Shown here: piece by piece, positions 1 to 43,407 of the stretch
How positions within the stretch are numbered: the stretch's first letter is position 1
Layout: each line of letters opens with the position of its first letter
NCBI GenBank assembly: GCA_919903025.1
Contig: CAKKSE010000087.1
Span: 4,318-47,724, forward strand
Length of the DNA: 43,407 nucleotides
Reading direction: 5' to 3'
Source: Nitrospiria bacterium
GTDB taxonomy: Bacteria; Nitrospirota; RBG-16-64-22
Notes under the pieces: model-generated
The model's database searches: none
What the model saw: the letters and a program-made list of their open reading frames with translations, nothing else
What the model was told of the DNA's origin: nothing
Translations under genes and position numbers: made by a program

Positions 1-2
1 CG

Positions 3-416
3 CGCTGGCGGGGGACGGTCTCAGTCCGGTCTTCCGATCTGCCGACCGGGATGGGCGCGGGTCTCTGGATGCCGATGGACGGGGCCGCGGTCTTCCTTAA
101 GCAGGTCGATCCGACGGCGGAAGAGCGTGAAGGACCGGCGGTTTCCGCGTGCCTTCACGTCGATCTATACAGCCAAGGGGAGAAGACCGCGGCGGACGTG
201 TCTAATCTTGTGGGGACGGCGATCCGGTTCCTGATGCCGTTCGTCACGCTGGATGAAGGGGCGGTCAGGATGGATCGAAACCGCGCTTCGGAATCCTTCC
301 GTCTTCCGGAACGAACGGGAAGCGAGATCCAGATCGTCCGGGTCCCTTTTCACCCGTTCGTCGAGACGGGTCGGCTCTTCCTCGACGCGGCCGCGTCGGT
401 GGAGAAGATGGGTTAG
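3..416 (+). CDS. C-terminal part of an unrecognised protein, cut by the window edge
   Basis: The reading frame is open from the left edge with no stop; the first ATG is at 51, so the true start may lie outside the window. The visible part is about 137 residues with no obvious motif. It has the mixed hydrophobic and polar character of the C-terminal part of a soluble enzyme. A stretch reading DLPTGMGAG followed by a long beta/alpha-like region could fit the tail of a phytoene-dehydrogenase or amine-oxidase-like flavoprotein, but this is only an impression. It is separated from glyQ by about 117 bases that hold a promoter, so it is probably not in the glyQ operon. Confidence 0.45.
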   Translation, partial: RWRGTVSVRSSDLPTGMGAGLWMPMDGAAVFLKQVDPTAEEREGPAVSACLHVDLYSQGEKTAADVSNLVGTAIRFLMPFVTLDEGAVRMDRNRASESFRLPERTGSEIQIVRVPFHPFVETGRLFLDAAASVEKMG

Positions 417-465
417 GGGAGGGCGGCGTGGGTTCCTCGGAGAAACGTTCGTCCGGTCTTTTGCC

Positions 466-494
466 TTGACACTCCGTGGGGCGGCTGGTAGCAT
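466..494 (+). promoter_or_regulatory. Sigma-70-type promoter for the glyQ-glyS-ppdK operon
   Basis: A perfect -35 box TTGACA (466-471) is followed after exactly 17 bases by TAGCAT (489-494), a reasonable -10 box. Transcription would begin near 501, giving a leader of about 33 bases before the TTG start of glyQ. An AAGAGG ribosome-binding sequence lies near 520-525. This is the best housekeeping promoter visible in the window. Confidence 0.65.
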
Positions 495-533
495 AACCCC
501 TCGTTTCTTCTCGGAAAACAAGAGGTTTTTCCC

Positions 534-1409
534 TTGACGTTTCAAGACGTTATCCTCTCCTTGCAGGCGTTCTGGGCCAGGGAAGGATGTCTTATCCAAC
601 AGCCGTACGATGTCGAGGTCGGGGCGGGGACGTTTAACCCCGCCACCTTCTTCCGCGTCCTGGGGCCGGAGCCCTGGCGGGTTGCCTACGTCGAGCCGTC
701 TCGCCGCCCCACGGACGGCCGGTACGGCGAGAACCCGAACCGTCTCCAGCACTACTACCAGTTTCAGGTCGTCCTCAAGCCGTCTCCGCTGGATTCTCAG
801 GAGGTCTATCTGCGATCCCTCGCCCATCTGGGGATCAACCCGCTCGACCACGACATCCGTTTCGTCGAGGACGACTGGGAGTCGCCGACGCTCGGGGCGT
901 GGGGGCTCGGGTGGGAGGTCTGGTTGGACGGGATGGAGATCACGCAGTTCACCTACTTCCAGCAGGTCGGCGGGATCGAGCTCAAGCCGGTCTCCGTGGA
1001 GCTCACTTACGGGCTGGAGCGGATCGCCATGTATCTTCAAGGGGTCGAAAATGTTTTCGACCTCGAGTGGGCGCACGGGATCAAGTACGGCGAGATCCAC
1101 CACGAGGAGGAGGTCCAGTTCTCGAAGTACAACTTCGAGGAGGCGGATACGTCCCTCCAGTTCGCCCTGTTCGACCGCTTCGAGGCCGAGGCGAAAAGAC
1201 TCCTGGACATGGACCTCGTCCTTCCCGCGTACGACTACTGCCTCAAGTGCTCGCACACCTTCAACATGCTCGATGCCCGGGGCGCCATCTCGGTAAACGA
1301 GCGGACGCGGTTCATCGCCCGGGTCCGCCACCTTTCCCGAAATTGCGCGGAGGGATACCTGGCCATGCGCGGGCGGATGGGGCATCCCCTCCTGAGCGCA
1401 AGGTCGTGA
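534..1409 (+). CDS. glyQ: Glycyl-tRNA synthetase alpha subunit
   Basis: Charges tRNA-Gly together with the beta subunit in the bacterial alpha2beta2 enzyme; the alpha chain holds the class II catalytic core. The 291-residue product has the usual length. It begins [14 protein letters not shown] and carries the family blocks [41 protein letters not shown] and [21 protein letters not shown]. The start is TTG at 534, preceded by AAGAGG, and gives the expected family N-terminus without extension. The stop overlaps the GTG of glyS by four bases (GTGA), implying translational coupling of the two subunits. It is the first gene after the promoter at 466-494. Confidence 0.97.
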
Positions 1410-3511
1410 GCCGGCTCCTCCTGGAGATCGGCTCGGAGGAGATTCCGGCCCGCTTTATCCCTCCCGCTCTCGACGCCATGAAGACTCTGGTGGAGTCTCT
1501 TCTGGGGCAGGAGCACGTTTCGTTCGCGGGCATCGAGACGTTCGGGACTCCCCGCCGCCTCGCGATCAAGGTCGACGGTCTCCCGGACCGCCAGCCCGAC
1601 CGCGAGAAGGAGGTCGTCGGGCCGGCCAAGTCAGCCGCCTTCGATGCCGAGGGACGACCCACCCGCGCGGCCGAGGGGTTTGCCCGGGCCCAACGCGTGG
1701 CCGTCGAGTCACTGGTCGTTCGGACGCTGTCAAAAGGAGACTACGTCGTTTCCGTCCAGCGGCTGGAGGGTGAAGCGGTGAAGGACGTCCTGGCCCGCCG
1801 GCTTCCAGGATTGATCGAATCGATTCCGTTCCCGAAGAGAATGCGCTGGGGCGAGGGGCACGCGGTGTTCGCCCGGCCCGTTCACTGGATCCTCGCCCTT
1901 CTCGACGGGGAGATCATTCCGTTCCAGGCGGCGGGGATCCCGTCCGGCCGTTCGACGCGGGGGCACAGGTTCCTCGCTCCGGACCCGTTTCCGATCCAAC
2001 AGGCGACGGAGTATCCAGCCGTGCTCGCGTCGCTGCACGTCGTCCCCGACAGGGCGGACAGGCGGCGGAGAGTTGTCGAACAGGTGACGGGCCTCGCCGC
2101 CGAGGCGGGCGGTGTCGTGGAGGAGGACGCCGATCTGGTCGAGATCGTGGCCGACCTGACGGAGTTCCCCGTGGCCGTGCGGGCGTCGTTCGACGCCTCG
2201 TTCCTGGAACTCCCGCCGGAGGTCATCGTGTCGGTCCTGCGGGAGCACCAGAAGAACTTCGCCGTGCGTGACGCCGCGGGACGGCTCATGCCGCACTTCA
2301 TCGGCGTGTCGAACACGCCGGCCACGAGCATGGACACGGTGCGCGCGGGGTACGAGCGGGTCGTCCGGGCCCGCTTGTCGGACGCGCGGTTTTACTTTGA
2401 CGAGGACGGAAAGAAGCCGATCGCGTCGTACGCCGGGAAGCTCTCGGGCATCGTGTTCCAGGCCGACCTGGGGACGGTGGCGGATAAGACAGCGCGGGTC
2501 GTCGAGATGACCGGGTGGCTGGCGGAGGCGCTCGGAGAGAAGATCGGTCCCGCCACGGCGGAAGCGGCGCGGCGCGCGGCGGCCCTTTGCAAGGCCGACC
2601 TCGTCACAGGAATGGTGGGCGAGTTCCCCGGCCTCCAAGGAATCATGGGAAGGGTGTACGCCCTTCGGTCGGGAGAAGGCGAAACCGTCGCGCGGGCGAT
2701 CGAGGAGCACTACCTTCCCCGGAACGCGGGTGACCGGCTCCCGGAAACCGACGCCGGGGCGCTGGTCGCCGTCGCGGACAGGCTGGACACGATCGCCGGC
2801 TGTTTCTCGGCCGGCCTTGTCCCGACGGGGTCCGAGGACCCGTTCGCTCTGCGGCGGCAGGGGAACGGGATTGTCCAGATTCTCCTCGCCCGGAACTGGG
2901 ACGTTTCGCTCCGCGAGCTTTGCGAGGCGGGCGTCGGAATTCTCGTCCGGTCAGTGCGGGCCGAATCGCCCGCTCTTGTCTCGTCGCTGGTCTCGTTTCT
3001 GGCGGGCCGGCTGGCGTCCCTGCTGGAGCAGGACGGGCATCGTCCGGATACGGTGGAAGCGGTCGGGGCCGCCGGCATGGACCATCCGGTTGATTTCGCG
3101 CTTCGCGTGACGGCGCTCTCGGTCGTGCGGGGAGGGGAGGATTTCCCGTCTCTCTCCGTGGCGATGAAGAGGGTTGGGAACATCCTCCCGGAAAAGCCGC
3201 CTGGGGCTTTGGACAGGGCGCGGCTCACGCTCGACGCGGAGAAGGACCTTTACGGCGCGTTCCTCCGGATGAAGGGCACGATCGGCCTGCACATCGACCG
3301 GCGGGAGTACCGGGAAGCGCTGATCCAGATCGCGCGGTTCCGCCCCTCCGTGGACCGCTTCTTCAACGAGGTGTTCGTGATGGACAAGGACCCGGAGGTC
3401 CGCGACAACCGGCTGGCCCTCCTGGCCGAGATCGCCCGGCTCTTCGGCCGGATCGCGGACTTCTCGCGGCTGGTGTTCGATGGGAAAACCGGTGAATCGG
3501 TGAATGGGTGA
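1406..3511 (+). CDS. glyS: Glycyl-tRNA synthetase beta subunit
   Basis: The beta subunit of the alpha2beta2 glycyl-tRNA synthetase, needed for tRNA recognition. The frame is open far upstream, but the family N-terminus ([20 protein letters not shown]) begins at the GTG at 1406, which overlaps the glyQ stop as GTGA; the product is then 701 residues, normal for GlyS. Internal blocks such as [20 protein letters not shown] and the C-terminal DALR-type anticodon-binding region ([21 protein letters not shown]) are intact. The last nine codons are encoded by a CGGTGAAT tandem array, and the stop codon itself is a TGA inside that array. Confidence 0.97.
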
Positions 3512-3521
3512 ATCGGTGAAT
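3490..3521. repeat. Tandem array of 8-bp unit CGGTGAAT (4 copies)
   Basis: Four consecutive units, one with a G for C at the first position. The array encodes the last residues of GlyS and supplies its TGA stop. The same unit recurs after ppdK at 6279-6318, so ppdK is flanked by related arrays. Confidence 0.85.
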
Positions 3522-3584
3522 AGGAAATCGACCGAGCCGCCCGGCCGCCGCGCCACCAGAACATCCGGGGAGGCAGGAAAATCG

Positions 3585-6275
3585 ATGGCTGCGACACAAT
3601 CGAAGACGAAGTACGTCTACTTTTTCGGCAACGGCAAAGCCGAGGGGCAGGGAACGTGGAAGGACCTCCTGGGCGGGAAGGGGGCGGGGCTGGCGGAGAT
3701 GACGAACGCCGGCGTTCCGGTCCCTCCGGGGTTCACCATCACCACGGAAGTGTGCAGCAAGTTTTACGAGAACGGGAAGAAGGTCCCCGAAGGACTCGAC
3801 GCCGAGATGCGCGAGAACCTGGCCCGGGTCGAGACAGCCGTCGGGCTCAAGTTCGGCGATCCGGAGAAGCCCCTGCTCGTTTCGGTCCGTTCGGGGGCGA
3901 AGTTCTCGATGCCGGGGATGATGGACACGGTTCTGAACCTGGGTTTGAACGACCAGAGCGTCGCCGGGCTGGCCCGTATGACGGGGAACGAGCGGTTCGC
4001 GTGGGACGCCTACCGCCGGTTCATCCAGATGTTCGGGAACGTCGTCCTGGGGATCGAGAAGAGCGGGTTCGAGGAGAAGCTCTCCGCGCTCAAGGCCAAG
4101 CGGGGCGCGAAGCTGGACACGGACCTCTCGGGGGACGATCTGAAGGAGCTTGTGAAGACTTACAAGAGCCTCGTACGGGAGAAGACGGGCCGGGAGTTCC
4201 CCGCCGAGCCGGCGGTTCAGCTCGGAATGTCGCGCGATGCGGTATTCAACTCCTGGAACAACCCGCGCGCCGTCACCTATCGGAAGCTGAACGATATTCC
4301 GGCCAACCTCGGCACGGCCGTGAACGTCCAAGCGATGGTCTTCGGGAACCTGGGGGAAACGTCGGCGACGGGCGTGGGATTCACGCGCAATCCCTCGACC
4401 GGCGAGAAGGAGTTGTACGGCGAGTATCTCACGAACGCGCAGGGGGAGGACGTCGTGGCGGGGATCCGGACGCCCCGGCCGATCGCGGCGCTTGGCCAGG
4501 CGATGGCGGAGGTCTTCAGACAGCTCTCCGAGATCACGACCCGCCTCGAGAAGCACTACCGCGACGTGCAGGACTTCGAGTTCACGGTCCAGGAAGGGCG
4601 GCTCTACATGCTCCAGACCCGGACGGGGAAGCGGACGGCGCGCGCGGCCGTGAAGATCGCGACGGACATGGTGGCGGAGGGCCTCATCACGAAGGAGGAG
4701 GCGATCCTCCGGGTGGAGCCCAACCAGCTCGACCAGTTCCTTCATCCGATCCTCGATCCCCGGGCGAACGTCAAGGTGATCGCGACGGGTCTCCCGGCCT
4801 CGCCGGGAGCGGCGAGCGGCCGGATCGTGTTCACCCCGGAGGAGGCGGTCATCCGGGGCGCGACGGAGAAGGTCATCCTCGTCCGGAACGAAACCTGCCC
4901 GGACGATATCCACGGCATGGACGCGGCGCAGGGGATCCTGACGGCGCGCGGGGGGATGACGAGCCACGCGGCCGTCGTGGCGCGCGGCATGGGGAAATGC
5001 TGTGTCGTGGGCTGTGAGGAGATCCAGATCAACGAGGAGGCGCGTGTTCTCCGCGTGAACGGCCACGAGGTGAAGGAGGGCGAATCCATCACGCTCGACG
5101 GGAGCACGGGCCGCGTGATTCTGGGCGAGGTCCCCACGATCGAGGCGACGATGTCCGAGGAGTACGAGGTGTTCATGAAGTGGGTGGACGAGGCGAGGCG
5201 GCTCAAGGTGCGGGCGAACGCGGACATTCCGCGCGACGCGCGCGCGGCCCGGCGGTTCGGCGCCGAGGGGATCGGCCTCTGCCGGACGGAGCACATGTTC
5301 TTCGCGGAGGACAGGCTTCCGATCGTCCAGCAGATGATCCTGGCAGTCGATCTGCCCTCGCGCGTGGCGGCGCTGAACAAGCTCCTGCCGGTCCAGAGGG
5401 AGGACTTCATCGGTCTCTTCCGGGAGATGTCGGGCTATCCGGTCACGATCCGTCTTCTCGATCCGCCCCTGCACGAGTTCCTGCCTAAGCGGGAGGAGCT
5501 GATGACCGAGATCGCCGTTCTCAAGGCGACGGGGGGGGATTCGCGCGAGATTCTGTCGAAAGAGGCCCTGCTGAACCGGGTGGAATCCCTCCATGAGTTC
5601 AATCCGATGCTGGGGCACCGCGGCTGCCGACTGGGGATCGTCTATCCGGAGATCACGCGGATGCAGGTGACGGCCATCGTCGAAGCGGCGTGCCAGCTCG
5701 GAAAGGAAGGGGTCCGGGTCGTTCCGGAAATCATGATTCCGCTGGTCGGCCACGTGAACGAGCTCAGGAACCAGAAGAACCTGGTGGACGAGACGGCGGC
5801 CGAGGTGATGAAGCGGACGGGCGTGACGGTCGAATACCTCGTCGGGACGATGATCGAGCTTCCGCGCGCGGCCGTGACGGCCGACGAGATCGCGGAGGAG
5901 GCGGAGTTCTTTTCGTTCGGAACGAACGACCTTACGCAGACGACGTTCGGCTTCTCGCGGGACGACGCGGGGAAGTTCATCCGGCATTACATCGACCACG
6001 GGATCCTGGAGAAAGACCCGTTCCAGGTCCTCGACCGCGGGGGCGTGGGTCAGCTCGTCGCAATGGGCGTGGAGAAGGGGCGGAAGACCCGGCCGAAGCT
6101 CAAGGTCGGGATCTGCGGAGAGCACGGCGGGGAACCCTCCTCGATCGAGTTTTGCCACGGCGTGGGGCTCGATTATGTTTCCTGCTCGCCGTACCGCGTG
6201 CCGATCGCGCGCGTAGCGGCGGCCCAGGCGTCGATCCGCGAGAAGGGGAAGACGGTCGGCTCGGATCAAAGATAG
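3585..6275 (+). CDS. ppdK: Pyruvate, phosphate dikinase
   Basis: Interconverts pyruvate, ATP and phosphate with PEP, AMP and pyrophosphate in the cytoplasm. From the ATG at 3585, preceded by GGGGAGG at 3567-3573, the product is 896 residues, standard for bacterial PPDK. The N-terminal ATP-grasp domain contains [16 protein letters not shown] near residue 100. The swivelling phosphohistidine domain has [15 protein letters not shown] with the catalytic His near 461. The TIM-barrel PEP/pyruvate domain ends with GICGEHGG, whose Cys (about 844) is the catalytic acid. An upstream in-frame ATG at 3504 would add residues encoded mainly by repeat sequence and is unlikely. Its position after glyQS suggests one transcript. 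A gluconeogenic or anaerobic PPi-linked role is inferred. Confidence 0.97.
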
Positions 6276-6278
6276 AAT

Positions 6279-6318
6279 CGGTGAACCGGCGAAACGGTGA
6301 ATCGGTGAATCGGTGAAT
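6279..6318. repeat. Tandem array of 8-bp unit CGGTGAAT (5 copies)
   Basis: Three perfect units (6295-6318) preceded by two degenerate ones. The array starts three bases after the ppdK stop codon. The unit is the same as in the array at the glyS stop, 2.8 kb upstream. Confidence 0.85.
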
Positions 6319-6326
6319 CGGAAAAA

Positions 6327-6425
6327 CACTCCTCCCCTTTGTAAGGGGAGGTTGGGAGGGGTAGAAGGTTGCGGATGACCGGTCGTTTCTACCTCCTCGT
6401 GCCCCTCCTTACAAAGGAGGGGGGT
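6327..6425. mobile_element. MITE-like palindromic element with imperfect terminal inverted repeats
   Basis: A stretch of about 99 bases bounded by two arms of about 37 bases that are imperfect reverse complements. The arm core CTTTGTAAGG and the inner GGTAGAA/TTCTACC are conserved. Each arm is itself a hairpin (CTCCCCTTTGTAAGGGGAG on the left, CCCTCCTTACAAAGGAGGG on the right). There is no coding capacity. Structures of this type occur as dispersed non-autonomous repeats in many bacteria; the assignment here rests on form only. The right arm supplies the ribosome-binding site of ribD. Confidence 0.6.
6413..6420 (+). promoter_or_regulatory. Ribosome-binding site of ribD, formed by the repeat arm
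   Basis: AAAGGAGG lies seven bases upstream of the ATG at 6428, close to ideal Shine-Dalgarno spacing. The sequence is part of the right-hand hairpin of the palindromic element at 6327-6425. In RNA it can pair with CCTCCTT a few bases upstream, which would hide it; whether that regulates ribD is inference. Confidence 0.6.
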
Positions 6426-6427
6426 GA

Positions 6428-7549
6428 ATGAGAGACCGGGGAATGGGTGAGTCCGCTGACGAACGTTTCATGTCCCGGGCGCTGGAACTGGCCCGGTTTG
6501 GGCGGGGCCGGACGAGCCCGAATCCCCCCGTTGGGGCGGTCGTCGTCTCCCGCGGAGAGGTCATCGGCGAGGGATGGCACCAGAAGGCGGGGACGCCCCA
6601 CGCCGAGATTCACGCCCTCGCGCAAGCCGGTTCGCGGGCCCTGGGCGCCGCGCTCTACGTCACGCTCGAACCGTGCTGTCACGATAACAAGCGGACGCCG
6701 CCGTGCGTCGACGCGGTGCTGTCGAGCGGCGTTTCGCGCGTCGTCGTCTCGGCGGTCGATCCGAACCCTCGGGTACGCGGAAAAGGGATCACGCGCCTCC
6801 GGCGCGCGGGCATCGAAGTCGTGACGGGCGTCCTCGAAGAGGAAGGACGCGGTGTCATCCGCGAGTACGCCTGGCACATGAGAACGGGGTTTCCCTTCGT
6901 GACTCTCAAGATGGCCCAATCGCTCGACGGGAAGATCGCCACGGCGCGGGGGGAGTCGAAATGGATCACGGGCCCGGCGGCGCGCGGGATCGTCCATAAG
7001 ATGCGGGCCGAGGCAGACGCCGTCATGGTGGGGGCGGGGACGGTCCAGCGGGACGATCCTTCCCTTCTTCCTCGAGGACCCTCGTTGGAGGGACGGCGGC
7101 CGCTCCGCGTTGTTGTGGACGGAAATCTTTCCATCCCGCCGGGGGCGAAGATGTTGGCGGACGGATTGGGGCCCGTCGTGATCGCCTGCCGGCGGGACGC
7201 ATCGCCCGTCCGACGGCGGCGGCTGGAGAAGCGAGGCGCCGAGATCGCGGCATTTCCTGCGTCGCGGAGCGGAATCGACCTCCGGCGGTTGATGGCGGCG
7301 TTGGGAGCCCGGGGGGTGATGTCCATTCTCGCCGAGGGCGGCGGAGACCTGGCGGCGTCGCTTCTGGCCGCCGGCGTTGTGCGGGAAGTCGCGTTTTTCG
7401 TCGCGCCGGTTGTCATCGGCGGGGAAGATTCTATCGGAAGCGTTGGAGGCGCGTCACCCCGGCGGCTGAGCGGGGCGATCAGGCTGGGTCCTATGAGCGT
7501 CGAGAGAGTCGGAAAAGATATTCTGATTCGGGCTGAGGTGAATCCCTAA
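6428..7549 (+). CDS. ribD: Bifunctional diaminohydroxyphosphoribosylaminopyrimidine deaminase / 5-amino-6-(5-phosphoribosylamino)uracil reductase
   Basis: Catalyses the second and third steps of riboflavin synthesis from GTP. The N-terminal cytidine-deaminase-like domain has the zinc-binding HAEIHAL (His near 58, catalytic Glu near 60) and EPCCHDNKRTPPC (Cys near 83 and 93). The C-terminal dihydrofolate-reductase-like domain starts near residue 150 (PFVTLKMAQSLDGKIATARG) and keeps SKWITGPAAR and the ILAEGGGDLA block. At 373 residues it is full length. ATG 6428 has an excellent ribosome-binding site; ATG 6443 is a possible alternative because the family N-terminus is variable. It heads the ribD-ribE-ribBA-ribH-nusB operon. 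No FMN riboswitch is visible upstream. Confidence 0.96.
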   Translation: MRDRGMGESADERFMSRALELARFGRGRTSPNPPVGAVVVSRGEVIGEGWHQKAGTPHAEIHALAQAGSRALGAALYVTLEPCCHDNKRTPPCVDAVLSSGVSRVVVSAVDPNPRVRGKGITRLRRAGIEVVTGVLEEEGRGVIREYAWHMRTGFPFVTLKMAQSLDGKIATARGESKWITGPAARGIVHKMRAEADAVMVGAGTVQRDDPSLLPRGPSLEGRRPLRVVVDGNLSIPPGAKMLADGLGPVVIACRRDASPVRRRRLEKRGAEIAAFPASRSGIDLRRLMAALGARGVMSILAEGGGDLAASLLAAGVVREVAFFVAPVVIGGEDSIGSVGGASPRRLSGAIRLGPMSVERVGKDILIRAEVNP

Positions 7550-7575
7550 TCCCGTTTTTTCGCCGTGGGGAACGG

Positions 7576-8199
7576 ATGTTTACTGGTATAATCGAGGCGA
7601 TCGGAACGGTCGAAGGAATCGAAATCGGTCGTGGGGGCGGGGCGTTGGCGATCGCGGCGCCGTTCGCTCGGGCGCTAGTCCGCGGTGAAAGCGTGGCCGT
7701 GTCGGGAGTCTGCCTCACGGTCGTGAAGCGGTCGGCCAAGACCTTTCGTGTGGAGGTCTCGCCTGAGACGCTTCGCCGGACGACGCTCGGGAGACTTGTT
7801 CGGGGACAGACGGTCAACCTCGAACGCGCGGCCCGGCTGGGCGACCGGCTGGGAGGGCACCTGGTCACGGGACATGTCGACGGCGTCGGGAAGCTCGCGG
7901 CTAGCCGCGGGGAGGGGAACGCCCTGGTCCTTGATGTCGACGTTCCCCTCTCGCTCGGGCGCTATCTGATCCCCAAGGGGTCCGTGGCCCTGGACGGGAT
8001 CTCTCTCACGGTCAACTCCGTCCGCGGGAGGCGCTTCTCCGTGGCCATCATCCCCCACACGGCCGAGGCTACTACGATCGGCGGGAAGAAGGACGGCGAC
8101 CAGTTCAACGTCGAGGTGGACCTGATCGGGAAGTACATCGAACAGCTCGTCCGGCCGCACCGGAAGGCCGGGCGGGGAAGCAAGAAGATTGAAAATTGA
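7576..8199 (+). CDS. ribE: Riboflavin synthase (alpha chain)
   Basis: Dismutates two 6,7-dimethyl-8-ribityllumazines to riboflavin and the pyrimidine intermediate. The 207-residue product has the two duplicated lumazine-binding barrels. The first opens with [14 protein letters not shown] and [12 protein letters not shown]; the second, from about residue 98, has GHVDGVGKL and [12 protein letters not shown]. Start and length fit the family. The last residues (KIEN) and the TGA stop are encoded by the start of the AT-rich heptamer array that follows. It lies 26 bases after ribD. Confidence 0.96.
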
Positions 8200-8252
8200 A
8201 AATTGAAAATTGGAAATTGTAAGTCTGAAATTGAAAATTGAAAATTGAAAAA
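8190..8252. repeat. AT-rich tandem array of 7-bp unit TGAAAAT (9 copies)
   Basis: Nine units in perfect 7-base phase, six of them TGAAAAT or one mismatch from it. The array is very AT-rich inside a GC-rich genome. The stop codon of ribE is the TGA that opens the second unit. The array fills the gap between ribE and ribBA, which would otherwise be a tight operon junction. Confidence 0.9.
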
Positions 8253-8283
8253 CTGGAACCAATATTCGAGAGAGGACCCGAAC

Positions 8284-9507
8284 GTGACCGAGCCGGAACC
8301 GCTCATCCGCTTTGATTCGACCGAAGAGGGGATCGCCGCGATCGCGCGGGGGGAGATGGTTGTTCTCGTCGACGACGAAGACCGCGAAAACGAGGGGGAC
8401 CTGACGCTCGCCGCCGACAAGGTGACGCCCGAGGCGATCAACTTCATGGCGGTCCACGGACGCGGGCTCATCTGTCTTTCGCTCACGGCGGAGCGCGTCG
8501 AGGAGCTTCAGCTTCCGCCGATGGCGGCGGAAAACACGGCGCAGTTCGGAACGGCGTTCACGGTGGCCATCGACGCGCGGGACGGCGTGACGACGGGCAT
8601 CTCGGCCGCTGACCGGGCGCACACGATCAAGGCGGCGATCGACCCGAAGACGCGGCCGGGCGATCTGGCGCGGCCGGGGCACGTTTTCCCGCTTCGCGCA
8701 ATGCCGGGGGGAGTCCTTCGGCGGGCGGGACAGACGGAGGGCTCGGTGGACCTGTCGCGGATGGCGGGGCTCTCGCCCGCGGGCGTCATCTGCGAGATCA
8801 TGAACGAGGACGGCACGATGGCGCGCGTGCCCCAGCTTATGTCCTTTGTCCGCCAGCACGGGCTCAAGATCCTGACGATCAAGGACCTGATCCGCTACCG
8901 GATCCGGAACGAGCGGCTGATCCACCGCGTGGCGGACGCGGGGATTCCGTCGGCATACGGAGATTTCCGGGCCATCCTGTACGAGAACGACCTCGACCAC
9001 TACCAGCACATCGCTCTCGTCAAGGGGGAGATCCGCCGGGACGTCCCGACTCTCGTCCGGGTCCACTCCGAATGTCTCACGGGAGACGTCTTCGGATCGC
9101 TTCGGTGCGACTGCGGTGACCAGCTTCACCGGGCGATGGAGATGATCGAGGAGGAGGGGTTCGGCGTCGTCGTCTACATGCGGCAGGAAGGGCGCGGAAT
9201 CGGCCTTGCGAACAAGCTCAAGGCCTACGGTCTGCAGGACGGGGGAAAGGACACGGTCGAGGCGAACATCGCGCTAGGGTTCAAACCGGACCTCCGCGAC
9301 TACGGTGTCGGGGCGCAGATCCTGGTGGATCTGGGCGTCGGCGAGATCCGCCTCCTGACGAACAATCCCCGCAAGATCGTGGGCCTGGAGGGGTACGGTC
9401 TGCGCGTCGTCGACCGCGTGCCGATCGAGATCCGCCCCCACGAGACGAATGTCCGCTACTTGAGGACGAAGAAGGCGAAGCTCGGGCACCTCCTGGACCA
9501 CGTATGA
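8284..9507 (+). CDS. ribBA: Bifunctional 3,4-dihydroxy-2-butanone 4-phosphate synthase / GTP cyclohydrolase II
   Basis: Supplies both precursors of riboflavin. The N-terminal DHBP synthase domain (about residues 1-200) has [15 protein letters not shown] and the HTGVSAADR-like [12 protein letters not shown]. The C-terminal GTP cyclohydrolase II domain has [20 protein letters not shown] with zinc ligands at about Cys264, Cys275 and Cys277, and RQEGRGIGL. The start chosen is GTG 8284, preceded by GAGAGAGGA; an in-frame TTG at 8245 lies inside the heptamer array and is unlikely. This gives 407 residues, typical of RibBA. The stop overlaps ribH by four bases (ATGA). Confidence 0.96.
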
Positions 9508-9968
9508 CCGCGATCCGGGGGGAGGCGCGGGCGGAAGGGCTTCGCGTGGCGATCGTCGTGAGCCGCTACCACGAAACGGTCACGCGGCGGCTCCTGGACG
9601 GGGCGCTCGCCGGCGTCCGGGAGAAGGGGGGCGATTCGGGCTCCGTCACCGTCGTCGAGGTGCCCGGCGCCTTCGAGATTCCCGCGGCCGCCCGGGCGCT
9701 GGCGCGCGCGAAACGCCACGACGCGATCGTCTGTCTGGGAGCGGTCGTGCGTGGGGAGACCCCCCATTTCGACTATGTCTGCGCCGAGACGTCGCGCGGG
9801 ATCGCGGAGATCGCCCTGGAGGGAGAGGTGGGCGTGGGGTTCGGTCTGCTGACGACGGAGACGCTCGATCAGGCGGCCGAGCGGGCCGGCGGCCGCGTGG
9901 GCAACAAGGGGTGGGAGGCGGCCGTGGCCGCGTTCGAGATGGCGTCTCTCCTCCGAAAACTCCGATGA
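9504..9968 (+). CDS. ribH: 6,7-dimethyl-8-ribityllumazine synthase
   Basis: Condenses the RibD-derived pyrimidine with dihydroxybutanone phosphate to give lumazine; the family forms icosahedral or pentameric shells in the cytoplasm. The 154-residue product shows [28 protein letters not shown] and [17 protein letters not shown], with the conserved His in the last block. It overlaps ribBA upstream and nusB downstream by four bases each (ATGA), so the three are translationally coupled. Confidence 0.96.
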
Positions 9969-10375
9969 GCCGGCGGCGGCGGGCCCGAGAGGCCGCCATG
10001 CAGATTCTCTTTCAGGCCGACTTCGACCGGGAGGCGGACCCTTCGGAGATCAGGAAACGATTCTGGGAGGACCATCCGGCCGATGCGGAGACGCGCGCGT
10101 TCGCGGACGACCTCGTCGAGGGAGCCACAGCCCACCGTGAGGAGATCGACGAGCTTCTCCGGCGGATCAGCGAGCACTGGAGCGTGTCGCGCATGAGTCC
10201 GGTCGACCGGAACCTGATCCGGTCGGCGATCTACGAACTGCTCTACAAAGAGACTCCGTCGAGGGTCGTGATCAACGAGGCCATCGAAATCGCCAAGCGC
10301 TACGGGACGGAGGAGTCGGGCGCGTTCGTCAACGGGATCCTCGATCGCGTGTCGCGGGAGACGCATGTCGGGTAG
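9965..10375 (+). CDS. nusB: Transcription antitermination factor NusB
   Basis: Binds boxA RNA with NusE (S10) in rRNA antitermination complexes. The 136-residue product, from ATG 9965 overlapping the ribH stop, begins [18 protein letters not shown] and contains SPVDRNLIRSAIYELLY and PSRVVINEAIEIAKRYG, ending with GAFVNGILDRV, all typical of NusB. Linkage to ribH is common in bacteria. The last residues and the TAG stop are encoded in an 8-bp tandem array. Confidence 0.96.
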   Translation: MSRRRRAREAAMQILFQADFDREADPSEIRKRFWEDHPADAETRAFADDLVEGATAHREEIDELLRRISEHWSVSRMSPVDRNLIRSAIYELLYKETPSRVVINEAIEIAKRYGTEESGAFVNGILDRVSRETHVG

Positions 10376-10417
10376 ATGGGCGGAAGGGTGGAAGGGTCGA
10401 TGGGTCGATGGGTCGAC
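10370..10417. repeat. Tandem array of 8-bp unit GGGTCGAT (6 copies, degenerate)
   Basis: Six units in 8-base phase: GGGTAGAT, GGGCGGAA, GGGTGGAA, GGGTCGAT twice and GGGTCGAC. The TAG in the first unit is the stop codon of nusB. Confidence 0.8.
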
Positions 10418-10439
10418 GGAAAGTCCTCAGCCGCCTGAC

Positions 10440-10471
10440 CACCCCGCAACCCATATCGTTGCGCGGGGCTC
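10440..10471 (+). terminator. Possible hairpin after nusB
   Basis: CCCCGCAAC near 10442-10450 can pair with GTTGCGCGGGG near 10457-10467 with a two-base bulge and a short loop. No T-run follows, so factor-independent termination is doubtful. It may instead be an mRNA-stabilising structure at the end of the riboflavin operon. Confidence 0.3.
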
Positions 10472-10477
10472 CGGGAA

Positions 10478-10939
10478 GTGATCCAGGGAAAAGGCGCCGT
10501 CTTGGAGGAGACATCCGGCTCGGCGTCGATCGACGGAATCGGCGTTTGGGTCCCGGCGGGCCGGCGCCCGCCGAGGGGGGCGGCCGGCGAGATCGACTGG
10601 CTTCTCGAAGGGCTTCTATCGCGGCTGATCCTTTCCGAACGATTCTCGGGGAAGGCCGGGGAGGTCGCCCTCCTGGCGGCCGGAAGGCGGTTCCCGGCTC
10701 CGTGGGTCCTCGTCGCGGGAGTGGGGAACGAGCCGGTTTCTCCGGGGAACGCGGACCGGGCGCTCAAGGCATTCTTTGCGGCCTGCGCGTCCCTCGGGTG
10801 GAAGACGGTGGCGCTCGAACTTCCCGACGAGTCGTGGGGAGAGAGGATCGAGCGCAGGCTGAAGAAAGAGGCGGGCCGGGGATTTCGGGCGGAGTGGTTC
10901 CAGGGCCGCGGCTTCCTCCCCCAGAGCACGCTTGCGTGA
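10478..10939 (+). CDS. Stand-alone protein resembling the N-terminal domain of leucyl aminopeptidase (M17)
   Basis: The 153-residue product contains a macro-like alpha/beta block: LLAAGRRFPAPWVLVAGVG followed by a helix and GWKTVALELP. This resembles the non-catalytic N-terminal domain of M17 leucyl aminopeptidases (PepA). The zinc-binding catalytic domain is absent, and the protein ends at a stop well before it would begin. Start taken as GTG 10478 with a weak ribosome-binding sequence GGGAAG; it is uncertain. It lies alone between two tandem arrays, after nusB and before the phosphoesterase. The function is unknown: it could bind a nucleotide-like ligand or be the remnant of a full pepA. 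Confidence 0.6.
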   Translation: MIQGKGAVLEETSGSASIDGIGVWVPAGRRPPRGAAGEIDWLLEGLLSRLILSERFSGKAGEVALLAAGRRFPAPWVLVAGVGNEPVSPGNADRALKAFFAACASLGWKTVALELPDESWGERIERRLKKEAGRGFRAEWFQGRGFLPQSTLA

Positions 10940-10945
10940 ATGCAG

Positions 10946-10973
10946 TTCGGAGTTCGGAGTTCAGAGTTCGGAG
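10946..10973. repeat. Tandem array of 7-bp unit TTCGGAG (4 copies)
   Basis: Three perfect units and one TTCAGAG. The array begins seven bases after the stop of the M17-like gene. The same unit family recurs at 22355-22382. Confidence 0.85.
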
Positions 10974-11003
10974 TCAAAAGACCGTGACCCGACTTTGATC
11001 GTG

Positions 11004-11031
11004 ACTACGAACTACGAACTGTGAACTGAAC
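11004..11031. repeat. Tandem array of 7-bp unit ACTACGA (4 copies, degenerate)
   Basis: Units ACTACGA twice, then ACTGTGA and ACTGAAC. The last base of the array is directly followed by the ATG of the phosphoesterase gene, leaving no recognisable ribosome-binding site. Confidence 0.75.
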
Positions 11032-11760
11032 ATGCGATACGCGATCATATCCGATATTCATGGAAACCGGGAGGCCCTCGATGCGTGCCTGTCGGACGCC
11101 CGCCATCAGAGCGTCGACGCGGTCCTGTGTCTGGGCGACCTGATCGGATACGGTCCGGATCCGAACGAGGTGGTGGAGCGGGTTCGCGAGGAGGCCGATA
11201 TCATCGTCGGAGGGAACCACGACGCCGGCGCGGTGATCAACCTCGACCTGTTCGAGTTCAATCCATACGCCCGGGCGTCGATCGAGTGGACGCGGGGGGT
11301 CCTGACGCCCGCGAACCGCCGATTTCTGGGCGAGCTGAGGGTCGTGGCCCAGCTTCCGGACGCTCTCCTCGTCCACTCGTCTCCGAACATGCCGCGCGAG
11401 TGGCGGTACATGGCCACGGTTGCCGACGTGGAGGAGAACTTCATGGCTTTCTCGGAAAAGACCTGCTTCGTCGGCCACACGCACTTTCCGATGATCATGG
11501 AGAAGGGGTACGACGGGTCGTTCCGGTTCTTTCATCAGGAGACGGCGGATCTTGCGGAAGGGGCCCGGTACATCGTGAACGTCGGGAGCGTCGGCCAGCC
11601 GCGGGACGGGGACGCGCGAGCCTGCTACGTTGTCTACGACGCCCGCGTGAATCGCGTCACGACGAGGCGCGTCGCGTACAATTTCCGGGAAACGCAGGAA
11701 AAGATGAAGCACGTCCGCCTTCCGGGATATCTCGTGGACCGTCTTGAGGCGGGGCGTTGA
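11032..11760 (+). CDS. Calcineurin-like metallophosphoesterase
   Basis: A predicted cytoplasmic dinuclear-metal phosphoesterase of the YfcE/ApaH-like superfamily. The 242-residue product has all metal-binding motifs in order: SDIHGN near residue 7, GDLIGYGPDP near 37, GGNHDAG near 61, a histidine in LLVHSSPN near 123, and GHTH near 149, followed by NVGSVGQPRDGD. The substrate is not evident; relatives hydrolyse phosphodiesters or dinucleoside polyphosphates. It starts directly after a heptamer array without a Shine-Dalgarno sequence. Its stop overlaps the TTG start of purB (TTGA), so it is probably co-expressed with the purine genes. Confidence 0.9.
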   Translation: MRYAIISDIHGNREALDACLSDARHQSVDAVLCLGDLIGYGPDPNEVVERVREEADIIVGGNHDAGAVINLDLFEFNPYARASIEWTRGVLTPANRRFLGELRVVAQLPDALLVHSSPNMPREWRYMATVADVEENFMAFSEKTCFVGHTHFPMIMEKGYDGSFRFFHQETADLAEGARYIVNVGSVGQPRDGDARACYVVYDARVNRVTTRRVAYNFRETQEKMKHVRLPGYLVDRLEAGR

Positions 11761-13064
11761 TTCCGCGCTATACGCGCCCCGAGATGGGGCGGCTCTGGGA
11801 TCCAGAGCGGCGGTTCGCCGTCTGGCTCGAGGTGGAGCTTCTCGCCTGCGAGGCGTGGGAAAAACTGGGGAAGGTCCCGAAGGGGACGGCGGGCCGGATC
11901 AGACGGCGGCTTTCCAAGTCGCCGCCGCTCGATCCGGCCCGGATCGACGCCATCGAGAAAGAGGTCAAGCACGACGTCATCGCGTTCCTCACCCACGTGG
12001 CGGAACGAGCGGGCCCGGAGGCGCGCTGGCTTCACCTGGGAATGACATCGTCCGACGTCCTGGACACGGGACTCGCCGTCCTGATGGGCGAGGCGGCCGA
12101 CATGATTCTCGGGGGCGTGGACGACGTTCTGGGCGTTCTGAAGCGCCAGGCAAGGCGCTTCGCCATGACGCCGATGATCGGCCGGACGCACGGGATCCAT
12201 GCCGAGCCGATTACGTTCGGCGTGAAGCTTGCCAATTGGCATCAGGAGATGCGGCGGAACAGGGACCGCCTGCGGCGCGCGGCGGAGACGATCCGGGTCG
12301 GAAAGATTTCCGGCGCCGTAGGGGTTTTCGCGAACTCGGATCCGCGCGTCGAGGCGCACGTCTGCCGGAGACTCGGCCTCAAGCCCGCGCTCGTATCCTC
12401 GCAGATCGTCCAGCGGGACCGGCACGCCGAGTACATGACGACGCTCGCCCTCCTGGCCGCCTCGATCGAGAAGTTCGCCCTGGAGCTTAGGCATCTCCAG
12501 CGGACGGAGGTCCTGGAGGTGGAGGAATTCTTCTCGCCGGGACAAAAAGGGTCGTCGGCCATGCCGCACAAGCGGAACCCGATCACGGCCGAGAACCTCT
12601 GCGGCCTGTCCCGGATCGTCCGCGCCAACGCATGGGCGGCAATCGAGAACATTCCTCTCTGGCACGAGCGGGACATCAGCCACTCCTCGGTCGAGCGGGT
12701 CATCGTTCCCGACTCGACGATCCTGGTCGACACGATGCTGGCGCGGTTCGCCGACCTGGTCGGGCGCATGTTCGTCTATCCGAAGCGGATGCGCGAGAAC
12801 ATCGAGAAGATGGGGGACTTGGTCTACTCGGAGAGCGTCCTATTGGCCCTGGTCGGGAAGGGTCTCTCGCGCGACGAGGCGTACAGGCTCGTCCAGCGAA
12901 ACGCCATGGATGTGTGGAAGGAGGGAGGGCGGCTCGGCGAGCGTCTCAAGGGCGACCCGGGCGTGACGCGGCATCTGTCACCTAACGAGATCGACGCCTG
13001 CCTGGACCTCAAACACCACCTGCGGCACGTGGACGGGATCATCCGACGGGCGCTGGCATCTTGA
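11757..13064 (+). CDS. purB: Adenylosuccinate lyase
   Basis: Acts twice in purine synthesis, releasing fumarate from SAICAR and from adenylosuccinate. The TTG at 11757 overlaps the preceding stop (TTGA) and gives the typical N-terminus MIPRYTRPEMGRLWDPERR. The 435-residue product carries HLGMTSSDVLDTGL, MIGRTHGIHAEP and the fumarase/aspartase signature GSSAMPHKRNP in the flexible active-site loop. Gene order with purC, purS, purQ, purL and purF supports the assignment. Confidence 0.97.
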   Translation: MIPRYTRPEMGRLWDPERRFAVWLEVELLACEAWEKLGKVPKGTAGRIRRRLSKSPPLDPARIDAIEKEVKHDVIAFLTHVAERAGPEARWLHLGMTSSDVLDTGLAVLMGEAADMILGGVDDVLGVLKRQARRFAMTPMIGRTHGIHAEPITFGVKLANWHQEMRRNRDRLRRAAETIRVGKISGAVGVFANSDPRVEAHVCRRLGLKPALVSSQIVQRDRHAEYMTTLALLAASIEKFALELRHLQRTEVLEVEEFFSPGQKGSSAMPHKRNPITAENLCGLSRIVRANAWAAIENIPLWHERDISHSSVERVIVPDSTILVDTMLARFADLVGRMFVYPKRMRENIEKMGDLVYSESVLLALVGKGLSRDEAYRLVQRNAMDVWKEGGRLGERLKGDPGVTRHLSPNEIDACLDLKHHLRHVDGIIRRALAS

Positions 13065-13083
13065 TTTGGGATTAGGGATTGGG
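13063..13083. repeat. Tandem array of 7-bp unit GATT(T/A/G)GG (3 copies)
   Basis: GATTTGG, GATTAGG and GATTGGG in phase. The first two bases of the array are also the last two bases of the purB stop codon. The array provides part of the GGGGAG ribosome-binding sequence of purC. Confidence 0.6.
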
Positions 13084-13090
13084 GAGCGAC

Positions 13091-13813
13091 ATGATGATTG
13101 AAAAACGAGAGCAGATCTACGAAGGCAAGGCCAAGAAGCTCTACACGACGGACGATCCGGACCTGCTGATCCAGTTCTTCAAGGACGACGCGACGGCCTT
13201 CAACGCCCAGAAAAGAGGGACGATCCTGGAGAAAGGGATATTCAACAACAAGATCAGCGAGCGGATCTTCAAGCACCTGGCCGAGCGCGGCGTTCCGACC
13301 CACCTGGTGAAGCGCGTCTCGGACAGGGAGATGGTCGTGAAACGACTCAAGATCTTCCCGATCGAAGTCATTGTCAGGAACATCGCCGCCGGGAGCCTCA
13401 CGAAGAACCTCGGAATCCCCGAAGGGACGGAGCTCGATCCGCCCGTTCTCGAGTTCTGTTACAAGAACGACGCCCTGGGCGACCCGCAGATCAACGAGTC
13501 GCACATCCTCGCGATGAAGCTCGCCACGGACGCCCAGATCGGCCGGATCAAGGATCTGGCCCTGAGGATCAACGAGATTCTTCGTCCCTTCTTTGCCGAA
13601 CGGGGAATGATCCTTGTGGACTTCAAGCTGGAGTTTGGCGATCATGGAGGCGAGGTCGTTCTGGGCGACGAGATCTGTCCCGATACGTGCCGCCTCTGGG
13701 ACGCCCGGACGCGCGAAAAAATGGACAAGGACCGCTTCCGGCGCGATCTTGGAAAGGTCGAAGAGGCGTACCAGGAGGTTTGCAGACGGGTGTGTGAGGA
13801 GGCGCAGGTTTGA
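13091..13813 (+). CDS. purC: Phosphoribosylaminoimidazole-succinocarboxamide (SAICAR) synthase
   Basis: Joins aspartate to CAIR with ATP hydrolysis in purine synthesis. The 240-residue product has [17 protein letters not shown] near the N-terminus, [19 protein letters not shown] in the middle and [11 protein letters not shown] plus [12 protein letters not shown] in the C-terminal half. ATG 13091 follows GGGGAG; a second ATG at 13094 is equally compatible. An in-frame TTG at 13079 lies in the repeat and is less likely. The stop overlaps purS (TTGA). Confidence 0.97.
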
Positions 13814-14052
13814 AGGCGAAAGTCTACGTGACGCTGAAAACGGGCGTCCTCGATCCGCAGGGGAAAGCCGTGGAGCAGGCCCTGCACGCGCTCGGGTTCA
13901 AGGAGGTGGGGGACGTCCGCATCGGGAAGTACTTGGAGATTGCGTTGAACGGCGCGACGCGGGAGGACGCCGAAAAGCGCGTCCGCGAGATGTGCGAAAA
14001 ACTCCTGGCGAACTTGATCATCGAGGACTACAGGCTCGAGATCGTTCCATGA
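13810..14052 (+). CDS. purS: Phosphoribosylformylglycinamidine synthase subunit PurS
   Basis: The small bridging subunit of the three-part FGAM synthase found in Bacillus and many other bacteria, where it helps couple PurQ and PurL. The 80-residue product ([20 protein letters not shown] at the start) has normal length and family sequence. It starts with TTG at 13810 overlapping the purC stop and ends overlapping the purQ ATG (ATGA). Confidence 0.95.
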
Positions 14053-14750
14053 AATTCGCGGTCCTGGTCTTCCCAGGCTCCAATTGCGATCACGACTGCT
14101 ATCACGCGCTCAAGCACGTGGTCGGCGTGGAGACGTCGTTCGTCTGGCACAAGGAGGAATCGCTCGCCGGGTTCGACGGGGTCGTGATTCCGGGCGGTTT
14201 CTCGTACGGGGACTACCTCCGGTGCGGCGCGATCGCCCGGTTTTCGCCGATCATGAAGGCGGTAGAGACGTTCGCCCGAGAGGGCGGGTCCGTCATCGGG
14301 ATCTGCAACGGTTTTCAGATCCTCGTGGAGGCGGGGCTTCTTCCCGGGGCGCTCATCCGGAACCGCGGTCTCAAGTTCATCTGCGCCGACGTCAGCCTCC
14401 GCGTCGAGACGACCGGGACTCCGTATACGGCGGAATTCAGGAAGGGCGAGGTCCTCACGATGCCGATCGCGCATGCCGAGGGGAACTACGTGGCCGATCC
14501 GGAAACGCTGGAGAAGCTCAAGCGGAACGACCAGGTGGTCTTCCGATACTGCGACGCGCAAGGGAACGCGACGGACGCGGCGAATCCGAACGGCGCGATG
14601 GACAACATCGCCGGTATCGTCAGCGAGCGTCGGAACGTCCTTGGCATGATGCCGCATCCGGACCGCTGTGCCGAGGAGATCCTGGGCGGCGGCGACGGCT
14701 TGAGGCTGTTCAGGTCGATGGTCGGCTCTCTGTCGGAGAGCCGCGTGTGA
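14049..14750 (+). CDS. purQ: Phosphoribosylformylglycinamidine synthase subunit PurQ (glutaminase)
   Basis: A class I glutamine amidotransferase that feeds ammonia to PurL. The 233-residue product begins [20 protein letters not shown] and contains [17 protein letters not shown]. The nucleophile is Cys86 in GICNGFQIL, and the catalytic His is about His203 in MMPHPDR. The ATG overlaps the purS stop. Its own stop overlaps the ATG of a 26-codon membrane ORF (TGATG). Confidence 0.96.
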
Positions 14751-14830
14751 TGGACTGGGGATCGCTCGTTCTTTTCGGTGTTTTTGTCGTTGTCTTGTGG
14801 CTCGGCCGGTCGTGGTCCGGGGGCACGTGA
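14750..14830 (+). CDS. Possible 26-residue single-pass membrane peptide between purQ and purL
   Basis: An ATG overlapping the purQ stop by one base (TGATG) opens a 26-codon frame. It encodes a short polar N-terminus, a hydrophobic run ([14 protein letters not shown]) and a basic/polar tail RSWSGGT. The organisation, with translational coupling and an ideal transmembrane segment, is what a real small membrane protein would look like. There is no separate ribosome-binding site and no known homologue comes to mind, so it may be chance. It ends 40 bases before purL. Confidence 0.35.
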
Positions 14831-14870
14831 GCGGTGCCGCCGCCCCCTTCGGGAAAGGGGAAAGAAGGCG

Positions 14871-17126
14871 ATGGCGTTTGACGCGGCCGTCGAGATGACG
14901 GAAGAGATCGCGGCCAGGCACGGCCTTTCGGCCGAAGAGTACGGCCGGATCGTCGGGCACCTCGGACGCGCCCCGAACATCACCGAGCTGGGGATCTTCT
15001 CGGTCATGTGGAGCGAGCACTGCTCCTACAAGAGCTCGCGCGTCCATCTCAAGCGGTTTCCGACGACCGGGCCCCGGGTCATCCAGGGGCCGGGCGAGAA
15101 CGCCGGCGCCGTCGACATCGGCGGCGGGCTCGCCGCCGTCTTCAAGATGGAGAGCCACAACCATCCGTCCTTCATCGAGCCGTATCAGGGAGCGGCCACG
15201 GGCGTGGGCGGCATCCTCCGCGACGTCTTCACGATGGGGGCGCGTCCCATCGCCTCTCTCGATTCCCTCCGCTTCGGCCCGCTGACCGATCCCAGGCACC
15301 GGACGCTCCTCGAAGGCGTCGTGGCGGGCATCTCCGGATACGGGAACTGCATCGGCGTCCCGACCGTGGGAGGGGAGCTGTTCTGCCATCCTTCCTACGC
15401 GGGGAACATCCTTGTCAACGTCTTCACGCTGGGGATCGCCAAAGCCGACCGCCTCTTCCGGGGAACGGCGAGCGGCGTGGGAAACCCAGTGATCTACGTG
15501 GGGTCGCGGACGGGGCGGGACGGCATCCACGGGGCCACGATGGCTTCGGCGGAGTTCGATGACGAGTCGGACCAGAAGAGGCCGACCGTCCAGGTGGGCG
15601 ATCCGTTCACCGAAAAGCTCCTTCTCGAAGCCTGCCTCGAGCTCATGTCCATGGACATGATCGTCGGGATCCAGGACATGGGCGCGGCGGGGCTGACGTC
15701 CTCCTCGTGCGAGATGGCGGGCCGCGCCGGGACGGGGATCGAGCTTTGGCTCGAGAAGGTCCCGCGGCGCGAGCCGGGGATGACGCCGTACGAGCTGATG
15801 CTCTCGGAGAGCCAGGAGCGGATGTTGATCGTCGCCAAAGCGGGCCGCGAGACGGAAGTCATGGAGATCTTCGAGAAATGGGACCTCCCCGTGGCGGTCG
15901 TCGGGCGGGTGACGGAAAGCGGGACGCTCCGCGTCATGGACGGGGGGAGGCTGGCCGCCGAGATCCCGGTCCGCGCCCTGACGGACGAAGCTCCCGTCTA
16001 CAACCGGCCGATCGCGAGACCGAGCGAGCAGGAGGAACGGAACCGGCTCGATTCTTCGGATCTTCCCGAGCCGGCGGCCGAGCCGGCGGATTACGGACGG
16101 GTCCTCAAGACCCTGCTCGCCGTTCCTGGAATCGCGCACAAGGGATGGGTGGTCAGGCAGTACGATCACATGGTCCGGACCAACACAGTTGTCCGGCCCG
16201 GATCGGACGCGGCCGTCATCAGGATCAAGGGGACAAGGAAGGGTCTCGCCCTCTCCGTCGACTGCAACAGCAGGTACTGCTGGCTCGACCCGCGGATGGG
16301 AGGGGCGCTGGCCGTGGCCGAGGCGGCCCGGAACATTTCGTGCGCGGGCGGGACGCCGCTCGCCGTGACCGATTGCCTGAACTTCGGGAGTCCGGAGCGG
16401 CCCGAAACCATGTGGCAGTTCTCCGAGGCGGTCGACGGGATCAGCGAGGCCTGCGCGGCCCTTGGAACGCCCGTCGTGAGCGGAAATGTTTCGTTCTACA
16501 ACGAGACGAACGGCGCCGGGATCTACCCGACGCCGATGATCGCGATGGTCGGTCTCCTGGAGGACATTGATAAGCGGGCACAGCAGGGCTTCCGGAAGGA
16601 AGGGGATGCGATCATCCTCCTGGGGGAGACGCTGGGGCGTCTTGGCGGATCGGAATATCTGGCCGCGATCCACGGACTGGAGCGGGGCGCGCCACCAGCC
16701 CTCGACCTCGACCTGGAGAAGCGCGTGCAGGCCGCCTGCCGGGAAGCCATTCGGGCCGGCTTGGTCTCGTCCGCGCACGACGCGTCGGATGGCGGACTCG
16801 CCGTGGCGCTGGCCGAGAGCTGTCTCTCGGGGCCTGACCCGATAGGGGCGCGAGTAGACCTTCCGAATCCTGACGGGGCGCGGGCGGATGAGGTCCTGTT
16901 CGGCGAGGCGGCGTCCCGGATCATCCTCTCGGTTCCGGAGGGAAAGATTGCGGAGGTGGAGGCGGTCGCCAGGCGGCACGAGGTTCCGATCGCACGGATC
17001 GGGAAGGTCGGCGGGGAGAAGCTCGAAATCTCGGCGGCCGGTCAAGGACTAGTGTCCGAAGCGGTTGCCGGCCTGGACGACGCGTGGAGAAACGCTCTCG
17101 CGCGCCAGTTGGGAGTCTCCGAATGA
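14871..17126 (+). CDS. purL: Phosphoribosylformylglycinamidine synthase subunit PurL
   Basis: The ATP-dependent synthetase subunit of FGAM synthase. At 751 residues it is the short form that needs separate PurS and PurQ, both encoded just upstream. The N-terminal region has [20 protein letters not shown] and [10 protein letters not shown], followed by [33 protein letters not shown] and [16 protein letters not shown], typical of the family. ATG 14871 is preceded by GGAAAGAAGG. An earlier in-frame ATG at 14778 overlaps the small membrane ORF and would add non-family sequence. It overlaps purF by four bases (ATGA). Confidence 0.97.
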
Positions 17127-18541
17127 TCCGCCTGGACAAGTTCCGGGAAGAGTGCGGCATCTTCGGCATCTACGGCCACCCGGAAGCGGCCAACATGGCG
17201 TACCTGGGGCTCTACTCCCTTCAGCACCGCGGGCAGGAGGGGGCTGGGATCGTCTCCTCCGACGGAAAACAGCTCCACATCGAGAAAGCGATGGGGTTGG
17301 TCGCGGACATCTTCTCTACGGAACGCCTGTCCCGGCTTCCCGGTGCTCTTGCCATCGGCCACAACCGGTACTCGACGGCCGGTGGGAGCTCTCTCAAGAA
17401 CGTCCAGCCGCTCCTCGTCAACTACGCGCTCGGCGGCCTGGCGCTCTCGCACAACGGCAACCTGACGAACGCCGGACTCATCCGCGACGAGCTGGAGGCG
17501 TACGGCGCAATCTTCCAGTCGACCAGCGACACCGAGGTGATCGTCCACCTGATCGCCCAGTCGGAGGCGGCGACCCTTCCGGAGAGGATCGTCGAGGCCC
17601 TCTCGAGAGTCGAAGGGGCGTATTCTCTCCTCGTCATGAACGAAAAGACGCTCATCGGCGTCCGGGACCCGCACGGGTTCCGTCCGATGTGCCTGGGGAT
17701 GCTGGACGGCGCCTACATCCTGGCCTCGGAGACGTGCGCCCTCGACCTGATCGAGGCCGAATATATCCGGGATATCGAGCCGGGAGAGCTGATCCAGATC
17801 GGCCCGAACGGGATCGAATCGATCTTCCCTTTCCCCAAGGTCGAGCCGGCCCACTGCGTGTTCGAATACATCTATTTCGCCCGGCCGGACAGCATGGTCT
17901 TCGGGAACACGGTCAACGGAATCCGCAAGGAGCTGGGGAGACAGCTCGCCCGCGAGACCGGCGTGGAGGCCGACGTCGTCATACCCGTTCCGGATTCGGG
18001 AGTCCCGGCGGCCCTCGGGTACGCCGAGGAGGCCCGGCTTCCGTACGAGAACGGCCTGATACGGAACCACTACGTCGGACGGACGTTCATCGAGCCCCAG
18101 CAGACGATCCGCCATTTCGGCGTCAAGATCAAGCTCAACCCGGTCCGCGAGGCGCTCGCGGGGAAGAGGGTCGTCGTGGTCGACGATTCGATCGTCCGCG
18201 GGACGACGTGCAAGAAGATCGTCAAGATGATCCGGCAGGCGGGCGCGAAGGAGATCCACGTGCGAGTCAGCTCTCCGCCGACCACACACCCCTGTTTCTA
18301 CGGAATCGATACCCCGACCCGCCAGGAGCTGATCGCGTCGAGCCATTCCATCGAGGAGATCCGGAGGTACATCACGGCCGATTCCCTGGGGTACATCTCC
18401 CTGGAGGGCGTCATGTCCGTGGTCCCGAAGTCGGGGAACTCCTTCTGCGCGGCCTGCTTCTCGGGCCGGTATCCGGTCCAGTTCCCGTGGGAGGCGGACG
18501 TCCAGCTCGGCCTCTTCGACGCCGGATCCAGCCGCAACTGA
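17123..18541 (+). CDS. purF: Amidophosphoribosyltransferase
   Basis: Commits PRPP to purine synthesis by adding the glutamine amide nitrogen. From ATG 17123 (overlapping purL) the product is 472 residues. A ten-residue propeptide precedes Cys11 ([11 protein letters not shown]), the N-terminal nucleophile after processing. The glutaminase domain has [10 protein letters not shown]- and GHNRYSTAG-like blocks; the phosphoribosyltransferase loop is [15 protein letters not shown]. Cysteines in [23 protein letters not shown] and SFCAACFSG match the four ligands of the [4Fe-4S] cluster of the Bacillus-type enzyme. This is the last gene of the purine operon. Confidence 0.97.
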
Positions 18542-18595
18542 TCGAATTTCGGCCCCCGCCGGACCGTCCAAGAATAACCGGGAGAAGAAAAAGGG

Positions 18596-19165
18596 ATGGA
18601 TCCGGAAGAACGCGATCTGGTCCGGGCAGCCCGGAACGGGGACGAGGAGGCGTTCGGCCGTCTCGTGGAAAGGACGCAATCCCGCCTGGCGCGCCTCCTC
18701 CGCGGGATGGTAAGGGACGACGACGAAGCCATGGATCTGGTCCAGGAAACGTACATCAAGGCCCACCGCTCGCTCGACACGTTCCGGGAAGGATCGGCAT
18801 TCGGGACATGGCTCCACCGGATCGGCGTGAACACAGCGATCGATCAGCTTCGGAAACGGGCGGCGTTCGCCGCGAGCTCCATTGAGGGACCGGCCTCCGC
18901 GGAAGGCGACACCCCGGACCCCGCGGGGGCGAGCGAACGGCCGACGCCCGACCGCGTACTCGAAGGGGAGGAGGCCGGAAAGGCGCTTCGCCGGGCGCTC
19001 AATTCCATGCCGCCCGAGCACAAGGCGACGATTCTGCTGAGAGAGATCGAAGGCCTGTCGTACGACGAGATCGCGGAGATCACCGGCACAGCCGTGGGAA
19101 CCGTGATGTCCAGGCTCTTCTACGTCCGCCGGAAACTCCGCGAAGCCCTGAGGGAGCACCGATGA
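18596..19165 (+). CDS. ECF-type RNA polymerase sigma factor (RpoE-like)
   Basis: A 189-residue group IV sigma factor. Region 2 is about residues 10-85, with DEAMDLVQETYIKAHRSLDTF and GSAFGTWLHRIGVNTAIDQLRKR. A linker rich in Pro, Ala and Glu follows. Region 4 is about 125-185, with MPPEHKATILLREIEGLSY and GTAVGTVMSRLFYVRRKLRE. Start ATG 18596 follows GGGAGAAG. Its stop overlaps the anti-sigma factor gene (ATGA), the usual pairing. The signal it answers is unknown. Confidence 0.93.
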   Translation: MDPEERDLVRAARNGDEEAFGRLVERTQSRLARLLRGMVRDDDEAMDLVQETYIKAHRSLDTFREGSAFGTWLHRIGVNTAIDQLRKRAAFAASSIEGPASAEGDTPDPAGASERPTPDRVLEGEEAGKALRRALNSMPPEHKATILLREIEGLSYDEIAEITGTAVGTVMSRLFYVRRKLREALREHR

Positions 19166-19695
19166 CGCCCGTCCATGGTTCCGCCGGGATCGACGAGAAG
19201 TGGGCCATGGACCTGATGGCCTATCGAGACGGCGAACTGGATTCGTCCCGTCGAAACGAGATCGGCCGGCATATCCTGGAATGCGGTCAGTGTCAGTCGA
19301 TCCTCCGGGATTTCGGGAAGGTCGGAAACCTCGTCCGGGAGATGGCGGATGAAGATGCCTCCCGTCTGGCTGAGACGCCCGTGTGGCCGCGGGTCCGCCG
19401 GGCGCTCGCGCCTCCCGCCGTGGAGCGCAAGGCCGAGCCGCGTTCCTGGTGGATGCCATTCCCGGCGTTCCGGTGGGCGTTCGTTCTGCCCGCGATCCTT
19501 CTTGTCTTCCTGGGCGCGATTCTCTATGATTCCACCCGTCGGGCGCCAACTCCCGAAGGCGCAGTGATCGTCGGGCTCGTCGAGTCGCCCGATCCCGTTT
19601 TCCTGTTCCAGCAGAGGGGATCGAGCGTCACGGTCATCTGGGTGTTCGAGCCCCTGCCGGCGCCCTCGACTAAGGAGGAGGCACGCTCCACGTGA
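19162..19695 (+). CDS. Zinc-finger anti-sigma factor, single-pass membrane protein
   Basis: A 177-residue partner of the upstream ECF sigma factor. The N-terminal cytoplasmic part has the ZAS motif H-x3-C-x2-C in RHILECGQCQSIL (about residues 36-48). One transmembrane helix (FVLPAILLVFLGAILY) lies near residues 112-127, and a C-terminal extracytoplasmic tail of about 50 residues could sense envelope conditions. Sequestration of the sigma factor until a signal releases it is the family role. It is coupled upstream by ATGA and downstream by GTGA. Confidence 0.88.
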   Translation: MTPVHGSAGIDEKWAMDLMAYRDGELDSSRRNEIGRHILECGQCQSILRDFGKVGNLVREMADEDASRLAETPVWPRVRRALAPPAVERKAEPRSWWMPFPAFRWAFVLPAILLVFLGAILYDSTRRAPTPEGAVIVGLVESPDPVFLFQQRGSSVTVIWVFEPLPAPSTKEEARST

Positions 19696-20135
19696 TCCGG
19701 CGAACCTCCGGTCTTCTTGCTTTTCTCGCCGCCGTCCTGCTCTCGGCGAGCCCCGCGTATTCGCAGTCCGTCACCGTTCACCTCACGACGATCGCCGCCT
19801 CGAATCAGGAGCGCGGGATCGACGGGCGTCTCGGCCCGCTCTCCGGCCAGCTCACATCGCTCTTTCAATACGCCGGATACCGCATGCTCGACCAGCACAC
19901 ACTTAACGTTTCGGGCGGACGCGAGGGATCGGCGCCGCTTCCGCCGGACCGGCGGATCGTCGTGACGCCGAGAGGGGTCCAGGGAGGGATGGTCAACCTG
20001 AACGTCGTCATCCGCTCGCCCGACCGCGTCATCCTGAACACCGATTTCCGGATAGCAAACGACGGGACCGTTCTCGTTGGCGGCCCGCGCTTCCGCGACG
20101 GCGTCCTGATCATCGCCATCCGGGCTCGCTTCTAA
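19692..20135 (+). CDS. Secreted conserved protein of unknown function
   Basis: The GTG at 19692 overlaps the preceding stop (GTGA) and follows AAGGAGGAG. The 147-residue product has a signal peptide (about residues 1-25, ending SPAYSQS). The mature part, which starts near TVHLTTIAASNQERGIDGRL, is predicted to be all beta. Similar sequences occur in several anaerobic bacteria, but the function is not known to me. As the third gene of the sigma/anti-sigma operon it may be an envelope effector or a member of the signalling system. Confidence 0.75.
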   Translation: MIRRTSGLLAFLAAVLLSASPAYSQSVTVHLTTIAASNQERGIDGRLGPLSGQLTSLFQYAGYRMLDQHTLNVSGGREGSAPLPPDRRIVVTPRGVQGGMVNLNVVIRSPDRVILNTDFRIANDGTVLVGGPRFRDGVLIIAIRARF

Positions 20136-20162
20136 ACACACCAGGCAGGAGGAGGTCAGGCC

Positions 20163-21230
20163 ATGGGAATCCTCGACTTCGTCAAGAAACAGTTCATCGA
20201 CATCATCCAGTGGACGGAGGAGGGTGATGAGGTCCTTGTATGGCGCTTCCCGATGCGCGATTTCGAGATCCAGCAGGGCGCCCAGCTTACGGTCCGGGAA
20301 ACGCAGACGGCTATGTTCGTCCACCAGGGGCAGGTGGCCGACCTCTTCGGCCCGGGCCAGCACACGATCAAGACGCAGAACGTTCCGATCCTCACCGACC
20401 TCCAGCACTGGGACAAGATGTTCGAGTCGCCCTTCAAGAGCGACGTCTACTTCTTTTCCACGCGCCTCCGGCTCAACCAGAAGTGGGGGACGTCGAACCC
20501 GATCACGATCCGGGACAAGGAATTCGGCGCCGTCCGCCTTCGGACCTTCGGCATATACGCTTACAAGATCAGCGACCCGAAGGCCTTCTTCACGAAAGTC
20601 TCCGGCACGCGGGAGGCGTACACGGTCTCGGACATGGAGGGCCAGCTGAGGAACACGATCGTCGCCGTGCTGACCGACCATTTCGCCGAGAGCGGGATTC
20701 CGTTTCTGGACATGGCGGCGAACCAGGTGGAGTTGTCCAGGGCCGTCGGTGACAAGATGAAAGGATCGTTCGGGGATTTCGGTCTGTCTCTCGAGAGCTT
20801 CGTCGTCCAGAACGTCTCCCTTCCCGAGGAACTCCAGAAGAGGCTCGACGAGCGGATAGGAATGGGCGTCGTGGGGGACATGGGGCGGTACACCCAGTTC
20901 CAGACGGCGCAGGCGATTCCCATCGCCGCGGCGGCCGAAGGCGGCGTGGCCGGGGCGGGCGCGGGTCTCGGCGCCGGCATCGCGATGGGCCAGGCCATGG
21001 GCCAGGCGCTCGGTCAGGCGGCCCAGGGCGTTGCGGCTGGGGCGGCTGGGGTCGCGGCTCCTGCCGCGGCGGCCATGGCGGCATGCATCAAATGCGCGAA
21101 GCCGATCGCGGCGGGGTCGAAGTTCTGCCCCGAGTGCGGCGCCCCCCAGACGGCCTCTTGCCCGAAGTGCAAAGCGAAGCTCGACCGCCCGGCCAAGTTC
21201 TGCCCGGAGTGCGGAACGTCGATAAAGTGA
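20163..21230 (+). CDS. SPFH-domain protein with C-terminal double zinc ribbon
   Basis: A 355-residue protein. Residues about 1-230 form an SPFH (stomatin/prohibitin-like) domain of the YdjL/'virion core' type (GILDFVKKQFIDIIQWTEEG near the start). A Gly/Ala/Gln-rich low-complexity linker spans about 235-310. Two zinc ribbons follow, with pairs C-x2-C...CPECG at about 312-333 and CPKC...CPECG at about 335-352. No transmembrane segment is clear, so membrane association would be peripheral. Proteins of this group accompany DUF4178, DUF350 and spermidine-synthase-like genes, as here. A scaffold or membrane-stress role is inferred. ATG 20163 follows AGGAGGAGG. The stop overlaps the next GTG. Confidence 0.88.
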   Translation: MGILDFVKKQFIDIIQWTEEGDEVLVWRFPMRDFEIQQGAQLTVRETQTAMFVHQGQVADLFGPGQHTIKTQNVPILTDLQHWDKMFESPFKSDVYFFSTRLRLNQKWGTSNPITIRDKEFGAVRLRTFGIYAYKISDPKAFFTKVSGTREAYTVSDMEGQLRNTIVAVLTDHFAESGIPFLDMAANQVELSRAVGDKMKGSFGDFGLSLESFVVQNVSLPEELQKRLDERIGMGVVGDMGRYTQFQTAQAIPIAAAAEGGVAGAGAGLGAGIAMGQAMGQALGQAAQGVAAGAAGVAAPAAAAMAACIKCAKPIAAGSKFCPECGAPQTASCPKCKAKLDRPAKFCPECGTSIK

Positions 21231-21508
21231 GAGACACTGATGTGCTCAAGGTTCAATTCAGCGCGCATTCCTTGCTCAAGATTGAAATCTTGAGGAATCA
21301 CAAGGTGCTTGTCACAACGGAGATGATCGAGGAAATCGTTCGGTCTCCGGAACGGGTGGACAATGGCTACAAAGGAAGACGGGTAGCGCAGGGGACTCTG
21401 GACGAGACGCACGTTCTGAGGGTCGTCTACGAAGAGGTCGAGAGAACGATCAGAATCGTTACTGTCTATCCCGGCAGGAGGGCGCGGTATGAGAAGAATC
21501 CGATATAG
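21227..21508 (+). CDS. DUF4258-type protein, probable toxin of a toxin-antitoxin pair
   Basis: A 93-residue basic protein with the DUF4258 pattern: FSAHSLLKIEILRN early, then a region around DETHVLRVVYEE and a final strand TIRIVTVYPGRR. The frame is open upstream. GTG 21227 overlaps the SPFH stop (GTGA); GTG 21242 is an alternative start. It overlaps the DUF2283 gene by 20 bases, the standard arrangement for this family pair. Base composition is visibly more AT-rich than the neighbours, consistent with acquisition by transfer into the SPFH-DUF4178 operon. Toxicity is inferred from the family pairing. Confidence 0.75.
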   Translation: MRDTDVLKVQFSAHSLLKIEILRNHKVLVTTEMIEEIVRSPERVDNGYKGRRVAQGTLDETHVLRVVYEEVERTIRIVTVYPGRRARYEKNPI

Positions 21509-21698
21509 CAGGGACGTCGATGCTCTTCTTATCGAGCTCTCGGAGAAGCCCATCGATCACGCCGAGGAGGAGGGGCAGGTGATTGTCCACTTCTCCCAAG
21601 AGGGAGAGCCTGTGCTCCTTGAGATCCTTGACGCGAAGGAGTTTGTCCTGGGATCCCTCTCAAGCGTGATTCAGGACAAGGAAGTTGCGATCCCATAG
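21489..21698 (+). CDS. DUF2283-type protein, probable antitoxin
   Basis: A 69-residue acidic protein typical of DUF2283: MRRIRYSRDVDALLIELSEK, a middle acidic segment, then VLLEILDAKEFV. Charge is opposite to that of the basic DUF4258 product, as expected for a complex-forming pair. ATG 21489 lies inside the end of the toxin-like gene, with GGCAGGAGGGC just upstream as ribosome-binding site. The antitoxin role rests on family context. Confidence 0.75.
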   Translation: MRRIRYSRDVDALLIELSEKPIDHAEEEGQVIVHFSQEGEPVLLEILDAKEFVLGSLSSVIQDKEVAIP

Positions 21699-21722
21699 CC
21701 TTAAGGGGCTGGCGAATCGGTA

Positions 21723-22352
21723 ATGCGTGAAATCTCCTGCCCTTCCTGCGGGGCGCCGGTGAGGTTCATGTCGGCGCAGTCGCTTCTTTCCGTTTGCGGC
21801 TGGTGCCGGGCCACGCTCATGCGGCGCGATCTCGACGTGGAAAACGTCGGGAAGATGGCGGAGCTGATCCCGGACCCGACGCCGCTCCAGTTGGGCGTCG
21901 AGGGAAAATACCGGGGGATGCATTTCGCCCTCGCCGGACGGATCCAGGTTCAGTACCCGGACGGCGCGTGGAACGAGTGGTTCCTCTTCTTCGACGACGG
22001 CCGGACCGGGTGGCTGGGAGAGGCGTCCGGGACGTACATGATCTCGTTCGAGACGGAGGTGAAGGAACCGCTCCCCGAGTGGGAGGCGCTCAAGCCCGAC
22101 CAAGAGGTCAAGTTGAACGGCAGGCCGTTCCGCGTCTCGGACATCCGGACTGCGCGGGTCGTCGGCGGGGAAGGCGAACTGCCGTTCCGCGTCATGTCGG
22201 GATACGACGCGCCGGTCGCAGATCTCCAGACTGAAACCGAGGCGTTCGCGACGATCGACTACAGCGACGGACACCCGCGCGTTTTTCTGGGCGAGACCGT
22301 GGAGTTCGGGTTTCTGGATCTGCGGGGCCTGCGGGAGTTCGAGGGATGGTGA
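21723..22352 (+). CDS. DUF4178-domain protein with N-terminal zinc ribbon
   Basis: A 209-residue cytoplasmic protein. The N-terminus has SCPSCGAPV and SVCGWCRATLM, four cysteines of a zinc ribbon. The rest, from about residue 50, is a DUF4178 domain (YRGMHFALAGRIQVQY, WNEWFLFFDDGRTGWLGEA, KLNGRPFRVSDI). The function of DUF4178 is unknown; it recurs with DUF350, SPFH and spermidine-synthase-like genes. Start ATG 21723 is weakly supported. It is the first of two DUF4178 genes here, separated by tandem arrays. Confidence 0.85.
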   Translation: MREISCPSCGAPVRFMSAQSLLSVCGWCRATLMRRDLDVENVGKMAELIPDPTPLQLGVEGKYRGMHFALAGRIQVQYPDGAWNEWFLFFDDGRTGWLGEASGTYMISFETEVKEPLPEWEALKPDQEVKLNGRPFRVSDIRTARVVGGEGELPFRVMSGYDAPVADLQTETEAFATIDYSDGHPRVFLGETVEFGFLDLRGLREFEGW

Positions 22353-22354
22353 GG

Positions 22355-22382
22355 GGAGTGCGGAGTTCGGAGTTCGGAGTTG
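22355..22382. repeat. Tandem array of 7-bp unit GGAGTTC (4 copies)
   Basis: GGAGTGC, GGAGTTC twice, GGAGTTG. It starts two bases after the stop of the first DUF4178 gene and shares its unit with the array at 10946-10973. Confidence 0.85.
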
Positions 22383-22434
22383 GGAGCGAAGAACGGCGTT
22401 GCTTATTGCCGAACATGCCCCTTCGCGTCCAGCC

Positions 22435-22462
22435 TTCGGTATTCCGCATTCGGCATTCGGCC
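22435..22462. repeat. Tandem array of 7-bp unit TTCGGCA (4 copies)
   Basis: TTCGGTA, TTCCGCA, TTCGGCA and TTCGGCC in phase. It lies just upstream of the second DUF4178 gene. Read as protein from an upstream ATG it would give a spurious extension of that gene. Confidence 0.75.
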
Positions 22463-22476
22463 TGGGGGTCGGAAGG

Positions 22477-23769
22477 ATGACGGTTCCGCAATCCCCCAAG
22501 ACCCTCTCCTGTCCATCGTGCGGGTCGTCGCTCACGGTTCGCGCGCCCGGCCATTCCGTGTCGGTCGCCTGTTCCTCTTGCGGCGCCGTCCTGGATCCAA
22601 ACGATCCCGACCATAAGGTCATCGCCAGGTTCAAGCAGGCGGAAGGCTCGCCGAGGATTCCTCTGGGGACGAGGGGAAAGGTCCGCGGGGAGACCTATGA
22701 GGTCATCGGATATCTGATCCGGGCAAGCGAGGCGGACGGCGTCCCTTTCTCATGGAACGAGTACCTCCTCTTCAATCCATACCTCGGCTTTCGCTGGCTG
22801 ACCGAGTATCAGGGGCACTGGATCATCGCGAAGGCGGCGTCGGGGGCCCCGGTGCGCCTGGACGCCGACGTTCAGTACCTTGGCGAGAAGTACAAGCACT
22901 TCCAGACGGCCAAGGCCCACGTTGCCTACGTCATGGGCGAATTCCCTTGGCGCGTCAAGGCCGGCGAGTCGGCCGGAGTCGAGGATTTCGTCAGTCCTCC
23001 GCGAATCCTTTCGTGCGAGAGGACGGAGGATGAGATCAACTGGTCGATCGGGGAGCACATTGAAGGGACGGACGTCTGGAAGGCGTTCGGCCTCCAGGGA
23101 AGCCCGCCCGTCCGGCACGGCGTAGGAGTTGCTCAGCCTTCGCCCTACAAGGGCAAGTGGCGGGACATCTGCTTCGTGTTCCTGGGCCTGCTGGGCGCCG
23201 TCTTTGCCATCCAAACGTTCTTCATGTTTTTTTCGCAGAACAAGGTTGTCTACGAGAACAGCATTACCTATGTGAAAGCACCGGCGAACCCGGGGGGCGC
23301 GGCCCTCGTTACGGACAGCTTCGATCTCACCGGACGGCGGTCGAACGTCCGGATCGACATCGACACGGACCTCTCAAACAACTGGGCTTATTATCACATG
23401 GCCCTGATCAACGAAGGGACGGGAAGCGCCCTGAATTTCGGCCGTGAAGTCTCCTATTATTTCGGACGCGACAGCGACGGCTCGTGGACAGAGGGGGGGA
23501 AGGGCGACAGGGTCTATCTTCCTTCGGTCGAGTCCGGCCGCTACTATATGCTGATCGAGCCGGAAACGAACGCCCCAAAGGTCAAGTACCGGATTCAGGT
23601 GCGGCGCGATGTTCCAAGAATCGGCTGGATGGTCTGGGCCGTGATTCTGTTCATCCTCCCGCCCCTCTGGTTTGTCTACCGCATGATCCGCTTTGAGCAT
23701 CATCGGTGGTCGGAGAGCGATCATCCCATGTTTGAGGCCGTTGAATCGGGAGACGACGATGATGACTAA
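22477..23769 (+). CDS. DUF4178-domain membrane protein with N-terminal zinc ribbon
   Basis: A 430-residue protein. CPSCGSSLTV and ACSSCGAVLD form a zinc ribbon in the first 40 residues. A DUF4178 domain follows (TRGKVRGETYEVIGYLIR, SWNEYLLFNPYLGFRWLTE). There is a hydrophobic segment near residue 235 (DICFVFLGLLGAVFAIQTFF), then an extracytoplasmic beta-rich region, and a second membrane segment (MVWAVILFILPPLWFVYRM) near 390. The tail is acidic. Start ATG 22477 is directly preceded by GGAAGG; an in-frame ATG at 22399 would add repeat-encoded residues. It overlaps the next small gene. Confidence 0.83.
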   Translation: MTVPQSPKTLSCPSCGSSLTVRAPGHSVSVACSSCGAVLDPNDPDHKVIARFKQAEGSPRIPLGTRGKVRGETYEVIGYLIRASEADGVPFSWNEYLLFNPYLGFRWLTEYQGHWIIAKAASGAPVRLDADVQYLGEKYKHFQTAKAHVAYVMGEFPWRVKAGESAGVEDFVSPPRILSCERTEDEINWSIGEHIEGTDVWKAFGLQGSPPVRHGVGVAQPSPYKGKWRDICFVFLGLLGAVFAIQTFFMFFSQNKVVYENSITYVKAPANPGGAALVTDSFDLTGRRSNVRIDIDTDLSNNWAYYHMALINEGTGSALNFGREVSYYFGRDSDGSWTEGGKGDRVYLPSVESGRYYMLIEPETNAPKVKYRIQVRRDVPRIGWMVWAVILFILPPLWFVYRMIRFEHHRWSESDHPMFEAVESGDDDDD

Positions 23770-23944
23770 GGCGTATGCCGTGTTCGGCGGGCTTGTCCTC
23801 GTGTTGTTCTCCTGGGCCCAGTACACGGGATGGTCGCCGTGGGGCGTGGACGAGGTCAAGAACGTCCCCAAGTCGATTCGTGACAACCCGGGCTCGTACC
23901 GGTCCTCATACGGCTGGTCGCGTCCCTATACGGGAGGGAAGTGA
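23759..23944 (+). CDS. Small membrane protein of the DUF4178/DUF350 cluster
   Basis: A 61-residue protein starting at ATG 23759 inside the end of the preceding gene (a second ATG follows at 23762). It has one N-terminal hydrophobic segment (AYAVFGGLVLVLFSWAQY) and a polar tail with VPKSIRDNPGSYRSSYG and YTGGK, a pattern I associate with small proteins in similar clusters. No function is known. It overlaps the DUF350 gene by four bases (GTGA). Confidence 0.7.
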   Translation: MMTKAYAVFGGLVLVLFSWAQYTGWSPWGVDEVKNVPKSIRDNPGSYRSSYGWSRPYTGGK

Positions 23945-24162
23945 CGATGATTCAAGAGATTCATTGGCAGCCCATGCTGGCCGCGCTCGTCTACGCAGTG
24001 ATCGGTCTCGGCATCTTCGCGATCGCGTTCATCGTCGTGGACCGGCTCACGCCTTACCACCTCTGGAAGGAGATTATCGACGAGCAGAACACGGCGCTCG
24101 CGATCATCGTGGGGGCCGTGGCGGTCGGCATTTCGATCATCGTCTCGTCCGCCATCCGCTGA
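23941..24162 (+). CDS. DUF350 family membrane protein
   Basis: A 73-residue protein with two transmembrane segments: PMLAALVYAVIGLGIFAIAF and ALAIIVGAVAVGISIIVSSA, separated by DRLTPYHLWKEIIDEQN. This is the single-unit DUF350 pattern, related to E. coli YjfL. The GTG at 23941 overlaps the preceding stop; ATG 23947 is an alternative. DUF350 proteins recur beside DUF4178 and spermidine-synthase-like proteins; their biochemical role is unknown. Confidence 0.85.
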   Translation: MTMIQEIHWQPMLAALVYAVIGLGIFAIAFIVVDRLTPYHLWKEIIDEQNTALAIIVGAVAVGISIIVSSAIR

Positions 24163-24175
24163 GGGGGCGGGTCTC

Positions 24176-25675
24176 GTGCCCTACGCCGTCTACGCGACGG
24201 TCGTCGTCGTCGCCACGGCGGGGCTTGTCTACGAACTCGTGGCCGCCACGGCGGCGTCGTACCTTCTGGGAGATTCCGTCACCCAGTTCTCCACGGTCAT
24301 CGGTTCCTACCTTTTCGCCATGGGGATCGGCTCGTACCTCTCTCGCTATATCGGCAAGGGGCTGGCCGACCGGTTCGTTCAGATCGAGGTCCTCGTCGGC
24401 CTTGTAGGCGGATGGTCGGCGGCAATTCTCTTCGTCGCGTTCGTCGAGACCCAGCACATCCGCCTTGTCCTTTACGGCCTGGTCGCCGTCACCGGGATCC
24501 TTGTCGGGCTCGAGATTCCGCTTCTCCTCAGGCTTCTCAAGGAGCGCGTCGCCTTCCGCGATCTGGTCGCTGAGGTTCTGTCGCTCGACTACGTAGGCGC
24601 GCTCGGGGCGGCGATCCTATTTCCGCTTCTGCTCGTGCCGAGAGTGGGGCTGGTCCGGACGTCGCTTCTGCTGGGACTCGCGAACGCCCTCGTCGGACTC
24701 TGGTCGGTCCGTATCTTCCGAGACCGAATCGCCTCTCCGGTGTTCCTCCGCGTTCTCGCGGCCGGGGCTATCTTGTTCCTGGGCCTCGGCGTGGCGGGGG
24801 CCGAGCGGATCACGGCATGGGCTGAGGAACGCCTCTACGCCGACGAGGTGATCCTTGCAAGGTCTTCGCCCTACCAGAGGATCGTTCTGACGCGATGGAG
24901 CGATGACGTCCGCCTCTTCCTGAACGGTCATCTCCAGTTCTCCTCCCGGGACGAATACCGATATCACGAAGCCCTCGTCCATCCGGCCCTGGCCGCGCAT
25001 CCGGCTCCGCGAAGGGTCCTTGTTCTGGGGGGAGGGGACGGCCTCGCTGTCCGCGAGATCCTCCGGTATCCGAGCGTCTCTTCCGTGACGCTCGTCGATC
25101 TCGACCCGGAGATGACCCGCCTCTTTTCCTCCAATCCCCTTCTGGTTCGGATGAACGAAAAGGCGCTGGGCGACCCGCGCGTCCGCGTCGTGAACGACGA
25201 TGCGTTTCTGTGGCTGGACAGGAACCCGGAGCATTTCGACGCGATCATCGCCGACTTTCCCGACCCTCACAGCTTCTCGCTGGGGAAGCTCTACTCCCGG
25301 TCGTTCTATCGCCTGGCGAGATCGCGTCTTGCTCCCGGCGGGATGATTGTCGTCCAGGCGACATCGCCGATGTTCGCCCGGCGCTCGTTCTGGTGCATCG
25401 TGGAGACGCTCCGGAGCGCTGGCTTCGAGCCCCGGCCGTACCACGCGTACGTCCCATCTTTCGGCGAGTGGGGATTCGTCCTCGCGGCGACGGGCAGCTA
25501 CGAGCATCCGAAAGCTTACCCGGCGGGCCTGAAATATCTGACCCCGGAAGGAACGCCGGCGCTCTTCGCGTTTCCGCCCGACATGGCGCCCATCCCGGTC
25601 GAGCCGAACCGCCTCGACAATCAGGTCCTTGTCCAGTACTACGCCTCCGAGTGGCGGCGCATCTCGCCTTCGTGA
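24176..25675 (+). CDS. Membrane-anchored spermidine-synthase-like (aminopropyltransferase fold) protein
   Basis: A 499-residue protein. The N-terminal half (about 1-215) holds about seven hydrophobic segments, starting YAVYATVVVVATAGLVYELV. The C-terminal half is a spermidine-synthase-like Rossmann domain: YQRIVLTRWSDDVRLFLNG, VLVLGGGDGLAVREIL with the nucleotide-binding GGGDG, VTLVDLDPEM and DAIIADFPDPHS. GTG 24176 follows GAGGGGGCGG. Relatives transfer aminopropyl groups from decarboxylated AdoMet; here the acceptor is unknown. No AdoMet decarboxylase is visible in the window. The stop overlaps the FAD oxidoreductase gene (GTGA), pointing to linked function. Confidence 0.87.
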   Translation: MPYAVYATVVVVATAGLVYELVAATAASYLLGDSVTQFSTVIGSYLFAMGIGSYLSRYIGKGLADRFVQIEVLVGLVGGWSAAILFVAFVETQHIRLVLYGLVAVTGILVGLEIPLLLRLLKERVAFRDLVAEVLSLDYVGALGAAILFPLLLVPRVGLVRTSLLLGLANALVGLWSVRIFRDRIASPVFLRVLAAGAILFLGLGVAGAERITAWAEERLYADEVILARSSPYQRIVLTRWSDDVRLFLNGHLQFSSRDEYRYHEALVHPALAAHPAPRRVLVLGGGDGLAVREILRYPSVSSVTLVDLDPEMTRLFSSNPLLVRMNEKALGDPRVRVVNDDAFLWLDRNPEHFDAIIADFPDPHSFSLGKLYSRSFYRLARSRLAPGGMIVVQATSPMFARRSFWCIVETLRSAGFEPRPYHAYVPSFGEWGFVLAATGSYEHPKAYPAGLKYLTPEGTPALFAFPPDMAPIPVEPNRLDNQVLVQYYASEWRRISPS

Positions 25676-27315
25676 CGACAAGGAAATTCTTCACCCGGCG
25701 GCAGGTCCTGGCCGGAAGCACGGTGTTCGTCGGAGGACTGCTCTCGGGGTGCGGACAGTTCAAGTCGGCGGATACGTCGCGCGGGATCGAAGGCCGGATC
25801 GTTGGAGCGTCGCACGAAGCCGGGCACAGATTGCGGGACGGACTGGCGTCTCCCCGCCCGTCGAGAACGGAACGTACGGCCGTCGTCATCGTAGGCGGGG
25901 GTGTTGCCGGACTGGCGGCGGCCCGGCGGCTGAACCGGAGCGGAGTCCGGGATTTCGTTCTCTTGGAGCTTGAAGACGCGATCGGCGGAAACTCGCGGTC
26001 GGGCGCATCGGCCGTCACGCCGTACCCGTGGGGCGCTCACTATCTTCCGCTTCCCGGGCCCGAGGCGAAAGAGATCCGGAAACTGCTGACGGATGTCGGT
26101 TCAATCGAGAAGCTCGACCGGAAGGGACGCCCCGTCTACAACGAAAGGCACCTTTGCCACGCTCCTCAGGAACGCCTTTTCATCCACGGCCGCTGGCAGG
26201 AAGGGATTTTTCCGCATACGGGCGCGAGCGGGGAGGATTTGGCCCAACTGGCGTCTTTCCGGGAGGAGATGGACCGCTGCCGCAAGTGGCGAGACGGCGC
26301 GGGACGCAGGGCCTTCGCCATCCCGCGGTCGGCCGGATCCCCCGGCGCGTTTCGAGACCTGGACAGGTTTTCGATGGGGCAGTTCCTCGCGTCGCGCGGG
26401 TGGAATTCGCCTCGTCTCCGCTGGTACGTTGAGTACGCCTGCCGGGACGATTTCGGCACGGGCCTGGAAGAGACGTCCGCCTGGGCCGGCGTTCACTATT
26501 ACGCCGGACGCGAGCCCGATCCGGAATACGGCGACAACGTTCTGACCTGGCCGGAAGGAAACGGCTGGCTCACCGCCCGGATGGCCGAGGATATCCAGGG
26601 TCGGGTGCGTTCCCGCCATCTCGTCTTCAACGTTGAGCCCTCGGGCGGCGGTGTCCGGGCGGATGTCTACGACGTTGCCGGGGGAACCACGCACAGCGTG
26701 GAGGCCCGGGAGGCGATCCTGGCGTGTCCCGTCTTCGCGGCAGTGCGAATCTGGCGTCCCTGGCGGGAACGGCCTCCGGGGTTCGTCCGGGCGTTTCGGT
26801 ACGCGCCGTGGCTCGTCGCCAATCTTCACATGGAGGGCCCTCCGGACGAAGGGACGGGCGTCCCGCTCTCCTGGGACAACGTGATCTACGGGAGCGAGTC
26901 GCTCGGGTATACGACAGCCACCCACCAATCCCTGCGCACAGGCGGCGGGGCGACCGTCCTGACCTACTACCGCTCGTTTCCCGGAGAGGACCCCTCCGCG
27001 GTCCGGCGGGAGATGCTTTCGACCCCGTGGACGACACACAAGGACAGGGTCCTCGCCGACCTGGCGCGGGCGCATCCGGAGATCTCGTCTCGTGTCAAAC
27101 GGCTGGACGTGATGCTCTACGGCCACGGCATGGTCCGTCCGGAGATCGGGTTCGTCTGCGGGGGAGACCTGCGTTCGGCCACCGCATCGCTTCACGGTCC
27201 CGTCCATCTCGCCCACTCCGATCTCTCGGGGTTCTCTCTCTTCGAGGAGGCGTTCGATTGGGGGACGAAGACGGGTGATATCGTGTTGGCTCGTCTTGGA
27301 AAATCGGGCCGATAG
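25672..27315 (+). CDS. Exported FAD-dependent amine-oxidase-like protein, probable Tat lipoprotein
   Basis: The GTG at 25672 overlaps the preceding stop. The 547-residue product opens with TTRKFFTRRQVLAGS, a twin-arginine-like motif, then a hydrophobic segment and a lipobox LLSGC near residue 24. The FAD-binding Rossmann motif VVIVGGGVAGLAAARRL begins near residue 66, followed by the GGNSRSG glycine box. The rest is typical of flavin amine oxidases, with a long substrate domain. Folding with cofactor before export fits the Tat signal. Its pairing with the aminopropyltransferase-like enzyme suggests it oxidises a polyamine-like or related amine; this is inference. Confidence 0.82.
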   Translation: MTTRKFFTRRQVLAGSTVFVGGLLSGCGQFKSADTSRGIEGRIVGASHEAGHRLRDGLASPRPSRTERTAVVIVGGGVAGLAAARRLNRSGVRDFVLLELEDAIGGNSRSGASAVTPYPWGAHYLPLPGPEAKEIRKLLTDVGSIEKLDRKGRPVYNERHLCHAPQERLFIHGRWQEGIFPHTGASGEDLAQLASFREEMDRCRKWRDGAGRRAFAIPRSAGSPGAFRDLDRFSMGQFLASRGWNSPRLRWYVEYACRDDFGTGLEETSAWAGVHYYAGREPDPEYGDNVLTWPEGNGWLTARMAEDIQGRVRSRHLVFNVEPSGGGVRADVYDVAGGTTHSVEAREAILACPVFAAVRIWRPWRERPPGFVRAFRYAPWLVANLHMEGPPDEGTGVPLSWDNVIYGSESLGYTTATHQSLRTGGGATVLTYYRSFPGEDPSAVRREMLSTPWTTHKDRVLADLARAHPEISSRVKRLDVMLYGHGMVRPEIGFVCGGDLRSATASLHGPVHLAHSDLSGFSLFEEAFDWGTKTGDIVLARLGKSGR

Positions 27316-27450
27316 GAGCCGATGCGTCATATGCCCCAGGTGTGCGCGATTCGACGTTGCGGGCGTACGTGCCAATCAGGAATAGGGCCGGCCTCTCTCC
27401 GAATGGCCATGGAACAGGGGGAGTCCAGCAAGAAAACACTTTGGCGGAAA

Positions 27451-27466
27451 GGGCACCGAGATTGCA
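27451..27466 (+). promoter_or_regulatory. Sigma-54 promoter upstream of the cytochrome locus
   Basis: GGGCACC-GAGA-TTGCA matches the sigma-54 consensus TGGCACG-N4-TTGCW: the -24 GG and -12 GC are in exact register, and only two bases of the 15-base core differ. Transcription would begin near 27477, giving a leader of about 40 bases to the TTG start at 27518. An NtrC-type activator is encoded in the same locus at 32208-33578. Confidence 0.7.
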
Positions 27467-27517
27467 AATAGCACTTTTCTAACGTCGATACCCCAAGGGA
27501 ATTGGGAGGAGGGAGTA

Positions 27518-28891
27518 TTGGTTCGGTTGGATGAGGCGCAAGGGTGGAAAAAGAGGCGGCCGCCGATTGTCGCGTGGATCGTCGGGGCCGCGTGGCTGAT
27601 GATGTCGATTGGAATGGCCGCGGCGGCCGAAGGGGCGGAGGCGGCCCCCGCGTCGTGCGTGACGGCGAAGTGCCATGAGAAGATGGGGAAGGCGTCCTTC
27701 GTCCACGTTCCGGTGGCGGCAGGGATGTGCACGTTCTGCCACAACCAGCCGAACCCCGCGAAGCACGCGTTCAAGGACGCCCAGAAGGGGGCCGATCTTT
27801 GCTACATGTGTCATCCTCGCAAGGACACGAAAGCGGTCGTTCATGCGCCGGTCAAAGCGGGCCAGTGCTCCTTTTGCCACGACCCCCACCAGTCTCAGAC
27901 GAGCAAGTTCAGGCTCAAGATCGTGCCGCCGGAGAAACTCTGCTTCACCTGCCACCAGGACAACATGACGAGCCAGAAGTTCGTTCACGGCCCCGTCGCC
28001 GCCGGTGCCTGCACGGTCTGCCACAATCCCCACGAATCGCCGTACCCCTACCGGGTGGAGAAGAAGGGAAACGATCTTTGCCTAATGTGCCACACGGACA
28101 AGGCCGAGGCCCTCCTGGCGAAGAAGTACACGCACCCCCCGGTCAAGGAGAAGTGCACGAACTGTCACTCGCCGCACGCGACCCCGCATCCGTTTCAGCT
28201 CAAAGCGGCGGTCCCGGCGCTCTGCTTCGGGTGCCACAAGGACAAGGAGCAGTACGTGGCGGCCGCCCGCACGAAGCACGAAGCCCTCTCGCTCGGGAAA
28301 TCGTGCGTCAACTGCCACGACCCGCACGTGGCGGACCTTCCCAAACAGCTCGCCGCGGCTCCCATGGACCTCTGCTTCAAGTGCCACGACAAGGAGCTGG
28401 ACACGCCCACGGGCAAGATCATCAACATGAAGAAGTGGATCGAGGAGAACCCGATCTGGCACGGCCCGATCAAGCAGAAGGACTGCGCGGCCTGTCACAA
28501 CCCTCATGGGTCCGACAACTTCCGGATCCTCAAGAAGTTCTTTCCCCGGGAGTTCTACACCTCTTTCGAGGTGGAGAAGTACGCGCTCTGCTTCAATTGC
28601 CACGAGCAAACGCTCGTCCTGGACTCTCAGACCACGACGCTGACGGATTTCCGGAACGGCGACGCGAACCTGCACTTCAAGCACGTGAACAAGATAGAGA
28701 AAGGGCGGACGTGCAGGGCCTGTCACGAGCTGCACGCGTCGAAGCGTCCAAAGCGGATGCGCGAAGCCGTCCCCTTCGGGGCCTGGGAGATCCCGATCAA
28801 TTACGAGAAGACAAAGACGGGCGGCCGGTGCGCGCCGGGATGCCACGTTCCCCGGGCCTACGACCGCGACAAAGCGGTTGTGAACCGGTGA
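27518..28891 (+). CDS. Multiheme c-type cytochrome (13 CXXCH plus CX4CH and CX3CH)
   Basis: A 457-residue exported cytochrome of the doubled-CXXCH type. A basic N-terminus and hydrophobic segment (IVAWIVGAAWLMMSIGMAAAA) act as a signal sequence. Thirteen CXXCH motifs follow, many as CxxCHxPH in alternating pairs spaced about 25-45 residues. Before them is CVTAKCH (CX4CH) and after them CAPGCH (CX3CH), possible noncanonical heme sites, so 13-15 hemes. The start is TTG 27518, placed after GGAGGAGGGAG. It is the first gene after the sigma-54 promoter; its stop overlaps the TPR gene (GTGA). A role as periplasmic electron carrier is inferred. Confidence 0.92.
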   Translation: MVRLDEAQGWKKRRPPIVAWIVGAAWLMMSIGMAAAAEGAEAAPASCVTAKCHEKMGKASFVHVPVAAGMCTFCHNQPNPAKHAFKDAQKGADLCYMCHPRKDTKAVVHAPVKAGQCSFCHDPHQSQTSKFRLKIVPPEKLCFTCHQDNMTSQKFVHGPVAAGACTVCHNPHESPYPYRVEKKGNDLCLMCHTDKAEALLAKKYTHPPVKEKCTNCHSPHATPHPFQLKAAVPALCFGCHKDKEQYVAAARTKHEALSLGKSCVNCHDPHVADLPKQLAAAPMDLCFKCHDKELDTPTGKIINMKKWIEENPIWHGPIKQKDCAACHNPHGSDNFRILKKFFPREFYTSFEVEKYALCFNCHEQTLVLDSQTTTLTDFRNGDANLHFKHVNKIEKGRTCRACHELHASKRPKRMREAVPFGAWEIPINYEKTKTGGRCAPGCHVPRAYDRDKAVVNR

Positions 28892-29430
28892 GGTGGACGG
28901 TTTTCGCCCTGGGGGTCTTGATCGCGTTGTTCCTGGCCGCCCCGCCGAGGGCGGACGGAGAGCCGCCGATCCTCCGCCCGGGAGTCAAGGTCGACGTCCC
29001 CCCCGAGGACGCCGCGATGACGCGCTTGAAGGAAGCCGATCGACTCGAGGATGAGGGGAAGACGGTCGAGGCCCTCCGCGAGGCGGAGGAGGCCGCCCGA
29101 CTCCGGCCCCAGTGGGCCGTGGCCCACGTTCGTCGAGGCCAGCTTCTTCTGGCCGCGGGACGGCCGAACGAGGCCCGCCGGGCGTTCGAGGAGGCGCTCA
29201 AGATCGCGCCGATGCTGCCCGAAGCCAAGACGGGTCTCGGCATGACGTTTTCGAGAGAGAAGAATTGGCCGGAGGCGGAGAAGCGGCTCCGCGACGCGCT
29301 GACGCTCAACCCCGATCCCGTCCGGGCGCTCTACGAGATGGGCCGCGTCCTGGAAGCCCAGGGACGGTTCAAGGAGGCCGCCGAAACATACAAGACGGCC
29401 CTTCGAAAGCTTCGTGAAGGACGTCGATGA
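28888..29430 (+). CDS. Exported TPR-repeat protein
   Basis: A 180-residue protein from GTG 28888. It has a signal peptide or membrane anchor (TVFALGVLIALFLAAPPRADG), then about three tetratricopeptide repeats from residue 50 on (ADRLEDEGKTVEALREAEEA, RRGQLLLAAGRPNEARRAFE, GRVLEAQGRFKEAAETYKTA). TPRs bind partner proteins. Coupled between a multiheme cytochrome and a thioredoxin-fold/TPR protein, it may assist cytochrome assembly or hold the complex together; this is inference. GTGA and ATGA overlaps join it to its neighbours. Confidence 0.85.
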   Translation: MRWTVFALGVLIALFLAAPPRADGEPPILRPGVKVDVPPEDAAMTRLKEADRLEDEGKTVEALREAEEAARLRPQWAVAHVRRGQLLLAAGRPNEARRAFEEALKIAPMLPEAKTGLGMTFSREKNWPEAEKRLRDALTLNPDPVRALYEMGRVLEAQGRFKEAAETYKTALRKLREGRR

Positions 29431-30524
29431 AGACAGTGCCCGCCGCCGCCGCGTTGTTTTGTCTCGCCTGTGCGTCACTCCTGCTCGCGCCCCGGGCCGG
29501 GGGGGCCTTGACGAAGGTCCAGGCCGGGATGAAGGCCCCGGGGTTCGTTCTCAAGACCCTCGAAGGAAAGCCGCTCGCTCTTGAAAAGAACCTCGGGCGA
29601 AAGGGAACGGTCGTCGCGTTCTGGGCGACCTGGAGCCCCGGCTCTTCGAGGCTCCTCGCGCGCCTTCGGTCGTTCCACGCCGAGCATGGCGGGGAGGGAC
29701 TCGCCGTCATCGGCGTCAACGTCGAGAACCAGACGATTGGACTCGAGGACCGCGAAAAAATCCGCAAGTTCGCCGCCGATCTCAAGGTCGGCTTTCCCAT
29801 TCTCCTGGACGATCGCCTTTCCATATTTCACCGCTACGGCGTCGTGGCCGTCCCTTCGACCGTCGTTCTCGACGACAAGGGAATCGTCGTGTTCGAGCTC
29901 TCGGGTCTTTCCCTGATCGGGGGGGAGGAGCTCTTCGACCGAATCTCGTCGATCGTCGGCGCGGGGCGGCCAGCCGCCCCGCCGGCCCTCGCCTACCATC
30001 CCGACGAACGAGCGGTTCGGGAGTACAATCTGGGACGGCAGATGATCGAGAAGGGAATGACGGAGGCAGGCCGGGCGATCCTTCTCAAGGCGGCTGACCG
30101 AGACCCCAACTTCGTTCCGCCCGTCCTGCTGGTCGCGCGGCTCCTCCGGGAAGCGGGCCGGCTGGAGGAGGCGGAAGCGCTCACGGCCAGGTCCCTGGAG
30201 CGGATGCCGAAGAACGCCCAACTCGAAAGCGATCTGGCCCTAATCCGTCTCGCCCAGGGACGGACGGAGGAGGCGGCGAGGATCCTGTCCGAGGTCATCC
30301 GGCGCGACCCGGAGTACGCGCCGGCCCACTGCTACCTTGGACGCGCGCTCAAGCAGATCGGGGACCGGGAAGGCGCCATCAGGGAGTGCCGTCTCTCCCA
30401 GTCGCTGAATCCTCACAACGCGGAGTCGTTCGAGCTCTCCGCGGAGACGATCGAGGCGATGGGAGACCTAAAGCAGGCCGCGGCCGATTACCGGAAGGCC
30501 GTCGAACTGATTGCCGGATTCTAA
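29427..30524 (+). CDS. Exported thioredoxin-fold (TlpA/AhpC-like) protein with C-terminal TPRs, lacking active-site cysteines
   Basis: A 365-residue protein with a signal peptide (about 1-27). Residues about 33-175 form a TlpA/peroxiredoxin-like thioredoxin fold (APGFVLKTLEGKPLALEKNL, VVAFWATWSPGSS, VVAVPSTVVLDDKG). The active site reads W69-S70-P71-G72-S73 where relatives have WCxxC, so both catalytic cysteines are replaced by serine while the cis-proline VPST is kept. About four TPR repeats occupy 195-360. It cannot act as a dithiol oxidoreductase; a chaperone or apocytochrome-binding role is more likely. It is preceded by the TPR gene with ATGA overlap. Confidence 0.87.
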   Translation: MKTVPAAAALFCLACASLLLAPRAGGALTKVQAGMKAPGFVLKTLEGKPLALEKNLGRKGTVVAFWATWSPGSSRLLARLRSFHAEHGGEGLAVIGVNVENQTIGLEDREKIRKFAADLKVGFPILLDDRLSIFHRYGVVAVPSTVVLDDKGIVVFELSGLSLIGGEELFDRISSIVGAGRPAAPPALAYHPDERAVREYNLGRQMIEKGMTEAGRAILLKAADRDPNFVPPVLLVARLLREAGRLEEAEALTARSLERMPKNAQLESDLALIRLAQGRTEEAARILSEVIRRDPEYAPAHCYLGRALKQIGDREGAIRECRLSQSLNPHNAESFELSAETIEAMGDLKQAAADYRKAVELIAGF

Positions 30525-30655
30525 TTTTTGGGATATCTTCATCCATGCAGGGCGTCCGGAACCTTTCATTTCGTTCCCCCCGGACCGCCGCCGAACCCCG
30601 TTTCGGAAGGACTCCCGATCGGTGCGCCTTTCTTCGCGTGGATTCAAGCGATCAC

Positions 30656-32221
30656 ATGGTTCGTGAGCGCGGTGTCGACATGGATGCGGGCGTGTCGCGT
30701 CTGAAGGTCAAGTTCCTCGTTTCGTTCCTCTCGCTGTTGATCCTGTTTTCGGGGGTCTTCCTCTGGCTCAACCTCCGCACGCACTCGGCCCTGATGTTCG
30801 AGACCGGCCGGGACCGGGCCGAGCTCCTCGTCGAGACGGCCAAGAAGGGGATCATCGCGATCATGCTGGAGGGGAAGGGAAGGGAGGTCCAGAACCTGAT
30901 CGAGACGTTTGCGGCCCACGGGGAGGTCGCGTCGATCCGGATACTGGGAGTCGACGGCCGGATCCTTCACTCCGCCCGGCGGGAGGAGATCGGGGGGGTC
31001 GATCGCCCCGCTCTGGCGCGCCATCGGTCCGAGGATCCGTCCCGCGTATTCACGGACGTCCGGGACGGCCGGACGATCTTCCACATCCTCACGCCCATCT
31101 ACAACCAGCCGAAGTGTCATGCCTGTCACGGCTCGAGCCACGAGATCCGGGGGATCCTGAGCGTCGAGGCCTCGATGGAGAAGTGGGACGCCGAGATCGC
31201 GCAGATGGAAAAGACGCTTCTCCTGTCTTCGGTCGTTCTGATCGTCCTGGTCCTCGCGGCGGGCGCGGGTCTTCACACGCGGATCGTCGACCGGCCGATG
31301 GGCCGGCTCATGGAGACGATCCGCAAGGTGCGCGACGGAGATCTGTCCGCCCGCGTCCCGATCCGGACGAAGGATGAATTCGGGATCGTGGGGAGCGCGT
31401 TCAATTCCATGGTCGGCGAGGTCGAGCGGACGCGGCGCGATCTGGAGGAATACCACTACAAGCAGATGGAACGGGCGGACCGGCTGGCTTCGATCGGCGA
31501 GCTGGCTTCGAGCGTCGCGCATGAGATCAAGAACCCCCTCGCCGGGATCAGCGGGGCCATCCAGATCTTGTCGCGGCGGGAAGGGAACCCGCCTCCCGAG
31601 ATCCTCCAGGAGATCCAAGAGCAAGTGGTTCGAGTCGATCGCACGGTCAAGAACCTCCTGTCGTACGGCCGGCCGGCCTCGCCCCGGCTCGTTTGGACGA
31701 ACGCGAGGGACGTTCTCGAACGGTCCCTTTTCCTCGTCCGCCATATGGCCGAGCGGAACCGGGTGCACGTGGAGACCCGGTACGACGATCTCGACGTGCC
31801 GATCTTCGTGGACCCGGAGCAGATGCACCAGGTATTTCTCAACATCTCGCTGAATGCCATCCAGGCCATGCCGCACGGGGGAATCCTGGAGGTATCGGCC
31901 GCCGTCAAGCTCTACGACGAACGGAACCTGGTCGAGCGGGCCGTCACGGACCTCGACGCGGAGCGTCCCGAGTGGTTGGAGATCCGGTTCCAGGACAACG
32001 GCGTGGGAATCCCTCCCGAGAGTCTGGGGCAGATCTTCGAGCCGTTCTTCACGACGAAGGCGCACGGAACGGGTCTGGGCCTGTCGATCTGCCGCCAGAT
32101 CCTGCGCCTGCATCAGGGGATGATCGCCGTTTCCAGCGAGCCGGGGCGCGGGAGCTGTTTCACGGTGTTCCTGCCCGTCGCGGACAGGCCGTCGGAGGGA
32201 TCGCAGAATGCCCACGCCTAG
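30656..32221 (+). CDS. Sensor histidine kinase with a c-type heme motif in its periplasmic domain
   Basis: A 521-residue membrane kinase from ATG 30656; ATG 30680 is an alternative and neither has a strong ribosome-binding site. TM1 is near 18-38 ([20 protein letters not shown]). The periplasmic domain (about 39-185) carries C154HAC157H158 in [13 protein letters not shown], a heme-attachment motif. TM2 is near 188-210, then a HAMP domain. HisKA has the phosphoacceptor His289 in [13 protein letters not shown]. HATPase_c has [37 protein letters not shown]. It overlaps the response regulator by 14 bases. It likely senses redox state or a heme ligand and controls the sigma-54 promoters of the locus (inference). 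Confidence 0.9.
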
Positions 32222-33578
32222 GGTCCTGGTCGTCGACGACGAGCACTTGATCCGCTGGTCGCTGGAACAGCATCTCGAGAAGAACGGGTACGAGGTCATC
32301 ACGACCGGCAATGGAAGGGAGGCCGTTCAGATCGTCCAGGACGTTCTCCCCGAGGCCGTTCTCCTGGATATTCAGATGCCGGGGATGGACGGGATCGAAG
32401 TCCTCCGGGCGATCCGCGAGATCGACCCGGACGTCCCGGTCGTGATGATCACGGCCCATGGGGGCGTCGGGTCGGCCGTGGCCGCGATGAAGCTCGGCGC
32501 CTATGACTACGTCGAGAAGCCGTTCGATATCGAGCGAATCACCGTCCTTCTGGCCAACGCGCTCGAGCGCAGGACGCTCAAGGGGGAAGTGACCCGGTTT
32601 CGGTCGGAGCAGGGCCGGCGTTACGGCCTCGAACGAATGGTCGGCGAGAGCCCGGCGATCCGGCAGGTGAAGGAGACGATCGAGAAGATCGCCCGGAGCG
32701 ACGCGGCGACGGTCCTCCTCCAGGGGGAAAGCGGAACGGGGAAAGACCTGGCGGCGAAGATCGTCCATTACCAGAGCGCCCGGGGGGACTTCCCGTTCGT
32801 CGAGATCAACTGTTCGGCCCTGCCCGAGACCCTGGTCGAGAGCGAGCTGTTCGGCCACGAGCGCGGAGCCTACACCGACGCGAAGACAATGCGGCGGGGG
32901 TTGTTCGAGCTGGCTGACGGCGGGACCGTCTTCCTGGACGAGATCGGCGACATGCCGCTCGGTCTCCAGCCCAAGCTCCTGAAGGTCATCGAGGAAAAGA
33001 CGTTCCGGCGGATCGGGAGCGCGCGTGACATCCGGGTGGACGTCCGCGTCATCGCCGCGACGAACAAAAATCTGGCTGAGTTGGCGCGCGCGCGGGCGTT
33101 CCGCGAGGACCTCTTCTACCGTCTCAACGTCATCCCCCTGCGTCTTCCGCCACTCCGCGAGCGAAGGGAGGACGTCCCGTCGCTCGTCCGCCACTTCGTC
33201 GAAGCGTTCAGCCGGGAGTGCCGGAAACCGATCCGGGGGGTCGACCCGTCGGCGGAGCGCCTTCTCGCGGCGTACGACTGGCCGGGAAACGTCCGGGAGC
33301 TCCGGAACGTCATCGAGAGAGCGATCATTCTGGAGAACGCCCCGTCCATCCTGCCGACGCACCTTCCCCCCGAGATCGTATCTCCCGTTCCTCCGGCGCC
33401 GGAGGAACGGGGGGGGATCGTCGTCACCGAAAAGGGCGTGTCGCTCGAGGAGGTGGAGAAGGAGCTCATCGGTCAGGCGCTCAATCTGGCCGCAGGGAAC
33501 CAGGTCAAGGCGGCGCGGCTTCTCCACCTCACGCGGGACGTTCTCCGGTACCGGATGAAGAAGTATGGTTTCCTGTAA
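32208..33578 (+). CDS. NtrC-family sigma-54-dependent response regulator
   Basis: A 456-residue activator. The receiver domain (1-120) has the acidic pocket D10-D11 and phosphoacceptor D54 (AVLLDIQMPGMDG). The AAA+ domain (about 145-375) has Walker A GESGTGK at 173-179, FLDEIGDM as Walker B, and RLPPLRERREDVP. The sigma-54 contact loop reads GAYTDA at 220-225, where GAFTGA is usual. The C-terminal Fis-type helix-turn-helix spans about 415-456 (QVKAARLLHLTRDVLRYRMK). It is coupled to the kinase upstream and to a cytochrome gene downstream (TAATG). Two sigma-54-like promoters in the locus are its likely targets. Confidence 0.95.
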   Translation: MPTPRVLVVDDEHLIRWSLEQHLEKNGYEVITTGNGREAVQIVQDVLPEAVLLDIQMPGMDGIEVLRAIREIDPDVPVVMITAHGGVGSAVAAMKLGAYDYVEKPFDIERITVLLANALERRTLKGEVTRFRSEQGRRYGLERMVGESPAIRQVKETIEKIARSDAATVLLQGESGTGKDLAAKIVHYQSARGDFPFVEINCSALPETLVESELFGHERGAYTDAKTMRRGLFELADGGTVFLDEIGDMPLGLQPKLLKVIEEKTFRRIGSARDIRVDVRVIAATNKNLAELARARAFREDLFYRLNVIPLRLPPLRERREDVPSLVRHFVEAFSRECRKPIRGVDPSAERLLAAYDWPGNVRELRNVIERAIILENAPSILPTHLPPEIVSPVPPAPEERGGIVVTEKGVSLEEVEKELIGQALNLAAGNQVKAARLLHLTRDVLRYRMKKYGFL

Positions 33579-34579
33579 TGAGGCCCGGCGCGGCGCTGAT
33601 CGCTTGGGCGGCGATCCTTCTTTTCCCTGCGGCGGCGGAGTCGTGGGAGATCGTTTTCCCGTCCGAGGGGACGCTGTTCGATGACGTTCCATTTCTGAAC
33701 CTTGTCGCGGAACGGCCGCCCCGCGCAAGCGGGGTCGAACGAATCGACGTGCGGGTGAACGGGCGGCTCGTGGAGACGATCGATCTCACGGAGAGAGGCC
33801 ACGCCGGAAGCTTTCTGTGCCGCGGCCTTCGCGTGGAACCCGGCCCGGTGACCCTCCGGGTGGAAGCGTCGGGCCCGGACGGGGACCGGCGGACCGAGGT
33901 CCGCGAAGTCAGGGTGTTCGTCCGCTCCCTGCTCAACCCGGGGTCTCGGAACGCGCCGCCGGGTTTCGCGGGCAAGCCGTTCCACACGCCGGAAAAAGAG
34001 CGGCGTTGTTCGGGGTGCCACCGGATGGACCCGTCGCCGGGCGATCGGAAACCGTCCGAGCCGAAGATGTCCTCTTGCTTCGCTTGTCACCGGAGGATCG
34101 TCGCCTTCCGCGAGGCGCACGGGCCGGCGGCGGTGTGGGACTGCCTTTCGTGCCACGATCCGGAGAGCCGGCCGGCCAGGTACGCCACTGCCCAGCCCAA
34201 CAGCGCGGTCTGCTACGAGTGCCACCGGCGGCAGGCGGAGGAGAGGAACAAGCTCCCTTACATCCACGGTCCGACGTCGACGGGCAAGTGCACGATCTGT
34301 CACAGTCCGCACGGAACGGACAACCCTTTCTGGCTCAAGAAGCCCGTCTGGGACCTTTGCACGGCCTGTCACGCCGAAAAGGCGGATGGGCGCCACGTCG
34401 TGGCGGGGTTCGTCTTCGGCGAGACGCACCCCACGCGGGGCCGGCCAGACCCGACCCGTCCGGGAAAGGACCTCTCTTGCGCCTCGTGCCACAACCCGCA
34501 CTCGGCGCCATCGAAGTTTCTTTGGAACTTCGGTGTCACGCGGCGGCTGGACCTTTGCCGCGTCTGCCACAAGAAATAA
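33578..34579 (+). CDS. Octaheme c-type cytochrome with N-terminal beta domain
   Basis: A 333-residue exported protein. Signal peptide about 1-20 (ALIAWAAILLFPAAAES). Residues about 22-120 look like an Ig-like beta domain (ERIDVRVNGRLVETIDL, VTLRVEASGPDG). From about 145 there are eight CXXCH motifs: CSGCH, CFACH, CLSCH, CYECH, CTICH, CTACH, CASCH, CRVCH, several followed by xPH as in doubled-CXXCH proteins. The ATG overlaps the regulator stop by one base, so the sensor system and this cytochrome share a transcript. The beta domain may bind a partner or substrate surface. Confidence 0.92.
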   Translation: MRPGAALIAWAAILLFPAAAESWEIVFPSEGTLFDDVPFLNLVAERPPRASGVERIDVRVNGRLVETIDLTERGHAGSFLCRGLRVEPGPVTLRVEASGPDGDRRTEVREVRVFVRSLLNPGSRNAPPGFAGKPFHTPEKERRCSGCHRMDPSPGDRKPSEPKMSSCFACHRRIVAFREAHGPAAVWDCLSCHDPESRPARYATAQPNSAVCYECHRRQAEERNKLPYIHGPTSTGKCTICHSPHGTDNPFWLKKPVWDLCTACHAEKADGRHVVAGFVFGETHPTRGRPDPTRPGKDLSCASCHNPHSAPSKFLWNFGVTRRLDLCRVCHKK

Positions 34580-34610
34580 CCCCCCGCAAGGGACGCGTCC
34601 TGGGGTATTT
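34578..34610 (+). terminator. Hairpin after the octaheme cytochrome gene, possible weak terminator
   Basis: CCCC...GGGG arms (about 34581-34584 and 34602-34605) enclose the near-perfect palindrome GGGACGCGTCC, followed by TATTT. It sits directly after the stop codon and upstream of a new sigma-54-like promoter, which suits a transcript end. The T-run is poor. Confidence 0.4.
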
Positions 34611-34729
34611 CCCTCATTCCTGCGCAAAATTCCCCAGCAGGGATTTGGAACATCCGGCGCGGCACAGGGAGAAATCTCCAAACACTCTGGAAGCGGCCGC
34701 CTTACAAGCCGCCGAAGAGTAAGGTTCGA

Positions 34730-34745
34730 TGGCCCGCTTTTTGCG
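34730..34745 (+). promoter_or_regulatory. Second sigma-54 promoter in the cytochrome locus
   Basis: TGGCCCG-CTTT-TTGC differs from the core TGGCACG-N4-TTGC at one base, with GG and GC in exact register. Transcription would start near 34756, about 25 bases before the ATG at 34781. The 200-base gap upstream leaves room for activator sites; the imperfect palindrome AAATTCCCCAGCAGGGATTT near 34627-34646 is one candidate. Confidence 0.68.
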
Positions 34746-34780
34746 TTTGCCAACTGGCATACGACGCGAGGGGAGACGGT

Positions 34781-35758
34781 ATGAAGGGGATCGTGCTTAC
34801 CGTCGCGATCGCGGCCACTGCTTCCGCGGGGGTGGCGGGGATGCCGTCCGTCATTCCGCCCGAAGGCGACCTGATCCGCCGGACGCACGAGATTCCGGAA
34901 CTCCTGTCCACGGGGAGGCTGACGCGCGGCCAGATTCCAAACCCGCACTGGCGGGGTGACGGCTGTCCGGCCTGCCACGCCGGAGATCCCGACTCCGGTG
35001 CCCCCCGGCTTTCCAACCAGGATATCAACCGCCTCTGCAACACCTGTCATGAGTCGCTCTCGGCCCAGATGTACATTCACGCCGTCGGAATGGTCCCCTC
35101 CAAGGAGAAGCAGGACAGGATGCCCGGCCCGTTCCGCGAGGCCGTGAAGCGGGGCGGGGGCGCGGTGACCTGCATCGCCTGCCACGACCTGCCGATGCAG
35201 TGCAGGAAGGAGCGCTGGTCCGAGCGGCGCGAGAACCCCCTTTTCTTCCGGGAAGGGCCGTACGCGCGCCGGACGGAGCTGTGCATCCGGTGCCACGATC
35301 CCCGGCACTACGCACGGCTCAACGCCCACGACCAAGTCACGAACGACGGGGCGCTCCGGACCGACGTTTGCCTGCTCTGCCACAGCGTGACGCCGAAACG
35401 CGATGAAGTCCGGAGCATCGACGACGTTACGTTCAAGGTGACGGACGATCTCACAGCCCTCTGCACGGGATGCCATCCGTGGCGGCCCCATCCGGGAGGA
35501 GAGTTCGCTGCATACGACAAGAAGAGCCTCAACCACCTCGTAATTCCCTCGGCCGGGATTCGAAAGCAGATCGGTTTGACCGAGAAAGAAAATGACGTCA
35601 TCCTTCCGCTCGAGCCGGGGTCGGGCCGCATTTTCTGCGCGACTTGCCATAACCCCCATGAGCGGGGCGTACAGAGAATGAGCCGTGCCGACAGGGGCGC
35701 TGACAGCCCTCAGCGGCTTCGCCTGTCGAACATTTGCTCGGGTTGCCATGTCAAGTAA
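34781..35758 (+). CDS. Octaheme c-type cytochrome
   Basis: A 325-residue exported cytochrome. ATG 34781 follows GAGGGGAGA. Signal peptide about 1-20 (IVLTVAIAATASAGVAGM). Eight CXXCH motifs: CPACH, CNTCH, CIACH, CIRCH, CLLCH, CTGCH, CATCH, CSGCH. Spacing is irregular, with long heme-free stretches in the middle and between hemes 6 and 7, unlike the compact doubled-CXXCH proteins nearby. It is the first gene behind the second sigma-54 promoter. Its end is overlapped by an in-frame upstream ATG of the next gene, and the two are close enough to be co-translated. Confidence 0.92.
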   Translation: MKGIVLTVAIAATASAGVAGMPSVIPPEGDLIRRTHEIPELLSTGRLTRGQIPNPHWRGDGCPACHAGDPDSGAPRLSNQDINRLCNTCHESLSAQMYIHAVGMVPSKEKQDRMPGPFREAVKRGGGAVTCIACHDLPMQCRKERWSERRENPLFFREGPYARRTELCIRCHDPRHYARLNAHDQVTNDGALRTDVCLLCHSVTPKRDEVRSIDDVTFKVTDDLTALCTGCHPWRPHPGGEFAAYDKKSLNHLVIPSAGIRKQIGLTEKENDVILPLEPGSGRIFCATCHNPHERGVQRMSRADRGADSPQRLRLSNICSGCHVK

Positions 35759-35777
35759 CAGGGACCGGGGATTCGGG

Positions 35778-36911
35778 ATGAACCGCACGATGGGACGAAG
35801 GTTTCTCGCGGCCGTCTGTCTCGTCTTTCTCGCTACAGCGGGAGGCGGAGGCGCCCGTGCGGCGGAGCCCTTCGACGACGAAGAGAACTGCCTCATGTGC
35901 CACAAGTATCCGAAGATGGGGCGGGTCACGGAGGACGGCGTGCTGAGATCGTACACCATCGTCCCGGAGATCTTTTCCCGGACCGTCCACCGGAACGTGC
36001 CGTGCCGGGACTGCCATACGGAAATCAAGGAGCTCCCGCACAAGCCCGTCACGAAAGGCGTGTCGTGCGACACCGAGTGTCACTCGATTAATAATCCGGC
36101 GACGGGCCGGCCTTTCAGCCACAAGATCATCGTGGAGGTCTACCGGAAGAGCAACCACGGTCGTGAAAAGAACGAGGAGGGGCCGGACAGGGACAAGCCG
36201 TACTGCATCACGTGCCATACGAACCCGCTCTACAACCCGGTGGAAGAACAGCCGCCGGGCCGGATCGTTGACCGTTGCGTCGTCTGCCACGAGAAGCGGA
36301 AGTTCGTGAACGCCTGGTACAACCACACGAGCCGTCGAATCCGCGAGGTCCGGCGGTCATCCGAGGAGATCGTGGTTCTGTGCTCCTCCTGCCACGGAGA
36401 CAAGAAGCTCGTGGACCGCCGTATCGAGACGGCGGCGAAAGAAGGCCGGTCCATGGGTCGGAAGTTCCCGTTGGCCGTGGAGTCTTACGACGCGAGCTTC
36501 CATGGGAAGATGATACGTTACGGGTTCGCGAAGGCCGCGAACTGCCTGGATTGCCACGCTGACGCGGGGAACTACTACCTGAGCGTTCACGAGATGAGAC
36601 CGTCCCGGGACGAGCGGTCTTCAGTCGGCCGGGAGAACCGGGTGAAGACCTGTCAGCGGTGCCACCCGTACGCCGGAGCGAGCTTCGGCGCGATCGATCC
36701 TCATCCGACGGCCGACCGGACGGACAACCCTTTCCGCCACTACATCGAGAAGGGTTACGGCCTGGCCGGATATCTCGTTCCAACCGGGATGCTGGCGCTG
36801 GCGATGTTCGAGACGATCGGCCGGAGGAGGGACGGGGTCTCCTGGATGCTCCGCCACGGGACCTCCTGGCGTCGCCGCAGCCGGCGCGGAAGGGACCGGC
36901 ATGGAGCTTGA
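35778..36911 (+). CDS. Membrane-attached multiheme cytochrome c (7 CXXCH plus one CX3CH)
   Basis: A 377-residue exported cytochrome. ATG 35778 is preceded by GGGG at seven bases and gives a clean signal peptide (RRFLAAVCLVFLATAGGG); ATG 35748, inside the previous gene, would lengthen it. Motifs: CLMCH, CRDCH, CDTECH (CX3CH), CITCH, CVVCH, CSSCH, CLDCH, CQRCH. A C-terminal hydrophobic segment (GLAGYLVPTGMLALAMFETI, about 325-345) is followed by a very basic tail, so the protein is probably anchored to the inner membrane with hemes outside. With the cytochrome b downstream it could form a quinol-oxidising complex. Confidence 0.9.
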   Translation: MNRTMGRRFLAAVCLVFLATAGGGGARAAEPFDDEENCLMCHKYPKMGRVTEDGVLRSYTIVPEIFSRTVHRNVPCRDCHTEIKELPHKPVTKGVSCDTECHSINNPATGRPFSHKIIVEVYRKSNHGREKNEEGPDRDKPYCITCHTNPLYNPVEEQPPGRIVDRCVVCHEKRKFVNAWYNHTSRRIREVRRSSEEIVVLCSSCHGDKKLVDRRIETAAKEGRSMGRKFPLAVESYDASFHGKMIRYGFAKAANCLDCHADAGNYYLSVHEMRPSRDERSSVGRENRVKTCQRCHPYAGASFGAIDPHPTADRTDNPFRHYIEKGYGLAGYLVPTGMLALAMFETIGRRRDGVSWMLRHGTSWRRRSRRGRDRHGA

Positions 36912-36967
36912 TTTCGCGGTCCGGAATGTTCGCGAGAGTTGGGGCTCGCTCCGTTGGCGGGTTGAAG

Positions 36968-37065
36968 AACCCCGCCTTGAAAGGCGGGGATTCTCCGACC
37001 TCTAAGGTGTTTTTCGATGTTTGCATTCGTGCGCCTTGACCCCGCCTCTAGGGGCGGGGATTGCG
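36968..37065. repeat. Pair of related GC-rich hairpins (ACCCCGCC...GGCGGGGATT)
   Basis: Two direct copies of a hairpin sequence, at about 36969-36992 and 37039-37062, each with arms CCCCGCC and GGCGGGG and the same ATT tail. They are about 70 bases apart in the 241-base gap before the cytochrome b gene. They resemble REP-type or IS200/IS605-end hairpins; no transposase is present. They could also attenuate or process the transcript. Confidence 0.55.
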
Positions 37066-37152
37066 GCGCACTTTGCGGTTCACGTGGACGCCAATGGCGG
37101 CGCCAGCGGCGTGGTGAGCAATCGTGGTTAGAGATGGGAGGTCCGAGGACAG

Positions 37153-38100
37153 ATGATCCTTTCGGGAGAGGCGAGACGGGTCCTTGATCTGTCGATTCGG
37201 CAGAACGGCCTGTCGGAGAGCGGGAAACGGGATGTGGAGGACTTGCTGGCCATGATGCCGGCGGACCGCGTCCTTCTGTACAAGAACGTGGATTCGAACC
37301 CCGTCGGGGACCTCCCCCGCTACTCCATCCACATCCGGATCCAGCACCTCCTGATCTTCACGACGTTCCTGCTCCTGGCTTTCACGGGAATGCCCATCCA
37401 TTACTTCGACACCTTCTGGGCGGGGCCGCTGAACGCCATCTTTGGCGGCGTCGGGGTGACCCGCGTCGTCCATCGGACGCTGGCCGTGGTCATGATCGCC
37501 GCCATGGTCTACCATTTCGCCGCGATTCTCCTGGGGACCCTGTTGCGGATTCGGGGAAAGCGGTTCGACGTGCGCCGGACCATCGTGCCGGCCATGAAGG
37601 ATCTGCGTGATTTCAAGGAGGACATGTCGTATGTCGCCGGACGGCGCGACCAGCGGCCGGAAATGGACAAGTTCATGTACAAGCAGAAGATGCACTACTT
37701 TGCGGCGGGAGGCGGGAATCTTATTCTCGTGCTGTCCGGGTCCTCGTTCCTCTTTCCGGAGATGTGGGCGAGTGTACTTCCGAAGGCCGCGGCAGCCTAT
37801 TTTCAGGAAATCATGCGGATGTCCCACCCGCACGAGGCGCTCCTGGCCCTGCTGGTCATCGCCTTCTGGCACTGGTACAACGTCCACCTGGCGCCTGGAC
37901 GGTTTCCGATGCAGTGGAGCTATCTCACGGGCAAGATCACGCGCGAACACCAGATCGAGGAGCACTTCCTGGAATACGTCCGGTGTCTGGTCGAGGTTCC
38001 GGAGGAGCGCCGCACCTTGCGGGCGATGCTGGAGGCGAGAGGGTTGGCGGATCACGGGGAGAGTCCGAGGGGGTTCATCGCGGAAGAAGCGGGGCGATGA
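37153..38100 (+). CDS. Integral membrane di-heme-type cytochrome b
   Basis: A 315-residue protein with four predicted transmembrane helices at about 65-85, 105-130, 182-202 and 226-246, the layout of b561/formate-dehydrogenase-gamma-like cytochromes. Histidines suited to axial heme b ligation lie in or near the helices: His65, His107, His121, His181, His227 and His240. The N-terminal 55 and C-terminal 65 residues are polar and probably cytoplasmic. ATG 37153 follows GGGAGG. Between a membrane multiheme cytochrome and a triheme membrane cytochrome, it most likely passes electrons from the quinone pool to periplasmic hemes. The stop overlaps the next small gene (ATGA). Confidence 0.88.
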   Translation: MILSGEARRVLDLSIRQNGLSESGKRDVEDLLAMMPADRVLLYKNVDSNPVGDLPRYSIHIRIQHLLIFTTFLLLAFTGMPIHYFDTFWAGPLNAIFGGVGVTRVVHRTLAVVMIAAMVYHFAAILLGTLLRIRGKRFDVRRTIVPAMKDLRDFKEDMSYVAGRRDQRPEMDKFMYKQKMHYFAAGGGNLILVLSGSSFLFPEMWASVLPKAAAAYFQEIMRMSHPHEALLALLVIAFWHWYNVHLAPGRFPMQWSYLTGKITREHQIEEHFLEYVRCLVEVPEERRTLRAMLEARGLADHGESPRGFIAEEAGR

Positions 38101-38210
38101 AGCCCCTCACGCGGCGGCAACGGACGATTGCGTACGGGTCGCTCGGTTTCGTGATCGGCTGGGCGTTGGTGGGCCTTTTCTTTATCGGAGTCATCGTTCT
38201 CGGTCCCTGA
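38097..38210 (+). CDS. 37-residue single-pass membrane protein of the cytochrome b operon
   Basis: The ATG overlaps the cytochrome b stop (ATGA). The product has a basic N-terminus (KPLTRRQRTIAYG), then one hydrophobic helix (LGFVIGWALVGLFFIGVIVLG), consistent with N-in topology. It ends ten bases before the triheme cytochrome gene. Small single-helix subunits are common in membrane-bound oxidoreductases, so it is probably a structural subunit of the b/c complex. No named family is recognised. Confidence 0.68.
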   Translation: MKPLTRRQRTIAYGSLGFVIGWALVGLFFIGVIVLGP

Positions 38211-38219
38211 GGTGCAGAG

Positions 38220-39293
38220 ATGAGCGAGGACACCGCGCTCGGGACGTTTTTCATTATCAGCACGGTCCTGTTGTTCGTCCTCCTGAGCGTTGCCGGCCTG
38301 TTGATCGTGGACCACCGGACACGGATTCCAGGCGGTCCGAAGGAGGGCTGGTTCGGCCTTTCGGGGCCGAAACGGAATCATCCGTTAGCGGCTCTGATTG
38401 TCGCGGGCGCGCTCCTCTTCGTCATCGGGAGCCTTCTGGTTCTCATCACGGCGGCTCATCTGCGGGAAGCGGGCTTCTTCAGGGATTCGGACCCGCCGGA
38501 GATCCTGGCGAAGGTGCGGGCGGAAAGAATCCTCGAGCGTCTTCGCCGTTTTCACAACCTTCCGGTGAGCGACCCGCTGACGAAAGGACGAAAGACGGCT
38601 TGTTTCCACTGCCACGGGGACTTCCCGCACTCGAAAGAGCCGATGATGCGGAGCCTGCTCAATATGCACACTCAATTCGTCGGATGCATGACGTGCCACG
38701 CCGACGACCGGAAAGTGCCGGAGAAATCGCTCCGCCTGCGGTGGGTCAACGCTTCGGATATCAAGGTCTTGGGACAGCCGTTCGGCCTCGACAACGATCC
38801 CGTGACCGGAGGCCTGAAACCCACGGACGACTATTACTCTCAGATCGTCGCCTACGCGGAGGTCGGCGGAAAAGAGGGACTGCTGGAGATCCTCGACGAA
38901 GCCCCCGAGACGCAGGATTTCCTTCGGACCCGGGATCGGATGTCGGATCAGGACCGGGAGGCAGTGAAGAAGACTTTTCACCGGCTGGTCAGTCCGAAGG
39001 GGCGGCTCTGCACGCGATGCCACGCCGATCCCAAAGACAGCTATCTTCCTTATCGGGCGCTCGGCTTCTCGGAATCGCGGATCAAGGACCTGACGCATAT
39101 GAACATCATCGGCCTGGTGGAGAAGTACCGGGAGTTCTACATACCTACGCTGCTCAAGTCAGAGAAATCCCTGCCTTCCACGGAGATCCTGGCCGGGCCG
39201 GGTCGGCCCCGGTCCGCGCCTTCGCCCGACCTGAAGAGGGATCCGCGTTCCTGGTGGCGGCAGACCTATGACCCGCCCGGCGGAGAGAGATGA
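38220..39293 (+). CDS. Triheme membrane cytochrome c
   Basis: A 357-residue protein with two N-terminal transmembrane helices (FFIISTVLLFVLLSVAGLLIV at about 10-30 and ALIVAGALLFVIGSLLVLIT at about 57-76) and a periplasmic domain with three heme motifs, CFHCH, CMTCH and CTRCH. The third is over 100 residues after the second. ATG 38220 follows GGTGCAGAG. It is likely the c-type subunit docked on the cytochrome b (37153-38100). A proline-rich C-terminal tail ends the protein. The stop overlaps the NHL gene (ATGA). Confidence 0.88.
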   Translation: MSEDTALGTFFIISTVLLFVLLSVAGLLIVDHRTRIPGGPKEGWFGLSGPKRNHPLAALIVAGALLFVIGSLLVLITAAHLREAGFFRDSDPPEILAKVRAERILERLRRFHNLPVSDPLTKGRKTACFHCHGDFPHSKEPMMRSLLNMHTQFVGCMTCHADDRKVPEKSLRLRWVNASDIKVLGQPFGLDNDPVTGGLKPTDDYYSQIVAYAEVGGKEGLLEILDEAPETQDFLRTRDRMSDQDREAVKKTFHRLVSPKGRLCTRCHADPKDSYLPYRALGFSESRIKDLTHMNIIGLVEKYREFYIPTLLKSEKSLPSTEILAGPGRPRSAPSPDLKRDPRSWWRQTYDPPGGER

Positions 39294-40234
39294 CTCGTCG
39301 CGGGTTGGAGAGGGGCCGTGTTTTCCTCGGGGTCGTTGTCCTTGTCGGAGGGTGTGCTTGGCCGGCAGACGCCTCTCCGCTGAAGATCCGAGACATCCGG
39401 CCCCTCTTCCAAATCACGGAGACTCCGGCCGGACCGCTCGCGCTGCCGACGGACGTTGCGGTTGGGCCCCAGGGGAGGATCTACGTCGTCGACGGGGGGA
39501 ACCACCGGGTTCTGGCCTTCGACAGGGCGGGGCGATACTTGTTTTCCATCGGGCGAGAAGGATCGGCGGCGGGGGAGTTCAGGGGCCCGGTCGGGATCGG
39601 CGTCGATGGCGCGGGCCGCGTCTACGTGGCGGATTCAGGGAACCATCGGATCCAGGTGTTCGACGCGAGCGGCCGTATTCTTCACGGGTTCCGCGTCACG
39701 AGCGGGGGCGCCGCGGTTCGACCCGTGGATGTGGCCGTGGATGGCCGCGGCGGCCGGCTCTACGTGTCGGGCAGCAACAACCACAAGGTGATGGTTTTCA
39801 CGCCCGACGGGAAGCCCGTTCGCGAATGGGGGGGCGAAGGAGCGGGCCGGGGCGAGTTCCGGTACCCCGCGACGGTGGCCATCTCCGGGGAGGGCCGGGT
39901 CCACGTTGTCGACGTCCTGAACACGAGGGTGCAGGTTTTCGACGGGAGGGGGCGGTTTCTGGCGGACGTGGGCGAGTGGGGCGTTCTCCCCGGCCAGTTC
40001 TTCCGGCCGAAGGGGGTGGCCCTCGACCGGCGGGGCCGCGTTTACGTGACCGACAGCTACATGGACCTGATCGAGGTTTTCGACGAGTCGGGCCGGTTCC
40101 TTCACGTCCTGAGCGGCGAGGGCCGAATCAAGAAGTTCACGTCTCCCGCCGGCATCGCAATCGACACGGACGACCGGTTGATCGTGGCCGAGGTGCTGGC
40201 GAACCGGGTTTCCGTCTTCTCCCTGGGGCGGTGA
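39290..40234 (+). CDS. Exported NHL-repeat beta-propeller protein
   Basis: A 314-residue protein with a signal peptide ending in a lipobox-like VGGC near residue 21, so it may be a lipoprotein. Six NHL repeats follow, each with a pattern such as GRIYVVDGGNHRVLAFDRAG, GRVYVADSGNHRIQVFDASG or GRVYVTDSYMDLIEVFDESG, enough for a complete six-bladed propeller. Such propellers bind proteins or ligands. Placed directly before the 24-heme cytochrome (GTGA overlap), it may be its scaffold or surface anchor; this is inferred from position. Confidence 0.9.
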   Translation: MTRRGLERGRVFLGVVVLVGGCAWPADASPLKIRDIRPLFQITETPAGPLALPTDVAVGPQGRIYVVDGGNHRVLAFDRAGRYLFSIGREGSAAGEFRGPVGIGVDGAGRVYVADSGNHRIQVFDASGRILHGFRVTSGGAAVRPVDVAVDGRGGRLYVSGSNNHKVMVFTPDGKPVREWGGEGAGRGEFRYPATVAISGEGRVHVVDVLNTRVQVFDGRGRFLADVGEWGVLPGQFFRPKGVALDRRGRVYVTDSYMDLIEVFDESGRFLHVLSGEGRIKKFTSPAGIAIDTDDRLIVAEVLANRVSVFSLGR

Positions 40235-43200
40235 GTCCGATGTTTATCGCGATTCCGGCGTGGTCCCGGCGTCTCATGGTCTGGCTCGCGGTGGCCGCCG
40301 CGGCCGCCGCGGCCGTCTCGCGGGAAGCGGGGGGGGCGCGGGAGGTCGCCGCCAAGCGCGAATGCGCCACGTGCCACATCGCGTGGATCACGGACTTCAA
40401 ACGCGCGGAGGTGACCCCCCTCGTTCCCTATGAGCCGATGCCGGTGGTGGAGTCCGGCCGACAGGACGCGGCGAGCACCGAACGCATGTGCTTCTCCTGC
40501 CATGACGGGTTCGTCCGGGATTCACGCTCTCTTTGGAAGAACAGGGGTCATTCGCACCCGGTCGGCGTCCGGCCCTCGTCCCGGATCAAGTCCCCCGCCA
40601 TCGAGGGAAAACCGGTCTTCCCCCTGAACGAGGACGGAAAGGTCTACTGCGGCACCTGTCACACGGCGCACAGCGTGGCCTGGGGGCCGGGAGAGAAGTC
40701 GGTCTTCCTGCGCGCCCGGAACACCGACTCAAGCCTTTGTGTTGCCTGCCACCTCGATTCGAGCACGGGCGCAAAGGAGGGGAATCATCCCGTTTTCAAG
40801 CCCCCGCGGGAAGTGTCGGCTTCCCTGCGAGAGGCGGGCGGGCGGCTCGGCGAAGGAGGGATCGTCATCTGCGAGTCGTGCCACCGGTCGCACGGCGCGC
40901 CCGAGGCCGGGATGCTGGCCGTCCGCAACGACCGGTCCCAGTTGTGCGGGGCCTGCCACGCCGACCTGGACGCGAAGGACCGGGTTGGAGCGGCCCGATC
41001 GGGAACGCACCCGGTCAACTTCCCGCTGGGCGGAGACGGTCTCGCCGATGACCTGCGCGCGCGGGGAGGCCGCCTGGGGCGGGGCGGCGAGTTGGTTTGT
41101 CAGACGTGTCACAAGGCGCATGGCGGAGAGGCGGGAGCCGGAATCCTCGTGATGAAGAACAACGGTTCCGCCTTGTGCCAGACCTGCCATGGCAAGGAGC
41201 GGAAAGTCGCCGGCGGAAAGCACGACTTGGCCGTGGCGGCGGCGGACCGGAAGAACGTGAGGGGCCAGCCGGCCAGCCGGGCGGGGGTCTGCAGTGCGTG
41301 CCATCTTCCGCACGGCGGGCAAGGTCCCAAGATGTGGGCTCGGGAAGTCGCGCGGGAAGAGGAGCCCATGGCGGCGCTTTGTCTCACCTGCCACGGACAA
41401 GGGGAATCCGGAGGCGCCAAGTCCGTCGGGCCGCACAGCCATCCCGTCGGCAGGAAAATGGAAAAAGGGGGCCCTCCTGCCGGGCTTCCGCTGTTTACGC
41501 GGGAAGGAATCAAGGCGGCGCTTCCGTCTCAGGGCGCCGTCACCTGCGCGACGTGCCACGATCCCCATCAGTGGGACCCCGCGGATGCCGGCCGTGTCGC
41601 GGGCGTGAAGGAGGAAGGGAACGGTCTGAACAGCTTCCTGCGGAAGCCCAACGATCGGGACATGAGTCTTTGCCGGGAATGCCACGAGGAGAAATGGGAC
41701 TACCGGGGAACGAAGCATGACATGGCCGTCGCGGCCCCCGGGGATCGGAACGCGCGGGGTGAGACGGCCACGGAGGCCGGGCCGTGCGGGTCGTGCCACG
41801 AAGTCCACAATGGGAAGGGACCCCGCATGTGGGCCCGGGAGCCGCTTCAAGGCGTGGATCCCGTGTCATCCACGTGTCTGTCGTGCCACAACAGCGAGGG
41901 CGTGGCCAAGAAGAGTCTAATCGGCAAGCATACCCACCCTGTTAATGTCCCGCTCGGACGCGCGGGAACCGGGTCGGCCCGCGAGACGGGAGTCGCTGGG
42001 GCCGGAAAGAAACAGATTTCCGCCCTCCCCTTGCACGACGCCCAGGGCCGGCCTTCGCGGGACGGCGGAAACGTAACGTGCGGAACCTGCCACGATCCCC
42101 ATCGGTGGGCCCCGTCGCCCGGAACGGGCAGCCAGGTCCAAAAGGACCCGCGGGAAGCGAAGGGAGACGGCCGAACCAGCTTCCTGCGAATGAGGGCCGG
42201 CGGAGAGGAAGGTCTTTGCCTCGCCTGCCACGGGGACAAGAGGGCCGTCGCGTCATCACGGCACGACCCGGCCGCGTCCGGTGCCCTGGAGAAGAACGCA
42301 AGGGGACAGACGGCGGCGGAGAGCGGCGTGTGCGGCGCGTGTCACTTCTCGCACAACGGCATGGCCCCGCGAATGTGGGCCCGTGAGCCGGGCCCGGGGC
42401 GCGGACCGCTGGAGGGACTCTGCACGGGGTGCCATCGGACGGGAGGAATGGCCGAGGGGAAGATCGCCGGGACAAAGAGCCATCCCCTGGCGGCCGATTC
42501 TGGGGGACTTGCGGGACGTTCCTCCCTGCCGTTGTATGACGCGGAGGGAAGAAGGAGCCATGATCGCGGACGGATGGAATGCGGAACCTGCCACGATCCC
42601 CACCGATGGGATCCGGCGGGCAAGGGAAACGCCGCGCCGGGAGGAAAAGAAGTCGACGGAGACGCTCGAAACAGCTTCTTGCGTCTGCCGGCGGCGCCCG
42701 TCCCGGTCCTCTGCAACGATTGTCACAAGGAAAAGGGGCTGGTCCAGGGGACGGATCACGATCTCAACGTGACGGGGCCGCGTTCGGTGAACGGACACGG
42801 GAAGACCGTAGAACAGTCAGGGGTCTGCGGCCAGTGTCATGCTCCTCACAACGCTCTGAGTTGGTTGTCCCTATGGGCCCGGATTCCCGGCGAAGGGGCG
42901 GACGGCATGGAGAAGCTTTGCCGGAGCTGCCACGACGCGGGCCAGGCCGCCGGAAACAAAGTCCCGCTTAAGCTTCGGCATCCGGACACGATCAAGGCGC
43001 TCTGGCGCGACGAGCGCGTGTCGCGGGGTGGATTGTTGCCGCTCTTCTCGCGGGACGGGTCTCGGAATCCGGCCGGTCTGATTACATGTCCGACGTGCCA
43101 CGACCCCCACCGCTGGAGTCCATTCATGGAGGGGGGAGGCGCGGGGCGGAACGAAGAAGGAGACGCGCGGACCAGCTTCCTGCGCGGCGTGAGCGATTTC

Positions 43201-43299
43201 TCGATCTGCACCGACTGCCACGGTTTGGAAGGCTTGTTCCGGTACAAGTACTTCCACGGAGAGACGTCACGGAGGAAGCACCCCTTGTATCAGAGGTAA
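40231..43299 (+). CDS. Large 24-heme c-type cytochrome with tandem tetraheme modules
   Basis: A 1022-residue exported cytochrome from GTG 40231 (overlapping the NHL stop); ATG 40240 is an alternative. The signal segment is LMVWLAVAAAAAAAV. It contains 24 CXXCH motifs. Hemes 1-6 are in an N-terminal region with shorter diheme units. From about residue 290 a tetraheme module repeats four times and then half again, at about 149-178 residue spacing. Its landmarks in order are CxTCHDPHxWxP, SFLR, CxxCH with KHD, CGxCHxxHNGxxPRMWARE, CxxCH and (S/T)HPV. This is a modular wire-like architecture, probably for long-range or extracellular electron transfer (inference). No transmembrane segment follows the signal. 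Confidence 0.94.
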   Translation: MSPMFIAIPAWSRRLMVWLAVAAAAAAAVSREAGGAREVAAKRECATCHIAWITDFKRAEVTPLVPYEPMPVVESGRQDAASTERMCFSCHDGFVRDSRSLWKNRGHSHPVGVRPSSRIKSPAIEGKPVFPLNEDGKVYCGTCHTAHSVAWGPGEKSVFLRARNTDSSLCVACHLDSSTGAKEGNHPVFKPPREVSASLREAGGRLGEGGIVICESCHRSHGAPEAGMLAVRNDRSQLCGACHADLDAKDRVGAARSGTHPVNFPLGGDGLADDLRARGGRLGRGGELVCQTCHKAHGGEAGAGILVMKNNGSALCQTCHGKERKVAGGKHDLAVAAADRKNVRGQPASRAGVCSACHLPHGGQGPKMWAREVAREEEPMAALCLTCHGQGESGGAKSVGPHSHPVGRKMEKGGPPAGLPLFTREGIKAALPSQGAVTCATCHDPHQWDPADAGRVAGVKEEGNGLNSFLRKPNDRDMSLCRECHEEKWDYRGTKHDMAVAAPGDRNARGETATEAGPCGSCHEVHNGKGPRMWAREPLQGVDPVSSTCLSCHNSEGVAKKSLIGKHTHPVNVPLGRAGTGSARETGVAGAGKKQISALPLHDAQGRPSRDGGNVTCGTCHDPHRWAPSPGTGSQVQKDPREAKGDGRTSFLRMRAGGEEGLCLACHGDKRAVASSRHDPAASGALEKNARGQTAAESGVCGACHFSHNGMAPRMWAREPGPGRGPLEGLCTGCHRTGGMAEGKIAGTKSHPLAADSGGLAGRSSLPLYDAEGRRSHDRGRMECGTCHDPHRWDPAGKGNAAPGGKEVDGDARNSFLRLPAAPVPVLCNDCHKEKGLVQGTDHDLNVTGPRSVNGHGKTVEQSGVCGQCHAPHNALSWLSLWARIPGEGADGMEKLCRSCHDAGQAAGNKVPLKLRHPDTIKALWRDERVSRGGLLPLFSRDGSRNPAGLITCPTCHDPHRWSPFMEGGGAGRNEEGDARTSFLRGVSDFSICTDCHGLEGLFRYKYFHGETSRRKHPLYQR

Positions 43300-43366
43300 C
43301 CGGGCCGGTGGATTTCAAAACGTAGCATATGCATTGGAGGCAGGAAGCGGGCGGTTGGAATCCGGG

Positions 43367-43407
43367 ATGATCGGGTTTCTTGCCAAAAGAAGGGAGCTGG
43401 CAAAAAG
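43367..43407 (+). CDS. Possible start of a further gene, cut by the window edge
   Basis: An ATG at 43367 opens a frame that runs off the end (MIGFLAKRRELAK). GGAA and CGGG precede it, a weak ribosome-binding context. The 67 bases between the 24-heme gene and this ATG show no promoter or terminator. Too short to identify; it would continue the cytochrome operon. Confidence 0.3.
   Translation, partial: MIGFLAKRRELAK

Follow-up and report, generated by a model that had tools for sequence, protein, structure and literature searches.

A cytochrome b cassette in a groundwater Nitrospirota genome, the probable inner half of a Uet/Occ-type electron conduit with proposed heme-bearing NtrB/NtrC control

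Thirteen genes at the end of a contig of a groundwater Nitrospirota genome, all on the forward strand and including six multiheme cytochromes, raise the question of which electron transfer system they encode, how it connects to the inner membrane and what controls it. The host genome (2.86 Mb, 98.7% complete), in which no 16S gene was found, has Nitrospirae bacterium RBG_16_64_22 as its nearest named genome. The window, i.e. the whole stretch of 43,407 nucleotides analysed here, is the end of contig C87 and gave no match in Rfam. The locus occupies 27.4-43.3 kb of it, with the gene order c13, TPR, TlpA-like/TPR, kinase, NtrC-type regulator, c8a, c8b, c7, cytochrome b, 37-aa, c3, NHL and c24 (Table 1). 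The contig stops 108 bases past c24 and the locus extends beyond the window. An open reading frame listed as 39268-43299 is a read-through from upstream, the start of c24 being near 40240. An earlier note, made from the sequence alone, had counted in the six cytochromes 63 CXXCH motifs plus three CX3CH or CX4CH motifs, and a recount gene by gene gave exactly these numbers. The cytochrome b, the 37-aa membrane protein, the NHL protein, the kinase with its heme motif, the NtrC-type regulator and the single strand are likewise all as it described them. Of the two TPR proteins it named, the first is indeed a TPR protein, while the second combines a TlpA/AhpC-TSA-like domain with TPR repeats.

The locus is built of three modules, a native operon, a seven-gene cassette and a Uet-like outer-membrane conduit. 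On the best reading of the sequence, a chain of heme proteins runs from the quinone pool to the cell exterior, the window encodes its inner-membrane and periplasmic half, and a heme-bearing NtrB/NtrC pair would control this conduit.

Table 1. Features of the locus, with positions in the window.
Feature	Position	Strand	Remarks
Candidate UAS of promoter 1, GTCATTTGCCTCAGGGGTGCGC-like	27326..27347	+	shared 22-mer
Sigma-54-type promoter 1, AGGGCACCGAGATTGCA, before c13	27450..27466	+	identical in 3/3 genus genomes, flanks diverge
c13, periplasmic cytochrome, 13 CXXCH + 2 CX3/4CH, doubled-CXXCH type	27518..28891	+	
Exported TPR protein	28918..29430	+	
TlpA/AhpC-TSA-like domain + TPR protein, active-site cysteines absent (WSPGS)	29427..30524	+	
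Sensor histidine kinase, periplasmic Mcp40H-type c-heme sensor domain, CHACH at ~31115-31129	30680..32221	+	
NtrC-type response regulator, sigma-54 activator	32208..33578	+	
c8a, 8-heme cytochrome, final gene of native operon	33578..34579	+	
Candidate UAS of promoter 2, GGgATTTCCCTCATgCCTGCGC	34604..34625	+	shared 22-mer
Sigma-54-type promoter 2, ATGGCCCGCTTTTTGCG, cassette head, before c8b	34729..34745	+	-24/-12 core kept in sister genome (2/2)
c8b, 8-heme periplasmic cytochrome, first cassette gene	34781..35758	+	
c7, cytochrome, 7 CXXCH + 1 CX3CH	35778..36911	+	
Dispersed repeat, ~122 bp, MITE/REP-like, outside conserved cassette content	36961..37083	+	
FdnI-type cytochrome b, presumed quinone-reactive subunit	37153..38100	+	PF01292, FdnI fold
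37-aa single-TM subunit	38097..38210	+	homologue in most proteobacterial copies
c3, 3-heme cytochrome, two N-terminal TM helices	38220..39293	+	
NHL beta-propeller lipoprotein, lipobox LVGGC	39290..40234	+	
c24, 24-heme periplasmic cytochrome, final cassette gene	40240..43299	+	

The native operon is composed of c13, the two TPR-containing genes, the kinase-regulator pair and c8a. Of 296 Nitrospirota genomes, 44 have homologues of c13 (E<=1e-60). Gene order was inspected in seven genomes from beyond the genus: in four of them c13, TPR, TlpA/TPR and c8a are adjacent and colinear, three of these four also having a CXXCH kinase adjoining the group, and in the remaining three of the seven the TPR gene was not detected. 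The active-site cysteines of the TlpA-like protein are also missing in closer homologues from other Nitrospirota.

The cassette consists of the seven genes c8b-c7-cytb-37aa-c3-NHL-c24. Its cytochrome b scores 34.7 bits against the Pfam profile PF01292 (cut-off 30.1). It matches the b556 subunit of formate dehydrogenase N both in a sequence profile comparison and by its fold (1kqf_C, Foldseek E=2.5e-4, prob 1.00). Histidines H60, H65, H107, H121, H181, H225, H240 and H245 are invariant among 41 homologues. The match of both profile and fold to this subunit, the invariant histidines and the membrane helices of c3 make it likely that c7, cytochrome b, the 37-aa protein and c3 form a membrane complex which trades electrons with quinone. 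At the other end of the cassette, c24 has homologues that are chiefly 24-heme or 18-heme forms, and all 24 of its CXXCH motifs are invariant across 28 aligned 24-heme homologues. The AlphaFold model of c24 was of modest confidence (pLDDT 68) and gave no significant match in the PDB, where the OmcE nanowire scored highest, with E=1.

The continuation past the contig end can be followed on a separate contig of the host genome (C167, read in reverse), whose start matches the sequence found 3' of c24 in the sister genome RBG_16_64_22. C167 carries the genes for a 5-heme protein, trihemes, an NHL protein, a tetraheme, a PPIase, a 522-aa porin, a membrane protein that is HAMP-like, a 7-heme protein, a further NHL protein and an 11-heme cytochrome. 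In the sister genome the counterparts of these genes, 91-94% identical, directly follow c24 on one unbroken contig (L114). This contiguity in the sister genome suggests that C167 lies adjacent to the window end. The porin, PPIase, three triheme, tetraheme and NHL genes are thus clustered outside the window, on C167 (L126) and L114, the porin being called from sequence character and context. The 11-heme cytochrome has ten CXXCH and one CX3CH motif (L114, 14148-16013; the copy on C167 is 94% identical) and is assigned to the UetJ type by heme count and context. In RBG_16_64_22 the Uet-like genes are followed by the cytochrome c maturation genes ccmC, ccmE and ccmF, recognised from sequence.

The cassette is present in dozens of Gamma- and Betaproteobacteria, which include many sulfur- and iron-oxidizing lithoautotrophs. 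In those loci where the linkage could be tested, cytochrome b is accompanied by c7 in 73/73 cases, c3 in 72/72, NHL in 58/66 and c24 in 51/57.

We consider it quite probable that the locus is the inner half of a Uet/Occ-type trans-envelope conduit, with a cytochrome b quinone module and heme-bearing NtrB/NtrC control. The c7-cytb-37aa-c3 complex, formed by a di-b-heme subunit of the formate dehydrogenase gamma type and multiheme c subunits, would exchange electrons with the quinone pool, and c8b and c24, together with the native c13 and c8a, would carry them across the periplasm. The NHL, TPR and TlpA-like proteins may be scaffolds for the periplasmic electron carriers. The Uet-like porin, the tri-, tetra- and pentahemes and the 11-heme cytochrome of the next contig would make the link to the cell exterior. 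The c-heme of the kinase is proposed to sense either a heme ligand or the redox state of the periplasm. The NtrC-type partner of the kinase would drive three sigma-54 promoters, one each at the head of the regulator operon, of the cassette and of the Uet operon. The earlier note had proposed a complete conduit leading from quinol to the periplasm or surface. What is retained of this here is the b/c quinone module of the inner membrane and the long multiheme chain to which it is coupled. The conduit extends beyond the window, however, with the outer-membrane genes lying past the contig end, and the flow need not be outward, as uptake fits the cassette hosts and the predicted lifestyle of the host class at least as well.

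As to the direction of electron flow, uptake appears slightly favoured, with somewhat better than even chances, because of the lithoautotrophic cassette hosts, the occurrence of Uet in cathode oxidizers, the lifestyle of the host class and the heme-copper oxidases present in the genome. Uet was defined in cathode-oxidizing Tenderiales (PMC10734462, PMC12575090). For the host class, reverse Dsr, ATP citrate lyase (aclAB) and NosZ have been described, and an autotrophic, sulfur-oxidizing lifestyle is considered likely (PMC11033732). Export of electrons through the conduit, in a metal-reducing respiration of the CbcBA kind, is a serious alternative whose probability falls somewhat below one half. 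The pairing of a 7-heme cytochrome with a cytochrome b is reminiscent of Geobacter CbcBA, which operates in the inner membrane near -0.2 V (PMC12307469). A role or expression in Mn(III) reduction is reported for the occ cluster of Ca. Dechloromonas occultata (PMC8258643), and the host genome has formate dehydrogenases and Nuo as possible electron sources; against export stand the same hosts, the cathode-oxidizing Tenderiales and the host lifestyle with its oxidases.

The seven-gene module is a discrete cassette, and a genome of the same genus (G006) shows the empty site: the native operon is joined directly to the Uet-like cluster on one contig and the cassette is absent, nor was a cytochrome b match found elsewhere in this genome (92% complete). 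The cytochrome b of the window is 63-71% identical to those of Gamma- and Betaproteobacteria, versus 46-54% to the copies of other Nitrospirota and Thermodesulfobacteriota. The cytochrome b tree groups the window and RBG_16_64_22 with Pseudomonadota and leaves them outside a native Nitrospirota clade that has 99/97 support. If the two are constrained to the non-proteobacterial side, the fit worsens by 10 log units with p-AU=0.051, a value at which that grouping is not firmly rejected; an earlier AU test (p=6e-5) was set aside, since its constrained group omitted lineages which nest within it. With the three-gene concatenate c7+cytb+c3 the same forced grouping gave p=0.35 and the outgroup rows behaved badly, so that the phylogenetic reading uses the cytochrome b tree only. 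Most likely the cassette came from Pseudomonadota and was inserted where the native operon meets the Uet cluster, and in view of both p values this transfer is the best reading but not proven.

The alternative, an ancestral presence of the cassette in the genus followed by its loss in G006, seems unlikely to us. A single empty site fits gain and loss alike, the AU test is borderline and native Nitrospirota possess their own version of the module. However, these native copies have mostly 13-18 hemes in the counterpart of c24 and 5-6 in that of c7, and the 37-aa gene was not detected in them, while the 24-heme c24, the 7-heme c7 and the 37-aa gene are common to the genus and Pseudomonadota; the cytochrome b identities given above point the same way. 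A purely periplasmic respiratory branch, in which the cytochrome b complex and c24 serve a soluble enzyme that reduces or oxidizes nitrite, tetrathionate or thiosulfate and the Uet-like genes have a function of their own, is improbable: weak matches to the NrfH, NrfB and octaheme tetrathionate reductase families, the lack of a porin inside the window and the many sulfur oxidizers among proteobacterial hosts would fit it, but no catalytic subunit was found in the cassette across the inspected lineages, Uet-type genes lie within 10 kb of cytochrome b in 30 of 35 well-flanked loci, and the porin and 11-heme cytochrome directly follow in the sister genome.

Control of the trans-envelope conduit can be approached from the kinase-regulator pair and from the promoters. 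The sensor region of the kinase scores 32.4 bits against PF21563 (cut-off 27), and its CXXCH motif is kept in 10/10 aligned sequences, down to 27% identity. The regulator has a PF00072 receiver, a PF00158 AAA+ sigma-54 interaction domain and a PF02954 Fis HTH; its loop reads GAYTDA, a variant of the canonical GAFTGA, and rpoN is present in the host genome. Two sigma-54-like promoters had been seen earlier, at 27450 and 34729. By the scan alone such sites are not rare (2 observed, 2.5 expected at that score), and what makes these two credible is their position, a per-region p of 0.005-0.01 and their conservation in sister genomes. A third sigma-54-like site can now be added at the head of the Uet operon, its core kept in 3/3 genus genomes. 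The three sites, which stand at the heads of three transcription units, have p=0.005-0.03 against shuffles, and elsewhere such sites occur at background. A shared 22-base motif stands at -124, -125 and -116 of the three promoters (p=0.0033 against column shuffles), the data for sites and motif being eight sequences of one genus. Positions -116 to -125 are where an NtrC-type activator would be expected to bind. An inserted element lies between the shared motif and promoter 2 in RBG_16_64_22. Upstream of c13 in other Nitrospirota no convincing sigma-54 sites were found, and upstream of proteobacterial cassettes there was no enrichment of them. The occurrence of a heme-motif kinase and a sigma-54 regulator in the same locus, which the earlier note had stressed, gains weight from the conserved CXXCH, the third site and the shared upstream motif. 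Its suggestion that expression is set by the heme redox state may be put as a model, in which the kinase would read the redox state and the regulator is predicted to bind the shared motif.

We tentatively propose, at slightly less than even chances, that the cassette is a horizontally mobile quinone adapter which can be plugged into existing Uet-type conduits, and which here would have come under a pre-existing heme-sensing NtrB/NtrC circuit running the whole trans-envelope pathway via three sigma-54 promoters that share an activator site. Both the Uet and the Occ conduit have been published before. The apparent novelty lies in three points: the cassette forms a discrete unit for which an empty site exists, it occurs in the Nitrospirota class RBG-16-64-22, and it is placed under a heme-sensor/sigma-54 circuit whose three promoters are linked. 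The inner-membrane connection of Uet-type conduits is not stated in the Uet literature surveyed, and the conserved cassette, the empty site and the near-invariant linkage of cytochrome b, c7 and c3 offer a specific and testable inner-membrane partner for them. The combination with the heme-carrying kinase and the three sigma-54 promoters suggests concretely how redox conditions could govern extracellular electron transfer, and this in a phylum from which few such conduits have been described.

Comparison with known systems bears on the earlier statement that the order matches no named system. Many Gamma- and Betaproteobacteria carry the seven-gene cassette, and past the contig end the gene content is that of Uet (PMC10734462), so that the statement holds only for the combination with the regulator. 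The Uet (undecaheme electron transfer) cluster uetABCDEFGHIJ is described from Tenderiales and Gallionella (PMC10734462, PMC12575090). Matched by gene content, the genes past the contig end share with it the tetraheme(s), PPIase, beta-barrel porin, three trihemes, NHL proteins and 11-heme cytochrome, while neither the cassette nor the kinase/NtrC operon figures among the ten uet genes in the descriptions surveyed.

Geobacter CbcBA is similar in pairing an inner-membrane c-type cytochrome with a cytochrome b, as do c7 and cytochrome b here; the cassette has in addition c3, the 37-aa subunit, the NHL protein and the 8-heme and 24-heme proteins. CbcA of Geobacter has seven hemes. In the CbcBA-like pairs of Nitrospirota (L010-L031), identity to the genes of the cassette is no more than about 25% for c7 and about 35% for cytochrome b.

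The occ cluster of Ca. Dechloromonas occultata is cited in PMC8258643 and PMC13264449. It is a large cytochrome cluster with an undecaheme protein. Possibly it is the union of Uet and the c8b-c7-cytb-37aa-c3-NHL-c24 cassette, in which case it may already contain the latter; it is not known to include a heme-sensor kinase/NtrC pair.

PCC3 (PMC5566968) resembles the locus in having a very large periplasmic multiheme cytochrome (21-27 hemes) and an inner-membrane cytochrome-b-like protein, but differs in porin type and gene order, and its inner-membrane protein has two WX3HX13H motifs and SGXXG. Membership in PCC3 was rejected on these inner-membrane motifs, as the invariant columns of our cytochrome b hold HX13H once (H107-H121), without WX3, and no SGXXG. 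The c-heme periplasmic sensor domains of Geobacter (Mcp40H, PF21563) are the counterpart of the kinase sensor, which exceeds the curated cut-off and carries the CXXCH; in distinction to them it is here fused to HAMP, HisKA and HATPase domains and paired with an NtrC regulator, beside the conduit which it probably controls.

The two genes upstream of the 13-heme cytochrome gene c13, which opens the operon, are apparently unrelated to the electron-transfer locus; in the sister genome RBG_16_64_22 c13 is likewise preceded by an FAD oxidoreductase gene. Within the operon, the closer Nitrospirota homologues of the TlpA/AhpC-like TPR protein also lack the active-site cysteines, which suggests a structural role for this protein.

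Coordinates of features in and around the locus
Feature	Location	Remarks
Membrane spermidine-synthase-like protein and FAD oxidoreductase (PigB/HpnE-like)	window 24176-27315	upstream of c13
TlpA/AhpC-like domain fused to TPRs	window 29427-30524	without active-site cysteines
Dispersed repeat, ~122 bp	window 36961-37083	between c7 and cytochrome b
Inserted element	L032 (RBG_16_64_22 cassette region) 7400-7760	inverted ends TGCTGAAAAAGTCC-like

The dispersed repeat contains G+C-rich hairpins (CCCCGCCTTGAAAGGCGGGG) and resembles a MITE or REP element; the host genome has at least 12 near-full copies of it. In sister genomes, copies are found elsewhere within this locus. The inserted element of RBG_16_64_22 lies between the upstream motif, a candidate activator site, and the sigma-54 site of the cassette, shifting the motif from ~-125 to ~-290.

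Among homologues of c24 (loci L032-L111) the main forms have 24 or 18 hemes, which suggests that a six-heme block has been gained or lost. In many genomes c7-cytb-c3 is present as a second, diverged copy beside the first (cytochrome b ~30% identical), listed at L034, L039, L041, L043, L055, L058, L096, L100, L103, L106 and L109, and some second copies have their own NHL and c24-like genes.

Nitrospirota also have a separate, widespread cluster of a 7-heme cytochrome, a cytochrome b and a 6- or 9-heme cytochrome (L010-L031), often adjoined by a sigma-54 regulator gene, and this cluster is CbcBA-like.

Follow-up and report, generated by a model that had tools for sequence, protein, structure and literature searches.

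A 24-heme cytochrome of a Nitrospiria bacterium contains four tandem OmcE-like tetraheme units and may act as a single-chain electron wire

For most electroactive bacteria it has yet to be settled how electrons travel through the periplasm between quinone-linked cytochromes and the conduits of the outer membrane. The stretch of Nitrospiria DNA analysed here (43,407 nucleotides, the window) carries near its end a gene for a very large multiheme cytochrome, which raises the question of how its hemes are organised and what they could connect. Motif counting gave exactly 24 CXXCH motifs in the open reading frame 40240-43299 (+), the number claimed by the first-pass annotation, and all of the cysteines (48/48) lie inside these motifs. 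The protein has 1,019 residues, i.e. 42 residues per heme. The first-pass span of 40231-43299 ends correctly, and the start is more likely ATG 40240, GTG 40231 being a possible one. There is no lipobox Cys, as every Cys belongs to a CXXCH motif, and no membrane anchor was seen in the protein sequence. The parts of the gene are as follows:

40240..40341, +, N-terminal signal peptide, end approximate (from the sequence; helix 7-29 in the model)
40363..41190, +, N-terminal eight hemes, arranged as four dihemes
41215..41685, +, OmcE-like tetraheme unit I, KHD H328, hemes 9-12
41710..42231, +, OmcE-like tetraheme unit II, KHD H493, hemes 13-16
42256..42726, +, OmcE-like tetraheme unit III, RHD H675, hemes 17-20 (included in model md8fc8e74dba2)
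42751..43221, +, OmcE-like tetraheme unit IV, DHDL H840, hemes 21-24 (included in model md8fc8e74dba2)
43222..43296, +, C-terminal cap with the invariant His1006, a putative heme ligand

The protein had initially been described as six N-terminal hemes followed by four and a half tetraheme modules starting at 41098, 41545, 42079, 42580 and 43087, and these positions indeed correspond to the first Cys of hemes 7, 11, 15, 19 and 23. When aligned pairwise against shuffles keeping every CXXCH, the four modules in this register (M1-M4) gave z values of 9.3 to 18.4, whereas the C-terminal half-module reached 8.6 to 10.7 against M2-M4 and only 2.1 against M1. Thus, the likeness of the modules is not limited to the CXXCH motifs, and the dot-plot objection raised in the first-pass annotation, similarity at these motifs alone, does not apply. 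The tetraheme repetition therefore holds, but the better register lies half a module away from the initial one. The first module is atypical, its first half (hemes 7-8) lacking the W and SFLR motifs and resembling the N-terminal dihemes. The stronger register begins at KHD and gives eight N-terminal hemes, four complete tetraheme units and a His cap, with the order KHDL - CxxCHxxH - LWxR - CxxCH - HPV - LPLF - CHDPH - FLR - CxxCH in the unit. In the aligned rows of 24-heme homologues there are 24 proximal and 23 invariant distal His residues. The exception is heme 1, which has no conserved distal His and is accompanied by the invariant W49 and M83 instead. An invariant KHD His occurs 11 residues past hemes 8, 12, 16 and 20, and His1006 follows heme 24, of which it is the predicted distal ligand.

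The units are related to OmcE, a free tetraheme protomer of ~230 residues that polymerises into an extracellular filament. The OmcE-family HMM found its segments in order and in successive copies along the polyheme protein. This was clearest in the homologue L004, in which KHDL-to-LWxR and C-terminal diheme segments take turns over four rounds, and some of the segments score weakly in the 24-heme protein of the window. The real protein scored 127.7 bits, while fifty CXXCH-preserving shuffles reached at most -6. The other multiheme proteins of the window matched the model mainly at its generic paired-CXXCH end, and hemes 2-4 of the 24-heme protein matched the OmcE profile partially. Moreover, the profile-profile comparison of the unit with OmcE was colinear over the length of the unit (score 141.9 over 137 columns, hhalign probability 99.7%), and the maxima of the nulls with CXXCH kept were 38 and 52. 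With both the whole-protein and the unit profiles, the top matches among all PDB sequences were two OmcE-type chains, which we take to be Geobacter OmcE (7TFS) and 9YUQ.

As in OmcE, each unit keeps the KHDL...FLR-CxxCH motif order, with CHDPH or CHxxH ahead of FLR; unlike OmcE, the chain joins four units and eight extra hemes in one polypeptide. In OmcE filaments the heme-ligating His of the interfacial heme comes from the adjoining subunit, whereas here the matching KHD His stands next in the same chain, so the last heme of each unit would be ligated in cis by the KHD His of the following unit. The first sequence-only reading contained neither the OmcE kinship and the half-module shift nor the inner-membrane and Uet gene context described below.

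Modelled together, the last two units are confidently predicted to form one body (pLDDT 87, pTM 0.84). The full-length model was moderate (pLDDT 74.5, pTM 0.63), with residues 29-104 unreliable. Foldseek searches of the PDB with the full-length and the last-two-unit models returned no OmcE match and nothing useful; Foldseek and DALI are reported in the OmcZ paper to miss OmcE and OmcS, close homologues aside (PMC9473688). A linear, wire-like heme stack is plausible, judging from the OmcE homology and the ligand inventory.

Homologues carry 16, 18, 20, 22 or 24 hemes, counts that fit two, three or four tetraheme units together with three to five N-terminal dihemes. The search for relatives differing in module number, which the first-pass annotation had proposed, thus yielded proteins of 2 to 4 units. 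In the tree, the tetraheme units group together to the exclusion of the free OmcE-type proteins (ultrafast bootstrap 93); together with the heme counts, this supports growth by internal duplication, as suggested earlier. Last units from different phyla fall into a single orthologous clade (support 98), which implies that the architecture is old; in addition, there is some later lineage-specific duplication of units. Both termini are conserved among the homologues and the internal units vary. The 24-heme protein of the window shares 51-52% identity with Betaproteobacteria rows (L004, L008 and L046, the last from the culturable Noviherbaspirillum denitrificans TSA40) but 38-39% with Nitrospirota rows (L016, L022, L061), and these pairwise identities suggest horizontal transfer of the 24-heme gene. 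The distribution is patchy, because across the phylum just 4 of the 198 genomes surveyed had a match at E <= 1e-60 and one genome of the same genus had none. A tblastn search of plasmids gave no match. No published description of the 24-heme protein was found in the literature covered, which did not include the main nanowire and Uet papers.

Upstream of the 24-heme gene lies a series of genes on the same strand:

30386..32221, +, histidine kinase whose sensor domain is of the Mcp40H-20 type and bears a CXXCH motif (PF21563, 1.7e-7)
32208..33578, +, NtrC-type sigma-54 response regulator (Pfam)
33572..34579, +, 8-heme exported cytochrome A, start uncertain
34781..35758, +, 8-heme exported cytochrome B
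35778..36911, +, cytochrome with seven CXXCH motifs and one CX3CH motif
37153..38100, +, b-type cytochrome, Ni_hydr_CYTB / formate dehydrogenase gamma-like (Pfam, 2e-8)
38220..39293, +, inner-membrane 3-heme cytochrome with two N-terminal hydrophobic segments
39290..40234, +, NHL-repeat beta-propeller gene (Pfam NHL, 1.3e-38)

The first 4 nt of the NHL gene are shared with the end of the 3-heme gene, and the NHL stop (40232-40234) lies 5 nt ahead of the 24-heme ATG. The 24-heme gene and the inner-membrane b/c module form a conserved operon: the NHL gene is kept upstream in 50 of the 57 homologous loci, and the members of the b/c module occur within 5.2 kb of the 24-heme gene in 48 to 53 of them (3-heme cytochrome 48, 7-CXXCH cytochrome 52, b-type cytochrome 53). 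The b-type cytochrome, which also matched TIGR01583 below the family cut-off (4.5e-10), is a candidate quinone site. By gene composition, the pairing of a b-type with multiheme c-type cytochromes resembles the Cbc oxidoreductases of Geobacter; Cbc5, for example, combines a membrane protein and a b-type cytochrome with three cytochromes of the c type (PMC11434368). The NtrC-type gene is a candidate regulator of the cluster, and the histidine kinase has a CHACH at residue 244, its real start probably being further in.

On the other side, in a contig of a sister genome (L003), an OmcE-type gene is situated ~260 nt downstream of the 24-heme gene, followed by three triheme genes, an NHL gene, another gene of the OmcE type and finally a putative barrel gene, which has no Pfam match and would encode an outer-membrane beta-barrel. 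The OmcE-type gene is immediately downstream in L003, L015, L019 and L025, and an OmcE/Uet gene was detected within the fetched flanks in 29 of the 57 loci and not seen in about half. Contig C167 of the bacterium's own genome (L090) carries the same set plus a peptidyl-prolyl isomerase (PPIase) gene, identified by a Pfam match on the L015 copy and by eye in L090, and an undecaheme-like gene. We joined the window's contig to C167 because of the synteny with the sister genome. The Uet parts described in Tenderiales and Gallionella are the tetraheme UetA, the PPIase UetB, the barrel UetC, the trihemes UetDEG, the NHL proteins UetHI and the undecaheme UetJ (PMC10734462). The sets of C167/L090 and L003 corresponded to this list in the kind and order of genes only. 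The 24-heme protein sets these loci apart from the Uet pathway, since it is not among the listed components (PMC10734462). It is not UetJ, which has 11 or 12 hemes, and a separate undecaheme-type gene is present.

The large multiheme cytochromes of the porin-cytochrome cluster PCC3 have been proposed to span the envelope as wires; its periplasmic subunits carry 21, 24 and 27 hemes (PMC10734462). Membership in PCC3 was rejected because the ratio of residues per heme differs (22-39 in PCC3, PMC5566968, vs 42 here). The inner-membrane protein of PCC3 has five transmembrane segments and HX13H motifs (PMC5566968); the membrane neighbour here is a b561/formate dehydrogenase gamma-like cytochrome b (Ni_hydr_CYTB-like). 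In L042, a PCC3-like 21-heme gene (25 aa per heme), which had no match to our queries, adjoins an 18-heme homologue. Among family models, HmcA (NF045713) reached 26.7 bits, its cut-off being 400, the OmcA/MtrC family (TIGR03507) 49.9 bits with a cut-off of 209.3, and the DmsE and GSU2203 families were far under their cut-offs. GSU1996-type polymeric c7 was also rejected, its units being triheme where the period here is four hemes. GSU1996-type proteins and HmcA, with its four c3 domains, are nevertheless precedents of tandem multiheme domains in one chain; their units are triheme c7 and tetraheme c3, respectively, and those of the 24-heme protein tetraheme OmcE-like.

On balance, we favour with modest confidence that the 24-heme protein is exported and non-lipidated, and that its covalently concatenated OmcE-like units form a wire between the quinone pool and the Uet conduit. 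The alternative that it is secreted past the outer membrane as a surface or extracellular cytochrome, e.g. a base, tip or adaptor of OmcE-type filaments, we consider unlikely: its units are related to an extracellular filament subunit and an OmcE-type gene directly follows it in the four loci named above, but it lacks a lipobox Cys or membrane anchor, and its most constant neighbours are inner-membrane cytochromes (cytochrome b in 53/57), also at loci where no gene of the OmcE type turned up close by. That the protein mainly stores electrons in the periplasm, as a capacitor of the inner-membrane module without outer-membrane wiring, would agree with its many hemes, its strong linkage to the b/c module and the roughly half of loci with Uet-type genes unseen within the fetched flanks. 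This is rather improbable, as the 24-heme gene is followed directly by Uet/OmcE genes in the sister genome, and conserved termini flanking variable internal units are expected of a spanning element that docks at both of its ends.

The repeat could also be a generic array of paired-CXXCH dihemes whose OmcE likeness reflects convergence, or the common ancestry of all such cytochromes, and has no special structural meaning. Pfam assigns Paired_CXXCH_1 and other generic families to the protein, neither model found OmcE by Foldseek, and the 8- and 13-heme proteins of the window match the C-terminal diheme of OmcE. However, KHDL-CxxCHxxH-LWxR occurs in order here and is essentially missing from those other multiheme proteins, the profile-profile score is far above the CXXCH-preserving nulls, and OmcE-type chains came first across the PDB, which makes a generic array the least probable of these explanations.

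In the favoured reading, the protein, with four head-to-tail OmcE-type units over its C-terminal two thirds, would conduct electrons through the envelope along one polypeptide, presumably in the periplasm. One end would exchange electrons with the upstream b-type, 3-heme and 7/8-heme cytochromes, and it is this contact with the inner-membrane module that would link the wire to the quinone pool. The other end would exchange electrons with the Uet-like outer-membrane system encoded downstream (putative barrel, trihemes, OmcE-type and undecaheme proteins), connecting the two membranes, and electrons could run either way. Uet clusters may thus have a dedicated inner-membrane partner operon.

More tentatively, and with somewhat less confidence than doubt, we propose that the protein represents a natural single-chain nanowire, in which 2 to 4 OmcE-type filament protomers have become fused end to end and heme ligation between subunits has become intramolecular. 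If so, the number of units encoded in the gene would fix the length of the wire, and its dedicated ends would dock to the inner-membrane quinone module and the Uet conduit. A fused OmcE-like wire would provide a defined, length-variable object for testing periplasmic wiring, and would allow tests of whether filament-forming cytochromes evolved from tandem proteins or gave rise to them.

The 24-heme cytochrome of the window, hereafter the polyheme, is encoded by the following reading frame.

40240 (ATG; GTG at 40231 possible) to 43299: polyheme ORF, exported protein

The polyheme comprises 1,019 residues and 24 CXXCH motifs, with no cysteines outside these motifs. The first-pass annotation had described tandem tetraheme modules starting at CxTCHDPH, and all five of its first-cysteine coordinates (41098, 41545, 42079, 42580 and 43087) were exact. 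When compared with shuffles in which every CXXCH was fixed, the four full modules scored pairwise z = 9.3-18.4 and the C-terminal half-module scored z = 8.6-10.7 against modules 2-4. The high scores over this control (8.6-18.4) indicate that the tandem repeat is real and not a mere by-product of the heme motifs. The tetraheme repetition was retained, but the register reads better from the KHD motif, offset by half a module, which gives eight N-terminal hemes and four tetraheme units followed by a capping histidine, His1006. The motif order of the unit is KHDL - CxxCHxxH - (L/M)WAR - CxxCH - HPV - LPLF - CxTCHDPHxW - SFLR - CxxCH.

The same motif order is found in the protomer of the OmcE nanowire, and four sequence-based tests support a kinship between the two. 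An OmcE HMM was trained on twelve OmcE-type sequences, of which eleven came from homologous loci (one duplicating that of the sister-genome contig L003) and one was the chain of the Geobacter structure 7TFS. It matched the polyheme in successive segments in order, with 127.7 bits in total, versus a maximum of -6 bits in 50 CXXCH-preserving shuffles. The segment pattern was clearest in the homologue L004, some segments being weak in the window protein, and in the 8- and 13-heme proteins of the window the matches were nearly confined to the generic C-terminal diheme. When a profile of 237 units was aligned with that of the OmcE family, the score was 141.9 across 137 columns, versus maxima of 38 (free) and 52 (within segments) when OmcE columns were permuted with CXXCH kept. 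Among all PDB sequences, whole-protein and unit profiles alike matched best the OmcE-type chains 7TFS and 9YUQ, with NrfA, OmcS and others ranking below. In the unit tree, all polyheme units were split from the domains of OmcE and of UetA and UetJ, the tetraheme and undecaheme proteins of the undecaheme electron transfer (Uet) pathway (ultrafast bootstrap 93), and the last unit was orthologous across phyla (support 98). OmcE-type nanowires and tandem multiheme domains are already known; among the papers that were open to search, none was found that describes a single polypeptide made of several OmcE-like units.

AlphaFold2 modelled the whole chain with moderate confidence (pLDDT 74.5, pTM 0.63) and the last two units with high confidence (pLDDT 87.1, pTM 0.84). 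Foldseek returned no match for either model; it was equally blind to OmcE and OmcS in the OmcZ study (PMC9473688). The 24-heme set comprised 18 rows, namely the window protein, 16 different homologues and the sister genome entered a second time; across it there were 24 proximal histidines and 23 invariant distal ones. Heme 1, in the stretch of hemes 1-2 (40363-40527), was the only one lacking a conserved distal histidine. Trp49 and Met83 were invariant there, a pattern that would be compatible with His/Met ligation or with an entry site. In OmcE and OmcS filaments, the adjacent subunit gives one histidine to the interfacial heme (PMC12954529, PMC9473688). The KHD histidine lies 11 residues after the last heme of the preceding unit, and His1006 lies 12 after heme 24; we infer that these histidines would make the OmcE-type interfacial bond within one chain.

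Homologues with differing module numbers, for which the first-pass annotation had proposed a search, were found at 16-24 hemes. Most carried 16, 18, 20, 22 or 24 hemes, and the length per heme stayed constant at 41-43 residues. The heme spacings suggest 2, 3 or 4 tetraheme units plus 3 to 5 N-terminal dihemes, with putative splits of 24 = 8+16, 20 = 8+12, 18 = 6+12, 22 = 10+12 and 16 = 8+8. Departures were one homologue with 28 hemes and different spacing, and L051 and L078, with 18 hemes but other spacings; a few loci were cut by contig ends. The dihemes grouped by position across species, which argues that most duplication is old. Internal units also clustered by lineage in Desulfobacterota and some Nitrospirota rows of the unit tree. 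At L074 (9878-14035), two tandem 16-heme homologues represent a whole-gene duplication over the internal repeats.

Upstream, the same strand first encodes two regulatory proteins, a sensor kinase whose sensor domain bears a CXXCH and a sigma-54 regulator, and then a series of cytochromes: two with 8 hemes, one with 7, one of b type and a membrane protein with 3 hemes. An NHL gene lies next to the polyheme. Of the homologous loci, 57 extended far enough upstream to be scored; cytochrome b was present in 53, the 7-heme cytochrome in 52, the NHL protein in 50 and the 3-heme cytochrome in 48, each at most 5.2 kb upstream. The kinase (30386-32221) has a single CXXCH (CHACH) in an Mcp40H-20-type sensor domain and lies beside the NtrC-type regulator and directly upstream of the cytochrome genes; it probably senses redox state or a ligand through a c-type heme and controls these genes. 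The 7-heme cytochrome (35778-36911) also has a CX3CH motif (CDTECH), a possible eighth heme. A separate cytochrome (27518-28891), a paired-CXXCH diheme array with 13 CXXCH plus CX3CH and CX4CH motifs, did not match the OmcE profile over its KHDL-LWxR segment.

Downstream, the window stops at the contig end. In the sister genome, a 5-heme OmcE homologue (2.1e-28 to 7TFS) lies about 260 nt 3' of the 24-heme gene, followed in turn by three genes for triheme c7 proteins, one for an NHL protein, a second OmcE homologue, with 4 hemes (2.9e-32), and a gene for a putative outer-membrane barrel that has no Pfam match. The window's own genome has the same genes on contig C167, beginning at its end, together with a PPIase-like and an undecaheme-type gene. 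This set agrees in kind and order with the components that PMC10734462 gives for the Uet pathway. In the gammaproteobacterial loci L015 and L025, the gene after the polyheme encodes an OmcE-type 4-heme cytochrome, and next come a rotamase, recognised by Pfam on L015, and an ORF of barrel size. The undecaheme UetJ-type protein (L006, 2718-4451; L090, 3-1724, minus strand) has a complete OmcE-like domain at its N-terminus, which in the L006 copy matches 7TFS at 8.7e-31; UetJ itself thus seems to be a fusion containing OmcE. At L042 (17860-20605), 21-heme and 15-heme genes with 25 residues per heme, resembling those of the porin-cytochrome cluster PCC3, lie 3' of an 18-heme homologue, and in L043, L045, L060, L063, L065-L070 and L078 (mostly Desulfobacterota) the polyheme is directly followed by another multiheme gene, with 7 to 15 hemes.

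A signal peptide with neither lipobox nor anchor and the constant inner-membrane neighbours suggest that the polyheme is periplasmic; the main rival explanation is that it is secreted and acts at the cell surface. The best reading is that the polyheme would serve as an envelope wire joining the quinone-linked module to the Uet conduit. The genome carries COX1-family oxidases and two dsrA-type genes, neither of which decides the direction of electrons. If the packing of OmcE holds, with a rise of 34 Å per four-heme subunit (PMC12954529), a chain of 24 hemes would reach about 20 nm.
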